Shown: positions 1-56,855 of the stretch, piece after piece
Layout of the letters: each line of letters begins with the position of its first letter
How positions within the stretch are numbered: the stretch's first letter is position 1
From: an uncultured Myxococcales bacterium
GTDB lineage: Bacteria; Myxococcota_A; UBA9042
Direction: 5' to 3'
Assembly (NCBI GenBank): GCA_903840165.1
Contig: CAIMEY010000013.1
Span: 1-56,855, forward strand
Length of the DNA stretch: 56,855 bases
Notes under the pieces: generated by a model
What the model was told of the DNA's origin: nothing
Database searches by the model: none
Seen by the model: only the letters and a program-made list of their open reading frames with translations
Program-made: the position numbers and the translations under genes

Positions 1-587
1 GCGCCGGCAAGTGCACGGGCGGTCAATTCTGTGACGCCAACGCCGTTTGCGGCAGCAGCGCCGGCGTCTTGTCGTGCACGTGCAACCCTGGCTACGGCGG
101 CAATGGCTTTGTTTGTTCAGGGGTTTGCGGCGATGGCCTACTCGTCGGCAGTGAAGCCTGCGACGACGGCAACAAGACCGCGGGGGACGGCTGCAGCAAC
201 TGCGCGGTCGACCCGAACTACACCTGCACCAAGGCCAGCCCAAGTATCTGTACTTCCAATAAATTCCAGTTCCAAGCCAGTCAGACCATCGATGGCAAGT
301 CGGTCACTTGCTCGGCCGTTGTCACCAACGCCACGTACACCGAGTGCGACAATCTCTTGGCCGGCGGCCTCTATTTCCCCAATGGTATCAACTGCGGACC
401 CGTGTGGTCGCTGACCAACTCCAACTACTCTGACACCGTGGGCTTCTGTAAGTCATTGACAGGAACAGCAAAAGCCGAGAGCTACTACAACTGCACCGGC
501 ACAACGACCCGCGCCACCTGGTACGCCAAGGTCTGGGGCACGACCCAGGACAACGGCTACACCCAGCATGTGCGCTGTTATTATTGA
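1..587 (+). CDS. EGF-like / cysteine-rich surface protein, 5' end missing
   Basis: The frame is open from the first base and ends at TGA 585-587, so the start lies outside the window. The visible part opens with an EGF-like module whose cysteines end in SCTCNPGYGGNGFVC. A myxobacterial cysteine-rich repeat follows (CGDGLLVGSEACDDGN). The last ~110 residues have scattered cysteines and many Ser/Thr/Tyr and end in HVRCYY. This pattern is typical of secreted or surface adhesive proteins of Myxococcota. It probably shares a transcript with the hydrolase that starts 20 bases later. The C-terminal part matches no family I recognise. Confidence 0.8.
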   Translation, partial: AGKCTGGQFCDANAVCGSSAGVLSCTCNPGYGGNGFVCSGVCGDGLLVGSEACDDGNKTAGDGCSNCAVDPNYTCTKASPSICTSNKFQFQASQTIDGKSVTCSAVVTNATYTECDNLLAGGLYFPNGINCGPVWSLTNSNYSDTVGFCKSLTGTAKAESYYNCTGTTTRATWYAKVWGTTQDNGYTQHVRCYY

Positions 588-607
588 CGTTTCTACAGGA
601 GATCGCG

Positions 608-1789
608 ATGGTGAGCAAGGCTATGCTGGCAATTGTGGGGCCCAAGGCCGCGCTGCTCACTGCAGTCACCGGGATGCTGCTGCTGACGCATTGCGGGCAA
701 AATAGCAATACTACTGGACAGTTACAGGATACCTCCTCGGCCACTGACCAGAGTGTGACGGCGGACGTCGACTATGCCAAGCCGGGGCCCTTTGCTATCG
801 GTGTCGTACAGTTGCTGGCCGAAGATCCTGCCCGCAAACGGTCCCTCCACTTCAGCCTTTGGTATCCAGCCACGGGCTCTGGGCAGGTCCAATCGGCGGC
901 ATCGACCTACTATCCAGGGGTTGCGCAACTACAGGCCCTGTATGACGCAGCCTCGCCCACTTGCGTGCGGTCCCAAGGCACGGCGGTCCTTGCCTTGCCA
1001 CCGGCGCCCGGGCATTGGCCATTGGTGGCGTTTTCCCATTGCAGTGGCTGTTTTCGCTCTAGTTCTGCAATGTTAGCTGAGCGACTAGCCAGTCACGGCA
1101 TCGCCGTCATTGCCGCCGATCACTCGCCCAACACGCTCTTTGACGTGTGGAATCAAACCTTTGACAGCGTCAACGCCTCGATGCTGGACACACGCGTCGC
1201 TGATGTTCGCTATGCCCTTGATTTGGCACTCGATCCCTCGGCTTACGCGCTGCCTGCCGAGTTGAGGGGGCACTTCGATGCGGCCCATGTCGGTGCCTTC
1301 GGCCACAGCTTTGGCGCGTTGACGACCGGACGCATTCTCCAAGAAGATCAACGGGTTCTCGCAGGATTGGCGGTTGCAGCGCCCCTGTCATCACCCATGC
1401 CGGGTGGCCCGGACCTTTCACTTGTGGCCAAGCCCATGCTGCTCATCTTGGCCAAAGAAGACGGTTCGATTTTCGAAATTGGCAATCAATTCATCCGCAA
1501 CAACTTCAAAGCCGCGCCCGGACCGGCGTGGCTGTTGGAAGTCGCCGATGCCGGACACTTTTCGTTCAGCGACATCCCGGGCCTGGACAGCGAGTTCCAG
1601 CCTGGCTGTGGACCTGCTACGCGGCAAACCGATGGAACTGCTTTCACTTTTGTCGATCCGGCCAAGACCCGTGAACTGGCCGCTCAGGTCGTAGCCCGCT
1701 ATTTTGCCAAGTTTCTGCTACAACGCCCAGGCGCCATGGATCACCTAGCCGACGCACTGTCGGCAGCCGCTTCTGTGCAGCAGAAGTAG
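608..1789 (+). CDS. Lipoprotein alpha/beta hydrolase (PAF-acetylhydrolase / dienelactone hydrolase-like)
   Basis: ATG 608 is preceded by AGGAG with a 6-base spacer; an upstream in-frame TTG at 584 overlaps the previous stop and is less likely. The N-terminus is a hydrophobic segment ending in LLLTHC, an imperfect lipobox with Cys29, then a Ser/Thr/Asp linker. The fold resembles platelet-activating-factor acetylhydrolase/chlorophyllase-type hydrolases: WYPA near the start, a GHSFG elbow with Ser234, LAKEDGS as a possible acid site and DAGHFSF as the catalytic His region. An ester substrate is likely but unknown. A second protein of the same architecture is encoded at 38138-39313. Confidence 0.82.
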   Translation: MVSKAMLAIVGPKAALLTAVTGMLLLTHCGQNSNTTGQLQDTSSATDQSVTADVDYAKPGPFAIGVVQLLAEDPARKRSLHFSLWYPATGSGQVQSAASTYYPGVAQLQALYDAASPTCVRSQGTAVLALPPAPGHWPLVAFSHCSGCFRSSSAMLAERLASHGIAVIAADHSPNTLFDVWNQTFDSVNASMLDTRVADVRYALDLALDPSAYALPAELRGHFDAAHVGAFGHSFGALTTGRILQEDQRVLAGLAVAAPLSSPMPGGPDLSLVAKPMLLILAKEDGSIFEIGNQFIRNNFKAAPGPAWLLEVADAGHFSFSDIPGLDSEFQPGCGPATRQTDGTAFTFVDPAKTRELAAQVVARYFAKFLLQRPGAMDHLADALSAAASVQQK

Positions 1790-1858
1790 TTGAACGTATA
1801 GATAGATCGATTGCAGTGCGCCCACTGTGCAGCCGTTGACGCGGCACCAAGGAGCTTC

Positions 1859-4555
1859 ATGTCCCTGCGAAATTGGCCTTTGCACCCAGCGATGCGACCG
1901 CGAATTCATACGGCCTGGCTGACGTTGGCAATCCTCCAGTGTCTCGCTATGTTGCCAATGGAGGCGACCGTCTTCGCTGCACCCACGCGCATCGACATGG
2001 TCGAACACATCTTCGGCGCCACGGCCATCCACGCGGTCAGCGGCCACGGACGCTTGAGCATTGGCGTCGCGGCCGATGGCGACCTCACCACCCTGGTCTG
2101 GCCAAATCCGAGCTATTCCGACCAGTTAGCCTTCATCAGCAGCAATGCCCTGGACGCGCGCGACAAACCTCGCTTTGGTGCTCCCGCCGGTTCCGGGCTG
2201 TACTTGGGCCTGGACATCCAGCTCATGAAATCGCCCAAGACAATCGTGTGGTTGCACGACGCCAGCCAGTTCACCGTCAGCCAGGACTACGGTTCGGCCG
2301 ATGGCAGCGCTATCCACACGCGTTACACTGGAAAATTACTGCCGATTTCCGTAGAGGTCACCGATGCCGTCCTGCCTCAAGGCGTCGCCGATGCCGATGT
2401 CCTGGTGCGCCAAGTGCAGGTGCAGGTGACGGGGACCGATACCCAAGTGCTGGGCCTGCGGACTTACGCCAACCTCTCGCCCCAGCCGCCGAATTCGCGT
2501 CTGCCGGAGCTGCCCTTGGTCGATTGGGGGCTCGATGGTCGCAATGATTTCGCGGCGTTGTGGGATGCCAAGGCGGGAGCCATTGTCCACTTTCACCCGC
2601 ATGACCAGTTGATCTTTGACATGCTGCTCAAAGTCCTTGGGCCCACAGTGAATTACGGTGCGATTGGCACGGCGCTGGCCGCTGCTACCGTGACGCCGAG
2701 CCAAATTCAAGACCTAGCGGACCAGCTGGATACGCTTTATACATCAGGGGCTTATGTGGCGCTCACCACGTTACCAGCCCCTTCGTCGCACCAAATCGGC
2801 TACGACCGCACGGATTTCTGCGCGGTCATCGGCCAGTTGCTGGACAATGCCGTTGCTTTACCCAAGGTATTCGCGGGCTTTACTCTCCCCATGGACCCGA
2901 GCGTCTTGGACCAGCTGCGTTGTCCGACCGACCACCAGTGGCCAGATGTCGCCCAAGGCTGGCAGCACCCGGCCCTAGCGGCTGCCATCGCGGTCACGTC
3001 AACAGATGCCTTACCAAGCAATGACTTAGCCGCGGGCGAGGTCGACGAGGCCCTGCTTACCCCGCTCAACGTTACCCTGGGCCAACAAGGACAGGCCACC
3101 GTCGTGCTGACCATCGGCGCAACGGCTGCCTCGGCCAAGGCCGCTTTGGCGACGGTGAAGGACGGCCAATCCGTTGTCGATGCAGCAGAATCCGCGCTAG
3201 CAGCCTGGGCCAAAGGCATTCGCTTTGCCAAGAACAGCAGCGCAGCCGTTGTTGCGGTAGCGCGTCGGTCCCTCATCAACGTGCGGGTCGGCACGCGGGC
3301 GGACAATGGCTCAGTGGTGGCTTCGATCGCCCGGCAGCCGCCCTATGGCCTTGATTGGCCTCGCGATGGCGCCTTTTTCGAGCTGGCTTTCGATGTCAGC
3401 GGCCAGACCGACCTTGCCCTAAAGCGGGCTGATTTCTCGGCCGGCTTGCAGCGACAAGCGCCTGTATCTCCATCTCTTTTTGTCGACACGCCCCCCCCTG
3501 TAGATCCGCGCACGGGCAAGAGCGACCAGTACCCAGCGGGCGCTTGGGAAATGAACTACTACTCGGACGGGGTTGTGGGCGGTAACGTTCGATTTGAAAT
3601 CGACAATACAGCCTTTGCCTTGTGGTCTCTGTGTGCCCACACCGCTTGGACAGCCGACCCCGCGGAACGCATTGCTGCGCACTGGCCGGCCATGCAGATC
3701 GCCACGAATTTACTGGCAGATTGGCGCGATGCGAGCACAGGCCTGCAGGCTCTGGCCTCCGAGGACGACAATGCCGCGCCGTCGCAGACCTTGCACGGGG
3801 CGGTTACAGTCAGCGGTGCCCTTGAATTGGCCAGCAAATGCGCCGACAAAGCAGGCCACAGCACCGAGGCCAAGGCTTGGCACGCGCGCGCTCAAGAAAT
3901 CAACGCGGCCATCATCACGCAGCTTTTTGATAGCAAAACCGGGCTCTTCGCTCAAGCGCCGAACACAGCTTCCAATCCAGGGAGCCAATCCAGCGGCCCT
4001 ACGGCTTGGCTGGTGTGGCCCATGCGGATCTTGCCGTGGAACGACAAACGCGTTGAGGCCCAGCTAACCGCCGACTATCAAAGCATTTTGCCGACGATTA
4101 GTCTCAGCGACGATCAGGGCGGGGCCTATTTCCTCAAGAACTTGCTGAGCTTGGCAATCGCCCGCGGTCAAGACAAGACCTGGCGTCCCAAGATTCAAGC
4201 GGCCCTCGAGCAGGTGGCCGCGCTTTCGACCGATGGCACGCACCACTTTGGCGAAGTGACCGTCCCAGTGACTCAAGGGGGCGATTGTAAAACCAATTGC
4301 CGCCATGCTGACCAGCGCGTCGCCACGCCGCACCTGTGGGAAGGCACGCTGTTTTACCTGACAACCCTGGCTCTGGAGGATCCTGCTGCTTTGCAAAAGG
4401 AATCGCCGGCTACTGTTGCGGTTGCGACGCCAGCAGCGGCCGCCCAAGGTGGGTGCGAGGCAGCTCGATCAGGGGCTGTACCAGACCTGAGCTTGGTGTT
4501 TCTGGTGGCGGTTTTGGGCCTGCTGGCACGGCGAAAGAATGGCATTATCATATAG
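1859..4555 (+). CDS. GH15-type glycoside hydrolase (glucoamylase/glucodextranase-like) with MYXO-CTERM-like tail
   Basis: ATG 1859 follows AAGGAG at 1849-1854, giving 898 residues. A signal peptide ends near VFAAP. Next comes a beta-rich N-terminal domain like that of glucodextranases, then an (alpha/alpha)6 catalytic part recognised by PPYGLDWPRDGAFFELAF, the stretch around RFEIDNTAFALW and a final ATPHLWEGTLFYL. The last ~35 residues are a Gly-Cys pair, a hydrophobic helix and an ARRKN cluster, which resembles a MYXO-CTERM sorting signal. Surface display and hydrolysis of an alpha-glucan are therefore likely; the exact linkage is not determinable here. The esterase at 4633 is probably co-expressed. 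Confidence 0.82.
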   Translation: MSLRNWPLHPAMRPRIHTAWLTLAILQCLAMLPMEATVFAAPTRIDMVEHIFGATAIHAVSGHGRLSIGVAADGDLTTLVWPNPSYSDQLAFISSNALDARDKPRFGAPAGSGLYLGLDIQLMKSPKTIVWLHDASQFTVSQDYGSADGSAIHTRYTGKLLPISVEVTDAVLPQGVADADVLVRQVQVQVTGTDTQVLGLRTYANLSPQPPNSRLPELPLVDWGLDGRNDFAALWDAKAGAIVHFHPHDQLIFDMLLKVLGPTVNYGAIGTALAAATVTPSQIQDLADQLDTLYTSGAYVALTTLPAPSSHQIGYDRTDFCAVIGQLLDNAVALPKVFAGFTLPMDPSVLDQLRCPTDHQWPDVAQGWQHPALAAAIAVTSTDALPSNDLAAGEVDEALLTPLNVTLGQQGQATVVLTIGATAASAKAALATVKDGQSVVDAAESALAAWAKGIRFAKNSSAAVVAVARRSLINVRVGTRADNGSVVASIARQPPYGLDWPRDGAFFELAFDVSGQTDLALKRADFSAGLQRQAPVSPSLFVDTPPPVDPRTGKSDQYPAGAWEMNYYSDGVVGGNVRFEIDNTAFALWSLCAHTAWTADPAERIAAHWPAMQIATNLLADWRDASTGLQALASEDDNAAPSQTLHGAVTVSGALELASKCADKAGHSTEAKAWHARAQEINAAIITQLFDSKTGLFAQAPNTASNPGSQSSGPTAWLVWPMRILPWNDKRVEAQLTADYQSILPTISLSDDQGGAYFLKNLLSLAIARGQDKTWRPKIQAALEQVAALSTDGTHHFGEVTVPVTQGGDCKTNCRHADQRVATPHLWEGTLFYLTTLALEDPAALQKESPATVAVATPAAAAQGGCEAARSGAVPDLSLVFLVAVLGLLARRKNGIII

Positions 4556-4561
4556 TTATCT

Positions 4562-4577
4562 CTTTGGGCACCAAAGC
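4562..4577 (-). repeat. Intergenic palindromic element, copy A
   Basis: The plus strand reads CTTTGGGCACCAAAGC: two 6-base arms, CTTTGG and CCAAAG, around a 3-base centre. On the minus strand it is GCTTTGGTGCCCAAAG, the orientation used here to compare copies. It lies in the 77-base gap between the glycosidase stop and the esterase start, about 55 bases before the latter. A second small palindrome, AAAGCGCTTT, overlaps its right end. Related copies are at 41622, 42368, 43004 and 56667. Confidence 0.7.
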
Positions 4578-4632
4578 GCTTTTTTGCCCTCTCGGCGCTG
4601 TCCAAACAGCCCGTCGGCACCGGAGACGAACG

Positions 4633-5625
4633 ATGCGAATCGTGGTCCATTACCCCCAGCTCGCGCGGCAAATCCTGCTGCGAACCGACGTCGACTGGGA
4701 CCATGACGTCATGCCGACCTTCGCCAGCGACGACGAGGTCCACTTCGACATCAACATCCCTGGAATATTCATTAGTTGCAAGCCATGTCTGCGCGTCGGT
4801 GCCGACCTGCATTGGGCCCGAGGCAGCAACTACGTGCTGAGCGCCCATGAGGTCGACCCGGACATTTGGCCGCACTTTCTCATGGAAGATCAAGGCTCTG
4901 TCTCAGACATCCTCAGTTTTGACCGCGGCTCCGCTCAGCACGCCGTCCGCGTCTACTTGCCGCCGGGTTATGCCGAGAACACGCTGCGCCGGTATCCCGT
5001 CCTGTACATGCAGGACGAGCGCAATTTGTTCTTTCCGCAAGAGGCGTTTGGTGGCCACGAATGGCATGTGGACGAAACGATGGACCGCCTCGACCAGATG
5101 AATGCCCTGCGCAAGGCCATTGTCGTCGGCGTCGCCCCGGTGGACCGCATGAATGACTACACATCCCCAGGCTATGTGGACTATGGGGCTTTTCTCGTCG
5201 AAGTCATCAAACCCCGGATTAACCAATTATTTCGGACGCGTACGCGGGCGCAAGACACTGTGGTGATGGGATCGTCGCTCGGTGGCGTCGTGTCTCTCTA
5301 CCTAGCTTGGCAGTATCCCCAGGTCTTTGGTGGCGCGGCTTGCCTTTCCAGCACTTTTGGCTTTCAAGACGACCTGTTTACGCGCATCGACAGCGAGCCC
5401 AAGCCGGCCATCCTCGTCTACCTGGACAGTGGCTGGCCTCGCGACAACTTCGATGCCACCAACGCCATGCGCGACCTCCTGCTTTCACGCGGTTTTCGCC
5501 TAGGCGTCGACCTGCTGCAGTTCAGCTTTCCCCAGGGCAGCCACGACGAAGACTCCTGGTCCGGACGCATTCACGTGCCGTTTCAGTACTTTTTCGGCCG
5601 CGTCTGGGCCGCGATGCGCGGGTGA
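4633..5625 (+). CDS. Esterase with N-terminal carbohydrate-binding-like domain (esterase D / enterochelin esterase family)
   Basis: ATG 4633 has GGAG seven bases upstream; the frame is open further 5' but runs inside the previous gene. Residues 1-80 look like a starch- or glycogen-binding E-set/CBM fold. The catalytic domain (about 90-330) carries features of the putative esterase family: VYLPPGY, YPVLYMQDERN, the nucleophile elbow GSSLGG, a possible acid in YLDSGW and a late His in PQGSHDE. No signal peptide is visible, so it may be cytoplasmic. Its position after a GH15 enzyme fits deacylation of oligosaccharides, which is inference. Confidence 0.8.
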   Translation: MRIVVHYPQLARQILLRTDVDWDHDVMPTFASDDEVHFDINIPGIFISCKPCLRVGADLHWARGSNYVLSAHEVDPDIWPHFLMEDQGSVSDILSFDRGSAQHAVRVYLPPGYAENTLRRYPVLYMQDERNLFFPQEAFGGHEWHVDETMDRLDQMNALRKAIVVGVAPVDRMNDYTSPGYVDYGAFLVEVIKPRINQLFRTRTRAQDTVVMGSSLGGVVSLYLAWQYPQVFGGAACLSSTFGFQDDLFTRIDSEPKPAILVYLDSGWPRDNFDATNAMRDLLLSRGFRLGVDLLQFSFPQGSHDEDSWSGRIHVPFQYFFGRVWAAMRG

Positions 5626-5787
5626 GGGGGCAGGCAACCCGTAAGAACGCCCTAGACCTCAGCAAACTGGGTGTGCGAGCGGCCTCGATTCCAACGCGTC
5701 AATCTGCTGAACACACGGGTGAACCACGCGCCCGGAGTTCAGCCTTGGCTTAGCCCGGGGACCTTGCCAGCCGGGCCGGGGTTGCGT

Positions 5788-6030
5788 ATGCTCGCCAGCA
5801 TGCTCAAGCCCAGCGATGACCAAATCCGCAGATTGGCCCAACGGGAAGCAAATCCCAATCATGCTGCGGCCTTTGCACCGATCTCCCGGGGTCCTTTCTT
5901 CGCCGTGACTGCACTGCTTGTTGTGGGGTTGGTTGCCATCCCGCTGACGCTATTTCAGGTCCTTGGCCGCATGTTGGGATGCAACCAGAATCGACCACGC
6001 CGCTTAGCGGACGCAAGGTCTAAGCTATGA
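5788..6030 (+). CDS. Small single-helix membrane protein, coupled to the GMC oxidoreductase gene
   Basis: About 80 residues with a polar N-terminus, one strong transmembrane helix (FFAVTALLVVGLVAIPLTLF) and a basic tail. Its TGA (6028-6030) overlaps the ATG of the next gene (ATGA), which supports real translation. Two in-frame ATGs, 5788 and 5800, are possible; neither has a good ribosome-binding site. I recognise no family. It could be a membrane anchor or accessory subunit for the oxidoreductase. Confidence 0.55.
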   Translation: MLASMLKPSDDQIRRLAQREANPNHAAAFAPISRGPFFAVTALLVVGLVAIPLTLFQVLGRMLGCNQNRPRRLADARSKL

Positions 6031-7655
6031 TGGCGACAGATGACGCATTGGTCGTCGGTTCTGGTCCCGCAGGCGTAATGGCAGCCGCTGCGCTATTGGA
6101 CCAGGGCTGCCGCGTCCATCTGGTGCATGTAGGCTACGACGATGACGTGTATCGGGCGCGGATTCCTGACGAACCCTTCGCCAAGATTCGAGAAACGGAT
6201 GCAAATCAGGCGCATTACTTTCTCGGTGCCGACATGGAAGGGGTGCCAAGCGGCTCGGTTCGCATTGGCTCCCAGCTGACGCCCCCGCGACAGTTTACCG
6301 TGCGAAATGCCGACAAGTACCTGCCCGTAGAAAGCAATTCTTTTGAGCCGATGCAGAGTTTGGCCGTGGGCGGCCTGGGGGCGGCCTGGGGAGCCGCTGC
6401 ATATACGTACAGCAACGCCGAGCTCCAAAGGATGGGCATTGGCGAGACGGGCTTCTCTGATCAGTACCAGCAAGTCGCTGATATAATTGGCATTAGTGCT
6501 GCACGCGACGATGATACCTCCCCAGATTGCATCGGCCAGTTAGCGCGCACACAGCCGCCCCTAGAGATCGATAGCAATGCTGAGGCGTTGTTGGACAAGT
6601 ACGCGCGCGGCAAGCGGTCTTCGCGGTTCAAGCTGGGACGAATTCCGCTGGCCATTTTGTCCCAGGACCTGGGCGCTCGGCAAGCAAACCCTTATTTTGA
6701 CATGGATTTTTGGTCGGACTCACGGCAGTCCATTTACCGCCCGCGCTACACGTTGGCTGACTTGCAGCAAAGACCAGGGTTTCGTTGCACGAGCGGCACG
6801 CTAGCGACCGCTTTTACCGAGTCAATCGATGGAGTTACCCTGCACGGCATTCGCCCCGATGAGGGCGGGCAATCTGTGACCCATCAAGCCAAGCGTCTGA
6901 TTCTCGCCGCGGGCGCACTGAACTCGGCGCGCATTGTCTTGGCATCGCGCAGGCAGGCCGGGGTCCACGCACCGGTCTTATGTAATCCTTACACATATAT
7001 GCCTTGCATTCTGGCTTCCCGGTTGGGCAGAGGCAGTCGCCCTGCACGCCACAGCATGGCTCAGTTGGCGGGACTGTTCGCGCCGGCAGAGGCCCCGGAC
7101 GACTTGGTATCCCTGCAATTTTATTCGTATCGTTCCCTCTTGGCTTTCAAACTGGTCAAGGAGATCCCTTTGCACCCTTGGGCCGGTCTGCAATGCGTCC
7201 GGTTGCTAATAGACAGCCTGGTCATCGTTGGCGTCCATCATCCGGACTCACCTAATCCTTTGAACTGGCTGAGTGTTCGCGATGCGGGCTCGGGCGGTGC
7301 CTGGCCGCTGGTCTTGCAGTACGCGCCAAGCACCCAGTTGCAGCAGGCTCGTGCGAGCCGCGAGCGTGCCATCTTGTTAGAGCTTGCCAAACTAGGTTGC
7401 CTGGGCGGTGCACGCCTAAGACCTGGACATGCCTCAAGTATTCATTATGCCGGCACAATCCCCCACCTGGAGCCTGGCAGCGAAGACCGGCACGGCCTGG
7501 ACCCTCAGGGCCGGCTTTTGGGCACGAGTAGCGTCTATGTGGCAGATAATGCTGGCTGGAATTTCCTTCCTGCCAAAGGACTTACGCTGACCATCATGGC
7601 CAATGCCCGGAGAATCGCGGCCCATGCGGCCCACAGCCTTGGGCACGCGCAATGA
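6027..7655 (+). CDS. GMC-family FAD-dependent oxidoreductase
   Basis: 542 residues. The N-terminal dinucleotide-binding motif is VVGSGPAGVMAAAAL. The GMC C-terminal signature is near the end: IHYAGTIPH, LDPQGRLLGTSSVYVADN, then NFLPAKGLTLTIMANARRIA. Such enzymes oxidise alcohol groups of sugars, sterols or alcohols using FAD. The start overlaps the preceding small membrane protein and its stop overlaps the next ATG (7652), both as ATGA, so translation is coupled. An epimerase, a glycosyltransferase and a methyltransferase follow, so a sugar hydroxyl on a glycan or lipid-linked intermediate is the likely target (inference). Confidence 0.85.
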   Translation: MMATDDALVVGSGPAGVMAAAALLDQGCRVHLVHVGYDDDVYRARIPDEPFAKIRETDANQAHYFLGADMEGVPSGSVRIGSQLTPPRQFTVRNADKYLPVESNSFEPMQSLAVGGLGAAWGAAAYTYSNAELQRMGIGETGFSDQYQQVADIIGISAARDDDTSPDCIGQLARTQPPLEIDSNAEALLDKYARGKRSSRFKLGRIPLAILSQDLGARQANPYFDMDFWSDSRQSIYRPRYTLADLQQRPGFRCTSGTLATAFTESIDGVTLHGIRPDEGGQSVTHQAKRLILAAGALNSARIVLASRRQAGVHAPVLCNPYTYMPCILASRLGRGSRPARHSMAQLAGLFAPAEAPDDLVSLQFYSYRSLLAFKLVKEIPLHPWAGLQCVRLLIDSLVIVGVHHPDSPNPLNWLSVRDAGSGGAWPLVLQYAPSTQLQQARASRERAILLELAKLGCLGGARLRPGHASSIHYAGTIPHLEPGSEDRHGLDPQGRLLGTSSVYVADNAGWNFLPAKGLTLTIMANARRIAAHAAHSLGHAQ

Positions 7656-8545
7656 GTCGAGTCGTTGTTCTCTCCGGAGCCACCGGGTTCATCGGCCGAC
7701 GTCTGGCCGAATACCTCTTGACCGACGGGTGGCAAGTCCGCGGGATTGCGAGAGATATTCACGCAGCAACCGCCAGTGGTGATCCGCGAATCGTTTGGTA
7801 CGCCGGTGACCTGAGCGGCCAGGCGGACCCAACTGTTTGGCGACAGGCCCAGGTCTTGATTCACGCCGCTTGGTCGCCGGCGCACAAGCAACCGGAGAAG
7901 ACATCACAGGAAAATCGCGAAGGATCACAGCGATTTTTTGCGCAAGCTCTCGATGCAGGCATCGCAAAGCGGATATTTCTGTCATCGATGTCGGCCCATG
8001 AGCGTGCGCTTTCGGCGTACGGCAAGTCCAAATTTGCGGTCGAGGCCATGCTGCGTCCGCAACAGGACTTAGTCGTCAGGCCCGGTTTTGTCATCGGCAA
8101 TGGCGGCGTTCACGCGGCGATGACTCGAGCTATCGAAAAATCCATTATTATTCCGTCGTTTTATGGCGGTCAGCAACTCGTGCAGCCCATCGCAGTTGAT
8201 GACCTTTGCCTCGGTATTTGCGCCGCCCTCGCGCGCGATGTCACGGGCCGGGTCACCTACGCCGAAGAAGCGCCGATCACCGTCGACGTCTTCTACCGCG
8301 CCATTGCCGATAGCCTCGGCCAAACGCGCAAACCCATTGTGCATTTTCCTGGTCAAGCCGCTGCAGCCTTGCTAGCCGTGTGCGAACGCATCGGGCTGTC
8401 CCTGCCCATGACGACAGAAAACCTTTTGGGGCTCAAAGCGTTAGAGCCAACTTTCGTTGCCGATGACCTAAGAAGGGTCGGTCTGGCACCTAAGCCTTAC
8501 CGCGAAGCACTGGCTGACTTAGCAGCGCTGCGACGCGCGACCTAG
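7652..8545 (+). CDS. NAD(P)-dependent sugar epimerase/dehydratase (extended SDR)
   Basis: 297 residues starting at an ATGA overlap. The Rossmann motif GATGFIG lies in the first 15 residues, Asp-containing YAGDLSG follows, and the catalytic pair sits in SAYGKSK (Tyr-x3-Lys) after SSMSAHE. This is the classical extended short-chain dehydrogenase layout. Together with the GMC enzyme just upstream it could oxidise and then reduce or epimerise a sugar, a two-step logic known for DprE1/DprE2 (named only as an analogy). The exact reaction is not determinable. Confidence 0.87.
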   Translation: MSRVVVLSGATGFIGRRLAEYLLTDGWQVRGIARDIHAATASGDPRIVWYAGDLSGQADPTVWRQAQVLIHAAWSPAHKQPEKTSQENREGSQRFFAQALDAGIAKRIFLSSMSAHERALSAYGKSKFAVEAMLRPQQDLVVRPGFVIGNGGVHAAMTRAIEKSIIIPSFYGGQQLVQPIAVDDLCLGICAALARDVTGRVTYAEEAPITVDVFYRAIADSLGQTRKPIVHFPGQAAAALLAVCERIGLSLPMTTENLLGLKALEPTFVADDLRRVGLAPKPYREALADLAALRRAT

Positions 8546-8574
8546 GCCCCCGCACCTCAAGTTCGGAGTTCTCC

Positions 8575-9348
8575 ATGATCCAACCCATTGGCCGCGTCAG
8601 CATCATCATTCCTGTTTACAATGAAGCACTTTTGATTGGCGAAATCTTGCGCCGCGTGTTTTTGGCCGAGCTCGTAGACGGAGCCGATCGCGAGGTTGTC
8701 GTCGTCGATGATGGGTCGACCGATGGCACGGTCGGTGCAATTCAACAGTTTCTCAGCGAGCATCCAGGCCATGCGGCTGCTGTCAAGGTGCACACTGGGC
8801 TCGTCAACCATGGCAAGGGTGCAGCCCTTCGAGCCGGCTTCCGTCTGGCCACCGGCGATATCATCCTGATTCAGGACGGGGATTTGGAGTATTCGCCAAC
8901 GGATTACCCGGCTTTGCTCGCGCCATTTGCCGACCCGCAGGTCGACGTGGTCTACGGCTCGAGGTTTTACAACGGATTACCTAAAGATATGAGGAAGTTA
9001 AACCTACTTGCCAACCTGATTCTCACCTACTCAACGCGCGTGCTCTATGGCCAGCGAATCTCCGACGAAGCGACGGGCTACAAGGTCTTCCGCCGAGCCG
9101 TGCTGGGGCGCTTTGAACTTGCGTGCCGCGGCTTTGAATTCTGTCCTGAATTCACGGGCAAGGCTATGCTGGCTGGCATACGCATTCACGAAGTGCCTAT
9201 CCACTACAATCCGCGGGGCATACTCGAGGGCAAGAAGATCCGCGCAACCGACGGTCTTGTGGCGATCTACTGGCTGGCAAAGGTGAAGTCCGAGGCGGTG
9301 TGGGGCGACGCCAAGGCAACGTGGAAGCGACGCCGGACGGTTGCTTGA
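8575..9348 (+). CDS. Family 2 glycosyltransferase, polyprenyl-phosphate sugar synthase-like (DPM1-like)
   Basis: ATG 8575 is preceded by GGAG with a 6-base spacer. 257 residues of a soluble GT-A fold: SIIIPVYNE, VVVVDDGSTDGT, GKGAALRAGF, the metal-binding QDGDLEY, YGSRFYNG and a late YKVFRR. These motifs match dolichol/undecaprenyl-phosphate mannose or glucose synthases, which load a sugar onto a lipid carrier at the inner membrane. There are no C-terminal transmembrane helices. It is paralogous to the gene at 44173-44880. The convergent GT-C enzyme at 10271-11746 could use its product. Confidence 0.88.
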   Translation: MIQPIGRVSIIIPVYNEALLIGEILRRVFLAELVDGADREVVVVDDGSTDGTVGAIQQFLSEHPGHAAAVKVHTGLVNHGKGAALRAGFRLATGDIILIQDGDLEYSPTDYPALLAPFADPQVDVVYGSRFYNGLPKDMRKLNLLANLILTYSTRVLYGQRISDEATGYKVFRRAVLGRFELACRGFEFCPEFTGKAMLAGIRIHEVPIHYNPRGILEGKKIRATDGLVAIYWLAKVKSEAVWGDAKATWKRRRTVA

Positions 9349-9423
9349 GCCTTGGCTTTGCCATGACCCTCGACTTGCCAGTTCGGCAGGTTTGCCCTCC
9401 TCCCCGAGATCTCGTGAGGAATC

Positions 9424-10197
9424 ATGCTATTGCAAGAAACACGCTTGCGTGGATTGTCCCTAGGCTCTGCCCCTTGGTTCGCGGCACAGCGGCGTCTGAT
9501 TGAAGAAAAGCGCTTGCTCAAGCACTGTTACGACACATGGTACGCCGCTCTGCTGCGTGACGAAGCCAGCGTTCCCATAGGCAACCATGGCATCCTGCTT
9601 GAATTAGGCAGTGGCGGCAGTTACTTAGCCGAACTTCGTCCGGATGTGGTCACGTCGGACATTGTCGCCGGCCTAGCCAGCCGTGTCATCGATGCCCGGC
9701 AGTTGCCATTTGAAGACAGCAGCGTTCGCGCCATATTCCTGACGCACGCTCTGCATCACATCCCGCAAGTTGAAGTCTTCTTTGCAGAAGCCCAACGCGT
9801 GCTAGTGCCTGGTGGCGTCGTCGCCATGATTGAAGTCGCGCACACACCCCTGGCCCGCGCCTTCTTTGGCCACCTGCATCCTGAGCCCTACGACGACCAT
9901 GCACAATCATGGGACTTTGCTCAAGAAAACGCCATGAGCGACGCCAATCAGGCCCTGTCCTGGCTGGCGTTCGTGCGCGACCGGCCGGAATTTGAGCGGC
10001 TATTTCCGCGGCTGTCGGTCGAAACAATCGAATATTTACCGTGGTTTTCTTATCTGATGTCCGGCGGCGTGACGCGACGTTCCCTGCTGCCAGGGCGGTT
10101 GAGCGGACTGGCCCTTGCAGTGGATGCGGGCACACGGCCACTGAGTCGACTACTAGCGCTGCATTGGCATATTACGCTGCGCAAAAGCGGTACTTAG
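9424..10197 (+). CDS. Class I SAM-dependent methyltransferase
   Basis: ATG 9424 has GAGG four bases upstream. 257 residues. The SAM site is LLELGSGGSYLAEL, followed by DARQLPFEDSSVRAIF and HALHHIP, then VLVPGG, the usual order of a class I (methyltransf_11-like) fold. There is no signal peptide or membrane segment. It ends the plus-strand glycan module; a 75-base gap separates it from the glycosyltransferase. Modification of a sugar or lipid intermediate is the likely role. Confidence 0.85.
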   Translation: MLLQETRLRGLSLGSAPWFAAQRRLIEEKRLLKHCYDTWYAALLRDEASVPIGNHGILLELGSGGSYLAELRPDVVTSDIVAGLASRVIDARQLPFEDSSVRAIFLTHALHHIPQVEVFFAEAQRVLVPGGVVAMIEVAHTPLARAFFGHLHPEPYDDHAQSWDFAQENAMSDANQALSWLAFVRDRPEFERLFPRLSVETIEYLPWFSYLMSGGVTRRSLLPGRLSGLALAVDAGTRPLSRLLALHWHITLRKSGT

Positions 10198-10200
10198 CCG

Positions 10201-10217
10201 GCACAAGAGGATTGTGC
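10201..10217. terminator. Short hairpin between convergent genes
   Basis: GCACAA and TTGTGC form a 6-base-pair stem with a 5-base loop in the gap between the methyltransferase stop and the stop of the convergent glycosyltransferase. No T-run follows, so function as a terminator is only possible. Confidence 0.25.
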
Positions 10218-10270
10218 TGCTCGCCTGCACAGGCTGAGGACCCAACGCTGGCCTCGGGCGCGGACGGCCA

Positions 10271-11746
10271 TTAAAGCGGCCGGACCACTTGCCAGATGTG
10301 GACCTGCGGCGCGTGGCCAGAAGCTTCATACACAGCGCGACGCTGGTCTGGGTGCACATGGCTGTCAAGCCACCGCAGCGTTCCGGCGTTGCGCGAGGTG
10401 TAGTCCGGGCTATCAGTACGAATGCCGATGGCAAGATACAGTGGATGGCTGTCGCGACTCCAACGCGCCAACTGCTCGGGCGTGGTCGCCGAATAGTCGA
10501 TGAAGGCGCGGTCGCAGTAGGCCGGCGCGACAGCCTTGCTGAGCACCGTCCAGTTGATGATTACCCGCGCATCCGCTGGAACATACTTGCAAATCGCCAT
10601 TGCTGCGTCGGCGTGGGGACGACTCCACCAGCGCATCGCCGGGTGGATACCGAGGGAAGCTACAGCGCCCAACGCCAAAAGCGGGCGAATCCAGCCCAAC
10701 CACGACCAATGCCAGCGCGGCGTGGCCGACGACTCAACCGCTGGAGGGTTTAGCCGGGCAAGGCCCGCAGCCATCGCCACGATGAACAGTGGCAGCGCGG
10801 GCATGAGGTAGCGGCCCCCAGTAACGATGGTATGGGGCCCGCCTGACTCACTGGCCCCGTAGAAATACGCAGCATGAAGCAGGGAGTAGGCCAGCGCCCC
10901 GCCAATGATTTCCGGCGCTCGCCGTCCGCGATAGGCCAGCAGGGCCAGCAACCCGCCCGGCAGAACAATCAGCGTCATCGCTAGGTAGAAGGGCGTATTG
11001 GCCCAAAGCCAACTGAGCGCAAACGTGCCATAGCCCGGGTGGCGAAAGAGCGGATTGCCAAAGACAATCGCCGCAGAAATCGGGCGCACGGCCGCGCCGA
11101 TCAAGCCACCGATGACCAACCGATGCACGCCGGGATCGCGCCGCAGCAGCGCGCCGAGAAACAACGGCGCCACCACCAAGATGGTCGCCTCGCGAAATAC
11201 CAGAACCAGGCCACCGCAGACGCCCGCCAGCCACCACTGCCACGGAGGACCGCGAATTCCCTTAAAGAATGCGGCCAACGCCACGGAAACACAAGCCATA
11301 TTGATGGCATCACTGGTGGCGGCGCGGGTCAGCACCAACATCGGCGGAAACAGCAGCACCAGTAGGGCCAGCCATTCGTCCTGTTCCAGGGCCAGCAGCA
11401 TCGACCGGCAAGCCCAAACCGTGACCAACAAGCCAAACAGGGACAGGGCAAAGGCCCCGCGCCAGCCAAACGGGATAATCAGCAACGATTGCAAGGCGGA
11501 TGTGCCGGCCGGGTAGGCGCTCGACATTTGGGGGCGAGGCTGCAAGGTCTCAATGTCGAGCACGTGGCCCTGCAGTGAACCGCTGGCAAAGTCCATCGCC
11601 GCGGTCACGTACATGCTTTCGTCAGTGTTGGTCAGGGCATCGGGCCAATAGGCCGCCATGAGGACCACGTGGAGCGCGGAAATCGTCAGCAAGAACGGGG
11701 CAAGAGCCACGCCGCTCGGGCGTTTGAGACGGGCCAGGAAGTTCAT
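10271..11746 (-). CDS. GT-C membrane glycosyltransferase (ArnT/PMT-like)
   Basis: 491 residues with about ten hydrophobic helices spread over residues 15-360 and a soluble C-terminal region of ~120 residues. The first extracytoplasmic loop holds the acidic motif TNTDESMYVTAA, typical of dolichyl-phosphate-mannose mannosyltransferase/ArnT-type enzymes that use lipid-phosphate-linked sugars. It converges on the plus-strand glycan module, whose DPM1-like enzyme could make its donor. ATG 11746 has only a weak upstream GAGG. Acceptor unknown. Confidence 0.8.
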   Translation of the reverse strand: MNFLARLKRPSGVALAPFLLTISALHVVLMAAYWPDALTNTDESMYVTAAMDFASGSLQGHVLDIETLQPRPQMSSAYPAGTSALQSLLIIPFGWRGAFALSLFGLLVTVWACRSMLLALEQDEWLALLVLLFPPMLVLTRAATSDAINMACVSVALAAFFKGIRGPPWQWWLAGVCGGLVLVFREATILVVAPLFLGALLRRDPGVHRLVIGGLIGAAVRPISAAIVFGNPLFRHPGYGTFALSWLWANTPFYLAMTLIVLPGGLLALLAYRGRRAPEIIGGALAYSLLHAAYFYGASESGGPHTIVTGGRYLMPALPLFIVAMAAGLARLNPPAVESSATPRWHWSWLGWIRPLLALGAVASLGIHPAMRWWSRPHADAAMAICKYVPADARVIINWTVLSKAVAPAYCDRAFIDYSATTPEQLARWSRDSHPLYLAIGIRTDSPDYTSRNAGTLRWLDSHVHPDQRRAVYEASGHAPQVHIWQVVRPL

Positions 11747-11887
11747 GCGCAGCGAGATCCCTCAAGCAAGACCATGAAACGGTTGAACAACACATCCGCT
11801 TCGAGTCAACTTGGGTCGCAGTGTGCCGCCAGCGCAACCACCCGTCAACGCTTGCCAAGCGTCCGCAGCGTGCATGAGCCGAACTAG

Positions 11888-12334
11888 CTAAGTAAGCCGA
11901 CCGAATTTCCACGCCAGGGCCAACACCAGCAGCCCCAGCGGGATGAGCACCGTGGCGACCGTTCGCGTAAAATTGACTTCATTCTGATAGTTTGGCGCTA
12001 CTTGGCTGAGAATAGGCCGTGGCCACTGCGGCGCATAGAGCCCCTTGTACGTCGCGCCCGGCAGCCACTTTCCGGCGTCGTCCGCACCAGTGATGCCGTA
12101 ATCTTGGCGCGTCGTGTGCTCGAAGGGGTCAAGAAACTCAATATAGACACGCCACTGGGCATCGGACGTGTTCTTGCCTGCCCGCGCCACGCGGTGCTGC
12201 TCGACGCTGATGACCTTGAAATCAATCGGGGCGAAGGCGGGCCCGGCCAACTTGCTGGCGACGTCATGACTAGACCACGCCATCATTGCGCCGCTGCCGA
12301 CCAGCAGAATGCCAATAATGCCAATCCAACTCAA
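11888..12334 (-). CDS. Small two-helix membrane protein (DUF3592-like layout), partner of the DUF4157 gene
   Basis: About 148 residues: an N-terminal helix (IGIIGILLVGSGAMMAW), a ~90-residue extracytoplasmic beta-rich region with DFKVISVEQHRV and RVYIEFLDPF, and a C-terminal helix (VATVLIPLGLLVLALAW). The layout resembles DUF3592 proteins but I am not certain of the family. The start appears to be TTG at 12334, three bases after the stop of the DUF4157 gene, implying translational coupling. A protective (immunity-type) or export role is possible but not shown. Confidence 0.68.
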   Translation of the reverse strand: MSWIGIIGILLVGSGAMMAWSSHDVASKLAGPAFAPIDFKVISVEQHRVARAGKNTSDAQWRVYIEFLDPFEHTTRQDYGITGADDAGKWLPGATYKGLYAPQWPRPILSQVAPNYQNEVNFTRTVATVLIPLGLLVLALAWKFGRLT

Positions 12335-12337
12335 AAC

Positions 12338-13894
12338 TTAGCCCTTCGCGGGGAACAGGCCGCCAATGCTGCCGTCCAGGCCTTGCACTTCCGGCTCAGC
12401 GGCTTCGATGCCAGCGTGGAAACCGCCGCCCTTGGTGGCCGAGAAGGGCACCTTGATGCCGGCCAAGCTGAATTTGCCAAGGGTTCTCTCGTACAGCGTC
12501 CAATCCTTGCAGTAGGTCGAGGTAAACGCGGTGCTGTGGTAGGCAAACAGGCCGATGGTGCCCTTGAGGCTCATTTCCCAAGCCTTGAAGGCCAGTTCGC
12601 CCTGTAGGCCCCAGTCCATCGTCGTGCCGTTGACGCCGATGGCAACCTCAGCTTCCAGCGATTTCTCAGCCTCCAAGCCCAGTTTCGCCTTGACGCCGAC
12701 GCCAGCCTCGGCAATCCAAACGTCCGCGGAGACGCCGGCTGTCAGGGCTGCAAAACCGCCCATCGTCAAGCTCGTACCGACGGTGCCCGCGATCTCATAC
12801 CACGGCTGCGCACTGGCGCCTGCACCGCGATTCTTCTTGCGAACGACGATCTTCTTGAGGGTGGGCGGCGTTACCTTGAGCTCAGCGCCAACCTGAATGC
12901 CCAGTTTGGCCACCAGACCGAAGAAGGGCGTCGGGATGGACATGCGCCACCACTTGTTGACTTCCTTCTTCATGTGCTCAGCGGCCGAGGCGCCCATCAG
13001 CGGAATCTCATTGGCATAGCCCACTTGCCATTCACCGTCGCCGTTGGGCGGGTTGATGATAATGTTCTTGCCTTCGCCGATCGGAATGCTGATCTGATGG
13101 ATATCGCCGTGTTTGCCTTCTTCTTTCTTCGCTGCCGGTGCCGCACCAGCCGCTGCCGGGGCCGCCCCACCGCCGACTGGGCCATGGTGTTGGGCTTCAG
13201 CGCCACCCGCTTTTTGCTTGATTGCAGCCTTTTCGCCACGTTCGGCCTTGGCCGCCGCATGATCGGCTTCCTTTTCCTTAGCGTCTTTGGCCCCTGGCGC
13301 CGCCGCGCCCTTGGCCCCGGCTTTGGCGTGCTGTCCCGGCGCTGCGCCGGCTGCTCCAGGCGCTCCGGAGTTTTCACCAGCATCTGCGCCGGGTTGACGA
13401 GCATCCGCTTTGGCGTGGCCGTCTTTCGCTCCTTTGGTCCCTTTGCCATTGCGCTGCTGCACGATGTGCGCGCATTCGTGAAGCAAAATCTTGTCATAGC
13501 CAGGAGTTCCGGGCTCACCAGCCTTGGACGACATGGTGATCACGCCACCCAGCGCAAAGGCTGCGCAGCCACGCTTGGCGCACTCGGCATCCGCGCCAGC
13601 GCCTGACCGAACGACGACGTCACTCAGGTCAGCTCCGTAGGATTCCTTTAACTTTGCCGCTACTTCACCGGCAAGAGGCGACGCCTTGATCTCGCCCTGA
13701 GGCGTCGACTGCTTTTGTTCCTTGCCACCGCCACCACCACCGCCGGGCGCTTCGCTCTTGGCATTGACGCCGCCGGTTTGCTGGCCACGCTCGCGTTTGG
13801 CAGGGGACGCCTTCGGGGCTCCTGCAGTACGCTGTTGAAATGCTTCGCGTTTCTTTCGACTCTCGGCTTCGCTCTTGGGTTGTGCTTGGTGCAT
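12338..13894 (-). CDS. DUF4157 (eCIS core domain) protein with HExxH zinc motif
   Basis: ATG 13894 has GGAG six bases upstream, giving 518 residues. A charged N-terminus and a Gly-rich run are followed by a DUF4157 domain (about 75-155): ASPLAGEVAAKLKESYG, then HECAH at 139-143, followed by IVQQ. The usual downstream E-A-D element, EKEADHAA, is present (E209) but separated from HECAH by ~65 residues of Ala/Gly/Lys-rich sequence. Residues ~290-500 form an alternating beta pattern ending in KDWTLYERT. DUF4157 is common in proteins associated with extracellular contractile injection systems. No injection-system gene is in this window. Confidence 0.83.
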   Translation of the reverse strand: MHQAQPKSEAESRKKREAFQQRTAGAPKASPAKRERGQQTGGVNAKSEAPGGGGGGGKEQKQSTPQGEIKASPLAGEVAAKLKESYGADLSDVVVRSGAGADAECAKRGCAAFALGGVITMSSKAGEPGTPGYDKILLHECAHIVQQRNGKGTKGAKDGHAKADARQPGADAGENSGAPGAAGAAPGQHAKAGAKGAAAPGAKDAKEKEADHAAAKAERGEKAAIKQKAGGAEAQHHGPVGGGAAPAAAGAAPAAKKEEGKHGDIHQISIPIGEGKNIIINPPNGDGEWQVGYANEIPLMGASAAEHMKKEVNKWWRMSIPTPFFGLVAKLGIQVGAELKVTPPTLKKIVVRKKNRGAGASAQPWYEIAGTVGTSLTMGGFAALTAGVSADVWIAEAGVGVKAKLGLEAEKSLEAEVAIGVNGTTMDWGLQGELAFKAWEMSLKGTIGLFAYHSTAFTSTYCKDWTLYERTLGKFSLAGIKVPFSATKGGGFHAGIEAAEPEVQGLDGSIGGLFPAKG

Positions 13895-14013
13895 CGGCGG
13901 CTCCGAACGGATCGTGCGTCTAGGACAATGAGCCGCAGGCAAACGGCTCTGCTGCTATGATGAAACACCACCGCCAGGGCCGCAACGACCTCGCCAAAAG
14001 GGTCAGGTCCCGC

Positions 14014-14031
14014 TGGGGTGTCGACACCCCA
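14014..14031. promoter_or_regulatory. 18-base perfect palindrome, possible operator
   Basis: TGGGGTGTCGACACCCCA reads identically on both strands. It lies in the 271-base divergent gap between the DUF4157 gene (start 13894, minus) and the phosphatase-like lipoprotein gene (start 14166, plus). A dimeric regulator site is the simplest reading. It contains a SalI site, which alone explains only six bases of symmetry. Confidence 0.4.
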
Positions 14032-14165
14032 ATGTGCGTGTACGAGCGCCACGTTCGCCGTTTCCGGCGTTCAGACAGACAGGAGCGCTTGGCAACCCCG
14101 CAAGCCGGTGCGATGATCGAGCCAGCGACTACACGCAGGCGGCCCTTGGCGAGGCAGAAGGTTTC

Positions 14166-15296
14166 ATGATTTCAAAGACTTTACTCGTTGGTATACAACT
14201 GTGTTTTTTGACCATGGCGCTAGGCTGCAGCAGCAGCAAGACCTCACAAACCACCAGTGATTCTGCATCCTTTGCCGACGTCGACGCGGCGATTGACAGT
14301 ACCGGGTCAGACGCCACACCTACAGCCGATGCCAATGGCGCAGCCGACTCAGCCGAAACAGCTAGCAGTCTGCCGAGTTACATTGACGTCGCCGACACAG
14401 CCAGCATCGAGACAGCCGATCCGCAGCGCGTGACCGTTATGACGTTCAACCTGATGTGCTCATTTTGCATGAATTCCACGCATTTAGAGTGGGATCAGGA
14501 CTGGGCCTTGCGCAAGCCCATGATCCGCGACATCTTCCTACGCCATTCGCCAGATCTCATTGGTATCCAAGAGTTACAGGAGTTCGTCCCCTACCCGCCG
14601 GCCGACCTGCCGGACAATCCGACGATGGACCAGCCGCTACAGATCACGGCCCCCGAATTCGCGTATGATTTCGAGTTCTACCATCACAAGGCCGGGGACC
14701 TGCTGGATTCCGACTACGACGACGCCACCGTCTTTTGGAAGAAGGCGCGCTTTGACAAGCTGGAAAGTGGTGTGTTTTGGCTGAGTCCGACGCCCGAGCT
14801 GGCCTTCTCGACCGGATTCAAACAGCCGCAGGAGCCGCGCCTTGTGGTTTGGGTCCTGCTGCACGACAAGACGACCAGCAAGGATTTCTACTTTGCAAAC
14901 ACGCACTACGACAACAACGCGCCCAGTCAGGCCTTGTCCGCGCCGCTGACGCTGCAGCAGTTCGCCCCGCTGCTGGCCAAGCATCCCCTTATTTTTGCAG
15001 GAGATTTCAATGCCAACTCCAAACACGTCGCCTACGCCACCTTGACCCAAGGCGACAAGGGCCAAGGCCCGTCCCTGCAGGATTCCCACAACCTTGCGAA
15101 ACAAAAAGCTATTCTTACCAATGTGACTCCGGCACCGCTGACCCTCGACACGCTGGAAGACATCGACCATATCTTCTTGGGCGGCGCGACCTTTGACGTC
15201 ACGTGGTGGGTGACCGACACGTGGCGCTATACAGCCAAGGTGGAAGGCCCGACAGACCACAACGGGCCCATTATCACGTCAGTGCATTGGCAGTAG
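14166..15296 (+). CDS. Lipoprotein of the endonuclease/exonuclease/phosphatase (EEP) family
   Basis: ATG 14166 with AAGG just upstream; 376 residues. The signal peptide ends in TMALGC (Cys21), then a ~75-residue Ser/Thr/Asp/Ala linker. The catalytic fold follows with every EEP landmark in order: VMTFNLMC, LIGIQELQE (metal-binding Glu), DATVFWKK, ANTHYDN, AGDFNANS, DIDHIFLGG and TDHNGP. Members are Mg-dependent phosphodiesterases such as nucleases, sphingomyelinases or inositol phosphatases. As a surface lipoprotein it may degrade extracellular DNA or lipids; the substrate cannot be told. Confidence 0.85.
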   Translation: MISKTLLVGIQLCFLTMALGCSSSKTSQTTSDSASFADVDAAIDSTGSDATPTADANGAADSAETASSLPSYIDVADTASIETADPQRVTVMTFNLMCSFCMNSTHLEWDQDWALRKPMIRDIFLRHSPDLIGIQELQEFVPYPPADLPDNPTMDQPLQITAPEFAYDFEFYHHKAGDLLDSDYDDATVFWKKARFDKLESGVFWLSPTPELAFSTGFKQPQEPRLVVWVLLHDKTTSKDFYFANTHYDNNAPSQALSAPLTLQQFAPLLAKHPLIFAGDFNANSKHVAYATLTQGDKGQGPSLQDSHNLAKQKAILTNVTPAPLTLDTLEDIDHIFLGGATFDVTWWVTDTWRYTAKVEGPTDHNGPIITSVHWQ

Positions 15297-15343
15297 CGTG
15301 CGCGTGACCAAGCGATTTCCCTTTTCCTTTCAACGAGAAGACC

Positions 15344-16228
15344 ATGGCCCACCCTATGCTGACCGTCCTCGGCAGTGCCCTGGATCGCGGCCAAGACTGC
15401 GCCGTCCTGCCCGTGCCCATGCGCGACGGCGCACTTCTACAGGTGCGCGCGCTGGGTTCTCCGACCGGTCGGCCGACGCTTCTGCTGCACGGATTCTGCG
15501 GCAAGTGGCGGCAAATGCTCTTTACGGCTAGGCAGTTACCACAGACGCGTCGTCTGCTGCTGCCCGATGCCCGCGGGCATGGCACTTCGGACGGTTTTGG
15601 CCCGGTGCTGAAGATGGCGCAACTGGGCCAGGATCTGGCTGATTTGATTGCGTGGACGGGTGCGCCGCAAGTCGACATCATCGGCCTATCGATGGGCGCG
15701 CAGATGATTTTCGAGTATATTCGCCAATTTGGCACGGCTAAGTTGGGACGGTTGGTCTTTGTCGACCAAGGGCCTCGGCTCCGGCCAGAGGAAGGCTGGC
15801 CCCATGCGCTGTTCGGCGGTATGAGTGACGCTGAAATCGCTGAATTTCTGGGGCAAATGCGCGACAATCCGCGACGCCTTGGCAAGGCTTGGCTACGCGG
15901 CGTTTGGCGCTCTGAGGAGCCGCGACTCATCCAACTGGTTCTTACGCCTCAACTTTTGGCGGGTCTTCCCGGCACCCCCGCGCACACGCTACGCCTTGCC
16001 GAGGACATGCTGCAGCAGGACTGGCGCGAAGCTGTGCAAACCATTGATCGGCCAGTGCTTTTGTGCTACGGAGGTCGATCCATGTACCCGCAGGCCGGGC
16101 GGTGGATGCACGCGCACATCGCTGACTCTGAACTGGCTTGGTTTGCCAACAGCGGGCACGGATTGATGTTTACCGAACCACTGCGCTTTGTCGGCAAGGT
16201 CAACGCCTTTCTCAACCAGGAGCCTTGA
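15344..16228 (+). CDS. Alpha/beta hydrolase
   Basis: 294 residues from ATG 15344 (GAGAAG upstream), 47 bases after the EEP lipoprotein. The fold is clear: LLLHGFCG (oxyanion region), LLLPDARGHGTSDG, the nucleophile elbow GLSMG, LVFVDQGP, and a final NSGHGLMF with the catalytic His. There is no signal peptide, so it is probably cytoplasmic. It belongs to the broad esterase/haloperoxidase-like group. Substrate unknown. Confidence 0.83.
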   Translation: MAHPMLTVLGSALDRGQDCAVLPVPMRDGALLQVRALGSPTGRPTLLLHGFCGKWRQMLFTARQLPQTRRLLLPDARGHGTSDGFGPVLKMAQLGQDLADLIAWTGAPQVDIIGLSMGAQMIFEYIRQFGTAKLGRLVFVDQGPRLRPEEGWPHALFGGMSDAEIAEFLGQMRDNPRRLGKAWLRGVWRSEEPRLIQLVLTPQLLAGLPGTPAHTLRLAEDMLQQDWREAVQTIDRPVLLCYGGRSMYPQAGRWMHAHIADSELAWFANSGHGLMFTEPLRFVGKVNAFLNQEP

Positions 16229-16265
16229 GGCCGCAGCCCAAGCCCTGAAACCTGCGCACTTCAGC

Positions 16266-16892
16266 CTACTTGGTGTAGACGCAGGTGCCGTCGACGCAGG
16301 CCGGCGCGGGTGCCATGCACTTGGGCGTGCTGTAGCCGCACGTAGCGGAAAAATTCACAGAAATGCAATACTTGTCGTCCAATTTGGCCAACGCAGCCGC
16401 AAAGGCCGCGGCCGAGTCAGCGTTCAGCGCGACGCCACAAGTCCCCTGGCACGCCGTACCACTTGGAACTACGACGCAATCGCTATCCTGACCACAGCCG
16501 CCGTGGCTAAGTGCGGCTTCCGTCAGGGCCGCCTGCAATGCAGCAAGGTCGGCGTTGCAGTCCAAAACGCTTCCAGAATCAGTTGTTGTCTCAGTGGAAT
16601 CCACGCCACCATGGGGCACCGAGTCGGCCGCCGCATCCGTTGCGCTCACTGCCCCATCTGCGTCAACCGCGTCAGCGGTCGCCACCGTGGCGGCATCGAC
16701 CGGAGTCGACGAATCTGCTGTAAATACTGGGCCATCACCCAAGGATGTCTCATCGGCGCCGGTGACGTCGCTGGTCGTTGCGGCATCAACTGACAAAGTG
16801 GATGATTTTGTGGATGAACTGCAGGCTGCGGCGGCCACAAGTGCGCACCAAAGTGCAGTGTATACCAATGAGTTAAATGCCTGATATTTCAC
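16266..16892 (-). CDS. Small lipoprotein with cysteine-rich C-terminal domain
   Basis: GTG 16892 is preferred because GGAG lies five bases upstream; an in-frame ATG at 16904 has no site. 208 residues. The lipobox is VAAAAC (Cys24), followed by ~90 residues rich in Asp, Ala, Thr and Ser. The C-terminal ~100 residues contain about nine cysteines (CNADL, GGCGQDSDCVVV, CQGTCG, KYC, TCGYSTPKC, ACVDGTC), a disulfide-stabilised domain common in myxobacterial lipoproteins. It starts 25 bases after modC and may be the last gene of that operon. Function unknown. Confidence 0.75.
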   Translation of the reverse strand: MKYQAFNSLVYTALWCALVAAAACSSSTKSSTLSVDAATTSDVTGADETSLGDGPVFTADSSTPVDAATVATADAVDADGAVSATDAAADSVPHGGVDSTETTTDSGSVLDCNADLAALQAALTEAALSHGGCGQDSDCVVVPSGTACQGTCGVALNADSAAAFAAALAKLDDKYCISVNFSATCGYSTPKCMAPAPACVDGTCVYTK

Positions 16893-16917
16893 TTTTTCTC
16901 CCATTCCAAAGTCGCTT

Positions 16918-17577
16918 TTACGCGCCCTCAGTCAAACACCCGTTGTGCAAGGTCCAATGCTGCTGGGCCACCTGCGCCAACTCTGCTTCATCATGGCTGA
17001 CATACAAGCACATAACCACTTGATCTCGCCACGTTGCCTGGAGGTAGCGCAGAATCCTCGCCCGCAGTTCCGGGTCAACGGCGGCCAGCGGCTCATCGAG
17101 GACCAACAGGCGCGGACGACGGGCCAGGGCTCGCGCCAACGCCACCCGCTGCCTTTCGCCACCCGACAAGGTTGCGACGGGCCGCTGCCAGAGAGGGTCT
17201 AGCAGCAAAGCCTCTGTCATCGCAGCGAATTCTGGCGTGTTCTCGGCCCCACTCTTGGAGCCCAGGGCAAAGGTGACGTTGGCGCGAACACTAAGATGCG
17301 GAAACAAGTCGCTGTGTTGTGGCACATAGCCGACGTCGCGCAGGTGCACGGGACGCGATAGCCGAGTTGAAGTGTTGAGCCATAGCTCACTACCCACTGC
17401 TACAGTCCCTTTTGCCTTGGGGTCCAAGCCGACAACTGCTCGTAGAAGCGTCGTTTTCCCGGCCCCAGTCTGCCCAGTAACGGCCACTATCGCTGGCTGC
17501 GCCCACTGCGCGCGCACGGTCAGGCTGAGGACCGGCGTCTGCACTTGGAGGTCGATCAACAATGCAGGCGGATTCAC
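16918..17577 (-). CDS. modC: Molybdate ABC transporter ATP-binding protein, short form
   Basis: 219 residues, starting GTG 17577 in a GTGA overlap with modB. Walker A is GQTGAGKTTLL, the signature LSGGERQRVALARAL, Walker B RLLVLDEPLAAVD and the switch His in YVSHDEAE. It powers molybdate (or tungstate) uptake with ModAB. Typical ModC proteins of about 350 residues carry a C-terminal TOBE/Mop molybdate-sensing domain; this one ends right after the ATPase domain, so that feedback is absent. Confidence 0.9.
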   Translation of the reverse strand: MNPPALLIDLQVQTPVLSLTVRAQWAQPAIVAVTGQTGAGKTTLLRAVVGLDPKAKGTVAVGSELWLNTSTRLSRPVHLRDVGYVPQHSDLFPHLSVRANVTFALGSKSGAENTPEFAAMTEALLLDPLWQRPVATLSGGERQRVALARALARRPRLLVLDEPLAAVDPELRARILRYLQATWRDQVVMCLYVSHDEAELAQVAQQHWTLHNGCLTEGA

Positions 17578-18257
17578 GAATTGCCCCCAAGGGGTGAGCC
17601 CGTGCGACCCAAGCGTTGCACGGCCAGCAGGGTGACGAAGGAAAAGATCAACAATCCTAGGGCAATTCGGTGCGCAGACTCGTACTGCATCGCCTCGACG
17701 TGGTCGTACAGCACCACGGACAAGACACGCGTCTGTCCGGCAATGTTGCCACCGAGCATTAGCACGACGCCAAACTCACCGACAGTATGGGCAAATCCGA
17801 GTACCGCCGCCGCAAGGAAGCCCGCCCGCGCCAAGGGCAACTGCACCCGCCAGAACCGCTGCCACGGACTACAACCCAGCGTGGCCGCTGCTTCGATGAG
17901 GGGCTGAGGCACAAGCGTGAGCGCAGTGCGGATGGGTTGCAGCACAAATGGCAATGAATACAAGAGAGAAGCCAGCACCAGCCCGGCGAAGGTGAACGGC
18001 AGCATGCCTAGGCCCAGCGCTTGGGTGAGTTGCCCCAGGGGCCCGTGCGGCCCGGCGAAGAGCAGCAAATAGAAACCCAGAACGCTGGGTGGAAGCACCA
18101 AAGGCAGCGACACAACGGATGAAACCAGGGCGCGAAGCCGCCCTTGCCCCTGCCCCAACCACAGCGCCAGGGGCGTGCAGAGGGCGAGCAGCAGCAGCGT
18201 CGTCAGCCCGGCAAGGCGGGCCGTCAGCCAAATGGCGGTCCAATCCTCGGCCGTCAT
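17574..18257 (-). CDS. modB: Molybdate ABC transporter permease
   Basis: ATG 18257 overlaps the modA stop (ATGA); 227 residues with five to six helices. The EAA loop that docks with the ATPase is EAAATLGCSPWQRFWRVQLP. The stretch HTVGEFGVVLMLGG is characteristic of ModB. The protein forms the inner-membrane channel for molybdate. The order modA-modB-modC with overlaps at both joints is the normal arrangement. Confidence 0.92.
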   Translation of the reverse strand: MTAEDWTAIWLTARLAGLTTLLLLALCTPLALWLGQGQGRLRALVSSVVSLPLVLPPSVLGFYLLLFAGPHGPLGQLTQALGLGMLPFTFAGLVLASLLYSLPFVLQPIRTALTLVPQPLIEAAATLGCSPWQRFWRVQLPLARAGFLAAAVLGFAHTVGEFGVVLMLGGNIAGQTRVLSVVLYDHVEAMQYESAHRIALGLLIFSFVTLLAVQRLGRTGSPLGGNS

Positions 18258-19027
18258 GGGACACGGGTCCGATAGCCACAATTGCCAATTATTTCTTTGC
18301 CTTGCTCTGACCTCAGGAACTCGACCCACGCCTTGACTTCGGGGCGCGACCGCCCTCGGCCTAGCACGACCGCGTCCTGCCTCAACGGACGGTAAAGTTC
18401 AAGCGGCACCAACCAGCCAGAACCTTTAGCAAAAATGCCATCCTTTTGCACTTGTGACCAGGCAACAAAGCCAAGCTCCGCGACGCCACTGGCGAGGAAC
18501 TGGTGAACCTGCGCCACATTTTCCCCTGTCACAATCTTCGCTTGCAGGGCTTGCAGCAGGCCAAGCTTGGTCAGCACCTGCTGCGCGGCCAATCCGTAGG
18601 GTGCCAAGACTGGATTTGCCACAGCTAAATGCTTGAAATTGCTGTATTTTAGCACCGCCCCTTGGCCATCCACGACGTTAGGCGTGGCCGACCACAGGGC
18701 CAACTGACCAATCGCATAGGTAAAGCGCGAGCCTGGCTCGACTTTGCCTTCCTTTTCAAGCTTCTCGGGGGTCTCGGCGTCGGCCGCTAGCAGGACGTCA
18801 AACGGGGCACCGTGGCTGATTTGCGCATAAAGTGTGCCGGTTGCCGCTGTGGACACCTCAACCGATTGCCCGGTCTTGGTGCCAAAGGCTTGGACCAGGA
18901 CTTGGGCGCAGGGTGCAAAGTTGGCCGCTACCGCCACGCGCACGGGCTCTGCCGCCAGAACCGTTCCGCCACGGCCCAGGCATAGCAGAGATATTCCTAG
19001 GGCAATCGCGACGCCTAGAGTCCGCAT
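18254..19027 (-). CDS. modA: Periplasmic molybdate-binding protein
   Basis: 257 residues with a Sec signal peptide ending near VLAAEP. The mature protein shows the ModA pattern: VAVAANFAPCAQVL, a Ser/Thr-rich ligand loop STAATGTLYAQI, GAPFDVLLAADAETPEKL, LAVANPVLAPYG, GVAELGFVAWSQV and a final RSEQGKEII. It captures molybdate or tungstate oxyanions for ModBC. Its ATG lies inside the end of the giant lipoprotein gene (13-base overlap), so translation of the two should be coupled. Confidence 0.92.
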   Translation of the reverse strand: MRTLGVAIALGISLLCLGRGGTVLAAEPVRVAVAANFAPCAQVLVQAFGTKTGQSVEVSTAATGTLYAQISHGAPFDVLLAADAETPEKLEKEGKVEPGSRFTYAIGQLALWSATPNVVDGQGAVLKYSNFKHLAVANPVLAPYGLAAQQVLTKLGLLQALQAKIVTGENVAQVHQFLASGVAELGFVAWSQVQKDGIFAKGSGWLVPLELYRPLRQDAVVLGRGRSRPEVKAWVEFLRSEQGKEIIGNCGYRTRVP

Positions 19028-22000
19028 GCCGGCCCCGCAGTGGCTGCCCCGCCGCCCTTGGGGTCGATGTGAAAGACCGCCGTCGTGTCATCAAAGGTCG
19101 TTGCCGGGGCAATTGGCGGGTCCATCTGGAAAAGCCAGTAAGTCGCGGCATCTAAACCCAAACTCCAGGCCGAAGCAAAGGACTGGCCGTAGCGCACCCG
19201 TTTGGAGAAGCGCAGACCGGCGACTTGGGCCCCGGCGTAGTAGTTGGAGGCGCCGAAGGAATTGCCCAATCGCAACGGGCAACTGGCGTCCCAGGTCTCG
19301 GTGATGCCGGCGAAATCGCGGACCTTGACGCCGTCGACATAGAGACTGCCGGCGCCCAGGCCGTGGTATTGGATCGCGAAGTGCTGCCAGGTATTCAACT
19401 TCCACACTTTGAGCGGTTTGGACGCCTTGGCGATCTGGCTGTAGGCAAGGAAGCTTGCGTCCGTGCCATCGCTGCCCGTGGCGACGCCCCAGTGTTGGCC
19501 TACGGGCATCGGCGGACAGCCGTCACTTGCATCGGTACCGACCAAAACGCCATAGGGTGCAGCGGGATAGGCGGCCATGCGCACCCAACCCTCTATGGTA
19601 AAGGCCGTGAACAACTTCTGCGTGTTGGGATAGACCAAAACATTTGCCCCCTTAGGCGATTGCCCGCTGGACCACTGCAAAGCCGTGCAATCGGGCGTCG
19701 AGGCAATTTGGCAACCATTACTGCAAGCTTTGGGATAATCGCCGTTGCCGAGCACGCCCTTGTCGCAGCCCTCCCAGCGCGCGGGAATGCCGTCGCCACA
19801 GATGGCGCTGGACGGTGGCTCGCCCAAGCACGTGTCAGCGACCTGCAGAGAACTACTGACGATCTTCGCCGTCACGCCGTTACCGCTGTCATCCAAGGTG
19901 GCGTCTTGGGGCGTGTCATAACGCCATAACGCCCTGGTCTGCTTGTCGGACCAAAGGTGCCGCGCCGGCTTGAAGTCGTCGGTGTAGCGCAAGCCCTGAG
20001 AAATACGAACTTCATCGATTTGGCCATTGAAGAAGTTGGCAGCGCCCACCGTGCTGCACGCGCCCATGCCGCCCACGCCTGCACCAATCCACATGGATTC
20101 ATTGAGCAATCCGGGGTCCCCATTGTTGCTGGCGACTGTCTTGGCCACGTTGACGCCGTTGACATAGAGCCGTGTTTCCGAGCCCTTCGCCCAGCCGATG
20201 GTCGCGGCGACGTGGTACCACTTGCCGGCGAGGATGACGCTCTTGTCATTGCACGGCCCTTCGGCACCGATGGGCGACCGCGCTAGGCCAAAGACGCTGC
20301 CCACGATGTGTAAGCTCAGGTTGGCGCAGGAAGTACTGATAATTTCTTGAATTCCCGCGGCGCTGTTGGGCTTGACCCAGGCTTCGATCGTCAGTTCGCC
20401 AGCCGTCGGGTCGAAGGCGTCCTTGGCCCAAACGGTGACGGGGACTGTGATTTGCGACGACTTGGTGGCGCCGTCCAAAACCGCAACAGAATGGCACTGT
20501 TCGCAGCCGTCACAGGCATTGGCATTGCCGTCATCACAGGTTTCGAGCACGGGATTGACCTTGCCGTCGCCGCAAACTGCACTGTCCGCCGCCGCGCCAA
20601 AACAAGCGTCTTTTACCAAGGTTGCACCCGCTGGCGACAGGGTCAGGTCATTGCTTAGGCCACTGGCATCGGCGACGACGCTATCTTTCTGCGTGTCCAT
20701 CAGCCACAAAGCCCTTGTTGCGCCAAGCAATTGCGGGATGCGGGCTGGCTTGAAAGCGGCACCGTACAGTGGGGCGGTCGCGAGGTGAACGGCGTCGATG
20801 CTGCCGACAAAGACATTGCCAGTGCCAAGACCATTTGCGTCGACATATTCAACACCTATGCTTACCGGCGCTCCACTGTCTCTGCGTTGGACGGCCAAAG
20901 AAGCAGTTCCGGCTGGCTGACCATCGATGAAGAAAGTTAAGGCCTTGGCCCCGACAATAGCGACATGGTGCCAGGCTCCCGCCGTGACGGCGCCTGTGGA
21001 GACAATTGCCTCCAAACTGTCTGATTTGTGAGAGAAATAGAGCTTGCCACTGGTCGCCATCACGCCAAACTTGTAGGCCGAAGCACCGCCACTGACCGAT
21101 CGCGACACGATCGGCATGTCGGTCGCCAATTTCGCAGGATTAATCCAGGCTTCAATGGTGAACTCTTGTTCAAGGCCGAGGCTGCCCTTGAGCGAGCCAG
21201 GGAGGCCAAGCACGCCCAAGTTATACGCAAAACCGTTCTTGCCATCGAGTGCCAGACCGGAAACGATTTGGCACGCCTCGCAGCCATCGCAGGCGGCGGC
21301 GTTTGCGTCGTCGCATTGCTCGCCGACATTGAGGTATCCATCGCCACATCCAGGAGTTACGCACTTGGACGCCACGCAGTACTTGGCCACGTCGCAAGCG
21401 CCCGGGACCGTCTTGCCGTCGGGCACGGCGTCGTGCGCGCAGCCATTTGCCGTGCAAGAGTCGACCGTGCAAGGGTTTTTATCATCACAGTCCAGCTTAA
21501 CGCCCGCGCATTTGTCGGCTACGCAGATGTCGCTCAGCGTGCACGCATCGCCGTCATTGCAAGGGGTGCTGTCAGCGACGACCGGATGCAGGCAACCCTT
21601 TATTTTGTCGCATGAATCCGCCGTGCATGGATCGCCATCATCGCAGTTCACTGCAGGCCCGGCGAGGCAAACCCCCGTTTTGCAAGCGTCATTCTTGGTG
21701 CACGCATTGCCATCGTCGCAGCCCTGCCCGTCTAAGGCCGCGCCGAGGTGCAGACACGCGCCATTGGTATTGTCGCAACTATCTAACGTGCATACGTTTT
21801 TGTCGTCACAATCCTTCTTGGGCCCCAAGGTGCAGTTGCCATTGGCGCACACGTCATTGGGCGTGCATGGATTGCCGTCGAAGTCGCAGGGATCACTGGT
21901 GTTGACGTGCTGGCAGCCCGCCACAGCATTGCAGCTATCTGTCGTACAACCATTTGAATCATCACAGTTTTTAACGATTCCTGCCTTGCAAATGCCAGCC

Positions 22001-24165
22001 ACGCACTTGTCGCCTACTGTGCATACGGTTTGGTCGGCGTCGCAGGGGTCACCTTCTTGGCCGGTGCCGTCAAAGACGCAATTGCCTGATTTCTTGTCAC
22101 AACTGTCGATGGTGCAGGTCGAACCGTCGTCGCAAACCGTCAGTTTGCCTGAGATGCAGAGCGTGGAGGCACAGACATCGCCGACGGTGCAGGCGTTGCC
22201 GTCGCTACACGGAGCGATATTGCCAATGTTGACGCAGCCTTTGACCGCGTCACACAGGTCATCGCTGCATGGGTTCTTGTCATCGCAGTTTAGGCTGCTG
22301 CCAGCGGTGCAGACGCCGCCTTTGCAGGCATCGCCCGGCGTGCAGACGCTGTTATCGGCGTTGCAGATCTTGCCGTCTACTTCCAGGATTGCACCGCAAA
22401 TACCGCTACTTGGATTGCAGGCGGTCTTGCTGCAGGTGCTATCGGCGCTGGTGTCGCAAATGACTGGCGTTCCTACTTTGGTTTTGCAGACAAAGGGGGC
22501 CTGCGCCTTGTCGCAGAACGGCACGCCGAGGCACTTGTTGTCATAAGGTTTGCAATCGCTGTCGGCCTGGCAGGAGCAAATATTCTGTCCCGGCGCGCAC
22601 TTACCAGCTGAGCAGGCGTCGCCATTGGTACACGGATTGCCGTCCTCGCAACTGCCTGCCTGCGCGGGGTTAACGCAGCCCAGCAGTCCATCACAAGTAT
22701 CTGCAGTGCAAGGGTTATTGTCATTGCACACCGTCGCTGCGTCCATCGATGTGCCCAGGCATGCGCCCTTGCCATCGCACAAGTCATTGACTGTGCAAGC
22801 ATTTCCGTCCGTGCAGGCCTTGGTCGTGGTTTGGGACGCGCAGCCCTTGGTTGGGTCACAGCTGTCGTCCGTGCACGGGTTGCCGTCGTCGCAATTCTTG
22901 ACCGTGCCCTTGCAGGTATCACCCGCGCAAGCATCTGGATCAGTGCAGGAATTGCCGTCATTGCACGGCTGGCCGTCCTGAGGCTTGTGCTGGCAGGTTC
23001 CGGTCACTGCATCGCATAGGTCGATGGTGCACGCATTGTTGTCCTCGCAATCCTTGGCTTTTCCCGACACGCAGCTACCACTCTGGCACAGGTCACCCTG
23101 GGAGCAAGCGTTGCCGTCGTCGCAGCCAGCGTTGTCGGCAAAGCTGTGGGCACAGCCGCTGTCGGTGGCGCAAGTGTCATTGGTGCAGACATTGTTATCG
23201 TCACAATTACTTGCAATTCCAGCGCATTTCCCCTTGGCGCACACGTCCTGGTCGGTGCAAGCATTGCCATCGGAACAGGGCAACGCGTTGGGCACATTGC
23301 CACAGGCCCCGGCGGCAGCGGGATCGCAGGTATCGTCGGTGCAAGGGTTCTTGTCGTCGCAAAGCCCTTCGTCTGTCAACCCATTGCAATCATTGTCTAA
23401 TCCGTCGCAAATTTCCGCAGCGGCTTGGTTGGCGTTGCATACGGTCAAGCCGCTGGCCCCGCACGTCCGCACGCCGGGGCAGGTGCCCTTGACCGCCGCC
23501 GCCATGCATTTGGTGGCTAATTGCAACGAGTTGGCGCGGACATCGCAGGTGCATTGCACCACGCCCTGGGCGTCGGCCGTACGCAAGCACTGTTTGCCGG
23601 TGCTACCTTCCACCGATGATGCACTGCCGCAACTGTAGCCCCCGGGGCAATCCTCATTGCCGACGCAGGGAACGCCGCAGAAGTTGCCATTGGCACCACC
23701 GTAGGCGATGCACAGGGCCGACTCGCTGCCAAGGGCTGCTGCACAACTCTTTGAATCTGCACATGGTTCACAGAGAAAGCCGTAGCGCGGGATGCAAAGA
23801 TTGATGATGTCGCCGCCTACGGGCACCGCTGCGCACTTGAAACTGGCGTCGGCGCAATCCGAGGCACACTGCGCTGCGCATTGTTTGCCAGCGGGCGTGT
23901 CAATGCAAAAATTATTATTACAATCGCCCGGTTCCTTGCATGTACATCCGGGGCCGCCCGGGCATTGCGCTTGCGAAGTTGCCTCGACGTCCGAGGTCCC
24001 CAGGTCGTCTGACCCGGCGTCTTGTTGAGAATCAGCTGTATCTTCAGCTACTTCTTCAACCACTACCGCCGCCTTCCCCGTACCGCCGTTGCTGCAGCCT
24101 GCGACCACGGCCCAGCCCGCCACCAGAAAGATCAATGGATTGGCGCATATGCGGAGTGCAGTCAT
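19015..24165 (-). CDS. Giant surface lipoprotein: 22 cysteine-rich repeats plus three LamG domains
   Basis: ATG 24165 has GAGG six bases upstream; 1,716 residues. The lipobox is AVVAGC (Cys24), followed by an acidic linker. Order: Cys-rich head; a metal-binding-type motif EICDGLDNDCNGLTDEGLC as in MopE-like proteins; 22 units of the form C-D-D-x-N-x-C-T-x-D-x-C; then three LamG/concanavalin-like domains (ELTIEAWVKP, FTIEAWINP, FTIEGWVRM), each introduced by a CGDG-type myxobacterial repeat. LamG domains bind glycans or proteins, so adhesion is likely. The last 13 bases overlap modA, an unexpected partner. Confidence 0.88.
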   Translation of the reverse strand: MTALRICANPLIFLVAGWAVVAGCSNGGTGKAAVVVEEVAEDTADSQQDAGSDDLGTSDVEATSQAQCPGGPGCTCKEPGDCNNNFCIDTPAGKQCAAQCASDCADASFKCAAVPVGGDIINLCIPRYGFLCEPCADSKSCAAALGSESALCIAYGGANGNFCGVPCVGNEDCPGGYSCGSASSVEGSTGKQCLRTADAQGVVQCTCDVRANSLQLATKCMAAAVKGTCPGVRTCGASGLTVCNANQAAAEICDGLDNDCNGLTDEGLCDDKNPCTDDTCDPAAAGACGNVPNALPCSDGNACTDQDVCAKGKCAGIASNCDDNNVCTNDTCATDSGCAHSFADNAGCDDGNACSQGDLCQSGSCVSGKAKDCEDNNACTIDLCDAVTGTCQHKPQDGQPCNDGNSCTDPDACAGDTCKGTVKNCDDGNPCTDDSCDPTKGCASQTTTKACTDGNACTVNDLCDGKGACLGTSMDAATVCNDNNPCTADTCDGLLGCVNPAQAGSCEDGNPCTNGDACSAGKCAPGQNICSCQADSDCKPYDNKCLGVPFCDKAQAPFVCKTKVGTPVICDTSADSTCSKTACNPSSGICGAILEVDGKICNADNSVCTPGDACKGGVCTAGSSLNCDDKNPCSDDLCDAVKGCVNIGNIAPCSDGNACTVGDVCASTLCISGKLTVCDDGSTCTIDSCDKKSGNCVFDGTGQEGDPCDADQTVCTVGDKCVAGICKAGIVKNCDDSNGCTTDSCNAVAGCQHVNTSDPCDFDGNPCTPNDVCANGNCTLGPKKDCDDKNVCTLDSCDNTNGACLHLGAALDGQGCDDGNACTKNDACKTGVCLAGPAVNCDDGDPCTADSCDKIKGCLHPVVADSTPCNDGDACTLSDICVADKCAGVKLDCDDKNPCTVDSCTANGCAHDAVPDGKTVPGACDVAKYCVASKCVTPGCGDGYLNVGEQCDDANAAACDGCEACQIVSGLALDGKNGFAYNLGVLGLPGSLKGSLGLEQEFTIEAWINPAKLATDMPIVSRSVSGGASAYKFGVMATSGKLYFSHKSDSLEAIVSTGAVTAGAWHHVAIVGAKALTFFIDGQPAGTASLAVQRRDSGAPVSIGVEYVDANGLGTGNVFVGSIDAVHLATAPLYGAAFKPARIPQLLGATRALWLMDTQKDSVVADASGLSNDLTLSPAGATLVKDACFGAAADSAVCGDGKVNPVLETCDDGNANACDGCEQCHSVAVLDGATKSSQITVPVTVWAKDAFDPTAGELTIEAWVKPNSAAGIQEIISTSCANLSLHIVGSVFGLARSPIGAEGPCNDKSVILAGKWYHVAATIGWAKGSETRLYVNGVNVAKTVASNNGDPGLLNESMWIGAGVGGMGACSTVGAANFFNGQIDEVRISQGLRYTDDFKPARHLWSDKQTRALWRYDTPQDATLDDSGNGVTAKIVSSSLQVADTCLGEPPSSAICGDGIPARWEGCDKGVLGNGDYPKACSNGCQIASTPDCTALQWSSGQSPKGANVLVYPNTQKLFTAFTIEGWVRMAAYPAAPYGVLVGTDASDGCPPMPVGQHWGVATGSDGTDASFLAYSQIAKASKPLKVWKLNTWQHFAIQYHGLGAGSLYVDGVKVRDFAGITETWDASCPLRLGNSFGASNYYAGAQVAGLRFSKRVRYGQSFASAWSLGLDAATYWLFQMDPPIAPATTFDDTTAVFHIDPKGGGAATAGPACGL
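21430..23365 (-). repeat. Array of 22 cysteine-rich coding repeats, two alternating types
   Basis: Units alternate between type A (CDDKNPCTDDTCD...GC) and type B (CSDGNACTxxDxCxxGxC), each ~22-28 residues. The alternation is regular for ten units, then a ~65-residue non-repeat cysteine segment (from CSCQADSDC to ICGAILEVDGKI) replaces one A unit, after which B-A-B resumes to unit 22. Boundaries are approximate. It is protein-level repetition with drifted DNA, not exact tandem DNA. Confidence 0.8.
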
Positions 24166-24261
24166 CAGCGACCTCGGGCTGGTGCACGCAGTCCCACGCC
24201 ACCCAGCCAGGTGCGCGTTGGGCGGCGTCGCCAACAGGGAGCTACGCCTTGTTCAGTCTTC

Positions 24262-24289
24262 CAAATACCCGGCAAACGTCAAGCGTCAA
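24262..24289 (-). promoter_or_regulatory. Possible sigma-70 promoter for the giant lipoprotein operon
   Basis: On the minus strand TTGACG (24289-24284) is followed after 16 bases by TATTTG (24267-24262), about 97 bases before ATG 24165. The -35 is good and the -10 is poor (first three of six bases match the consensus). Confidence 0.3.
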
Positions 24290-24351
24290 GCTGGGACGCG
24301 CCCCTTCGGTTTGAAAAAGGGCGTGTACACCAACGAGTAAACTACGCTTGA

Positions 24352-25926
24352 TTACTGCGGTTTTTCGTCATCAGCCGACGGCGACGGCTTGCGCCCTGGG
24401 CGTTCCACCAGCGTCGACCGCATGGCCCGGCGGGACCCCGGAACCGATTGATCGGTGGGTGCGTCGATGTCGCTGAGCGCGGCGGCCGACAGCGGCAACG
24501 GAGCAACTGGGTCTGTAACCGCCCGTTCTCGAGAACGAATCTCGCGCACAGACTCAATGGCCTGCCGCGCCTCCATAGCGTCACGGTCGGAAACGGGCTG
24601 GGTGCGTGGCTCAAGGCGGCCCTGGTGAACGCGCCCGACCGGGGCAACCTCTTGTTCTTGTGGGACAATCGCAGCCGTAATCCCGGCCGCGGGCGTCGCT
24701 GGGTCAAAAGGGCGACCATAGCGGTCCGTCGTCTTGAGGGGCCCAGTCGTCTGGCCTGGGTGCACACGCACAGCAACTCCGCCAAGATCCAGCGGAATCC
24801 GTGTCCCGGCGGGCGGAGTCGGGTCCAGACCGCCGAGCACCGGCGTTTCTAGGGGCAGCGCGTCGGTCGGCCTGCCCTGATCGCGATTGCGACTCCCCCA
24901 CAGGCGACCACGGCCACTGTTGATCTCACCTTGGCCACCTACAGCCCACGCCGGGACGACCGGCCCGTCCTGGGTCACGGCATTGCGATCGACCGCGAGT
25001 CGATTGCGCACGGGCGTAGGCATCTCAAAACCACTTTGGGTTTCGGCATCTAGGGCACCGCCGTCAGCCACGTCAAACCCGGGACTCGTGTCGTCCAAGC
25101 CCGCACCTCGGCCAGCTCCTGGGCCATCTAAAGAATCAGCTTCATCAAGCGAATCGAGGTCTTGCTGCACGTGGACCAGCACGAGCGTGATGTTGTCCTT
25201 ACCGCCGCCTTGCAGCGCTTGGTTCACCAAACTCGCGCACGCCACGGACAAGTCATCGCCGAGCGTCGCCAATGTCTGCGCAATGGCTTCATCGGGCACC
25301 ATATCCGTCAAGCCGTCGCTGCATAGCAAGTAGATATCTCCGAGACAATATTCTTGAATTTGAACTTCCGGTTCAACCAAGTCGCGCAGGCCAACGGCGC
25401 GCACGATTACATTCTTGCCCGCAAACCCGCGAATCTGTTGGGCTGACATCGGCCGGGTGCGCAGGTAATGATTGAGCAGCGAGTGGTCTTCCGTCAGCTG
25501 CTCCAACTCGTTGTCGCGAAAGCGGTAAATCCGGGAATCCCCCACATGCACTAGGCCAAGCCTGTGGCGCCCCGCGAACACGCCGGCCAGTGTTGTGCCC
25601 ATGCCCTTGTGTTCGGGATTAGCCAAAGCAGCTGAATACACGGCGATATTAGCCTGACGCACGGCAGCATCCAGGCACCGCGTCTCCTCAGTGACTTGGG
25701 TCAACGTCTCGCGCGGCCAGCGAAAGCTACTGGCAAACCGATCGGTCTTGAGGAACGCCACCATCGCATCCGCCGCGATTTGACTGGCGATCTCGCCTGA
25801 CGCGTGACCGCCCATGCCATCGCAGACCAGATACAGGTGGGCATCCGGCTCGATGCGGTACGTATCCTCGTTGTTCTTGCGCTCGCGGCCCATATCGGTG
25901 GCGCCGTGAGCCAGGACCTTGAACAT
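24352..25926 (-). CDS. PP2C-family Ser/Thr protein phosphatase with long low-complexity tail
   Basis: 524 residues. Residues 1-250 form a bacterial PP2C domain: ATDMGRERKNNED, VCDGMGGHASGE, GMGTTLAGVF, LVHVGDSRIYR, LLCSDGLTDMV and GGKDNITLVLV, with the metal-binding aspartates in place. It would dephosphorylate proteins modified by Hanks-type kinases. The second half is Pro/Arg/Asp/Thr-rich with no recognised domain. The ATG at 25926 follows AGGGG. No kinase gene is adjacent. It lies between dapA and the giant lipoprotein on the same strand. Confidence 0.88.
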   Translation of the reverse strand: MFKVLAHGATDMGRERKNNEDTYRIEPDAHLYLVCDGMGGHASGEIASQIAADAMVAFLKTDRFASSFRWPRETLTQVTEETRCLDAAVRQANIAVYSAALANPEHKGMGTTLAGVFAGRHRLGLVHVGDSRIYRFRDNELEQLTEDHSLLNHYLRTRPMSAQQIRGFAGKNVIVRAVGLRDLVEPEVQIQEYCLGDIYLLCSDGLTDMVPDEAIAQTLATLGDDLSVACASLVNQALQGGGKDNITLVLVHVQQDLDSLDEADSLDGPGAGRGAGLDDTSPGFDVADGGALDAETQSGFEMPTPVRNRLAVDRNAVTQDGPVVPAWAVGGQGEINSGRGRLWGSRNRDQGRPTDALPLETPVLGGLDPTPPAGTRIPLDLGGVAVRVHPGQTTGPLKTTDRYGRPFDPATPAAGITAAIVPQEQEVAPVGRVHQGRLEPRTQPVSDRDAMEARQAIESVREIRSRERAVTDPVAPLPLSAAALSDIDAPTDQSVPGSRRAMRSTLVERPGRKPSPSADDEKPQ

Positions 25927-26124
25927 CGAGTACCCCTATCCGTCGTCAATTCCGTGCCAAGGTGCCCGGTGAGACCCGTTCAGCGACTGCTGCTGCGCGC
26001 CCCAAAAAGTGGCGTTTCCCTCGCGCAGAATCCCTGTCATTCCAAGATGATAGCTCTATGGACACCACGGGATTAGCCGTCGTCCAGCGCGCAGGATACC
26101 CCTGCCCCGCCCTGCGGTGCAAAT

Positions 26125-27021
26125 TCACTCAGCAAGCAGGCCCAGCCTCTGCATTTCACCGCGCAGCCGAACCTTGACCGTTTCACTGCACGTGAGCAGC
26201 GGCAGTCGCGTCGCCGGGGCCATCACGCCTAGCAAATGCATGGCCATCTTGCAGGGCTGTGGATTCGGTTCTGAAAACAAGGCCTTAATCAGGCCATGTA
26301 GGGCGACTTGGCCTTGGGCGGCGGCCTCGAAGCGCCCAGCTCGGTAGTCGCGATACAAGGCGGCGGTGCGTGTTGGGGCCGGTCCTGAAACCACTGAAAT
26401 CACGCCCTTTCCGCCGATGCTATACATCGGCACGCAAAGCGCGTCTTCGCCCGAAAGCACGGCAAACTGCCCACCCGTCAAGTCAATGATCTCGATCACC
26501 TGCTCAAGGGAGCCTGCCGCCTCCTTGATGCCAATGATATTCGGGTGTTTAGCCAGCTCAGCAGTGGTCGCAGGCAGTATGTTGACGCCGCAACGCCCTG
26601 GAATGTTGTAGAGGACCACAGGTATCGAAACGGCATCGGCAACAGCAGAAAAGTGTGCAATCAAGCCTGGTTGCGAGGGTTTATTGTAGTACGGCGCCAC
26701 GACGAGCAAACCGTCGACGCCGCAACCCTGGGCTTGCTTGGAGGTTTCCACGGTCTTGTGGGTGTCATTGGACCCCGAACCAGCCAAGACCGGCACCCGC
26801 CCGCGGGCCAGGCGCACCACGGACCGGACGACCTCGAGGTATTCTTCATGGGTCAACGTGCTGGTTTCACCCGTAGTTCCGCAGGCCACCAAGCCGTCCA
26901 CCCCGCCGGCGATCTGTTGCTCGACGAGGTTCTCCAGCGCCGCCCAGTCGATACTGCGCTGCGCGTCGTCGCGCATCGGGGTGACCAGCGCCGTGAAAGT
27001 ACCTTCCAAATTCAAAGACAT
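26125..27021 (-). CDS. dapA: 4-hydroxy-tetrahydrodipicolinate synthase (dihydrodipicolinate synthase)
   Basis: ATG 27021 with GGAG seven bases upstream; 298 residues, the normal length. It condenses pyruvate with aspartate semialdehyde in lysine and diaminopimelate synthesis. The active-site set is present: CGTTGE with Thr49-Thr50, YNIPGR with Tyr138 and the Schiff-base Lys166 in GIKEAAG. GKGVISVVSG near residue 210 is also typical. It is the only clear housekeeping enzyme in this run, following a HEAT-repeat gene by 60 bases. Confidence 0.95.
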   Translation of the reverse strand: MSLNLEGTFTALVTPMRDDAQRSIDWAALENLVEQQIAGGVDGLVACGTTGETSTLTHEEYLEVVRSVVRLARGRVPVLAGSGSNDTHKTVETSKQAQGCGVDGLLVVAPYYNKPSQPGLIAHFSAVADAVSIPVVLYNIPGRCGVNILPATTAELAKHPNIIGIKEAAGSLEQVIEIIDLTGGQFAVLSGEDALCVPMYSIGGKGVISVVSGPAPTRTAALYRDYRAGRFEAAAQGQVALHGLIKALFSEPNPQPCKMAMHLLGVMAPATRLPLLTCSETVKVRLRGEMQRLGLLAE

Positions 27022-27081
27022 GGTCAAGCTCCGAGCCGCCCTGTGCCAGGACAGGCGACGAGTTCTCCAAACAGTACAATC

Positions 27082-27723
27082 TCAAGGATTCGCGTGCCGT
27101 TCCGCCAATTTACGCAGCGATCCCATGATGGCATCGCGCACGGCCAACTGCTGCTCTCGCTGCAAATGGTCGGTGAGGATATCCGGGACGCGGCGGTCAT
27201 CGATGTCACCCAGCGCCAGAGCGGCGGCTTCACGAATGAAAACGTTCCGATCTTGCAGCGAATCGCGGACGGTAGGCACCATCTCGCTGCCGAAAGCGAG
27301 GGCAAGGGCCCGCAAGCAGACGCGCCGAGCCGACACGGGCGTTTCCTGTGCGCGCAGCGTTTCCAGCAGGACCGCCTTGGCTTGGGGCCCCGGAAAGTAC
27401 TGAAGCCAAGCCAAAGACCGCAGTCGAACCTGCATGTCCTGCCCCGCGGCTGTGGCATATTCAACCAACAAATCAGCCACATCTGGGCCGATTCGCCGCA
27501 ACGTCAGGGCCGAAATCTGTGCTTCGGGCGCGTGCAGCAGGCTCGTCAGCGCCCCCGCCTGCACTGCACGGCTCGGCAACTCCCTGTTTCGATTGGGGAC
27601 TGGCGGAGCGACCCGCCCATCGGCCAGGGTCAAGTTCGGCCAGAGAGCCACAGCGAGCGCCAAGACCAGCACCCCTTGCCAGACCTTGGACCCATTTCTC
27701 TCAACACTTTTTGCCAGTTGCAT
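27082..27723 (-). CDS. Exported HEAT-repeat protein
   Basis: 213 residues; ATG 27723 with GAGG four bases upstream. An N-terminal hydrophobic segment ends near LTLADG and looks like a signal peptide. The rest is built of three to four HEAT-like helix pairs, for example VRLRSLAWLQYF, ARRVCLRALALAFG and FIREAAALALGDIDD, which usually serve as a protein-binding scaffold. It follows an M16-HEAT fusion gene by 82 bases on the same strand, so a shared periplasmic complex is plausible. No specific function is recognisable. Confidence 0.75.
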   Translation of the reverse strand: MQLAKSVERNGSKVWQGVLVLALAVALWPNLTLADGRVAPPVPNRNRELPSRAVQAGALTSLLHAPEAQISALTLRRIGPDVADLLVEYATAAGQDMQVRLRSLAWLQYFPGPQAKAVLLETLRAQETPVSARRVCLRALALAFGSEMVPTVRDSLQDRNVFIREAAALALGDIDDRRVPDILTDHLQREQQLAVRDAIMGSLRKLAERHANP

Positions 27724-27805
27724 GATTCCTCGCTCAAGGCAGTGTAGCGGATGCTGCCAACCGATCCAAGAGGCCCCAGAACCGTGTCAGAAATTTCGCA
27801 GACAG

Positions 27806-30800
27806 CTAGGGAACAGTGGGATTTGCTTTGCCCGGTGCGGACTTGTCATCTTGGCGTCCGTGCCCCGCGGCGGCAGGGGCAGCAGGCGCCTCGACCGGTG
27901 CATTGCCTTGGAATTCCTTCGCTTTCTGCTGAAGTTCGCTGCGCAGACGCCGATCGGCCAAGTCGACGCTCTGGAAGGCGAACTGCTTGTACTGCCGGCC
28001 CAGGTCCGCGCTGAGCTGCCCTGCTTGCTGCGCTGTGTCGATTTCCCGATACAACTTAAGGACATCCACAGCACACGCCGCCATCTCGTGGAGCGTGAAC
28101 GGGCCCGGCAGGTCGAGCAAGGGGGACACGTCCGTCTCGTCGCCATAGGTCTTGAGCGCCGCGACCGAAGCATCATCCCCGAACGCTTCCAACGCCTTAA
28201 TCGCAATCACTTTTCCCATGGGCAGATTGCCTGCCAGGGCTGCCAAAAGGTGAGGGCGCGCCTGGTCCACACCGATGGGAACAACGTACTCTTGGGCCAG
28301 CTGTGCCAGCTCCAACTTGACGTCTTCCTTGTGAAATTGGCCCAACCGATAGTGTTCATCGCTGGCCATCGCCGTCAGCACCTTGCGCAGGCCACGGGTC
28401 TGCCCGAACTTGATCAGGAGACGCGCAGCCAAGAAGCGGTCGTCCGCATTGCGTAGCCCAAGGAGTCGTTGCAGATGCGCTTCGAGCGAGTCGTATAACG
28501 TCGCGAGATCACTTTGCCCTGGCTCCAGCTTGGACTGGCGGCCAAGGCGGTCCAGTTCACCCGCAATGGTGGCCATGAGGCCCGCCGTCGCTGCCACGTC
28601 CTTGGGATCATCTGATTTTTCAAGGACTTCATGCACATCCAGCAGCAGGAGAACAGCCAGCGGCGAATGAACCGTGGCCAGGGCGCGCAAATCCTCCGCG
28701 TCGGGCAGGACACCACTGGCAAACAGGCGGCGATATCCCTGTAATAGCGCGTGGGTTGCTTCGGGCATCGCCACCTGAATGAGGGCCTGAGCGGCCTCAT
28801 GCCGACGCACATCCGCCGCCAACAGGTGCTCGGCGGCCGGTGCAACCAAGGGCCCCAGCTTGAGCAGGTCGCCGTCGCCCAGGCGGTGCAGGGCCAACGC
28901 TCGGACTTGGGCCGAATCTGCCTTGGTGTCCACATCGACAAACGCCCAATCTGCAACGGCTTTTTGCACCGAAATCGCGTCATCGTCGTTCAGATCTGAA
29001 CGCGTCGGCCCGGCCGCCATGTCGGTCGCCATGGGCAACAGGACAGAACGCACAGATGGCTGCGGATCTGTAGCCCAATTCGCGGCTTGTGCTGCTAAGG
29101 GCGCCTGCTTGAGGACGCGCGTCAGCAAGGGCCAAAGGTCCTTAGCCACAACGCGCCAATCTGCAGCGCCACGGCCGAGTTCCAGCACGTGCCCAGCCAA
29201 GGGCCCTTGGGCAGCCAGCGCCAACGCCTGTGCGCGATAGACCGCGGCATGAGACTGATCCTGCACGTAGTGCCGCAAAGCGCCGATTGCACTGGCATTG
29301 TGCGCCCAGAGACTGAAAGCGTCCAAGCGACCGGCGTCCCCCATTTCGCTATCCGACCCGATCAGGACGCGGGTGACGGCCCCACTGACGTCGCGCAAAA
29401 CAAGACGTGGACATCTTGCATCCAGGGCGGGACGAGCCGCGGCCAGATCGCCAACAATCACAGTCGTTAACTCGGCATGACCGATCCCGGCTTGCGCGGC
29501 CTGCTGCACATCTGCGGCCGTCGCACCGTCGATCCGTGCCAACATCTGTTCATAGCTATCCGCAGGTAATCCATAAAGGAATCCTGCCACGGTCAGATCG
29601 GCCACGTTGTCTGGCGTGGCCAGGGACATCGCAAACTGACCGGACAAATACCGTTTGGCAGCCGCAAGTTCGGCAGGAGTCGGCTCGGTCGAGCGTAGTG
29701 TCTGCAATTGTTCGGCAATCGCCGCCAGCGCATCCCCTACGTGCGCGGAGGCTACTTCGGTCGATACGAGCCATTGCCCGCCGGCGCGAAGCCCTTCAAA
29801 CGCGGAATAAACACCGTAGGTAAGCCCTTTCTTTTCACGCAGATCAGCAAATAGCCGCGACGATGCCGAACCACCGAGCACCTGATTGGCTACTTGCAGC
29901 AAGGGCCAACGAGCGTCACTCCTCGCAAACCCTTGTTCTGCAACGATAATGGCCGACTGCGGTGCCCCTGTCAGATCGACAACGTGACAAGCCTGCGCAG
30001 CGGTTTCTCGTGGCGGCTCGGGCCGGGGAGCGACGGCAGCAGTCAGCAGCTGACTGGCGAAAAGCGCCTGAATATCCGCAGAAAAGGCCGACAGTTGAAC
30101 ATCGCCGACCACAATCAGGTCGGTATTGCCTAGGTGAAAGCTCGTCTGATAGGCTTCAAGCACCTGTTTTCGTTGAATTTGTCCAAGACTTGCCGCCGTA
30201 GGACCGCGTTGGCCATAGGGGTGCGTCGGCCCAAAGACCAAGGACCGCGACAATCGAGCAGCCACCGCCGCCGCATCGCTGTCCTCGTTGCGCAGCGCAG
30301 CCAGATAGCGCGCCTTGAGGGTATCCAAGGCCCCCTTGTCTAACTGGGCTTGGGTCAAGAGTTCTTTGATCAGCGGCAGTAGTCCTGGCAACTGATGACT
30401 TAGCACCTGGGCATCGACAACCACCGCATCAGCCAGCACCGTGACCCGCAATTCCGCGCCCAATCGGCCAATTTCATCCGCAAATGCCGCACCTGGATGG
30501 GTCTTGGTGCCTTGGGCCATGAGGTCGGCCGTGATCAACAGCGTCCCCTGCGGCCAAGGCGTCTGGCCCGCCACGCCACGCAGGCTTCGGCCCCCGGGAA
30601 TCAGCCAACGCAGGAAAACAACGGGTGAATCATGCTGCTCGACGACATGTAGATTGAGCGTAGTCGCGCTTGCGCCGGGCGGATTGAGCGTAACTGACTG
30701 AACTTGAGGCAGGATGACCCGCCCCAAGGTGGCTGGCTCCGGGCGCGGCAGCCAGGTGTCCACATGGTCATCTACTTGTTTAGCAACAGGTTTAACCTGT

Positions 30801-30883
30801 GGCGCACCACACGCGCTCAGGATCAAGATGGCTGCCCAGAAACTGCGCCACATGGTTGCTCGCGAGCCAAAGGAGCGGATCAT
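27806..30883 (-). CDS. Lipoprotein fusing an inactive M16 peptidase domain to HEAT-like repeats
   Basis: 1,025 residues. The start ATG 30883 overlaps the stop of the upstream M16 gene (ATGA). A lipobox (LILSAC, Cys25) anchors it. Residues ~50-480 have the two-lobed M16 fold: FLRWLIPGG, MAQGT, FGPTHPYGQRG, LIVVGDV, and SRLFADLREKKGLTYGVYS. The HxxEH zinc site expected just before MAQGT is absent (LLITADLM stands there). Residues ~500-990 are a long run of alpha-helical HEAT-like repeats. Active/inactive M16 pairs are known to work as heterodimers; the HEAT fusion is unusual. Confidence 0.82.
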   Translation of the reverse strand: MIRSFGSRATMWRSFWAAILILSACGAPQVKPVAKQVDDHVDTWLPRPEPATLGRVILPQVQSVTLNPPGASATTLNLHVVEQHDSPVVFLRWLIPGGRSLRGVAGQTPWPQGTLLITADLMAQGTKTHPGAAFADEIGRLGAELRVTVLADAVVVDAQVLSHQLPGLLPLIKELLTQAQLDKGALDTLKARYLAALRNEDSDAAAVAARLSRSLVFGPTHPYGQRGPTAASLGQIQRKQVLEAYQTSFHLGNTDLIVVGDVQLSAFSADIQALFASQLLTAAVAPRPEPPRETAAQACHVVDLTGAPQSAIIVAEQGFARSDARWPLLQVANQVLGGSASSRLFADLREKKGLTYGVYSAFEGLRAGGQWLVSTEVASAHVGDALAAIAEQLQTLRSTEPTPAELAAAKRYLSGQFAMSLATPDNVADLTVAGFLYGLPADSYEQMLARIDGATAADVQQAAQAGIGHAELTTVIVGDLAAARPALDARCPRLVLRDVSGAVTRVLIGSDSEMGDAGRLDAFSLWAHNASAIGALRHYVQDQSHAAVYRAQALALAAQGPLAGHVLELGRGAADWRVVAKDLWPLLTRVLKQAPLAAQAANWATDPQPSVRSVLLPMATDMAAGPTRSDLNDDDAISVQKAVADWAFVDVDTKADSAQVRALALHRLGDGDLLKLGPLVAPAAEHLLAADVRRHEAAQALIQVAMPEATHALLQGYRRLFASGVLPDAEDLRALATVHSPLAVLLLLDVHEVLEKSDDPKDVAATAGLMATIAGELDRLGRQSKLEPGQSDLATLYDSLEAHLQRLLGLRNADDRFLAARLLIKFGQTRGLRKVLTAMASDEHYRLGQFHKEDVKLELAQLAQEYVVPIGVDQARPHLLAALAGNLPMGKVIAIKALEAFGDDASVAALKTYGDETDVSPLLDLPGPFTLHEMAACAVDVLKLYREIDTAQQAGQLSADLGRQYKQFAFQSVDLADRRLRSELQQKAKEFQGNAPVEAPAAPAAAGHGRQDDKSAPGKANPTVP

Positions 30884-32850
30884 TGTCCACCCCCTTTTTC
30901 TTTAGATTTTTTGGACTTATCAACCTTACGCAGGGGCTTGAGTTCCACTTCGTCCTTGTCCTTGGACGCAGCACCTGGCAAGCCAACGGCTGACGGGGCA
31001 GCCACTGGAGGCATCGGAATAACCACAGGACCTTCCACGGGTTTCGCTCTCAAATCGGCCGCAGCTTTGTCGGCCGCAGCTTTGTCGGCCGCAGCTTTGT
31101 CCGCCGCAACTTTGTCCGCCGCAGCTTTGTCCGCCGCAGCTTTGTCCGCCGCAACTTTGTCCGCCGCAGCTTTGTCCGCCGCAGCTTTGTCCGCCATGGC
31201 TTTGTCCGCCGCAGCTTTGTCTGCCGTAGCCTTGTCCGCAACTGCCTTATCTATTGCGGCTTTGTCGGACACGGCTTTGTCGACCAGCGCCTTTTCCCGC
31301 GCTGCATTGATCGCTTGGGCGTGTTCGGCCTCGGCAGTGGCCCGTTCAGCAGCCAGCTTGGCCTGGGCGTCCGTCTTGATCAAGGCCTGCTCAGACCGTG
31401 TCACGTAGTCAGGCTTTTGCCCCGAATTCCCTGTCTTTGCCATGCCGACGGGCAAGCTATCCAGTTCGATTTCGCGGTTCCACGACAGCCAGCGTCGCGC
31501 CGCTCGCGACACATCGGCGGCCGTGACGGCGCGGTAGCTGGGCAGCCACTGGTCGATCTTGTGCGCGTCACCCGCAGAAAGCTCAAATTCCGCTAGTAAT
31601 TCAGCGCGTCTGCCCGCCGAAAGGCCGCCAAAGACATAGGCCGATTCAAAGGCAACTTTGGCGCGTCGCAACTCCGCCTCTGTGGGGCCCTTGGCGATAA
31701 TATCCTGAATTTCCAGGCGAATCGCCTTCTTCGCTTCCACCATCGCGGCGGCGCTGCCTTGGGCCATGTGTACCTGGACGTCCCACAGGTCCCAGGTTCG
31801 CCGGTCCCAACCGCTCACCTCGACGCTGGTGGCCAGTGCCTTGTCCTGGGTGAGACGCCGCTGCAGTCGGCTGGCATCGCCACCGCCGAGAATTTCAGCA
31901 AGCAAATCTAAGGCGTACGAGTCTGGCTCCGGCGCCGCGGGTACTTTCCAGGCCAAGTGGAAGCCCGGCGTCTTGGCCAACTTTTCGCTCAGTTGCTGGT
32001 AGGCATGGTGGCCTGATTCCTGTTCTACAATCGGCGTATGCACAGGTTCGGCACGCCGAGTGACGGGGCCAAAGTACTTTCCAACCAGGGTCCTTGCCGT
32101 CTCCGGTGTCACGTCGCCGACCAACACGATCACGCAATTGTTGGGTGAATACCAAGTCTTCCAAAAATCCTGGAAGGCTTGAAGCGGCGCATCACGTACG
32201 TCCGCGACCTCACCGATGGTCGGATGCTGCAAGGCTGGGGTCGTGAAAGCGAGCTTGGGCAACTCAAGAAAAGCCATACCGTACGGACGATTCTCCATTC
32301 GTTCGCTGCGTTCCGCCAGCACGGCCTGCCGTTGGTTGTCGACGGCGGATGCCTCGATCTTGAGGTGTTGCAGTCGCTCCGCCTCCAGCCATAGGGCGAC
32401 TTCGAGCGCAGATTTCGGCACGATCTCATAGTACCAAGTGCGATCGGTCGAGGTGTTGGCGTTGACTTCAGCCCCCTGGGCCTCTAGGCGCTGCACGTGC
32501 TCCATCTTGGCCACGTGAGCGCTGCCTTCAAACATGAGATGCTCAAAGAAATGAGCCAGTCCCGTGCGTCCAGGCTGTTCGTCGCGGGAACCGACGTCGA
32601 CCATCAACCCCACAGCCACGAGCGGCGCCTTGGGGTCCGACTGCACGATGACGCGAAGGCCGTTATCCAATTGAAACTTTTCAATCTTTACAGCCGGCGG
32701 CAGGGGCCACGGACGCTCAACGACAACGGTCACGGGCGGCGGTGGCGGAGCCTTCTTCGGCCTAGCCAGCGCCGCGGACGCGGTCAAGGAGCCAACGACC
32801 AACATCATCAGACAATTTCGCGCTCGATTGCGGTGCAAACCTCGTGCCAT
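30880..32850 (-). CDS. Active M16 zinc metallopeptidase with Ala-Asp-Lys repeat tail
   Basis: 656 residues; ATG 32850 follows GGAGGTG. A signal peptide ends near AALARPKK, then a Pro-rich stretch. The inverted zinc motif is HFFEH (100-104) with the third ligand Glu180 in AVLAERSE, 76 residues on, as expected for pitrilysin-family enzymes. The second lobe carries the Arg/Tyr-type ligand-binding region. After ~residue 500 comes a highly charged helical tail with 15 five-residue xDKxx repeats. It overlaps the inactive partner gene and is probably secreted to the periplasm with it. Confidence 0.87.
   Translation of the reverse strand: MARGLHRNRARNCLMMLVVGSLTASAALARPKKAPPPPPVTVVVERPWPLPPAVKIEKFQLDNGLRVIVQSDPKAPLVAVGLMVDVGSRDEQPGRTGLAHFFEHLMFEGSAHVAKMEHVQRLEAQGAEVNANTSTDRTWYYEIVPKSALEVALWLEAERLQHLKIEASAVDNQRQAVLAERSERMENRPYGMAFLELPKLAFTTPALQHPTIGEVADVRDAPLQAFQDFWKTWYSPNNCVIVLVGDVTPETARTLVGKYFGPVTRRAEPVHTPIVEQESGHHAYQQLSEKLAKTPGFHLAWKVPAAPEPDSYALDLLAEILGGGDASRLQRRLTQDKALATSVEVSGWDRRTWDLWDVQVHMAQGSAAAMVEAKKAIRLEIQDIIAKGPTEAELRRAKVAFESAYVFGGLSAGRRAELLAEFELSAGDAHKIDQWLPSYRAVTAADVSRAARRWLSWNREIELDSLPVGMAKTGNSGQKPDYVTRSEQALIKTDAQAKLAAERATAEAEHAQAINAAREKALVDKAVSDKAAIDKAVADKATADKAAADKAMADKAAADKAAADKVAADKAAADKAAADKVAADKAAADKAAADKAAADLRAKPVEGPVVIPMPPVAAPSAVGLPGAASKDKDEVELKPLRKVDKSKKSKEKGGGQ
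31060..31284 (-). repeat. 15-base tandem repeat, 15 copies, inside the M16 peptidase gene
   Basis: The unit on the plus strand is GCCGCAGCTTTGTCC with few substitutions, coding ADKAA on the minus strand. Fifteen xDKxx units make 225 bases. The central copies are nearly identical and the flanking ones degenerate. Predicted to form a rigid single or coiled helix. Confidence 0.88.
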
Positions 32851-32924
32851 GGCACCTCCACCGCGCCAGCCTACAACGGCGGAGCTTCTCTGTCATGCTT
32901 TGCGTCATCCGGTGTAGACGCATG

Positions 32925-33467
32925 TCAACGATTCGCGTGTAAATGCACCAAGCTCCACGCCACTGGATTGCGCTCCAGCAAAACAGGCGGCAGCGCCAGT
33001 TCACCGACAACGCGCGCCTGGGCCTGCGCCATGTCATGCAAGGTCACATCGGCCTGCAAATATTTCGCAACAGCCACAGCGAGTTGGGGGTCGGGCGCCG
33101 GCTCATCGCTCCGCAGTTGCCACCATTGGATGCGGAGCCGCTTGCCGCCGTCCTGGGCACCGATAACCAGAGGCGCGTAACGCCCGGCGACCTGCGAAAA
33201 CGACCGTGGACGGCTGTGTAAGGCTGCGATTGCTGGCCATAAATCGTAAGCAATGACCTCACTCGGGGTCGCCAAAACAACAGGCGGCATGGCAGACCGG
33301 GCCCCGCGCAGGTCGACGCGCGCTGGCAGTTGCTGCATCTCGATAAATGCTAGCAATTCCAGGGTCCAAGCCTCATGACAGCCAACCCAGTCCAGGACGG
33401 GCGGCCCGGAATCGCGGCGCGGCTTGCCAATAGCGGCGGGAACACCTTGTCGTCGTGGCGGCTTCAT
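32925..33467 (-). CDS. Hypothetical cytoplasmic protein, 180 residues
   Basis: ATG 33467 has a near-perfect AAGGAG four bases upstream, which favours it over longer 5' extensions. The sequence opens with basic residues (MKPPRRQG), then VLDWVGCHEAWTLELLAFIE, a conserved-looking LATPSEVIAYDLWPAI, and a possible helical region AVAVAKYLQADVTLHDMAQAQ. There is no signal peptide, membrane segment or known domain. It lies 74 bases upstream of the M16 pair on the same strand and may be transcribed with it. Confidence 0.65.
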   Translation of the reverse strand: MKPPRRQGVPAAIGKPRRDSGPPVLDWVGCHEAWTLELLAFIEMQQLPARVDLRGARSAMPPVVLATPSEVIAYDLWPAIAALHSRPRSFSQVAGRYAPLVIGAQDGGKRLRIQWWQLRSDEPAPDPQLAVAVAKYLQADVTLHDMAQAQARVVGELALPPVLLERNPVAWSLVHLHANR

Positions 33468-33791
33468 CGGACTCCTTGAGGGTAACAGCTTGCAATGTAA
33501 ACGTAATTGAGCACCGTCGCCACCTACCTGAGCCGCCGAGTGCCAAGCATTGCCCGCGGTTAGCAATTCGGGCGACGCCGGAGTCGCCGCCAGCGGCCCA
33601 AGCGCTGCCGATCGGTATGTCGAACCCGGGGACCCAGGGGCAGACACGCTGCTAGGCTTGAAATACGTAGCAAAATCTCCCCAGGCAGGTGGCCCAGGGT
33701 TGGACGCCTTACATTGTCATCGGTCTGGGCCGGGGCGACAAGCGGCCTGCGATTTTGCATCCGCGCGCGGGGCAGCTAGACTGCAATTTGC
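33468..33791. other. 324-base divergent intergenic region
   Basis: It separates the 180-residue hypothetical gene (minus) from the TPR lipoprotein gene (plus). A good ribosome-binding site for the minus gene lies at its left edge. I see no coding sequence, repeat or convincing promoter in it. Confidence 0.5.
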
Positions 33792-34904
33792 ATGGGTATC
33801 CACCGAGACAACGCTGCATGGCCGCGAAGGAAACCCCCTCCTCGAACCGAGGACGCGGGCCTAGCTGCGTCTGAGTCCCGCCTCGTAGTCAAGCGTGCCG
33901 ACCTATGGCGAATCTGGGCAATATCGCTTGCGGTTGTGGCATGCACGCACGTGTCGCCACGCTCGGACCGGGATCGCGGACTAGCAGAGACCCCTGTAGC
34001 CCAAGGGATTGAAACAGAACCAGTTCGTGGCGATCTGCGCGCCGGCGTTCAGGCCTACGAGGACCAAGACTACGACGGGGCCCAAGCGGCATTGCAGGCC
34101 CATTTGCAGCAGCACCCGCGTTCGGCCGCGGCGGTGTATGAGCTGGGCTTGGTCGCCATGGCCAAGGGGCAGTGGGAACTAGCGCGGCAGCACTTTGAGA
34201 AAGCCCTTGTTTTAAATCCGCAAATGCACGGCGCGCTAAGCAACCAAGGCGTGGCGCTCCTGCATCTGGGCGAGGATCTGGCAGCCCTGCGCGCGATGGA
34301 AGGCGCCTTGGCCCTGGCACCGGATGATCCCAGGGTGCTTGGCAATTTGGCAATGGCAAGGTTGAGACGCGGCCTGTGGTCGGAGGCGATCGACGCCTAC
34401 CAGCGGGCGATTTCCCTGGCGCCAAGCCATGGTACCCTGCTGTACGACTTGGCGCTGGCGTGGATGATTCGGCAACAGTGGCCTCAGGCGCTCACGGCGC
34501 TGGAATCGGCACTGCAGGTTCGACCCCAGTTCGCGTTGGCGCGCGCAGCGAAAGTAGCTTGTTTACAAGGGATTGGCGATCTCAAGGCCGCAGAGGTCTA
34601 CGCGCGCGAAAGCCTCGATGTGCTGCAAGAACCGCTACCTGACAACCAACTCGTGCTAGGGCGCGTGCTAATTGCGCAACGACGCGTCGACGACGGGTTG
34701 GCGGTGCTGCGCGATGCGGTCAAACTCGACCCCCTGCACGCGCCAAGTCAGTTGGCATTGGCTGAAGTGCTCGATGCCGCCGGCAAGCGCAGTCAAGCGA
34801 TTGAATGGTATCAGAAATGGCTGGAGAACAAGAATCACCGGCTTGAAGATGTGGAACGCATTACGGCGCGTGTGACCAAGTTGCAGGAGTTGGGACCCCA
34901 ATGA
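33792..34904 (+). CDS. TPR-repeat lipoprotein
   Basis: 370 residues if it starts at ATG 33792, the only in-frame candidate I see before the lipobox SLAVVAC (Cys51); this gives an unusually long n-region, so the start is uncertain. From residue ~80 there are six or seven tetratricopeptide repeats, e.g. AAAVYELGLVAMAKGQWELARQ, HGALSNQGVALLHLGEDLAA and VLGNLAMARLRRGLWSEAID. TPRs assemble protein complexes, here probably at the outer membrane. The stop overlaps the start of the next gene (ATGA). Confidence 0.8.
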   Translation: MGIHRDNAAWPRRKPPPRTEDAGLAASESRLVVKRADLWRIWAISLAVVACTHVSPRSDRDRGLAETPVAQGIETEPVRGDLRAGVQAYEDQDYDGAQAALQAHLQQHPRSAAAVYELGLVAMAKGQWELARQHFEKALVLNPQMHGALSNQGVALLHLGEDLAALRAMEGALALAPDDPRVLGNLAMARLRRGLWSEAIDAYQRAISLAPSHGTLLYDLALAWMIRQQWPQALTALESALQVRPQFALARAAKVACLQGIGDLKAAEVYARESLDVLQEPLPDNQLVLGRVLIAQRRVDDGLAVLRDAVKLDPLHAPSQLALAEVLDAAGKRSQAIEWYQKWLENKNHRLEDVERITARVTKLQELGPQ

Positions 34905-35695
34905 GTAAACCCCTTGAATTGACAATATTTTACCTACTCCTTGGTGCAACCATTGCCAGCGCCGGTTGCGGCGTTGCCCCTCTGTATCGGCCAGCGAGGC
35001 CCTTGGACCCGGGCGAGAACGAAGTGGCCGCAAGCTTGGCGACAGAACGTACTGGAATCAGTGCATTAGCCTTTAGCAACGGTGCAGACACGGCCACCCA
35101 TGCCGCCACGACCCGCACCACCGCAGCTCCCCAACTCCATATAGCCCGTGGCTTTGGCCATGATTTGGACGCGACGGCGCGCCTATCCTTCTCAGCAAAC
35201 TGGATACCCTATGCAGGGTTAGGCGGACAGTATCAGTTCTACAACGCCGGCCCGTGGCACCTCGCTGTGGCCCCCGAAATTGGCGGTCGTCCCGCGGCGT
35301 TCAGTGAACCACGGCTCGGACAGGTCCTGTTGCCCGTGGTCGCGAGTTGGGACTATGACGCCAATTGGGGCGTGACAGCTGGTCTACATGCAGGTTATCG
35401 CTGGACAAATCTTGGAGTACAGGACCCGCACGCGCTAGCGTTAAACGATTTCGTCCTGCATGGGGTTTCCGGCGCAACGTATGGCGGCGGACTAGGCGTC
35501 GATTATCATACCGAAATCTTGAGAGTGCAGGGCATGCTGACCTGGATGCACACGGGCGGCTTTGTCAGCAGCCCGGGCAATCTCGACTACCCGATCAACG
35601 CCCTGGGCCTGACGATCAGCGGCGCCTACCTATTTGGCAAAGAAATCAAGAAGATGGAGAAGACGGACTACGACATCGACCGACTCATCCGCTAA
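34901..35695 (+). CDS. Putative outer-membrane beta-barrel-like lipoprotein
   Basis: 264 residues; ATG 34901 overlaps the TPR gene stop, so the two are coupled. A signal peptide ends in IASAGC (Cys23). The rest alternates polar and hydrophobic residues with many Gly, Tyr and Trp (WIPYAGLGGQYQFY, GVTAGLHAGYRWTN, GLTISGAYLFG), a pattern of amphipathic beta strands. No family is recognised. A structural or secretion-linked outer-membrane role with the TPR protein is inferred. Confidence 0.7.
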   Translation: MSKPLELTIFYLLLGATIASAGCGVAPLYRPARPLDPGENEVAASLATERTGISALAFSNGADTATHAATTRTTAAPQLHIARGFGHDLDATARLSFSANWIPYAGLGGQYQFYNAGPWHLAVAPEIGGRPAAFSEPRLGQVLLPVVASWDYDANWGVTAGLHAGYRWTNLGVQDPHALALNDFVLHGVSGATYGGGLGVDYHTEILRVQGMLTWMHTGGFVSSPGNLDYPINALGLTISGAYLFGKEIKKMEKTDYDIDRLIR

Positions 35696-35726
35696 ATGAC
35701 GCGATCCCCCTGTAGTTTCCGTTGGT

Positions 35727-37118
35727 TTACCCCAAGGTATGCACCGCGGCGACCGGTGCTTGGGACGCAGAAATTGCGGGGCCGATCACGCGACTGGGAC
35801 GCCCTAAAATCCAATAAAATCTAAGCGCTAACGACGTGGACACCACGAACAAAGCGATGGTCAAACCCCACCAAAGTGGGTCGGGGCCGAGACGCAGCAC
35901 GAAAGCGCCCACGTAGGCTACAGGCAGCCCGAGCAGGCCAAAACCGAGCACATTGAACCACATCGGTACCCGCGTATCGTCCAGGCCGCGCAGAACGCCA
36001 AAGCCGATCGCCTGCGTGCCGTCGGCTAGCTGAAAACCCGCGGCAATTGTGAGAAAATGGGCCGCCATCGTCCAAACCTCTGGCGAGGCGTCGGGTAAGT
36101 AGATTTTGGCAATGGCGTCCCGGCCGATCAACATCAAAATCCCCGAAATTACGCTAAAAACAACGCCTACAGCCAGAGCCGTCCAACCGGCACGGGCCAC
36201 AGCCGCAGCATCGCGCCGACCGACGGCATGTCCCACACGCATGGCGGCGGCCGTCCCTACCGAGAAAGGCACCTGAAATCCGAGTGCCGCAACGGTCATC
36301 GCCACTTCGTGGGCAGCCAATGCTTGGGCACCCAGCAGGCCCATCCACAGGGTAATCAGCACAAATCCAGTCACTTCTAGACCATACTGCAAGCCCAGAG
36401 GCAGCCCGGAACGAAGCAAACGCTTGAGCATAGGCCAGCTGGGTAGGTCGAACAGGGCGCGATAGGCGGAAAACGCTTTGGATTGGCGGATATAGATGGC
36501 CACGATGCCCACCAGAATGATTCGGCACACCACCGAGGCCAGTCCAATGCCACCGACGCCGAGATTCGGTAGTCCCCACAGGCCCTTGGCGAGGCCAGCG
36601 CAGAGGACGGCGTGGACGATGTTGGCGATCACGGCCCCGCCCATGATGATCCCCGGGCGCCCTACTGCCGAGGCGAACGACCGGTAGCCCGCGTAGGCCA
36701 AGGCCGGCAGAAGCCCTGGAGCGGCTGCATGCAGGTATTGCTCAACCTCAACAAGCAGTTGGCTATCCTGGCCCATGGCGCGCAGAACCCAGGGTGAGTA
36801 CCACAACAGCACGGTCAAGGGCACGCCGATGATCACGGCCATCCACAGGCCCTGCCGCAGAATTCGGCCCGCGAGCGCTAGGTCTCCCTGACCAACCGCT
36901 TTAGAAACATGGGGATCGAGCCCGGACATCGCGCCGTAGCCCGACATCAGGACAAAGGCAAACGTCGTGGCGCCTAAGGCCTGAGCGGCCAGTTGGTGAA
37001 CGCCGATGTGGCCAGCCACGACCGTTCCTACGACGCCCATCATCATTTGAGCCAGTTGCGCGACAACAAGCGGCGCGGACAGCACCGATAGGGCCTTGAT
37101 CTCGCGACGAATGGGCAT
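35727..37118 (-). CDS. MATE-family multidrug/cation antiporter
   Basis: 463 residues from ATG 37118, chosen because MPIRREIKALSVLSAPLVVA is the normal MATE beginning; ATG 37130 and longer forms are possible and none has a clear ribosome-binding site. About twelve helices in two homologous halves, with GYGAMSGLDPHVSKAVGQGD in the first half and VPFSVGTAAAMRVGHAVG in the second, both typical of MATE transporters that export organic compounds against H+ or Na+. The 5' end faces a divergent gene at 37229. Confidence 0.87.
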   Translation of the reverse strand: MPIRREIKALSVLSAPLVVAQLAQMMMGVVGTVVAGHIGVHQLAAQALGATTFAFVLMSGYGAMSGLDPHVSKAVGQGDLALAGRILRQGLWMAVIIGVPLTVLLWYSPWVLRAMGQDSQLLVEVEQYLHAAAPGLLPALAYAGYRSFASAVGRPGIIMGGAVIANIVHAVLCAGLAKGLWGLPNLGVGGIGLASVVCRIILVGIVAIYIRQSKAFSAYRALFDLPSWPMLKRLLRSGLPLGLQYGLEVTGFVLITLWMGLLGAQALAAHEVAMTVAALGFQVPFSVGTAAAMRVGHAVGRRDAAAVARAGWTALAVGVVFSVISGILMLIGRDAIAKIYLPDASPEVWTMAAHFLTIAAGFQLADGTQAIGFGVLRGLDDTRVPMWFNVLGFGLLGLPVAYVGAFVLRLGPDPLWWGLTIALFVVSTSLALRFYWILGRPSRVIGPAISASQAPVAAVHTLG

Positions 37119-37228
37119 GGGGACGAGCATGGGCGCGGGAGCATGGCACGAATCGCCCGCGTTTGGCCATGGCGGCATGACCGCGAGGGGTTGCCTCGGC
37201 GACGCGCAAGGTCCACGATCGGCGCTCG

Positions 37229-38128
37229 ATGGACACCCTGCCTCCCGAAATGCCGCAACCCTCGCCAACCGACGCAGCGCCGCCGCCCAAGCGCTATGGG
37301 GCGAAGCTGTTTGCCCTGAAAGTGCTGGGTTTTTCCAGCATTGTCCTAGCCTCGTGGTGGGCCACGGACCGATCGATGCTGGCCTGGGTCAACTGGCAGG
37401 AAGATGTCGCGCAACACCTGGCCGACGCAGGCGTTCATCCCGATCGTGGTCTACCGGCCCTCAATGCCCTGGGCGATGCGGATGCGCTGCATTCGGTGGT
37501 CGTCGGTTGCGACCTGCGCGGCGCGCCTTGCCGGCAATTGGTGGGACGTCTGCTCGATTTTCGCGAGGCACGACGGCCAGATCTGCGCCTGGTCGTCCTA
37601 CAACGGCCCGAGCGTGACGACTTGGCCGGGGAGGACTTCGCTGTGGCGCTGCAAGCAGCGGCAAGACAGAATGTGTTTTGGCCGTTACTGCGGAGATTGG
37701 CAGAGGAACCAGGGCTGATGGACGTCAGCGGGCTCAAGCGGCACTTGGGCGACGTTCACGGTTTTGCCCTGAGATTACAACGTGATATCGACGACGAGGA
37801 CGTTCGATTGCGCGCCGGCCTGGACCGAATAATGGCAGAAGCCCTTGAAATTCCGCTCGATTGCAGTGTTCTGGTTGCTGGTCAACCCCTGGCAGAGGGT
37901 GCCTGTGCCTCGGCGCAGACCTTGGAAGAGGGTGTCGGTCGGTCGCTGGATCTACAGGACAAACGCCTCGCCGCGCACCATGGCGTTCAGGCGGCTATGT
38001 GGCAGGAACTACTGGCGAATCGCCCATCGATGGCGCGCCGACGCTTTGTCGCCTGGATCGTGCACGGCCAACGCCTGCACGCGCTAGCCCACGGCGGACC
38101 CAAGCATGGCCACAGCTCGCCCCCTTAG
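37229..38128 (+). CDS. Membrane-anchored DsbA-like thioredoxin-fold protein lacking CxxC
   Basis: 299 residues: a Pro-rich cytoplasmic start, one helix (ALKVLGFSSIVLASWWA), then a periplasmic domain. The order resembles DsbA/DSBA-like thioredoxins: SVVVGCDLRGAPCRQLV at the active-site position, FWPLLRRLAEEPGLMDVSGL, a helical insert, then RIMAEALEIPLDCSVLVAGQPL where the cis-Pro segment is expected. The cysteines are spaced C-x5-C instead of C-x2-C. The family call is moderate. The start has no clear ribosome-binding site; ATG 37250 is an alternative. Confidence 0.6.
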   Translation: MDTLPPEMPQPSPTDAAPPPKRYGAKLFALKVLGFSSIVLASWWATDRSMLAWVNWQEDVAQHLADAGVHPDRGLPALNALGDADALHSVVVGCDLRGAPCRQLVGRLLDFREARRPDLRLVVLQRPERDDLAGEDFAVALQAAARQNVFWPLLRRLAEEPGLMDVSGLKRHLGDVHGFALRLQRDIDDEDVRLRAGLDRIMAEALEIPLDCSVLVAGQPLAEGACASAQTLEEGVGRSLDLQDKRLAAHHGVQAAMWQELLANRPSMARRRFVAWIVHGQRLHALAHGGPKHGHSSPP

Positions 38129-38137
38129 CCCGACATG

Positions 38138-39313
38138 TCAAGGCTTGTACTGGACCGTGACCAGGGCCCCTGGGTTCTGTAGCCACGCCTGAAATGGCGT
38201 GTGCATACCACTGAGATAAGCCTTTAGAAAAAGTGCAGAAACCTGTGCCGCAAGGTCGCGTTGCTGATCATGTCCCAGCTGCGGATCATTGCCCAGGGGT
38301 GGCACAGGCCGACAACTGCCGTTGACACCCCAGGCCGCCAGCGTCTGCGCCAAGGGGTCGTCCAAGCCGGTTGGCGACGCATCCGCCGGATCGTCCATCG
38401 CCATGTCGGTCATTTGTAGATGGGTGCCGCCGCGCAAGAGGACGAGAAAGGCCGGCTCTTGGGCAAACTCGAAGGCCCGCGCGGGGTTATTGGCCGCCGG
38501 CACCAAGGCATCCAGCGTCGCGCCCATGGCGAGCAGGGGAACGGACCGTGTCGCGAAGAACTCGGGGGCAAAGAAGCACGAATCTCCTGACATATCCACG
38601 ACCGCGCGCAGGCGTTTGTCGTGCTCGTCGCTGCGATAAGCCGCTAATAAGGCTACAGTTCCTCCGGTTGAATGGCCTACAACGGCGTACCCAGCCGCAG
38701 GGTCTACGTGCCCAGCCAGCCAAGCCGGAATCCCCGTGCCCAAGACCTGGTCGGCGAGAAAGCGAAGATCGCCCGTCTGATCAGCCACATGCCAATCCGA
38801 AGGCCCGCCATCTGTCAGCAGAGACGTCAGCGGGAAATCGGCCGCGACGACGATGTAGCCAAAGGCCGCTAAACGTTTGCACAATCCAGAATAGACCTTC
38901 GGCGTGCCTGAGGAACCGTGCACAAACAGGACAACGCCAAATACGCCCTTTGCCACTGGAGCCAGCATTGCCGCACTTTGGCCTGCCAATTGCTCTGTAG
39001 GATACCAGACTTGGACAGGTAGATGCCGACCGGCATGGGCTGCCGCATCGCCATTGGCCGGGGTTGACCGCGCCGTGTCCGTCCAATCGGCCGACCAAGT
39101 CGCCACGGCCCAGGTCGGGTCAACCGGGAGCTCGGCCGTGTCTGCGGACAGTGCATCTTGGGAGGCTATATCCACTTTTATATCAACAGATTGACTCTTT
39201 GGGGTACAACCCGATTCTGCGGCCAAAACGATGGCTAAAGTGGTCAAGCACAGTCCACTTAGCCAGCCAGGCAGCGTTCGAGGCGCAGCGCTCGCGAGGT
39301 CGGTTCCCATCAT
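38138..39313 (-). CDS. Lipoprotein alpha/beta hydrolase, paralogue of the gene at 608
   Basis: 391 residues; two adjacent ATGs (39313, 39310). The lipobox region is ESGC (Cys36), followed by an acidic linker. Catalytic features: VQVWYPTEQ, LFVHGSSG, VVAADFPL, the elbow GHSTGG with Ser215, GATLDALVP as the acid loop and RGGTHLQM as the His loop. It belongs to the dienelactone-hydrolase/PAF-acetylhydrolase-like group. It begins 7 bases after the DUF4139 gene, so both are likely in one operon. Substrate unknown. Confidence 0.82.
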   Translation of the reverse strand: MMGTDLASAAPRTLPGWLSGLCLTTLAIVLAAESGCTPKSQSVDIKVDIASQDALSADTAELPVDPTWAVATWSADWTDTARSTPANGDAAAHAGRHLPVQVWYPTEQLAGQSAAMLAPVAKGVFGVVLFVHGSSGTPKVYSGLCKRLAAFGYIVVAADFPLTSLLTDGGPSDWHVADQTGDLRFLADQVLGTGIPAWLAGHVDPAAGYAVVGHSTGGTVALLAAYRSDEHDKRLRAVVDMSGDSCFFAPEFFATRSVPLLAMGATLDALVPAANNPARAFEFAQEPAFLVLLRGGTHLQMTDMAMDDPADASPTGLDDPLAQTLAAWGVNGSCRPVPPLGNDPQLGHDQQRDLAAQVSALFLKAYLSGMHTPFQAWLQNPGALVTVQYKP

Positions 39314-39320
39314 TTTTCCA

Positions 39321-41531
39321 TTATTTCAGGCGGATACTTAGCAGAAGGACGCGTTCCTTTTCCTGCGAAGCTGCCAGCTTGACCTGACATTCCACAAGCT
39401 TCTTCGCCACTTCCGCGAGCTTCTTGCTGGAGGCTTCCATCTGGTGCACCAGTTGCGCCCGCAGTTGCGCTGCGACCGGGCCCTGGGGAAGAGAATCGAG
39501 ATTGCCTTGAATTCTCTGCGAATCGCGCTCCAGGATATCGCGCTGTTCCTGCAGGCTCTGCGACTCACGGTTGATTGCCGCAATTTCCTCATGATTGGCC
39601 AGGAGTTCGCGAATCGGCCCAGCGACAGCGTCTTCAAGGTGCTGGCCCTTGAGGTAGAAGCGGAACGCGTCTAAGACCTGCCCGGTCAGCCCCGCCTCGA
39701 CAAATTCAACTGGCGTCATTTCAACGAGTTGCGACTCTGCCTTTTGCTTGGCAGCCACGTGAACTGGCAGGTAGACGTCATTGCCCGATTTGACCCAATC
39801 CTTGGGCGGATTGAGCGGAGACATTCCGGCAGTCAAGGCCAATTTCACGTACGCAGTCGAATCCTTATCGCGGTTGGACTGCAAGGACACCGTGCGCGTC
39901 TGCAAGCGTTTGCCCTGCACCGTAATTCGGCCATCGACGACGCGAACGAGGCGCAACTCGTCGATTTTCGTCTCAAACCGCATGTCGAGGGTAAAGCCGG
40001 ACTCCCGGGCATACGGGATGAAAGCCGTTTCCTCTCGGGCAATTCGACCAATAAATCCTTCACCGGCAAAGGTGCCATCGACGTACAGCGTGATCGGACC
40101 ACCTTCAAGAGCGGATTCTTTGTCATTTCGCAGCAGTACCGCGCGGAAAGGCGCTTGGCCGGACTGAGGCTCGCGGAACAAAAAGACGTCCTGCCCCTGC
40201 ACGCGGCGGGAAACGATGTTGATCAGCGCGGCAGAGCGATCTGGAACAGTAATCGGGGCTTGCGCCTCATACGTGTAGAGTGCCCCAACTTCCTTGCCGG
40301 AAACGAGCGCCTGGGCCGAACGCATCATGGCGTCGCGCCGGGCATCTTCTTCAGCGCGGCTCCTGTCAGCCTGCGCCTGCTGCGCTGGGGCCGGCGGCCT
40401 GTTGTAGGCGGCCCTGGGTCGTTCATATGCCGCTGATTTTGCGGAAGGTGGCGGGTAGTTTCCCTTCTTGGCCGAATCCTTGGCCGAATCCTTGGCCGGC
40501 CCTGCCCCACCTGGCCCGCCCCAAGAATCCTCCTCTTCGGGCGCTGACACAGCCACGGCCGGTGCCGGAGCTTCACCAAATCCGCTGTCAGGTTCCGGAG
40601 GCGCATCAGCCACTTGAGGCAGCCTAGAGGTCAGATCAGGACGCTGCACGTTATGCGGCGTGTGCAGGTTGTAGCGAAAGGACAACGGCGAGCCGACGAC
40701 CAGGGTCAGGTTGACCTCGTTCCAGTCCTCGCCCGACACGTTGTCAACGATCGCCCAACCCTGCAATTGCACGCCTTTTCCGCTCTCGACCCACGCCCGA
40801 TAGGCAGGCCGCCAAATCGGCACCTCGTGAATGTAACTGAGAATCAGGTCGTGGGTTCCGTCACCAGCTAGCCGCACCATCAGCTTGACGGGTTTCCAAG
40901 CCCCTTCCGAACGCGAAATATCCAAAGATTGTTGCAGCCCTACAGCCAAAGTGCGGTCACCGATGATGACCTTGTGAATGCCGGCCACGGGCGTACACAG
41001 GAGCTGGTTGTCGTCACTCATGAGCGTTAAAACGTCGATATTCTTTGGCTTTCCATCCTCTAGCTGCTGGCTCGACTCTACGCCGACGACGCGACCGCGC
41101 AGGGTCCCATCCTGACCGTCCACCTCTACCTCGGCACCGCGCAGCACGGCCAAAAGGCCATGCATTCCTTGCGCATTTCGCACCTGTGCTGGCAGTTCGG
41201 CCGCGAGCCGATCCCCCGACCTTTCTACGGGCAGCGACACGGACGAGGCCATTCCGCCCGACATATCCAACACCGACAAGGACTTGAGCACGTCATTGAT
41301 TTGGTCGGGGCGAACGCGCAATTCGACTTCACCCGACTTCACTTCGCCGCGCCGCTCAAAGTAGCCGATGCCATTTTGATACAGCACAACCTTGCGCACC
41401 GGAAGTTCTGGTTTATTTTCAGGCGGTTGAACCGTCGCTATACAGGCGGAAACGCCCACCAGGCACAGCCCTAGCGGCGCGATAGGCCAATGGTTATACC
41501 GCCTTAAGTTCAGAAGGTGATGGAGACCCAT
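39321..41531 (-). CDS. DUF4139-domain lipoprotein
   Basis: 736 residues; ATG 41531 follows AGGA. The lipobox is LVGVSAC (Cys30). The start VVLYQNGIGYFERRG and the central YIHEVPIWRPAYR with WAIVDNVSGEDWNEV are hallmarks of DUF4139 proteins, which are beta-sandwich surface or envelope proteins of unknown role. A Pro/Ala/Lys linker (~residues 330-390) splits the domain, and the last ~120 residues (ELLANHEEIAAINRES onward) form a coiled coil. Copy D of the intergenic element lies ~90 bases upstream. Confidence 0.82.
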   Translation of the reverse strand: MGLHHLLNLRRYNHWPIAPLGLCLVGVSACIATVQPPENKPELPVRKVVLYQNGIGYFERRGEVKSGEVELRVRPDQINDVLKSLSVLDMSGGMASSVSLPVERSGDRLAAELPAQVRNAQGMHGLLAVLRGAEVEVDGQDGTLRGRVVGVESSQQLEDGKPKNIDVLTLMSDDNQLLCTPVAGIHKVIIGDRTLAVGLQQSLDISRSEGAWKPVKLMVRLAGDGTHDLILSYIHEVPIWRPAYRAWVESGKGVQLQGWAIVDNVSGEDWNEVNLTLVVGSPLSFRYNLHTPHNVQRPDLTSRLPQVADAPPEPDSGFGEAPAPAVAVSAPEEEDSWGGPGGAGPAKDSAKDSAKKGNYPPPSAKSAAYERPRAAYNRPPAPAQQAQADRSRAEEDARRDAMMRSAQALVSGKEVGALYTYEAQAPITVPDRSAALINIVSRRVQGQDVFLFREPQSGQAPFRAVLLRNDKESALEGGPITLYVDGTFAGEGFIGRIAREETAFIPYARESGFTLDMRFETKIDELRLVRVVDGRITVQGKRLQTRTVSLQSNRDKDSTAYVKLALTAGMSPLNPPKDWVKSGNDVYLPVHVAAKQKAESQLVEMTPVEFVEAGLTGQVLDAFRFYLKGQHLEDAVAGPIRELLANHEEIAAINRESQSLQEQRDILERDSQRIQGNLDSLPQGPVAAQLRAQLVHQMEASSKKLAEVAKKLVECQVKLAASQEKERVLLLSIRLK

Positions 41532-41621
41532 GGTGCATTCCTAGCGGCGCTGTGCTGCGGCGTGGCGAGCAGTGTAGGCGTTGCGGACGGGGGGCACAAT
41601 GGCGGAATTTGACGTGAAAGC

Positions 41622-41655
41622 GCTTTGGTGTCCACGGGGACAAACCATTGAATTA
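41622..41655 (+). repeat. Intergenic palindromic element, copy D (extended)
   Basis: The core GCTTTGGTGTCCACGG has a damaged right arm (CACGG for CAAAG). The flank GACAAACCATTGAATTA matches copy E almost base for base, so conservation extends past the palindrome. It lies ~90 bases before the DUF4139 start codon. Confidence 0.65.
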
Positions 41656-41896
41656 CAACGCAAATCAACGCTAGATGGCGCGCCTAGTCCACCTAACCCA
41701 AAATGCTTTCCGGGTGACCGCAAAGCTCACTGCGTTGTGGGCTTTGCAGCCGGGGACCCGGCCCAATGCAGGGGTGAGCCCACACGCGCGGGCGTGGAGA
41801 GGACTCCGCGGTGCGCAGCGCATGAGCCGTGCCAAGTCTGTCACGGCGAAAGTGGAGATGGCGCGCCCCTTTGAAACTAGAAGCAAACGCCGAGTC

Positions 41897-41924
41897 TCTA
41901 ACCCGGAAGGAACTTCGGGTTAGA
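41897..41924 (-). terminator. Stem-loop just after the CX4CH lipoprotein gene
   Basis: TCTAACCCG (41897-41905) pairs perfectly with CGGGTTAGA (41916-41924), a 9-base-pair stem with a 10-base loop, starting five bases past the stop codon. There is no following T-run, so it may be a 3' stability hairpin or a weak terminator. Confidence 0.5.
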
Positions 41925-41928
41925 CGTG

Positions 41929-42336
41929 CTAGTTATCGAGCGCCCCGGCCGAAATCCATTGACCAATTGCGTCAATCTTGTCCTGTTCCAGCGCCCCACT
42001 CGCCGCGGGCATTCGCTGCGTTTGGCCTACCCCGTGGCTAAGAACCTGATAGATCATGCTCTTGTCCAGGGCCCCGGGAATCACGCGCGCCCACTTCGGC
42101 GACGATGGGTCCGTAGCGGGCACGTGCACCAAGACGTCGTACACGTGGGTGCCGTCCAGCGCCAAACCCGCGGCAGGGCTCGGGCCGCCGTGGCAGTAGC
42201 TATTGGCGCAGCTCGGCAAGAAGATATCTGCTTGAATTGCCGACAGTTTAGCCTGGTACGTGTGGACCGAGCTCACGGGCGTAGTTGTGCACGCCACCAG
42301 TAGGCAAAGTGACCCCAAATAGGTGGTTCTCAGCAC
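41929..42336 (-). CDS. Small lipoprotein with CX4CH cytochrome-c-like motif
   Basis: GTG 42336 has GAGG six bases upstream; an upstream in-frame TTG (42348) is part of that site. 135 residues. The lipobox is LLVAC (Cys16). The motif PSCANSYCHGG (Cys43, Cys48, His49) has four residues between the cysteines, as in planctomycete-type cytochrome c-like domains, then GLALDG and a late MPAASGALEQDKIDAIGQWISAGA with a possible distal Met. Such proteins may bind heme c in a non-canonical way or be heme-free; unresolved. It sits between two Cys/copper-type lipoprotein genes. Confidence 0.78.
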   Translation of the reverse strand: MLRTTYLGSLCLLVACTTTPVSSVHTYQAKLSAIQADIFLPSCANSYCHGGPSPAAGLALDGTHVYDVLVHVPATDPSSPKWARVIPGALDKSMIYQVLSHGVGQTQRMPAASGALEQDKIDAIGQWISAGALDN

Positions 42337-42367
42337 GTCATTCCTCAACTATTCCAAGATCTTTACT

Positions 42368-42383
42368 CTTTGGGCACCAAAGC
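42368..42383 (-). repeat. Intergenic palindromic element, copy B
   Basis: CTTTGGGCACCAAAGC on the plus strand, identical over 16 bases to copy A. It occupies the 58-base gap between two lipoprotein genes, ~30 bases upstream of the GTG at 42336. Flank on the minus strand: GAGTAAAGATC. Confidence 0.7.
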
Positions 42384-42394
42384 AAAAATCAGCG

Positions 42395-42931
42395 CTAATC
42401 AGCGTCGCCACTGCCGTCAGCACCGCCCCCAGCCGCTCCCGACGTCACGTCAGCAGCAGTGGTCACGGCATCCCCCGTGCCCGAAGCGTCGGAACCGGCC
42501 AAACACGCTGTCAGAATGCACCCCTTGCCGGCCGTTGGATGGTCAGCGCTGCCGACGCACGTGGCCCCGAGGCCACAGTCGGAGTCATCGACGCAAGGCA
42601 AAGTGCAAAAAGCGCTGGTCGGGTCTTGGTTTGCAGTGCACAGAATGGCACCCATCTGGCCATTGAGCGAGTTGTTCGCAGTGCACTCGCTGCCCCCCTT
42701 GGTGCAGGGCATCCCGACGTGGTAGGGATTGAGGCACCAGCCGGCGTAGCAGGTCTCTAGAGCGGGCGTGGGATCTTGGCACTTTGAGCTTGCAGAATCA
42801 GCGGATAAAGCATCAGACGTCGAGCCGGCAGCGGTATTGGTCTTGCTGGAACAGGCCGCCGAACAGGCGATTACCAGCACGACAAGGGACAGCATTCGGG
42901 CACGCATGGCGGTCATTCGCAATTGCAACAT
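42395..42931 (-). CDS. Cysteine-rich lipoprotein, unknown function
   Basis: 178 residues; ATG 42931 with GGAG five bases upstream (ATGs at residues 6, 9 and 13 are alternatives). The signal peptide offers two lipobox-like cysteines (VIAC, CSAAC). The core has about ten cysteines in pairs, with CYAGWCLNPYHVGMPC, CTANQDPTSAFCTLPC and DDSDCGLGATC, resembling small disulfide-rich domains common in myxobacterial lipoproteins. The C-terminus is Gly/Asp/Ala-rich and disordered. It is flanked by element copies B and C. Confidence 0.75.
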   Translation of the reverse strand: MLQLRMTAMRARMLSLVVLVIACSAACSSKTNTAAGSTSDALSADSASSKCQDPTPALETCYAGWCLNPYHVGMPCTKGGSECTANNSLNGQMGAILCTANQDPTSAFCTLPCVDDSDCGLGATCVGSADHPTAGKGCILTACLAGSDASGTGDAVTTAADVTSGAAGGGADGSGDAD

Positions 42932-43003
42932 GAGGGCTCCATCGGGGCCGAGCCGAGACGCGTAGGGTGGGTCGCGCGAACGGCGAAATTCGGGGCAAAA
43001 AAT

Positions 43004-43043
43004 GCTTTGGTGTCCAAAGGGTCAAAGCCATGGTATTATTGAC
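43004..43043 (+). repeat. Intergenic palindromic element, copy C (extended)
   Basis: Core GCTTTGGTGTCCAAAG with a perfect 6+6 palindrome, then GGTCAAAGCCATGGTATTAT, similar to the flanks of copies D and E. It lies in the 118-base gap before the Cys-rich lipoprotein gene, ~75 bases from its ATG. Read on the minus strand it contains TTTGACCCTTTGGACACC. Confidence 0.7.
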
Positions 43044-43049
43044 GAACTA

Positions 43050-43994
43050 CTACTCATTGTCGCACACAATCAGCCCCTCTGGACGCGCCGGAAAGTAGTA
43101 CGCGACCGAGGCGCACATCTCGTGCGGGAACTTGATATCGGCAGCCGTCGAATTGTTCCAACTGCATGTAATGCTATAGGTATCCCCTGGCGCGAGCTGC
43201 AGCGCGTTGGCCAGGCCGTAGTTGGTCAGGGGCGGCTTGTCGCGGTACTGGGCCTGCCAGGGGTCGACCTTGTACAAATTGTCAATCTTTCCGGGGGTTG
43301 CCGCCCGCTCAAGGTCTAGGGTCACGCTCTTGCCCCACTGGTGCATGTGCCCCATGACCGTCAACAACTTGATATCCCCGGGAATCTTGCACTTCGTCGT
43401 CCGTGTCAGGGCCTGACCCGCAGGCAACTTAATGCCGCCGTCATTGAGCACCAAGTAGCTGACTTCTTGAGGCTTTGTGCCCGCGGGTGCAAACTTGAAG
43501 ACGCCGACGTCCTGGGTCTCAATGTCTTGGTCTGTCGTATTCAAGTAGTGAGATTGCATCACGATATGCGCGTCTTTGGGCAACTTCACGGCGTAGCCAT
43601 CCGGCAGCAGCGGCGTGTCGCTCAGTTCGGGCAGCACCAGGGGCTGAAGGTCAACCATCTGCGCGACGTCGGTGCAATCAAATACCGTGCCGGGCTTGTA
43701 GGAAGAGCCTGATCGCAAAGCCAAAAGGTGGTGACCATTAGCCCCCTGTAGCGGTTCAAAGTGCGTCACCATGTAGTCCTGATCGGGCACCCAATCGGGC
43801 ACCCAGCAGGTCATGGTATCCGAGTGCGCTTTGACGACGTGCTTGGGTTGCACAAGGAATTTGCCTTGTTCGGCGGTCAGGTTCGTCGGTGCCACCGCGT
43901 ACTGCTTGACGGGCCCGGTCGGTGCGTCGAGGGTTGTCGACGTGCACGCGACGATAGGCATAGACAGCAGAGCAAAGCCTGTGATTAGTTTCAT
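43050..43994 (-). CDS. Copper type II monooxygenase-like lipoprotein (PHM/DBM fold)
   Basis: 314 residues; ATG 43994 with GAGG just upstream. The lipobox is IVAC (Cys17). All six ligand types of peptidylglycine/dopamine beta-monooxygenases are visible with similar spacing: His88-His89 in GANGHHLL and His149 in MQSHYL (CuH site), His216 and His218 in GHMHQWG and Met293 in HEMC (CuM site). These enzymes hydroxylate C-H bonds using O2 and an electron donor. An adjacent CX4CH lipoprotein could supply electrons (inference). Substrate unknown. Confidence 0.82.
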   Translation of the reverse strand: MKLITGFALLSMPIVACTSTTLDAPTGPVKQYAVAPTNLTAEQGKFLVQPKHVVKAHSDTMTCWVPDWVPDQDYMVTHFEPLQGANGHHLLALRSGSSYKPGTVFDCTDVAQMVDLQPLVLPELSDTPLLPDGYAVKLPKDAHIVMQSHYLNTTDQDIETQDVGVFKFAPAGTKPQEVSYLVLNDGGIKLPAGQALTRTTKCKIPGDIKLLTVMGHMHQWGKSVTLDLERAATPGKIDNLYKVDPWQAQYRDKPPLTNYGLANALQLAPGDTYSITCSWNNSTAADIKFPHEMCASVAYYFPARPEGLIVCDNE

Positions 43995-44090
43995 TTTTCC
44001 TCGGTTTTTGGCCGAAGCAGTCGGTTGCTCGGCGGGCGCAGTTTAGGATGAGCCGGCAGGCCCAACAAGCTTCCGTCGCACAACTACATG

Positions 44091-44115
44091 ATTACACAAT
44101 ATATTCTTGTGCAAT
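44091..44115. promoter_or_regulatory. 25-base near-palindrome upstream of the copper-enzyme gene
   Basis: ATTACACAA (44091-44099) and TTGTGCAAT (44107-44115) are inverted arms with one mismatch around a 7-base AT-rich centre. It lies between the stop of the glycosyltransferase (44173) and the start of the copper enzyme (43994). Operator or hairpin; no T-run. Confidence 0.4.
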
Positions 44116-44172
44116 CCGTGTCCGCGCACACGGCCAGAGATGAGGGTCCGAACACGCGGTAGGATCTTGGAA

Positions 44173-44880
44173 CTACTTTGCTTTTCCGGCTCGTGTCAGT
44201 AACCCGTACTTGCTGATCGCGTAAATTGCGCGGAATCCGTCTTTGACGCCGATCTTCTTGCCCTCGGCATAGGTGCGCCCGTCATACGAAATGGGGACTT
44301 CAAAGATGCGCAGGCCGGGCATCGCCGCCAACTTCGCAGTCATTTCAGGTTCAATGCCGAAGCGGTCCTCCTGCAGTTGGATCGACTGAATCACTTCGCG
44401 GCGGAAAACCTTGTAGCAGGTCTCCATGTCCGTGAGGTTCAAGTCTGTGACCATATTGGACAACGTGGTCAAGAAGCGATTGCCGACCGAGTGCCAGAAA
44501 TACAGCACCCGGTGTGAGTTGCCAGCGAACCGGGAGCCAAAAACGACGTCGGCGCCGTTGTGGACGATGGGCTCAAGCAACTTGCCATATTCACCGGGAT
44601 CGTACTCCAAGTCGGCATCCTGAACCAGCACGACATCGCCCGTGGCCTCAGCAAAGCCACGGCGCAGCGCTGCGCCCTTGCCTTGGTTGACATCCTGAAA
44701 TAGCAGACGAATCCGCCCGTCTGCGGCCGCTAGTTCTTGGAGGATCGATCGCGTGGAATCCTTGGAACAGTCGTCAACAATCACGAGTTCGATGTCAAAC
44801 GGCTGCTTCAAGACCAGAGCGACTATCTGGCGGATGGTCGCTTGCTCATTGTAGCAGGGCATTACGACAGTGATTTTCAC
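44173..44880 (-). CDS. Family 2 glycosyltransferase, polyprenyl-phosphate sugar synthase-like
   Basis: GTG 44880 has AAGGAGG five to six bases upstream, so the longer frame to 44937 is not used. 235 residues: [69 protein letters not shown] and a late [10 protein letters not shown]. This is the DPM1-like GT-A pattern without membrane helices. It likely loads a hexose onto a lipid phosphate. It is divergent from the sulfatase-like gene at 45055 and paralogous to the gene at 8575. Confidence 0.9.
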
Positions 44881-44908
44881 GGGATCCTCCTTTGAGCCAG
44901 GGTGCGGT

Positions 44909-44937
44909 AGTTTAGGCAACGCGTCCCAAAGGGTCAA
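44909..44937 (-). promoter_or_regulatory. Sigma-70-type promoter of the glycosyltransferase gene
   Basis: On the minus strand TTGACC (44937-44932), a 17-base spacer, then TAAACT (44914-44909), 28 bases before the GTG start. Spacing is ideal and the -35 matches five of six bases. The bases following the -35 (CTTTGGGAC) resemble element copy C. Confidence 0.55.
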
Positions 44938-45054
44938 GTGTCACAGCGACGCCTGCCGGGGAAGACCGGGTGGCCAAAGCGGCAAAGCTGTTGCATGCTG
45001 CCACCGATCTTGGTTCCCGGCTCCCCGTTGCGTCGTCAGGAAGGTTTGTCCGCT

Positions 45055-47982
45055 GTGATTCACAGAATTGCGCAATATGTCCAAGCTATTTTGCGACGAC
45101 TGGTCGCTGCGTGCATGCGAACTCCGTCGCGCTCAACATTGATCTACGTCGCCATTCTGACCTTGCCGCAACTGCTGGTCCATGTGGCATTAAAGCTGCA
45201 TAAGATCAAAATATTGCACCAAGCGCTATGGACGCTGCCAGCCGTCAAGGCCATCGCCTCCGATCTCGCCTTTGCCGGTCTTTGGCTTGGCGCTTGGGCT
45301 TGGCTTCTGACCACACTGCCCGAGCGTTTTCGTCGTTATTTCGCGGTTATACTGCACATTACCACGGCATTGCTGCTGACGGTCGCGGTCGCTGAGCACG
45401 GCTTTTGGCTCGCGTCCGGAAGTCTGCTCGACGGCGACATGGTCATCTTCTTTGTCAAGTACTTCTCGATGATTGCGAAGGTGGCTGCCAGCGAGTACCG
45501 GGCTTGGCACACCTTGGCCTTTGCCGGTGCGCTGGCGGTGGCGATTGGCCCGTTGTGGCTGCGTGGCGGGCGACGATGGTGGCTCGAAGCGGGCGAATCG
45601 CGAGCGGGCGATGGCCGGCGTCTTGTGGCCGCAGTGCTGCTGCTCGCAGGTCTGCCGGTGGTCCTGCGTCCAGTCCCTATGCCTGCGCAATTGCAACCGA
45701 TTACGGCCGTCAGCTCGGCAACAATTGCGGCAGGCGTGGTGCGTGGCACGCTCGGACTGCAGAGCCGCGCCGTGGACCTAGGCGAGGTCAAGCCGTTGCA
45801 GCCAATGGTCGTTACCAAGCCGAGTTCTGCTAAAGATTACAATGTAGTGCTGGTGGTGCTCGAATCAACCCGCGCCTTGTCCACCACGCCCTATCAACCG
45901 GGGCTGGCGACGACGCCCTTTCTCGACAAGCTTGCAAGTCGCGGAATTCGCGTCGATACCGCCTACACGACGATTCCGCACACGACCAAGGCGCTGGTGG
46001 CCGTCCATTGCGGCTTATACCCTAAAATTACGCCGTATTTTGACGAAGCTGCGCCCGGAGCTATTCCGACCGATTGCCTAGCGCGCATTCTCAAGCGCCA
46101 CGGCTGGGCCACGGGCTACTTCATGGCCTCGGAGTCCGTTTTTGAGCGAAATCGGGAGCTTGTACAGGAATTCGGCTTTGACACCTTGGTCGCCAAAGAA
46201 GAGCTCGACAAGACCGGCGATGCCAAAGGCTTTGAGGAAGTAAACTACTTTGGATACGAAGACTTAGCCCTGATACGCCCGGCCATGCGCTGGGTCGATG
46301 CCCACAAGGGAAACCCGACGTTTCAGGCCTTCCTGACGCTAACGTCGCACCACCCCTACATCGTACCCAAGAACTGGAAAACGCAGACATTTTCGACCGA
46401 TAGCAAGGTGAACGACTACCTCAACGCCTTGCATTATCAGGACGAGTTCCTCAGGCAACTCTATGAAGCGTATGAGAAACGAGGCCTCAACGACCGGACG
46501 GTCTGGGTCCTCATCGGTGACCACGGCGAGGGCTTTGGCGAACACGGCAAGTTCCAGCATGATTCCGCGTTGTATGAGGAAATGCTGCGCGTGCCAATGG
46601 TCGTGGTTGGCCCTGGCATCGCGCCCCAGGTAGTCCGAGGACTCCATCAGAACATTGACGTTTTGCCGACCATCTTGGACGCACTGGGCCTGGAAGTGGC
46701 CGCCGGAACGGTCCAGGGCAAGAGCGTGCTGAGCACCAAGGGACATGACCGACTGTTTTTTTCGTGTTGGCATCGGGACTTGGGGCTCGGACTGCGTCAG
46801 GGCAATCAAAAGATCATTTGGAACTACGACAAGAAACCTATCGAATCCTATGACCTTTCTAAAGACGCTAGCGAGACCCATGACCTGCTGACCAAACTGA
46901 GCGAAGCACAGCGATCTGAGGCGCTGACGGCCATGAAGGCCTGGAAATCTCAGGTGAATGGCCAATGGGAGCAGCAGGGCCAGCGGCGCGTGGCACCCTT
47001 TGTCGGCGGCCAAGCGCCTCACCCTTCGCACCCGTGCGACGTGCAATTTGGCGATTTTGCAAAGCTAATCGGCTATGACATCGAAAGCGGACCGGTTCAG
47101 GCGGGCGGCGCTATTTGGCTGACGACCTACTGGCAATCGACGCAAAAGACCAAGGGAGACTGGCAGTTCTTCGTGCACATCCTGGGCCCAGGCAACCATT
47201 TCACGCGCGCAGACCACATTCCGGTCGAAGGCAGTCACCCGGTTTCGGCCTGGGAACCGGGTCAATACGTCGTGGACAAGACGTGGCTGCGCTTTGATCC
47301 AGGCGTTCCCACTGGGATTTTCGACGTATTCTTAGGGATGTACAATACCGCAGACCATGACCACAGAGCCGGGCTGACTGGCACGGGGGCGGTGCTCGAC
47401 CTCGACAACCGGGTCTGGCTTGCCGGCGTCAACGTGCACAACGCCAAGCGCCCACCGGAGCACTTTCCTTCTGTTCGTGAACAACTACCGGCAGATAGAA
47501 AGGTTCAGGTCCACGATGCGCCGCCCGATGGCGCTGAACCGCTGGACATTCGGTTTGGCGACTCAATTCGCGTATTCCGCATAGATGCCGAAGGATTACA
47601 GGCAACCCCCGGCAGCCTGGTCCGACTGCACTACCACCTTCAAGTGCTCCGCAAGCCGCCCCGCTTCTCTGAAATCTTCTTGCATATCAATGGCCCAAAA
47701 GTAGCAGATAGCGACAAGGCCGCGCCGCGCTACGTCAACGATAGCCACGCGCCGCTCGGTGGTGCCTATCCGGTTGAAGCGTGGCAAGCCGGCGATATTA
47801 TCGATGAATTGCACGAGTGGCGTGTGCCTAAGGATTGGCCCGCTGGCGATACCGGCATCCATATCGGCTTCTGGAATCCGAACTTGACCACGCCCGACCA
47901 ACGTCTTCCGGTCACGGGAACTGGTGCGACCATCGACAAGGGCACCCGCTTGCGGACGGCCGTGGTGCATGTGCAGCGGTAG
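45055..47982 (+). CDS. Membrane sulfatase / LTA-synthase-like enzyme with duplicated C-terminal beta domains
   Basis: GTG 45055 with AGGAAGG 10 bases upstream is preferred (975 residues); a GTG at 44938 and an ATG at 45115 are alternatives. Four or five helices (residues ~25-210) precede an alkaline-phosphatase-fold domain: VVLVVLESTRALS, the nucleophile region IPHTTKALVAVHCGL (~residue 310), and GDHGEGFGEHGKFQHD. The layout matches lipoteichoic-acid-synthase/phosphoethanolamine-transferase-type enzymes. Residues ~660-975 hold two copies of a beta domain (FGDFAKLIGYDI, FGDSIRVFRIDA) of the kind also seen at the C-terminus of some GT39 proteins. Phosphoglycerol or sulfate transfer to glycans is likely. 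Confidence 0.83.
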   Translation: MIHRIAQYVQAILRRLVAACMRTPSRSTLIYVAILTLPQLLVHVALKLHKIKILHQALWTLPAVKAIASDLAFAGLWLGAWAWLLTTLPERFRRYFAVILHITTALLLTVAVAEHGFWLASGSLLDGDMVIFFVKYFSMIAKVAASEYRAWHTLAFAGALAVAIGPLWLRGGRRWWLEAGESRAGDGRRLVAAVLLLAGLPVVLRPVPMPAQLQPITAVSSATIAAGVVRGTLGLQSRAVDLGEVKPLQPMVVTKPSSAKDYNVVLVVLESTRALSTTPYQPGLATTPFLDKLASRGIRVDTAYTTIPHTTKALVAVHCGLYPKITPYFDEAAPGAIPTDCLARILKRHGWATGYFMASESVFERNRELVQEFGFDTLVAKEELDKTGDAKGFEEVNYFGYEDLALIRPAMRWVDAHKGNPTFQAFLTLTSHHPYIVPKNWKTQTFSTDSKVNDYLNALHYQDEFLRQLYEAYEKRGLNDRTVWVLIGDHGEGFGEHGKFQHDSALYEEMLRVPMVVVGPGIAPQVVRGLHQNIDVLPTILDALGLEVAAGTVQGKSVLSTKGHDRLFFSCWHRDLGLGLRQGNQKIIWNYDKKPIESYDLSKDASETHDLLTKLSEAQRSEALTAMKAWKSQVNGQWEQQGQRRVAPFVGGQAPHPSHPCDVQFGDFAKLIGYDIESGPVQAGGAIWLTTYWQSTQKTKGDWQFFVHILGPGNHFTRADHIPVEGSHPVSAWEPGQYVVDKTWLRFDPGVPTGIFDVFLGMYNTADHDHRAGLTGTGAVLDLDNRVWLAGVNVHNAKRPPEHFPSVREQLPADRKVQVHDAPPDGAEPLDIRFGDSIRVFRIDAEGLQATPGSLVRLHYHLQVLRKPPRFSEIFLHINGPKVADSDKAAPRYVNDSHAPLGGAYPVEAWQAGDIIDELHEWRVPKDWPAGDTGIHIGFWNPNLTTPDQRLPVTGTGATIDKGTRLRTAVVHVQR

Positions 47983-47990
47983 ACGGCCAC

Positions 47991-48020
47991 TGTTTAAAAA
48001 ATAAACATGTTGTCTTTTTT
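47991..48020 (+). terminator. Weak hairpin plus T-run after the sulfatase gene
   Basis: TGTTTA (47991-47996) and TAAACA (48002-48007) pair around five A's; six T's follow at 48015-48020. The stem is AT-rich and the T-run is displaced by seven bases, so termination would be inefficient. Confidence 0.35.
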
Positions 48021-48098
48021 GGATGCAGCACCGCGCAGCCAAGACGGCTCACTTCCCGTAAATACAAACAGTTAACACAGTGCAAACCGCCACGGCTT

Positions 48099-48114
48099 TG
48101 GCACGTTTGCTGCA
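48099..48114 (+). promoter_or_regulatory. Sigma-54 type (-24/-12) promoter of the beta-propeller lipoprotein gene
   Basis: TGGCACG-TTTG-CTGCA: GG at 48100-48101 and GC at 48112-48113 are exactly 12 bases apart, and 11 of the 12 consensus positions of TGGCACG-N4-TTGCA agree. A start about 12 bases on would leave a leader of ~38 bases before ATG 48163. Sigma-54 with enhancer-binding activators is widely used in Myxococcota. Confidence 0.65.
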
Positions 48115-48162
48115 ACACTGTAGAGCGGCTGACGACTCAATTGCGTCGCCTAGGAGATGAAG

Positions 48163-51100
48163 ATGTATGCCCCCACCAAACTGCTGAGGTCAAGAATGCC
48201 TTGGCGAACATTGACTTCAACGGTTGCATTTGCGTGCCTCGCCCTGTCGGCGTGTCACGATGCGACAGTCACGACGCAGGCGACTCCCAAGAACACGTTT
48301 CATTCCATCAAGCCAGGCTCTACCAATTCCGGCTCAGCTTCCAACTCCGCGGGAACGGGCGCTGCGGCAAGTGGTACCGATGCTCAACAAGTGATGATTG
48401 TGAAAGGCGATGTTGCCCGCTTGGATGGTTCCACGCTCTACGTGGTGAACCAATGGCGCGGCCTGCAAGTGGTCGATGTGGCGAATCCGGCCCAGCCGAA
48501 ACTGATTGCGCGGGCTGCCATGAACGGGCAACCACAGGAAATGTACGTAGAAAATGGCGAAGGCATCGTCCTACTTACCCAGGTTGCTTCGCTAGACGAC
48601 GCAGGCGGCAAGCCGATTGCCAGCGCCGGAAGTCAGGTCAAGAGGATGCAGCTCGGTAATTCGCCTAAAGAACTAGGCAGTTTCTCGCTGCCTGGGACAA
48701 TCTACGCAAGCAAGAAGATTGGCAATAACTTGGTGCTGATTGTACCTCAAGTCAACTGGAATCCTTGGTATTTTGGCTGCTATGGGCCCTACGCTTGCGC
48801 GGCTTCAGCCAATGGTGGCGGCGTTGCGACGGCCGGGACGGGGGCTTCGAGCTCGGGCACCTCCTCGGCGATCGCATATCCGGGCGGTTACAACGGTGGT
48901 ATCCAAGCAGACAAGACTCGGATTGTAGTCCTAAATTTAAGCCCATCGGCCGGCATCAAAGAGGTCGGCGAGGTCGAGATTCCGGGTGGCGTCCTCGGCT
49001 CGTCCATCCAAATCGGCGAGGTCCTGGTGGCCAGCCAGAATTGGAACTGGAGCGGAGATAGTGGAACTATTGTCACCAATTACAACCAAATTAAGATTGC
49101 GGGCGACGGCACGCCGACGTTGGGCGGCAAACTCCAGCACTCCGCGCCGTGGACGGCCGATGGCGCGTTGACGCTGGCCCAAGTCGAGTACGTCGGGCCT
49201 GGCAAGCTGATGACCGTCGCGATGCAGTACCAGACGGACGGATACGCCGTTAATCTCGCGCAGATGGGCGTGGCCGGCGACACGTGGAAGCAGACATCCG
49301 TGTTGGCCCAGCCCAAGACTTCGTACGCTGGCAAGCTGGCGGTCGATGGCGCGGTAGCCCTTTACGCCTCGGCACCTCCGCCAAACAGCGTGCCTGTGGA
49401 CGGCAGCGGCAAGGACCCGGCGGGAGACGCGACAGGCACATATGGCATTGATATTATCGACATTTCATCGGATTCTACGATGACCGTTCAGGGCCATTTG
49501 GCACTCAGCGGTGATGCTTATGGCCTTTGGTACGACCAGTTCCAGTCCGTCGGTAACGGCCACTGGGTGATTGCAACCCGCGGCGCTTCATATACCGACG
49601 TCGTTTTGCGGAGTTTGGATGTCACAGATGCCAAAAAGCCGACCTGGTCCAGCCAAGTTCAGGTTTCGTCTAACTACGGCGCGCAGGCGGAGTTGATCAA
49701 CCCGACGCTGATGGCCATTGCGACAACCAACCCGGACCCGTCAAAGACTCAATTTGATAGTGGAATCGAGCTGATTTCGCTGGCATCGGACGGCAAGCTG
49801 CAGGCGCGCGGCACCTTCCAATCCAACTATTTGTACTACTATCAGCTGCATAGCCTGCTGGCCAACGACAAGCTGATTCGCGTATCCAATCAGGCGCTTG
49901 AGATCATTGATGTGGCCAATCTGGATGCCCCAAAGCCGCTCGGCAAGCTGGAACTGGCTGCCATGGTGATGGATTTGACGGCAGCGGGCGGTCGTCCCGT
50001 GGCGCTGGTTCAATCGTGGTCGGACGGCAAGACGTTTCTGCGGGTGCTGCCGGTGGGCGGGACGGACGAGCTCAATCCAGACGGCCAGTTGGAGGTGCAG
50101 TCCTACGGGCAACTCTACGCCAACGGCAGCTTTGTCTACGCGGTAGATTACCAATCGGTGCGGGTGTTTGACGTGAGTGACCCCAAGTCGCCCAAGGCCC
50201 GCGGGCAATGGTCGGCCACTGTGGATCCCTCTGTCGCAACCGACCAATATTACTGGAATACGTGGCAGGTCGCTCAGAAGGATAGCACACTGTATTTCGT
50301 CGGTACCAAGGTCACGTACACGACATCCACGGGTGTCGCCTGCACGGGCTCGTCAACCGGCGGCTCCTCAGGTCCCGACAGCGCGCCGAGCGCAGATGCC
50401 ACCGCGGCCCCGGACCCAGCCGACGCAGGCAGTACTGAGCCAAGCGACGGCGCAGACGCAAGTGCTACCGACGGCGGCAAGGAACCGACCGATGCTGGCG
50501 GTGCGGGTGATAGTGGCGTCAATTGCTATGCAAACCCGGTCTATACTACGCGAATTGCAGCACTTGACCTGTCAGATCCGGACAATCCAAAGGTATCGAC
50601 CACCATCGAACTTGCAGACGTGTCGTGGGCCAGTGACCTGAAGATCTCCGGCAATACGCTGGTTCTCACCCACTATAAGAGCCTTCAGGGCACCGACGGC
50701 CAGTGGTGGGGCGAATACTGGCTCGACCGCATCGACATCTCTAAGCCGGCTGCGCCCAAGCTCACTGATTCGATTAACATTCCAGGAAGCTTGGTTGGCC
50801 TGAGCGCCGACGGCAAGAGCGCTGTGACGATGGACTGGCAGCTGCAGGACGGCACCAAGGAGGCTGATGGCAAGTATGTCATCATTCTGCATGGCATTTC
50901 CTTGAGCGGTGGCCAAGCTGAGGTCAAGAGCACGCTCAATCTGCAACTGCAGGCCAGCACGACCTTGAGGCAGGGCGACGAAATCTACGTGTCTGCATGG
51001 CCTTACTGGTGGCAGTGGCCGCAGGCGACCGGCAGCGCCGACCCGGGCGTTCAGACCTCGCTTCTGGTGATAGATGCCAAGGATCCCGCGAAGTTGACGC

Positions 51101-51348
51101 AGACTCTGGCCCTGGACACGGGCGCCGGAATCACGGGAATGCAGGTTCAGGGTTCGCTGCTCTTTGCAAACCTTGCGAATACAATGGGCATTGGCGTCTG
51201 GAACCTCACCGATCCGGCGACGCCGGTATTCCAGCAGTTCCTGCCGACCAACGGCTACTGGTGGGCACCGCGGGTCACCGTTGTCGGAGGTAGCGCCTAC
51301 GTCCCCGCCGGATGGTACGGCATCTCCGCGTGGACATTGGGAAAGTAG
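48163..51348 (+). CDS. Large beta-propeller lipoprotein (LVIVD-type repeats)
   Basis: ATG 48163 has AGGAG six bases upstream; ATG 48157 abuts the site directly. 1,061 residues. The lipobox is LALSAC (Cys31), followed by a Ser/Gly/Asn linker. Blade motifs recur: YVVNQWRGLQVVDVANPAQP, IRVSNQALEIIDVANLDAP, YAVDYQSVRVFDVSDPKSP and ALDLSDPDNPKVSTTIEL, typical of LVIVD/beta-propeller surface proteins. Residues ~728-785 are a disordered Asp/Ala/Ser/Pro linker bounded by two cysteines, inserted in the propeller. No catalytic residues are recognised. The sigma-54-type promoter suggests expression under specific conditions. Confidence 0.82.
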   Translation: MYAPTKLLRSRMPWRTLTSTVAFACLALSACHDATVTTQATPKNTFHSIKPGSTNSGSASNSAGTGAAASGTDAQQVMIVKGDVARLDGSTLYVVNQWRGLQVVDVANPAQPKLIARAAMNGQPQEMYVENGEGIVLLTQVASLDDAGGKPIASAGSQVKRMQLGNSPKELGSFSLPGTIYASKKIGNNLVLIVPQVNWNPWYFGCYGPYACAASANGGGVATAGTGASSSGTSSAIAYPGGYNGGIQADKTRIVVLNLSPSAGIKEVGEVEIPGGVLGSSIQIGEVLVASQNWNWSGDSGTIVTNYNQIKIAGDGTPTLGGKLQHSAPWTADGALTLAQVEYVGPGKLMTVAMQYQTDGYAVNLAQMGVAGDTWKQTSVLAQPKTSYAGKLAVDGAVALYASAPPPNSVPVDGSGKDPAGDATGTYGIDIIDISSDSTMTVQGHLALSGDAYGLWYDQFQSVGNGHWVIATRGASYTDVVLRSLDVTDAKKPTWSSQVQVSSNYGAQAELINPTLMAIATTNPDPSKTQFDSGIELISLASDGKLQARGTFQSNYLYYYQLHSLLANDKLIRVSNQALEIIDVANLDAPKPLGKLELAAMVMDLTAAGGRPVALVQSWSDGKTFLRVLPVGGTDELNPDGQLEVQSYGQLYANGSFVYAVDYQSVRVFDVSDPKSPKARGQWSATVDPSVATDQYYWNTWQVAQKDSTLYFVGTKVTYTTSTGVACTGSSTGGSSGPDSAPSADATAAPDPADAGSTEPSDGADASATDGGKEPTDAGGAGDSGVNCYANPVYTTRIAALDLSDPDNPKVSTTIELADVSWASDLKISGNTLVLTHYKSLQGTDGQWWGEYWLDRIDISKPAAPKLTDSINIPGSLVGLSADGKSAVTMDWQLQDGTKEADGKYVIILHGISLSGGQAEVKSTLNLQLQASTTLRQGDEIYVSAWPYWWQWPQATGSADPGVQTSLLVIDAKDPAKLTQTLALDTGAGITGMQVQGSLLFANLANTMGIGVWNLTDPATPVFQQFLPTNGYWWAPRVTVVGGSAYVPAGWYGISAWTLGK

Positions 51349-51607
51349 GCTAGGAGGACTGTTTACAAGGCCCACGCAAGCTGCGGGATCTTGGGCGGAC
51401 GGGGGGCACTCGCAAGGGCGCCTTCCGTCTGCTTTTTGGCGAAGCTCGCGTCGGCAGCGCTGGCGTCAATGGCAGGGCCATGCGACAATTGCACTGGCTG
51501 GCCGGGGAATCTCGCGCTCGGCTGGCAAGTCCCGCGCTCCCGATATCTTCCTAAGATTGTTCGGCAATGGCTTTGCGCCCCATCGAGTCCGCCTTTGAGG
51601 TTTCCCA

Positions 51608-52132
51608 ATGAGCTACGTCAGCGACAACCTCTTGAATAACGAACGCATTGTTCATGAAAGCCGCCTTCATTGGACCCTGTACCTACACTGGAATGCGTTC
51701 TTGACCCTGTTCATTTTGCCCTGGCTGCGGCGCAGGACCAGCGAGTTTGCGGTCACGGATCATCGCATCATCATCAAAATTGGCATTTTCTCACGAAAAA
51801 CGGTCGACCTTAACCTGGCTAAGATCGAAACGGTCGATGTCGACCAACAGTTCCTAGGCCGGCTCTTTGGCTACGGTACGCTGGTCATCATCGGCACCGG
51901 CGGGACCAAAGAGACTTTTACCCATATTAGTCAGCCAATTGCCTTCCGACGCGCAGTTCAGCAAGCGACGCTCGACCTGCAAGGGACGCCGGCATTGGCC
52001 GATGCAAGTCCGCGTCGCGACTCGCAAAGCGCAGCTGAACGTCTAGCAAAGGCCAAGGAGTTGCTGGATCAGGGCCTGATCACCGAAGACGAGTTTTCCC
52101 AAGTCAAACAGCGCGTGATTGGCGAACTGTAG
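51608..52132 (+). CDS. Membrane PH-domain protein with SHOCT domain
   Basis: 174 residues; ATG 51608 with GAGG seven bases upstream. A helix (WNAFLTLFILPWL) is followed by a bacterial PH (bPH2/DUF304) domain: FAVTDHRIIIKIGIFSRKT, DLNLAKIETVDVDQQFLGRL and GYGTLVIIGTGG. The C-terminal ~30 residues are a SHOCT module (LAKAKELLDQGLITEDEFSQ). Such proteins are small membrane scaffolds or oligomerisation factors. It begins the exopolysaccharide-type operon, 9 bases before the glycosyltransferase gene. Confidence 0.85.
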   Translation: MSYVSDNLLNNERIVHESRLHWTLYLHWNAFLTLFILPWLRRRTSEFAVTDHRIIIKIGIFSRKTVDLNLAKIETVDVDQQFLGRLFGYGTLVIIGTGGTKETFTHISQPIAFRRAVQQATLDLQGTPALADASPRRDSQSAAERLAKAKELLDQGLITEDEFSQVKQRVIGEL

Positions 52133-52141
52133 GAAACGACA

Positions 52142-53371
52142 ATGGCTTTCCTCCTTGTGGCAATGGGTTGGCTGGGGCTGATGTTTGCCGTGGCATGGCT
52201 GCTCGCGCTGGCAATTGGGCCGCGATTGGTGAATCATTTTGGGTCTTTGCCTATGGCGAGACTGAATCCACTGCGGCTGATCAAGGGCAGCCCCCCCAAG
52301 GTGTCCGTGATTGTGGCAGCTCGCAATGAACAAGACGGGATCGGCGCGCGAATCGACAACCTCTTTGCCGTAGAGGCGCCGGCGGGTGGACTGGAAATCA
52401 TCATTATTTCAGATGGTTCGACGGACCAGACCGAGGCCATCGTCGCCACCCGTGCCCTGACCTGCCCCGCCGACCGGACGTTGGTGCTGCTGCAGCAACA
52501 CCCCAATCAAGGCAAGGAGTTTGCGCTGGATGTCGCCGCCAAGGCAGCCACGGGCGACATTTTGGCGCTGACCGATGCGACCACGCATTGGCAACCGGAC
52601 ACAGTTCGGCATTTAGTGAGTGCATTGATGGAGTTGGGTGTCGGAGCAGTCTCGGGGCGAGTCCTCTATCGGCCGGCGCAAGTCAGCGAAGAGTCAGGCA
52701 TTGCCGACGCATTTGCTACGTACCAGAATTTCGTGGTGCGACAACGCAGCCAGGGCGAAGACCGCAGCATCCAAGTCTCGACCAGCGGTGCGTGCGCGGC
52801 GATTTGGCGCGAAGTGTGGCTGCGGCGGTATCAGCCTGACGTCAACTCTGACTTGCAACTACCCCTAATGGCGGCGGAATCCGGACTTGCTACGCGCTAT
52901 ATCGCCCAAGCCATCGCCTGGGAGGATACGCGCAATTCAATGGATGAGGAGTTGCAGGCCCGAACCCGCATCGCGCGCCGCTGCTTGGTGTCGGCCCCCA
53001 ATCTCATCGCGCGGCTCCTGCAGGCAAACGCCGGCTGGGTTGCCTTGCAAGTGCTTGTTTTGAAGGCGACTCGCTGGTTCATCTGGTTTCCCGTCGTCGT
53101 CACTTGCCTCAGCTTGCTAGCGTGGGCGTTGTCACTGCGCCGTCCGTGGGCAGGACTCGGTGCGCTGGGATTCGCGTGCGTGGGCGCGGCGCTAGGCCTG
53201 GGCTGGGCACGGCTCCGGGGTCGCACCAGGGGCGGCGGAAAAGTATTTGAAATGCTTGGATATTTGTTTATCGCGATCTGGGCAACGGCCAAGGCGGCTT
53301 GGCAAGTCAGTCAAGGCCAGACGGCCCTCGGTTGGCAACCAGATCGCCGCGGGCCTGGAGGAGCAGCGTGA
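52142..53371 (+). CDS. Membrane family 2 glycosyltransferase (IcaA/cellulose-synthase-like)
   Basis: 409 residues: one N-terminal helix, a GT-A domain and two to three C-terminal helices (WFIWFPVVVTCLSLLAWAL and following). Motifs: VSVIVAARNEQDGIG, IIISDGSTDQT, NQGKEFALDVA, the metal-binding position LALTDATTHW (usually D-x-D, here D-A-T), STSGACAAIW, NSDLQLPLM with the catalytic Asp, and QARTRIARR near QxxRW. It probably polymerises or exports a polysaccharide. The next gene overlaps its stop (GTGA). Confidence 0.85.
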   Translation: MAFLLVAMGWLGLMFAVAWLLALAIGPRLVNHFGSLPMARLNPLRLIKGSPPKVSVIVAARNEQDGIGARIDNLFAVEAPAGGLEIIIISDGSTDQTEAIVATRALTCPADRTLVLLQQHPNQGKEFALDVAAKAATGDILALTDATTHWQPDTVRHLVSALMELGVGAVSGRVLYRPAQVSEESGIADAFATYQNFVVRQRSQGEDRSIQVSTSGACAAIWREVWLRRYQPDVNSDLQLPLMAAESGLATRYIAQAIAWEDTRNSMDEELQARTRIARRCLVSAPNLIARLLQANAGWVALQVLVLKATRWFIWFPVVVTCLSLLAWALSLRRPWAGLGALGFACVGAALGLGWARLRGRTRGGGKVFEMLGYLFIAIWATAKAAWQVSQGQTALGWQPDRRGPGGAA

Positions 53372-54390
53372 ATCTACCTTTGTTTCTGGGCGGTTTGGCG
53401 GTATTCGTCCTCGCACCGCTGACCGTTGCCGTCTACCTGTTGTCGGCGATTGCAGCGGAATTTCGCAAACCTCGCATTCCTATTCTGAATTACCATCGGT
53501 TTCTCTATGGGCCTGCCGTCCGCGAAGGACGCGTGCTCGACCCTGAGCGCGTCTGGGCAGTCGAAGACGACGAGTTCCGCAGTCAATGCACCGCCTTGGT
53601 CAGTGCCGGCTATCGAACCATTATCTTCGACGAACTGGTTGCAGCCAGGAGCGGAGGCCCCGCCCTGCCTGATAAGCCGGTAGTCCTCACCTTTGACGAC
53701 GGTTACACGAGCAATTTTGAGCTGGCGCGCCCAATCATGAACGAACTCGGGATGCGCGGCGTCTTCTACGTGACGCTCGACCCCGATGATCATTCGCGCC
53801 AAGGGGTTGCCGGCAAAGACGACTGGATGACCGCGGAACAACTGCGTGTGCTGGCTTCCGAGGGACACAGCGTCCAGTCCCACAGCGTCACCCACGGCCT
53901 GATGTCGGAAATGACCGATGACCAAATCCGTTGGGAACTCAATGAGTCCCGCGCGCGCCTGGAGCAGATCACCGGCAAACCCGTCCAGCACTTCTGCATT
54001 CCGCGCGCCGGTGGCGATCGTCGCGTCGTGCGCCTCATCGGCCAAGCCGGCTACCTCACTTCGACGGGCGCCGACAAGGGCACTGCGGGCCCCAAACAAA
54101 ACCTGCTTCGCCTGCCGCGCATTGGTGTTCCTCGGGGCACGTCGGGGGCGCGCCTCCTGCGGCGTCTGCAGCCCGCACAGGCTGCCAAGGAGCGCGTATT
54201 GGCCGACGTTCGGCTGGTGCCGACGCGCGTGCTGGGTCCACGAATTGGCTATCATATCAGGCAGTTGCTCTATGGGACACCCTGGCTCCGGCGGCTCCTC
54301 CAAGACAACCTTGGATGGCTGATCGCAACGGCAGCTATGGTCTATGCAGGCTTGGCTGTGGCCTGGGTTGTTCGGATGGTCGGACGGTAG
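53368..54390 (+). CDS. Polysaccharide deacetylase (NodB/CE4-type), membrane anchored
   Basis: GTG 53368 overlaps the glycosyltransferase stop and follows GGAGGAG; 340 residues. An N-terminal helix (LFLGGLAVFVLAPLTVAVYLL) and a C-terminal helix (LIATAAMVYAGLAVAWVV) flank the CE4 domain: LNYHRF, the catalytic-metal motif TFDDG, the His motif HSVTH and HFCIPRAGGDRR. It would N- or O-deacetylate the polymer made by the previous gene product, as PgaB/IcaB do for poly-N-acetylglucosamine (analogy). Confidence 0.88.
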   Translation: MNLPLFLGGLAVFVLAPLTVAVYLLSAIAAEFRKPRIPILNYHRFLYGPAVREGRVLDPERVWAVEDDEFRSQCTALVSAGYRTIIFDELVAARSGGPALPDKPVVLTFDDGYTSNFELARPIMNELGMRGVFYVTLDPDDHSRQGVAGKDDWMTAEQLRVLASEGHSVQSHSVTHGLMSEMTDDQIRWELNESRARLEQITGKPVQHFCIPRAGGDRRVVRLIGQAGYLTSTGADKGTAGPKQNLLRLPRIGVPRGTSGARLLRRLQPAQAAKERVLADVRLVPTRVLGPRIGYHIRQLLYGTPWLRRLLQDNLGWLIATAAMVYAGLAVAWVVRMVGR

Positions 54391-54488
54391 CGGCAAGGTT
54401 GGGCCGTGAAAATGGCAGATACCTCGTATTTTCAATATGTTGAGACTCTGGTATGCAAACCTGCTGCAAACCAGCGAGGAAGGGCGTA

Positions 54489-56516
54489 ATGTGCGGAATT
54501 TATGGGCGAATTGGCCTTCGAGATGACTCCCTCGACGAGAGAGCCACGATGACCCTACAGCATCGCGGCCCGGACGACGCCGGACTGGTCGTCGACCCCG
54601 TTGGCACCGGAGAGTGGTCCGTTGCGCTCGGCCAAACGCGCCTCGCGATCGTCGACCTGAGCCCAGCGGGCCACCAGCCGATGCTCAGCGACGACGGACA
54701 GTTGGCACTTGTCTTCAACGGCGAAATCTATAATTTTCAGTCGCTTCGACGCGAACTGATTGAACAAGGAGCTGTTTTTCGCTCGACGTCTGACACAGAA
54801 GTCGTCTTGCGCCTGTACGAGCGCGACGGCCAAGCGATGCTACCCAAACTCGCCGGAATGTTTGCGATTGCCATTTGGGACCGACGGGCTCGAACCATGC
54901 TCCTGGCGCGGGACCCGACTGGCATCAAGCCGCTCTACTACCGAATTGGCGACATAGACAGCTGGTGTCCTTTGAGCTTTGCCTCTGAAATGAAAGCCAT
55001 TCTGTGCGATCCGAAGGTCCCCAGAAAGCCCAATTTCGCCGCTCTGTCAGGCTATCTGGCCTACCTGTACGTGCCGCCGCCGCAGACGGCCTTTGACGGC
55101 ATCATGGCATTGGAGCCGGGCCATCAGCTGTCCTGGCACGCGGGGCAGACAACGCTCACGCGATATCATCAGTATTCAGTCACGCCCAGCCATGAGTTTT
55201 CGACGCTCAAGCAGGGCGTGAGGTCATTGGAACTACTTCTGAAATCGGTCGTAGCTGAGCACATGGTCGTCGACGTGCCGGTTGGCGCTTTCTTGTCGGG
55301 CGGCATCGACTCGGCCGTGCTTGTGGCGCTCATGGCCGAACACAAGCGGGCCCGAGGTGACAGGGAACCGCTGAAGACTTTTACGGTTGGCTTTCAAGGC
55401 GAGGCCGGCGCAGTCGACGAATCATCGGCCGCGGCGGCAATCGCCACCAGTTTGGGCGTGTCCAATCGAGTCATTCGCGCCGATGGGCGGCAAATGGCCA
55501 ATCGTTTCGGACATATCGTCGATCAGTTTGACGAGCCGTTTGCCAATCCGACCACCCTTCTTCACGACCTCCTGTGCGAAAGCGCTCGCGAAGAAGTCAC
55601 TGTCGCCATTGCGGGTTCGGGCGGCGATGAGGCCTTCGCGGGCTATCCCCGGCACAGAGCCGCACTGATTTACGACGGAATTCGCTGGATTCCTGAGAAG
55701 TTGCGACGGACTTTGGCGCGCGGCCTGGCTGACCATCTGCCTCGGCGCGCAGATACGTCGCCAACTATGCAAAGAATCCTGCGATTTGCCGCCAGCGTGG
55801 AAGGTGACTTCCCTTCGATCTACCGGTGTTGGCTGACACGTTTGTCGCCGGCCGAACTAACTGAACTCTTGGCGGATAACCGCTTGCCTGCTGCCGTCGG
55901 CGCTGACCCGGGCAATATCGAGCGCATGATGCGGGCAATGCCGGCGATGAGCACCGTCCAGCAGGCTATCCTAGCAGATGTGCAAGGTTTTCTTCCCGAC
56001 AACGTCTTGCGCGACGCAGACCGAATGTCCATGCGCCACGGCCTAGAACTCCGTGTTCCTTTTGCAGATTCACGAGTTCTGGAATTCGGTCTGAGACTGC
56101 CGCGCTCATTGCAAATGAAGACGCTGCCTGCCCTGCGTTCGTCCTCTGGGCCGGACGCGACCAAGCGGGTGCTGCGGCACCTCGCCGAGCAGTACCTCCC
56201 CGCGACTGCGGTGAGTGCCCCAAAGCAAGGTTTTGTCGCCCCAATGGGTAGTTGGCTGCGAAATGAACTGCGCGACCTGCTTGATCAGGCGACGCTCCCA
56301 GCCACCGTTGAGCGCCGCGGCCTGGTCCGACCGGAATTGGTGCAACAGCGCGTGGCTGAACATCTTTCAGGGGAACGCGACTGGACGTGGCTTCTGTGGT
56401 CGCTGGTGGTCCTGGAAGACTGGTTTCGCCGGCGGGTGGACAGCGTACCGACTTGGAGCGCTACCGGCCGAGGTGTCGTTGCGCACGTGCCCGACCAATG
56501 GGCGGCTGCAAGCTAG
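54489..56516 (+). CDS. asnB: Glutamine-hydrolysing asparagine synthetase (class II amidotransferase)
   Basis: ATG 54489 is chosen because the N-terminal Cys2 (MCGIYG) is the glutaminase nucleophile. 675 residues. The glutaminase domain shows LQHRGPDDAG and FNGEIYNF; the synthetase domain carries the ATP motif FLSGGIDSAVL, GSGGDEAFAGYPRH and DNVLRDADRMSMRHGLELRVPF. It makes asparagine from aspartate, or amidates another carboxyl in specialised clusters. Asparagine synthetases often sit in exopolysaccharide loci of Deltaproteobacteria, as here after a glycosyltransferase and a deacetylase. Confidence 0.9.
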   Translation: MCGIYGRIGLRDDSLDERATMTLQHRGPDDAGLVVDPVGTGEWSVALGQTRLAIVDLSPAGHQPMLSDDGQLALVFNGEIYNFQSLRRELIEQGAVFRSTSDTEVVLRLYERDGQAMLPKLAGMFAIAIWDRRARTMLLARDPTGIKPLYYRIGDIDSWCPLSFASEMKAILCDPKVPRKPNFAALSGYLAYLYVPPPQTAFDGIMALEPGHQLSWHAGQTTLTRYHQYSVTPSHEFSTLKQGVRSLELLLKSVVAEHMVVDVPVGAFLSGGIDSAVLVALMAEHKRARGDREPLKTFTVGFQGEAGAVDESSAAAAIATSLGVSNRVIRADGRQMANRFGHIVDQFDEPFANPTTLLHDLLCESAREEVTVAIAGSGGDEAFAGYPRHRAALIYDGIRWIPEKLRRTLARGLADHLPRRADTSPTMQRILRFAASVEGDFPSIYRCWLTRLSPAELTELLADNRLPAAVGADPGNIERMMRAMPAMSTVQQAILADVQGFLPDNVLRDADRMSMRHGLELRVPFADSRVLEFGLRLPRSLQMKTLPALRSSSGPDATKRVLRHLAEQYLPATAVSAPKQGFVAPMGSWLRNELRDLLDQATLPATVERRGLVRPELVQQRVAEHLSGERDWTWLLWSLVVLEDWFRRRVDSVPTWSATGRGVVAHVPDQWAAAS

Positions 56517-56855
56517 TACTTTGCAATAACTTATGAAAATTTGGACACGCTCTCACAATTCGGCTGGTTTCGCGCGGCCTCGACGGCTGGGACGACGCCA
56601 AGACGGGCGATCACGGCCGGCGGGGCTAGTTGGGGCTTGGGGCGGAGGTGCTCGCTGTTCGAATTCGCCTTGGTGTCCAAAGTGACAAATCCATGAATTA
56701 AAACAACAAACCCTCGTCCCGCGTGTCACTCAGCTACGCCCGCCACCAAGCCTGCGGCCAACTTTTTTCAACTTTTTTTCGCCGCGCGCGACCAGATTTC
56801 AGATTTCGAGCGAACACAGACTAGGAGTGCCGCAGTTTTGGCACGCCTGGAGCCC
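56517..56855. other. 339-base terminal intergenic stretch
   Basis: No coding sequence is convincing. It holds copy E of the intergenic element (56667-56704), a direct repeat CAACTTTTTT at about 56760-56782 and, at 56839-56853, TGGCACG followed by a GC 12 bases after the GG, a poor sigma-54-like match. A gene may begin beyond the window. Confidence 0.5.
56667..56704 (+). repeat. Intergenic palindromic element, copy E (extended)
   Basis: Core GCCTTGGTGTCCAAAG (one change in the left arm), then TGACAAATCCATGAATTA, nearly the same as copy D. It is downstream of asnB with no gene to the right in the window. Confidence 0.65.

Follow-up and report, generated by a model that had tools for sequence, protein, structure and literature searches.

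A short palindrome recurs between the genes of the 56,855-bp stretch of DNA analysed here (contig C13 in full; hereafter the window), which belongs to the draft genome of an uncultured Myxococcales bacterium (5.73 Mb in 123 contigs, 93% complete, 0.26% contaminated), and its repetition raises the question of whether it serves the genes beside it, has spread as a repeat or acts for the chromosome as a whole. A first-pass annotation, made from the window alone, had listed five copies and offered an operator or regulon marker, or a small dispersed repeat, as explanations; the regional clustering of the copies and the dif site described below were out of its sight. We favour a different reading, to which we give a probability of about 0.6 on the evidence of sequence: the element would be a lineage-specific array of sites in the replication-terminus domain that works like matS/MatP without being a member of that system, each site being a predicted matS-like landing site for a putative DNA-wrapping protein.

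Copies of the element in the window

All five copies listed in the first-pass annotation are present where it placed them (A to E in Table 1), and their common right flank (..GACAAA..TGAATTA) is borne out. Its claim that they share one core holds exactly for A, B and D, which carry CTTTGG-N3-CCAAAG, whereas E departs from this pattern by one mismatch and C by two. Five copies was an undercount: scanned with a matrix trained only on other contigs, the window has 18 at 12 bits or more, and the reversed window sequence has none at 10 bits or more with the leave-contig-out position weight matrix. The core pattern with up to two mismatches matches the window eight times against 2.7 expected, a count reached by 1 of 100 shuffles. 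One protein encoded in the window (43050-43994, minus strand) is lipoprotein-like, with a weak match to the copper monooxygenase C-terminal family (24.4 bits, cut-off 23).

Table 1 Copies of the element in the window, scored with a matrix from other contigs
Feature	Span	Core	Strand	Score (bits)	Remark
Element copy A	4511..4594	4562-4576	-	46.7
Element copy	14135..14218	14186-14200	-	32.6	Start of a called gene
Weak copy	16541..16624	16592-16606	-	15.3
Element copy	16838..16921	16856-16870	+	36.4
Weaker copy	26005..26088	26056-26070	-	20.1
Weaker copy	28903..28986	28921-28935	+	24.1	Inside called gene
Weak copy	31662..31745	31680-31694	+	15.4
Weak copy	33773..33856	33791-33805	+	13.0
Element copy	34871..34954	34889-34903	+	26.3
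Weak copy	35681..35764	35732-35746	-	12.3
Weaker copy	38181..38264	38199-38213	+	21.8	Inside called gene near 3' end
Element copy	39146..39229	39197-39211	-	44.0	Absent from earlier list
Element copy C	41605..41688	41623-41637	+	57.2
Element copy B	42317..42400	42368-42382	-	55.4
Element copy D	42987..43070	43005-43019	+	62.3
Weak copy	48027..48110	48078-48092	-	13.0
Weaker copy	54395..54478	54446-54460	-	23.7
Element copy E	56650..56733	56668-56682	+	52.4

Copies cluster on a few contigs

Across the whole genome the exact palindrome occurs at 20 places, against one for the reversed pattern, and 18 of these lie on six contigs (C13, C69, C72, C101, C109 and C119) that together hold 365 kb, or 6.4% of the genome. 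Eighteen stretches (1,193,823 bp) were then scanned with an 84-position matrix from whose training the scanned contig was always left out, with a threshold of 12 bits and double calls merged; the initial site list had been drawn from all six contigs jointly, which makes for a mild leak. The scan yielded 133 sites, including 36 on C119, 25 on C69, 18 on C13, 11 on C101 and 6 each on C72 and C109, and the same 18 stretches reversed yielded none at 10 bits or more. At the same 12-bit threshold, C110 has nine sites at 203-231 kb, whereas its 51-174 kb are empty, and C2 has seven below 40 kb, with none from there to 200 kb; no site was found in 180 kb of C51 or in a sampled 20 kb of C31, which carries dnaA.

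The stretches of C19, C60, C11, C17, C55, C37 and C47 were chosen for hits to R1, a model built from 52 of these sites, and C51 and C110 for exact-palindrome hits, so that none of their densities is a random sample; C2 was included for its length and C31 because it carries dnaA. R1 matched 62 places at E 1e-4 or better, 58 of them on the six contigs. The 52 training sites match R1 by construction, and our counts rest on the exact-palindrome and leave-contig-out scans rather than on R1.

Two other accounts of the clustering were rejected. Misbinned contigs are at odds with density edges that fall inside single contigs and with a GC content that is alike across nine contigs (0.603-0.621). An origin domain or a parS cluster is at odds with the absence of sites from the 20 kb scanned of the dnaA contig, and two exact parS-type patterns found no match in the 1.19 Mb examined. 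Near-identical elements with their flanks stand at contig ends (C69:63204 and C72:27682; C101:120 and C119:120), where the assembly may break at repeats that contain or adjoin the element; the C69 and C72 copies of this kind are not independent of each other.

A predicted dif site lies between two copies

The proteobacterial dif consensus with three mismatches gave no hit in 22 genomes, and a looser matrix then located the site: over 1.19 Mb it singled out one place, C119:20996-21023 on the minus strand, at 24.3 bits, the runner-up scoring 13.4. The 22-bp core of the site has no second occurrence in this genome, and the place qualifies as dif, the 28-bp XerC/XerD site of which each chromosome has one. 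The Anaeromyxobacter and Myxococcus dif sites, as given in PMC2731167, are close to it. With one to three mismatches the core is found in 12 of 21 family relatives (the one in G003 is doubtful), once per genome except in G007, which has two about 900 bp apart. The gene for NAD synthase adjoins dif on C119, and the same gene start, read by eye, adjoins dif in at least five relatives (loci L131, L132, L135, L139 and L140).

Two of these relatives drew attention for other reasons. The dif-like site of G003:C33 (L163-L168), with three mismatches, lies in DNA of 28.6% GC over the 120 kb fetched, against 60-70% in other family stretches, and belongs perhaps to a dif-targeting mobile element or to a contaminant. 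The two dif-like sites at G007:C257:5615 and 6516 (L141 and L142) have partly identical flanks, as might result from the insertion of a small element at dif.

Copies of the element bracket the predicted dif, at 20888 and 21089 of C119. Their density is 0.66 sites per kb in the 21 kb to its left and, to its right, 0.40 at 0-42 kb and 0.06 at 42-119 kb. This is the one contig, in a genome of 123, on which distance from dif can be measured; confinement around dif of the matS/MatP type would fit the fall of density with distance on C119 and the edges within other contigs.

For the remaining contigs we used synteny, that is, protein matches to a relative's 414-kb dif contig, 400 kb of which was searched, with ORF counts that include overlapping frames. 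The C17 stretch (12 of 36 ORFs, at 119-161 kb), C109 (19 of 64), C72 (5 of 29) and C119 in part (12 of 143) map around the relative's dif with some scatter; C51 does not map to that contig (0 of 187), and the site-free C47 stretch maps slightly (3 of 23). The window contig (2 of 59) and C69 (2 of 65) are essentially off it, so the place of the window contig in the terminus domain is taken from element density and not from synteny. That the clustered contigs all lie near the terminus is what we infer. GC skew gave too weak a signal for confirmation of the terminus, and the site-free 20 kb of C31 does not fix the angle between the dnaA contig and the site cluster.

The element is a fixed, asymmetric site

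The consensus, taken from a position weight matrix iterated from 18 seed sites on six contigs, is roughly aaAnncGCTTTGGTGTCCAAAGRGWCAAAnCCTTGAAATTAnAnnnnAAT. In it the palindrome makes up the left-hand side and is joined in a fixed layout to GWYAA-N4-TTGAWATTA; the whole site is asymmetric, free of gaps and about 85 bp long. Fifty-two copies aligned over 61 columns with zero gaps; T16, G17, C22, C23 and A33 are invariant, and near-invariant and random columns alternate at a fixed spacing, which argues for selection of a binding site rather than for the decay of a repeat. A structured RNA element was considered and rejected: the consensus fold of the 52 copies had 0 predicted pairs and no covarying hairpin, and a search of the window against Rfam at gathering scores gave no match. 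By the same results the palindrome arms are more likely to be bases read in duplex DNA than the two sides of a hairpin.

The A/T content around the palindrome was profiled over 100 sites, those close to stretch ends being dropped. It peaks near -16, -5, 19, 30, 41, 52 and 63 from the palindrome start and fades outwards, with a period of 10.95 bp on the right (90% bootstrap 10.85-11.0) and 11.05 bp on the left (10.85-11.3). Far out on that side (-70 to -20) the profile is itself periodic at 10.95 bp, with an amplitude reached by 0 of 400 intergenic null sets; in the right far flank (68-110) a periodicity that 1 of 400 null sets reaches is present too, but its 12.35 bp is close to the limit of the fit, and it is therefore not counted as the same rhythm. 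The two arms are 3.4 bp out of phase (95% interval 3.1-3.8) and are thus mirrored about an axis, extending to about 70 bp from the palindrome centre. Axes at 6.97 (the palindrome centre is at 7.0) and at 23.2 (near 22.5, the centre of CAA-N4-TTG) are both allowed, the axis being defined up to multiples of 5.4 bp, and because symmetry of the flanks alone gave 12.5 and not 7.0, we call the axis ambiguous. A mirrored A/T rhythm of about 11 bp has the look of DNA that a protein would wrap.

Close pairs and rival readings of the array

Copies stand close together more often than chance allows: the six contigs contain 22 pairs less than 300 bp apart, against a mean of 8.5 and a maximum of 18 in 1000 simulated runs. 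In all stretches taken together these close pairs are mostly head-to-tail (18 in the same direction, 5 in opposite directions; p 0.011), and among the 18 same-direction pairs under 300 bp the spacing is 138-221 bp in 12 and 69-119 bp in 5.

Such spacings, which amount to one gyrase footprint or somewhat more for most pairs, bear on the main rival, which we consider improbable: the copies would be strong sites of DNA gyrase or topoisomerase IV, with core and phased arms wrapped on the enzyme, and the array would remove supercoils or catenanes at the terminus, much as the strong gyrase site of phage Mu organises the prophage. The E. coli gyrase motif, as presented in PMC6379681, is symmetric, spans 130 bp and has a central part and two arms with a GC periodicity of 10.75 bp. 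The element, with a core and two mirrored arms (10.95 and 11.05 bp, about an ambiguous axis), resembles this motif, and strong gyrase sites share with it a rhythm of A/T and G/C of roughly 11 bp over about 130 bp (PMC6379681). Topoisomerase IV, moreover, acts at dif in E. coli according to PMC4865107.

Set against this, the core of the element is specific, with many near-invariant bases, and far more so than the degenerate E. coli motif, and the element is regionally confined and was not found in relatives that must have gyrase. The centre of its palindrome is odd, whereas the cut made by gyrase is staggered by 4 bp; the ambiguity of the mirror axis and the five pairs only 69-119 bp apart also count against the enzyme. 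When 20 kb of phage Mu were scanned with the flank profile, the annotated gyrase cut site did not stand out: in four settings it scored z 0.75 to 2.15 and ranked 327 to 4518 of 19,861 or 19,881 positions. This comparison of phase uses one reference site, for an enzyme from a different phylum.

The excess of close pairs would also suit a mobile or dispersed repeat of REP or MITE type, specific to the lineage and functionless, that accumulated in one region. We regard this as quite unlikely. The many intergenic copies, known from this genome only, agree with it, as does at least one pair that looks like a duplicated block: C69:26818/26976 and C69:29232/29392 have common flanks and similar sequence between their members, so that the copies are not all independent. 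The DNA between paired copies, compared by eye, is unlike the DNA that comes after them. Decay from a master copy, further, is not what an alignment without indels and with alternating invariant and random columns looks like, nor is there a covarying hairpin, and the confinement of the copies to one region speaks against a repeat as well.

Very improbable, in our judgement, are polar replication-fork barriers (Tus/Ter or RTP-like) or polar sequences that guide FtsK. The location around dif suits either, as does a tendency of the elements on C119 to be oriented outwards from dif (11 minus and 3 plus on its left, 8 minus and 14 plus on its right; Fisher p 0.019, for sites that come in runs and pairs and are not independent). 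A fork trap could hardly tolerate the 8 of 22 sites to the right of dif that are wrongly oriented, and orientation does not switch strictly at dif. FtsK guide sequences are 8-mers, against the 85-bp sites here.

Placement is mostly intergenic and blind to gene direction

For placement relative to genes we took sites of at least 20 bits on the six contigs, merged close double calls and dropped 8 sites at contig edges, which left 73; genes were called with a simple codon-usage caller. Only 26 of the 73 fall in called genes, against 62.8 expected in DNA that is 86% coding (p 7e-23), and the intergenic enrichment that the first-pass annotation proposed to check is thereby confirmed; the 26 are perhaps due in part to the crude gene caller. 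Tandem gaps hold 32 sites, convergent gaps 7 and divergent gaps 8, against 26.1, 5.0 and 15.9 expected. In tandem gaps 15 sites run along the genes and 17 are opposed to them, and 22 of the 32 are closer to the stop of the upstream gene than to the start of the downstream gene.

The least probable of the readings, and one that these figures largely refute, is that the element is an operator or promoter of a regulon. Its palindromic core would fit, and four window copies are indeed no more than about 90 bases from a start codon, as the first-pass annotation had it, when the starts of ORFs are taken. Gene and element are co-oriented in one of these four, however (copy B): the gene near copy A is on the other strand, and the genes at copies C and D run against the element. 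The codon-usage caller also places two of the four start codons further in. With no fixed-orientation link to gene starts across the six contigs, a placement that is blind to direction and closer to stops than to starts, and half the expected number in divergent gaps, the operator reading fails; of the earlier proposal, "small dispersed" is what stands.

Search for the element in relatives

Model R1 found the element in 0 of 51 other genomes of the class at E 1e-4 (under stricter filters, with at most 104 first-look candidates scored per genome), and had no match at E 0.01 in 21 family genomes. At E 0.1, 2 of 35 relatives had one marginal match each (E 0.025 and 0.088). The dif regions of relatives lack the element too, the best of 11 stretches reaching 2.1 bits with the matrix. 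In this genome TTGG-N3-CCAA is present in 50 of 206 intergenic fragments; de novo searches for dyads near dif in three relatives gave no comparable motif, the most frequent of the top-ranked dyads reaching 16 (of 220), so that cross-species conservation is not available as an argument for function. The element is, so far, found in this genome only, and the failure to find it in family relatives suggests that such systems turn over quickly.

A phage origin was rejected as well, one exact degenerate pattern, which fits only 17 of the six-contig copies, having hit nothing among viral contigs; scanned with the same insensitive pattern, the GTDB species collection gave 9 single matches in unrelated records, which we took as chance. 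Among titles and abstract openings of the open-licence PMC literature, no such array appeared.

A relative's contig, G004:C47 (L143-L162), has a different palindrome, TTATCAGCGCTGATAA, which occurs with close variants five times (343446, 344924, 350247, 367628 and 380716), with a shorter variant at 394546. All lie in 52 kb of the 400 kb searched, 173-224 kb from dif, and could be an operator or another domain marker.

A predicted terminus-domain array and its known counterparts

In the reading that we prefer, an array of landing sites in the terminus domain, more than 100 dense copies would mark the contigs of the replication terminus, one of which holds the predicted dif; a putative DNA-wrapping protein would dock on each site and, once docked, would condense or position the terminus region. 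Both the binding and wrapping of the site by a protein and the purpose of terminus organisation are what we infer from the array. A fuller version, put forward more tentatively and at rather less than even odds, is that this lineage has evolved a terminus-domain system of its own, unrelated to MatP, with more than 100 wrapping stations, each consisting of about 85 to 130 bp of phased DNA with a specific core, often in head-to-tail pairs and with one pair bracketing dif; on these a dedicated protein or gyrase would wind and gather the part of the chromosome that is replicated last.

Detailed knowledge of terminus organisation by an array of sites exists for the MatP/matS of enteric bacteria and Vibrio; how other bacteria mark the terminus is described as largely open in PMC7188993. 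A dense and specific array with dif between its copies would offer a DNA bait with which to fish out the protein, and a means of reading the terminus domain from sequence alone.

A first lead comes from the HU/IHF family. The consensus for IHF is WATCAA-N4-TTR, which the inner GWYAA-N4-TTG of the element recalls; in register, TCAA-N4-TTR is present in 12 of 100 sites and WYAA-N4-TTR in 38 of 100, too few for IHF sites proper, and IHF sites have neither the palindrome nor the long arms. An IHF-beta-like protein is encoded 14.7 kb away from dif (C119:35715-35993, which is L055:15715-15993, minus strand); its 92 aa score 96 bits against a family cut-off of 115. This genome has three matches to the family and 14 of 21 relatives have two, neither of which is on the dif contig in G004. 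We treat the protein as a lead, not as evidence.

Among systems that shape the chromosome, architecture-imparting sequences (AIMS) are enriched towards the terminus. They are, as set out in PMC5993296, sequence elements thought to impose chromosome architecture, as the element may be, but they are 8-mers, whereas the element forms sites of about 85 bp confined to one domain. ZapT of Caulobacter, as reported in PMC7188993, resembles our proposal in being a system other than MatP that ties the terminus to a protein through terminus-biased binding; it differs in that the account there lists 10 positions, most of them within reading frames, without a consensus.

The closest counterpart is matS, which is palindromic, like the core here. 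A search for MatP (PF06303) gave 0 matches in this genome, which is 93% complete, with the E. coli control detected. According to PMC3330122, 800 kb contain 23 copies of the 13-bp matS, whereas the element is about 85 bp long, asymmetric, helically phased and far denser, and comes without a MatP gene; its whole target is thus not a 13-bp site of the matS kind. What the two would have in common, on the description in PMC3330122, is the plan itself, with copies of one site spread over a large domain around the terminus.
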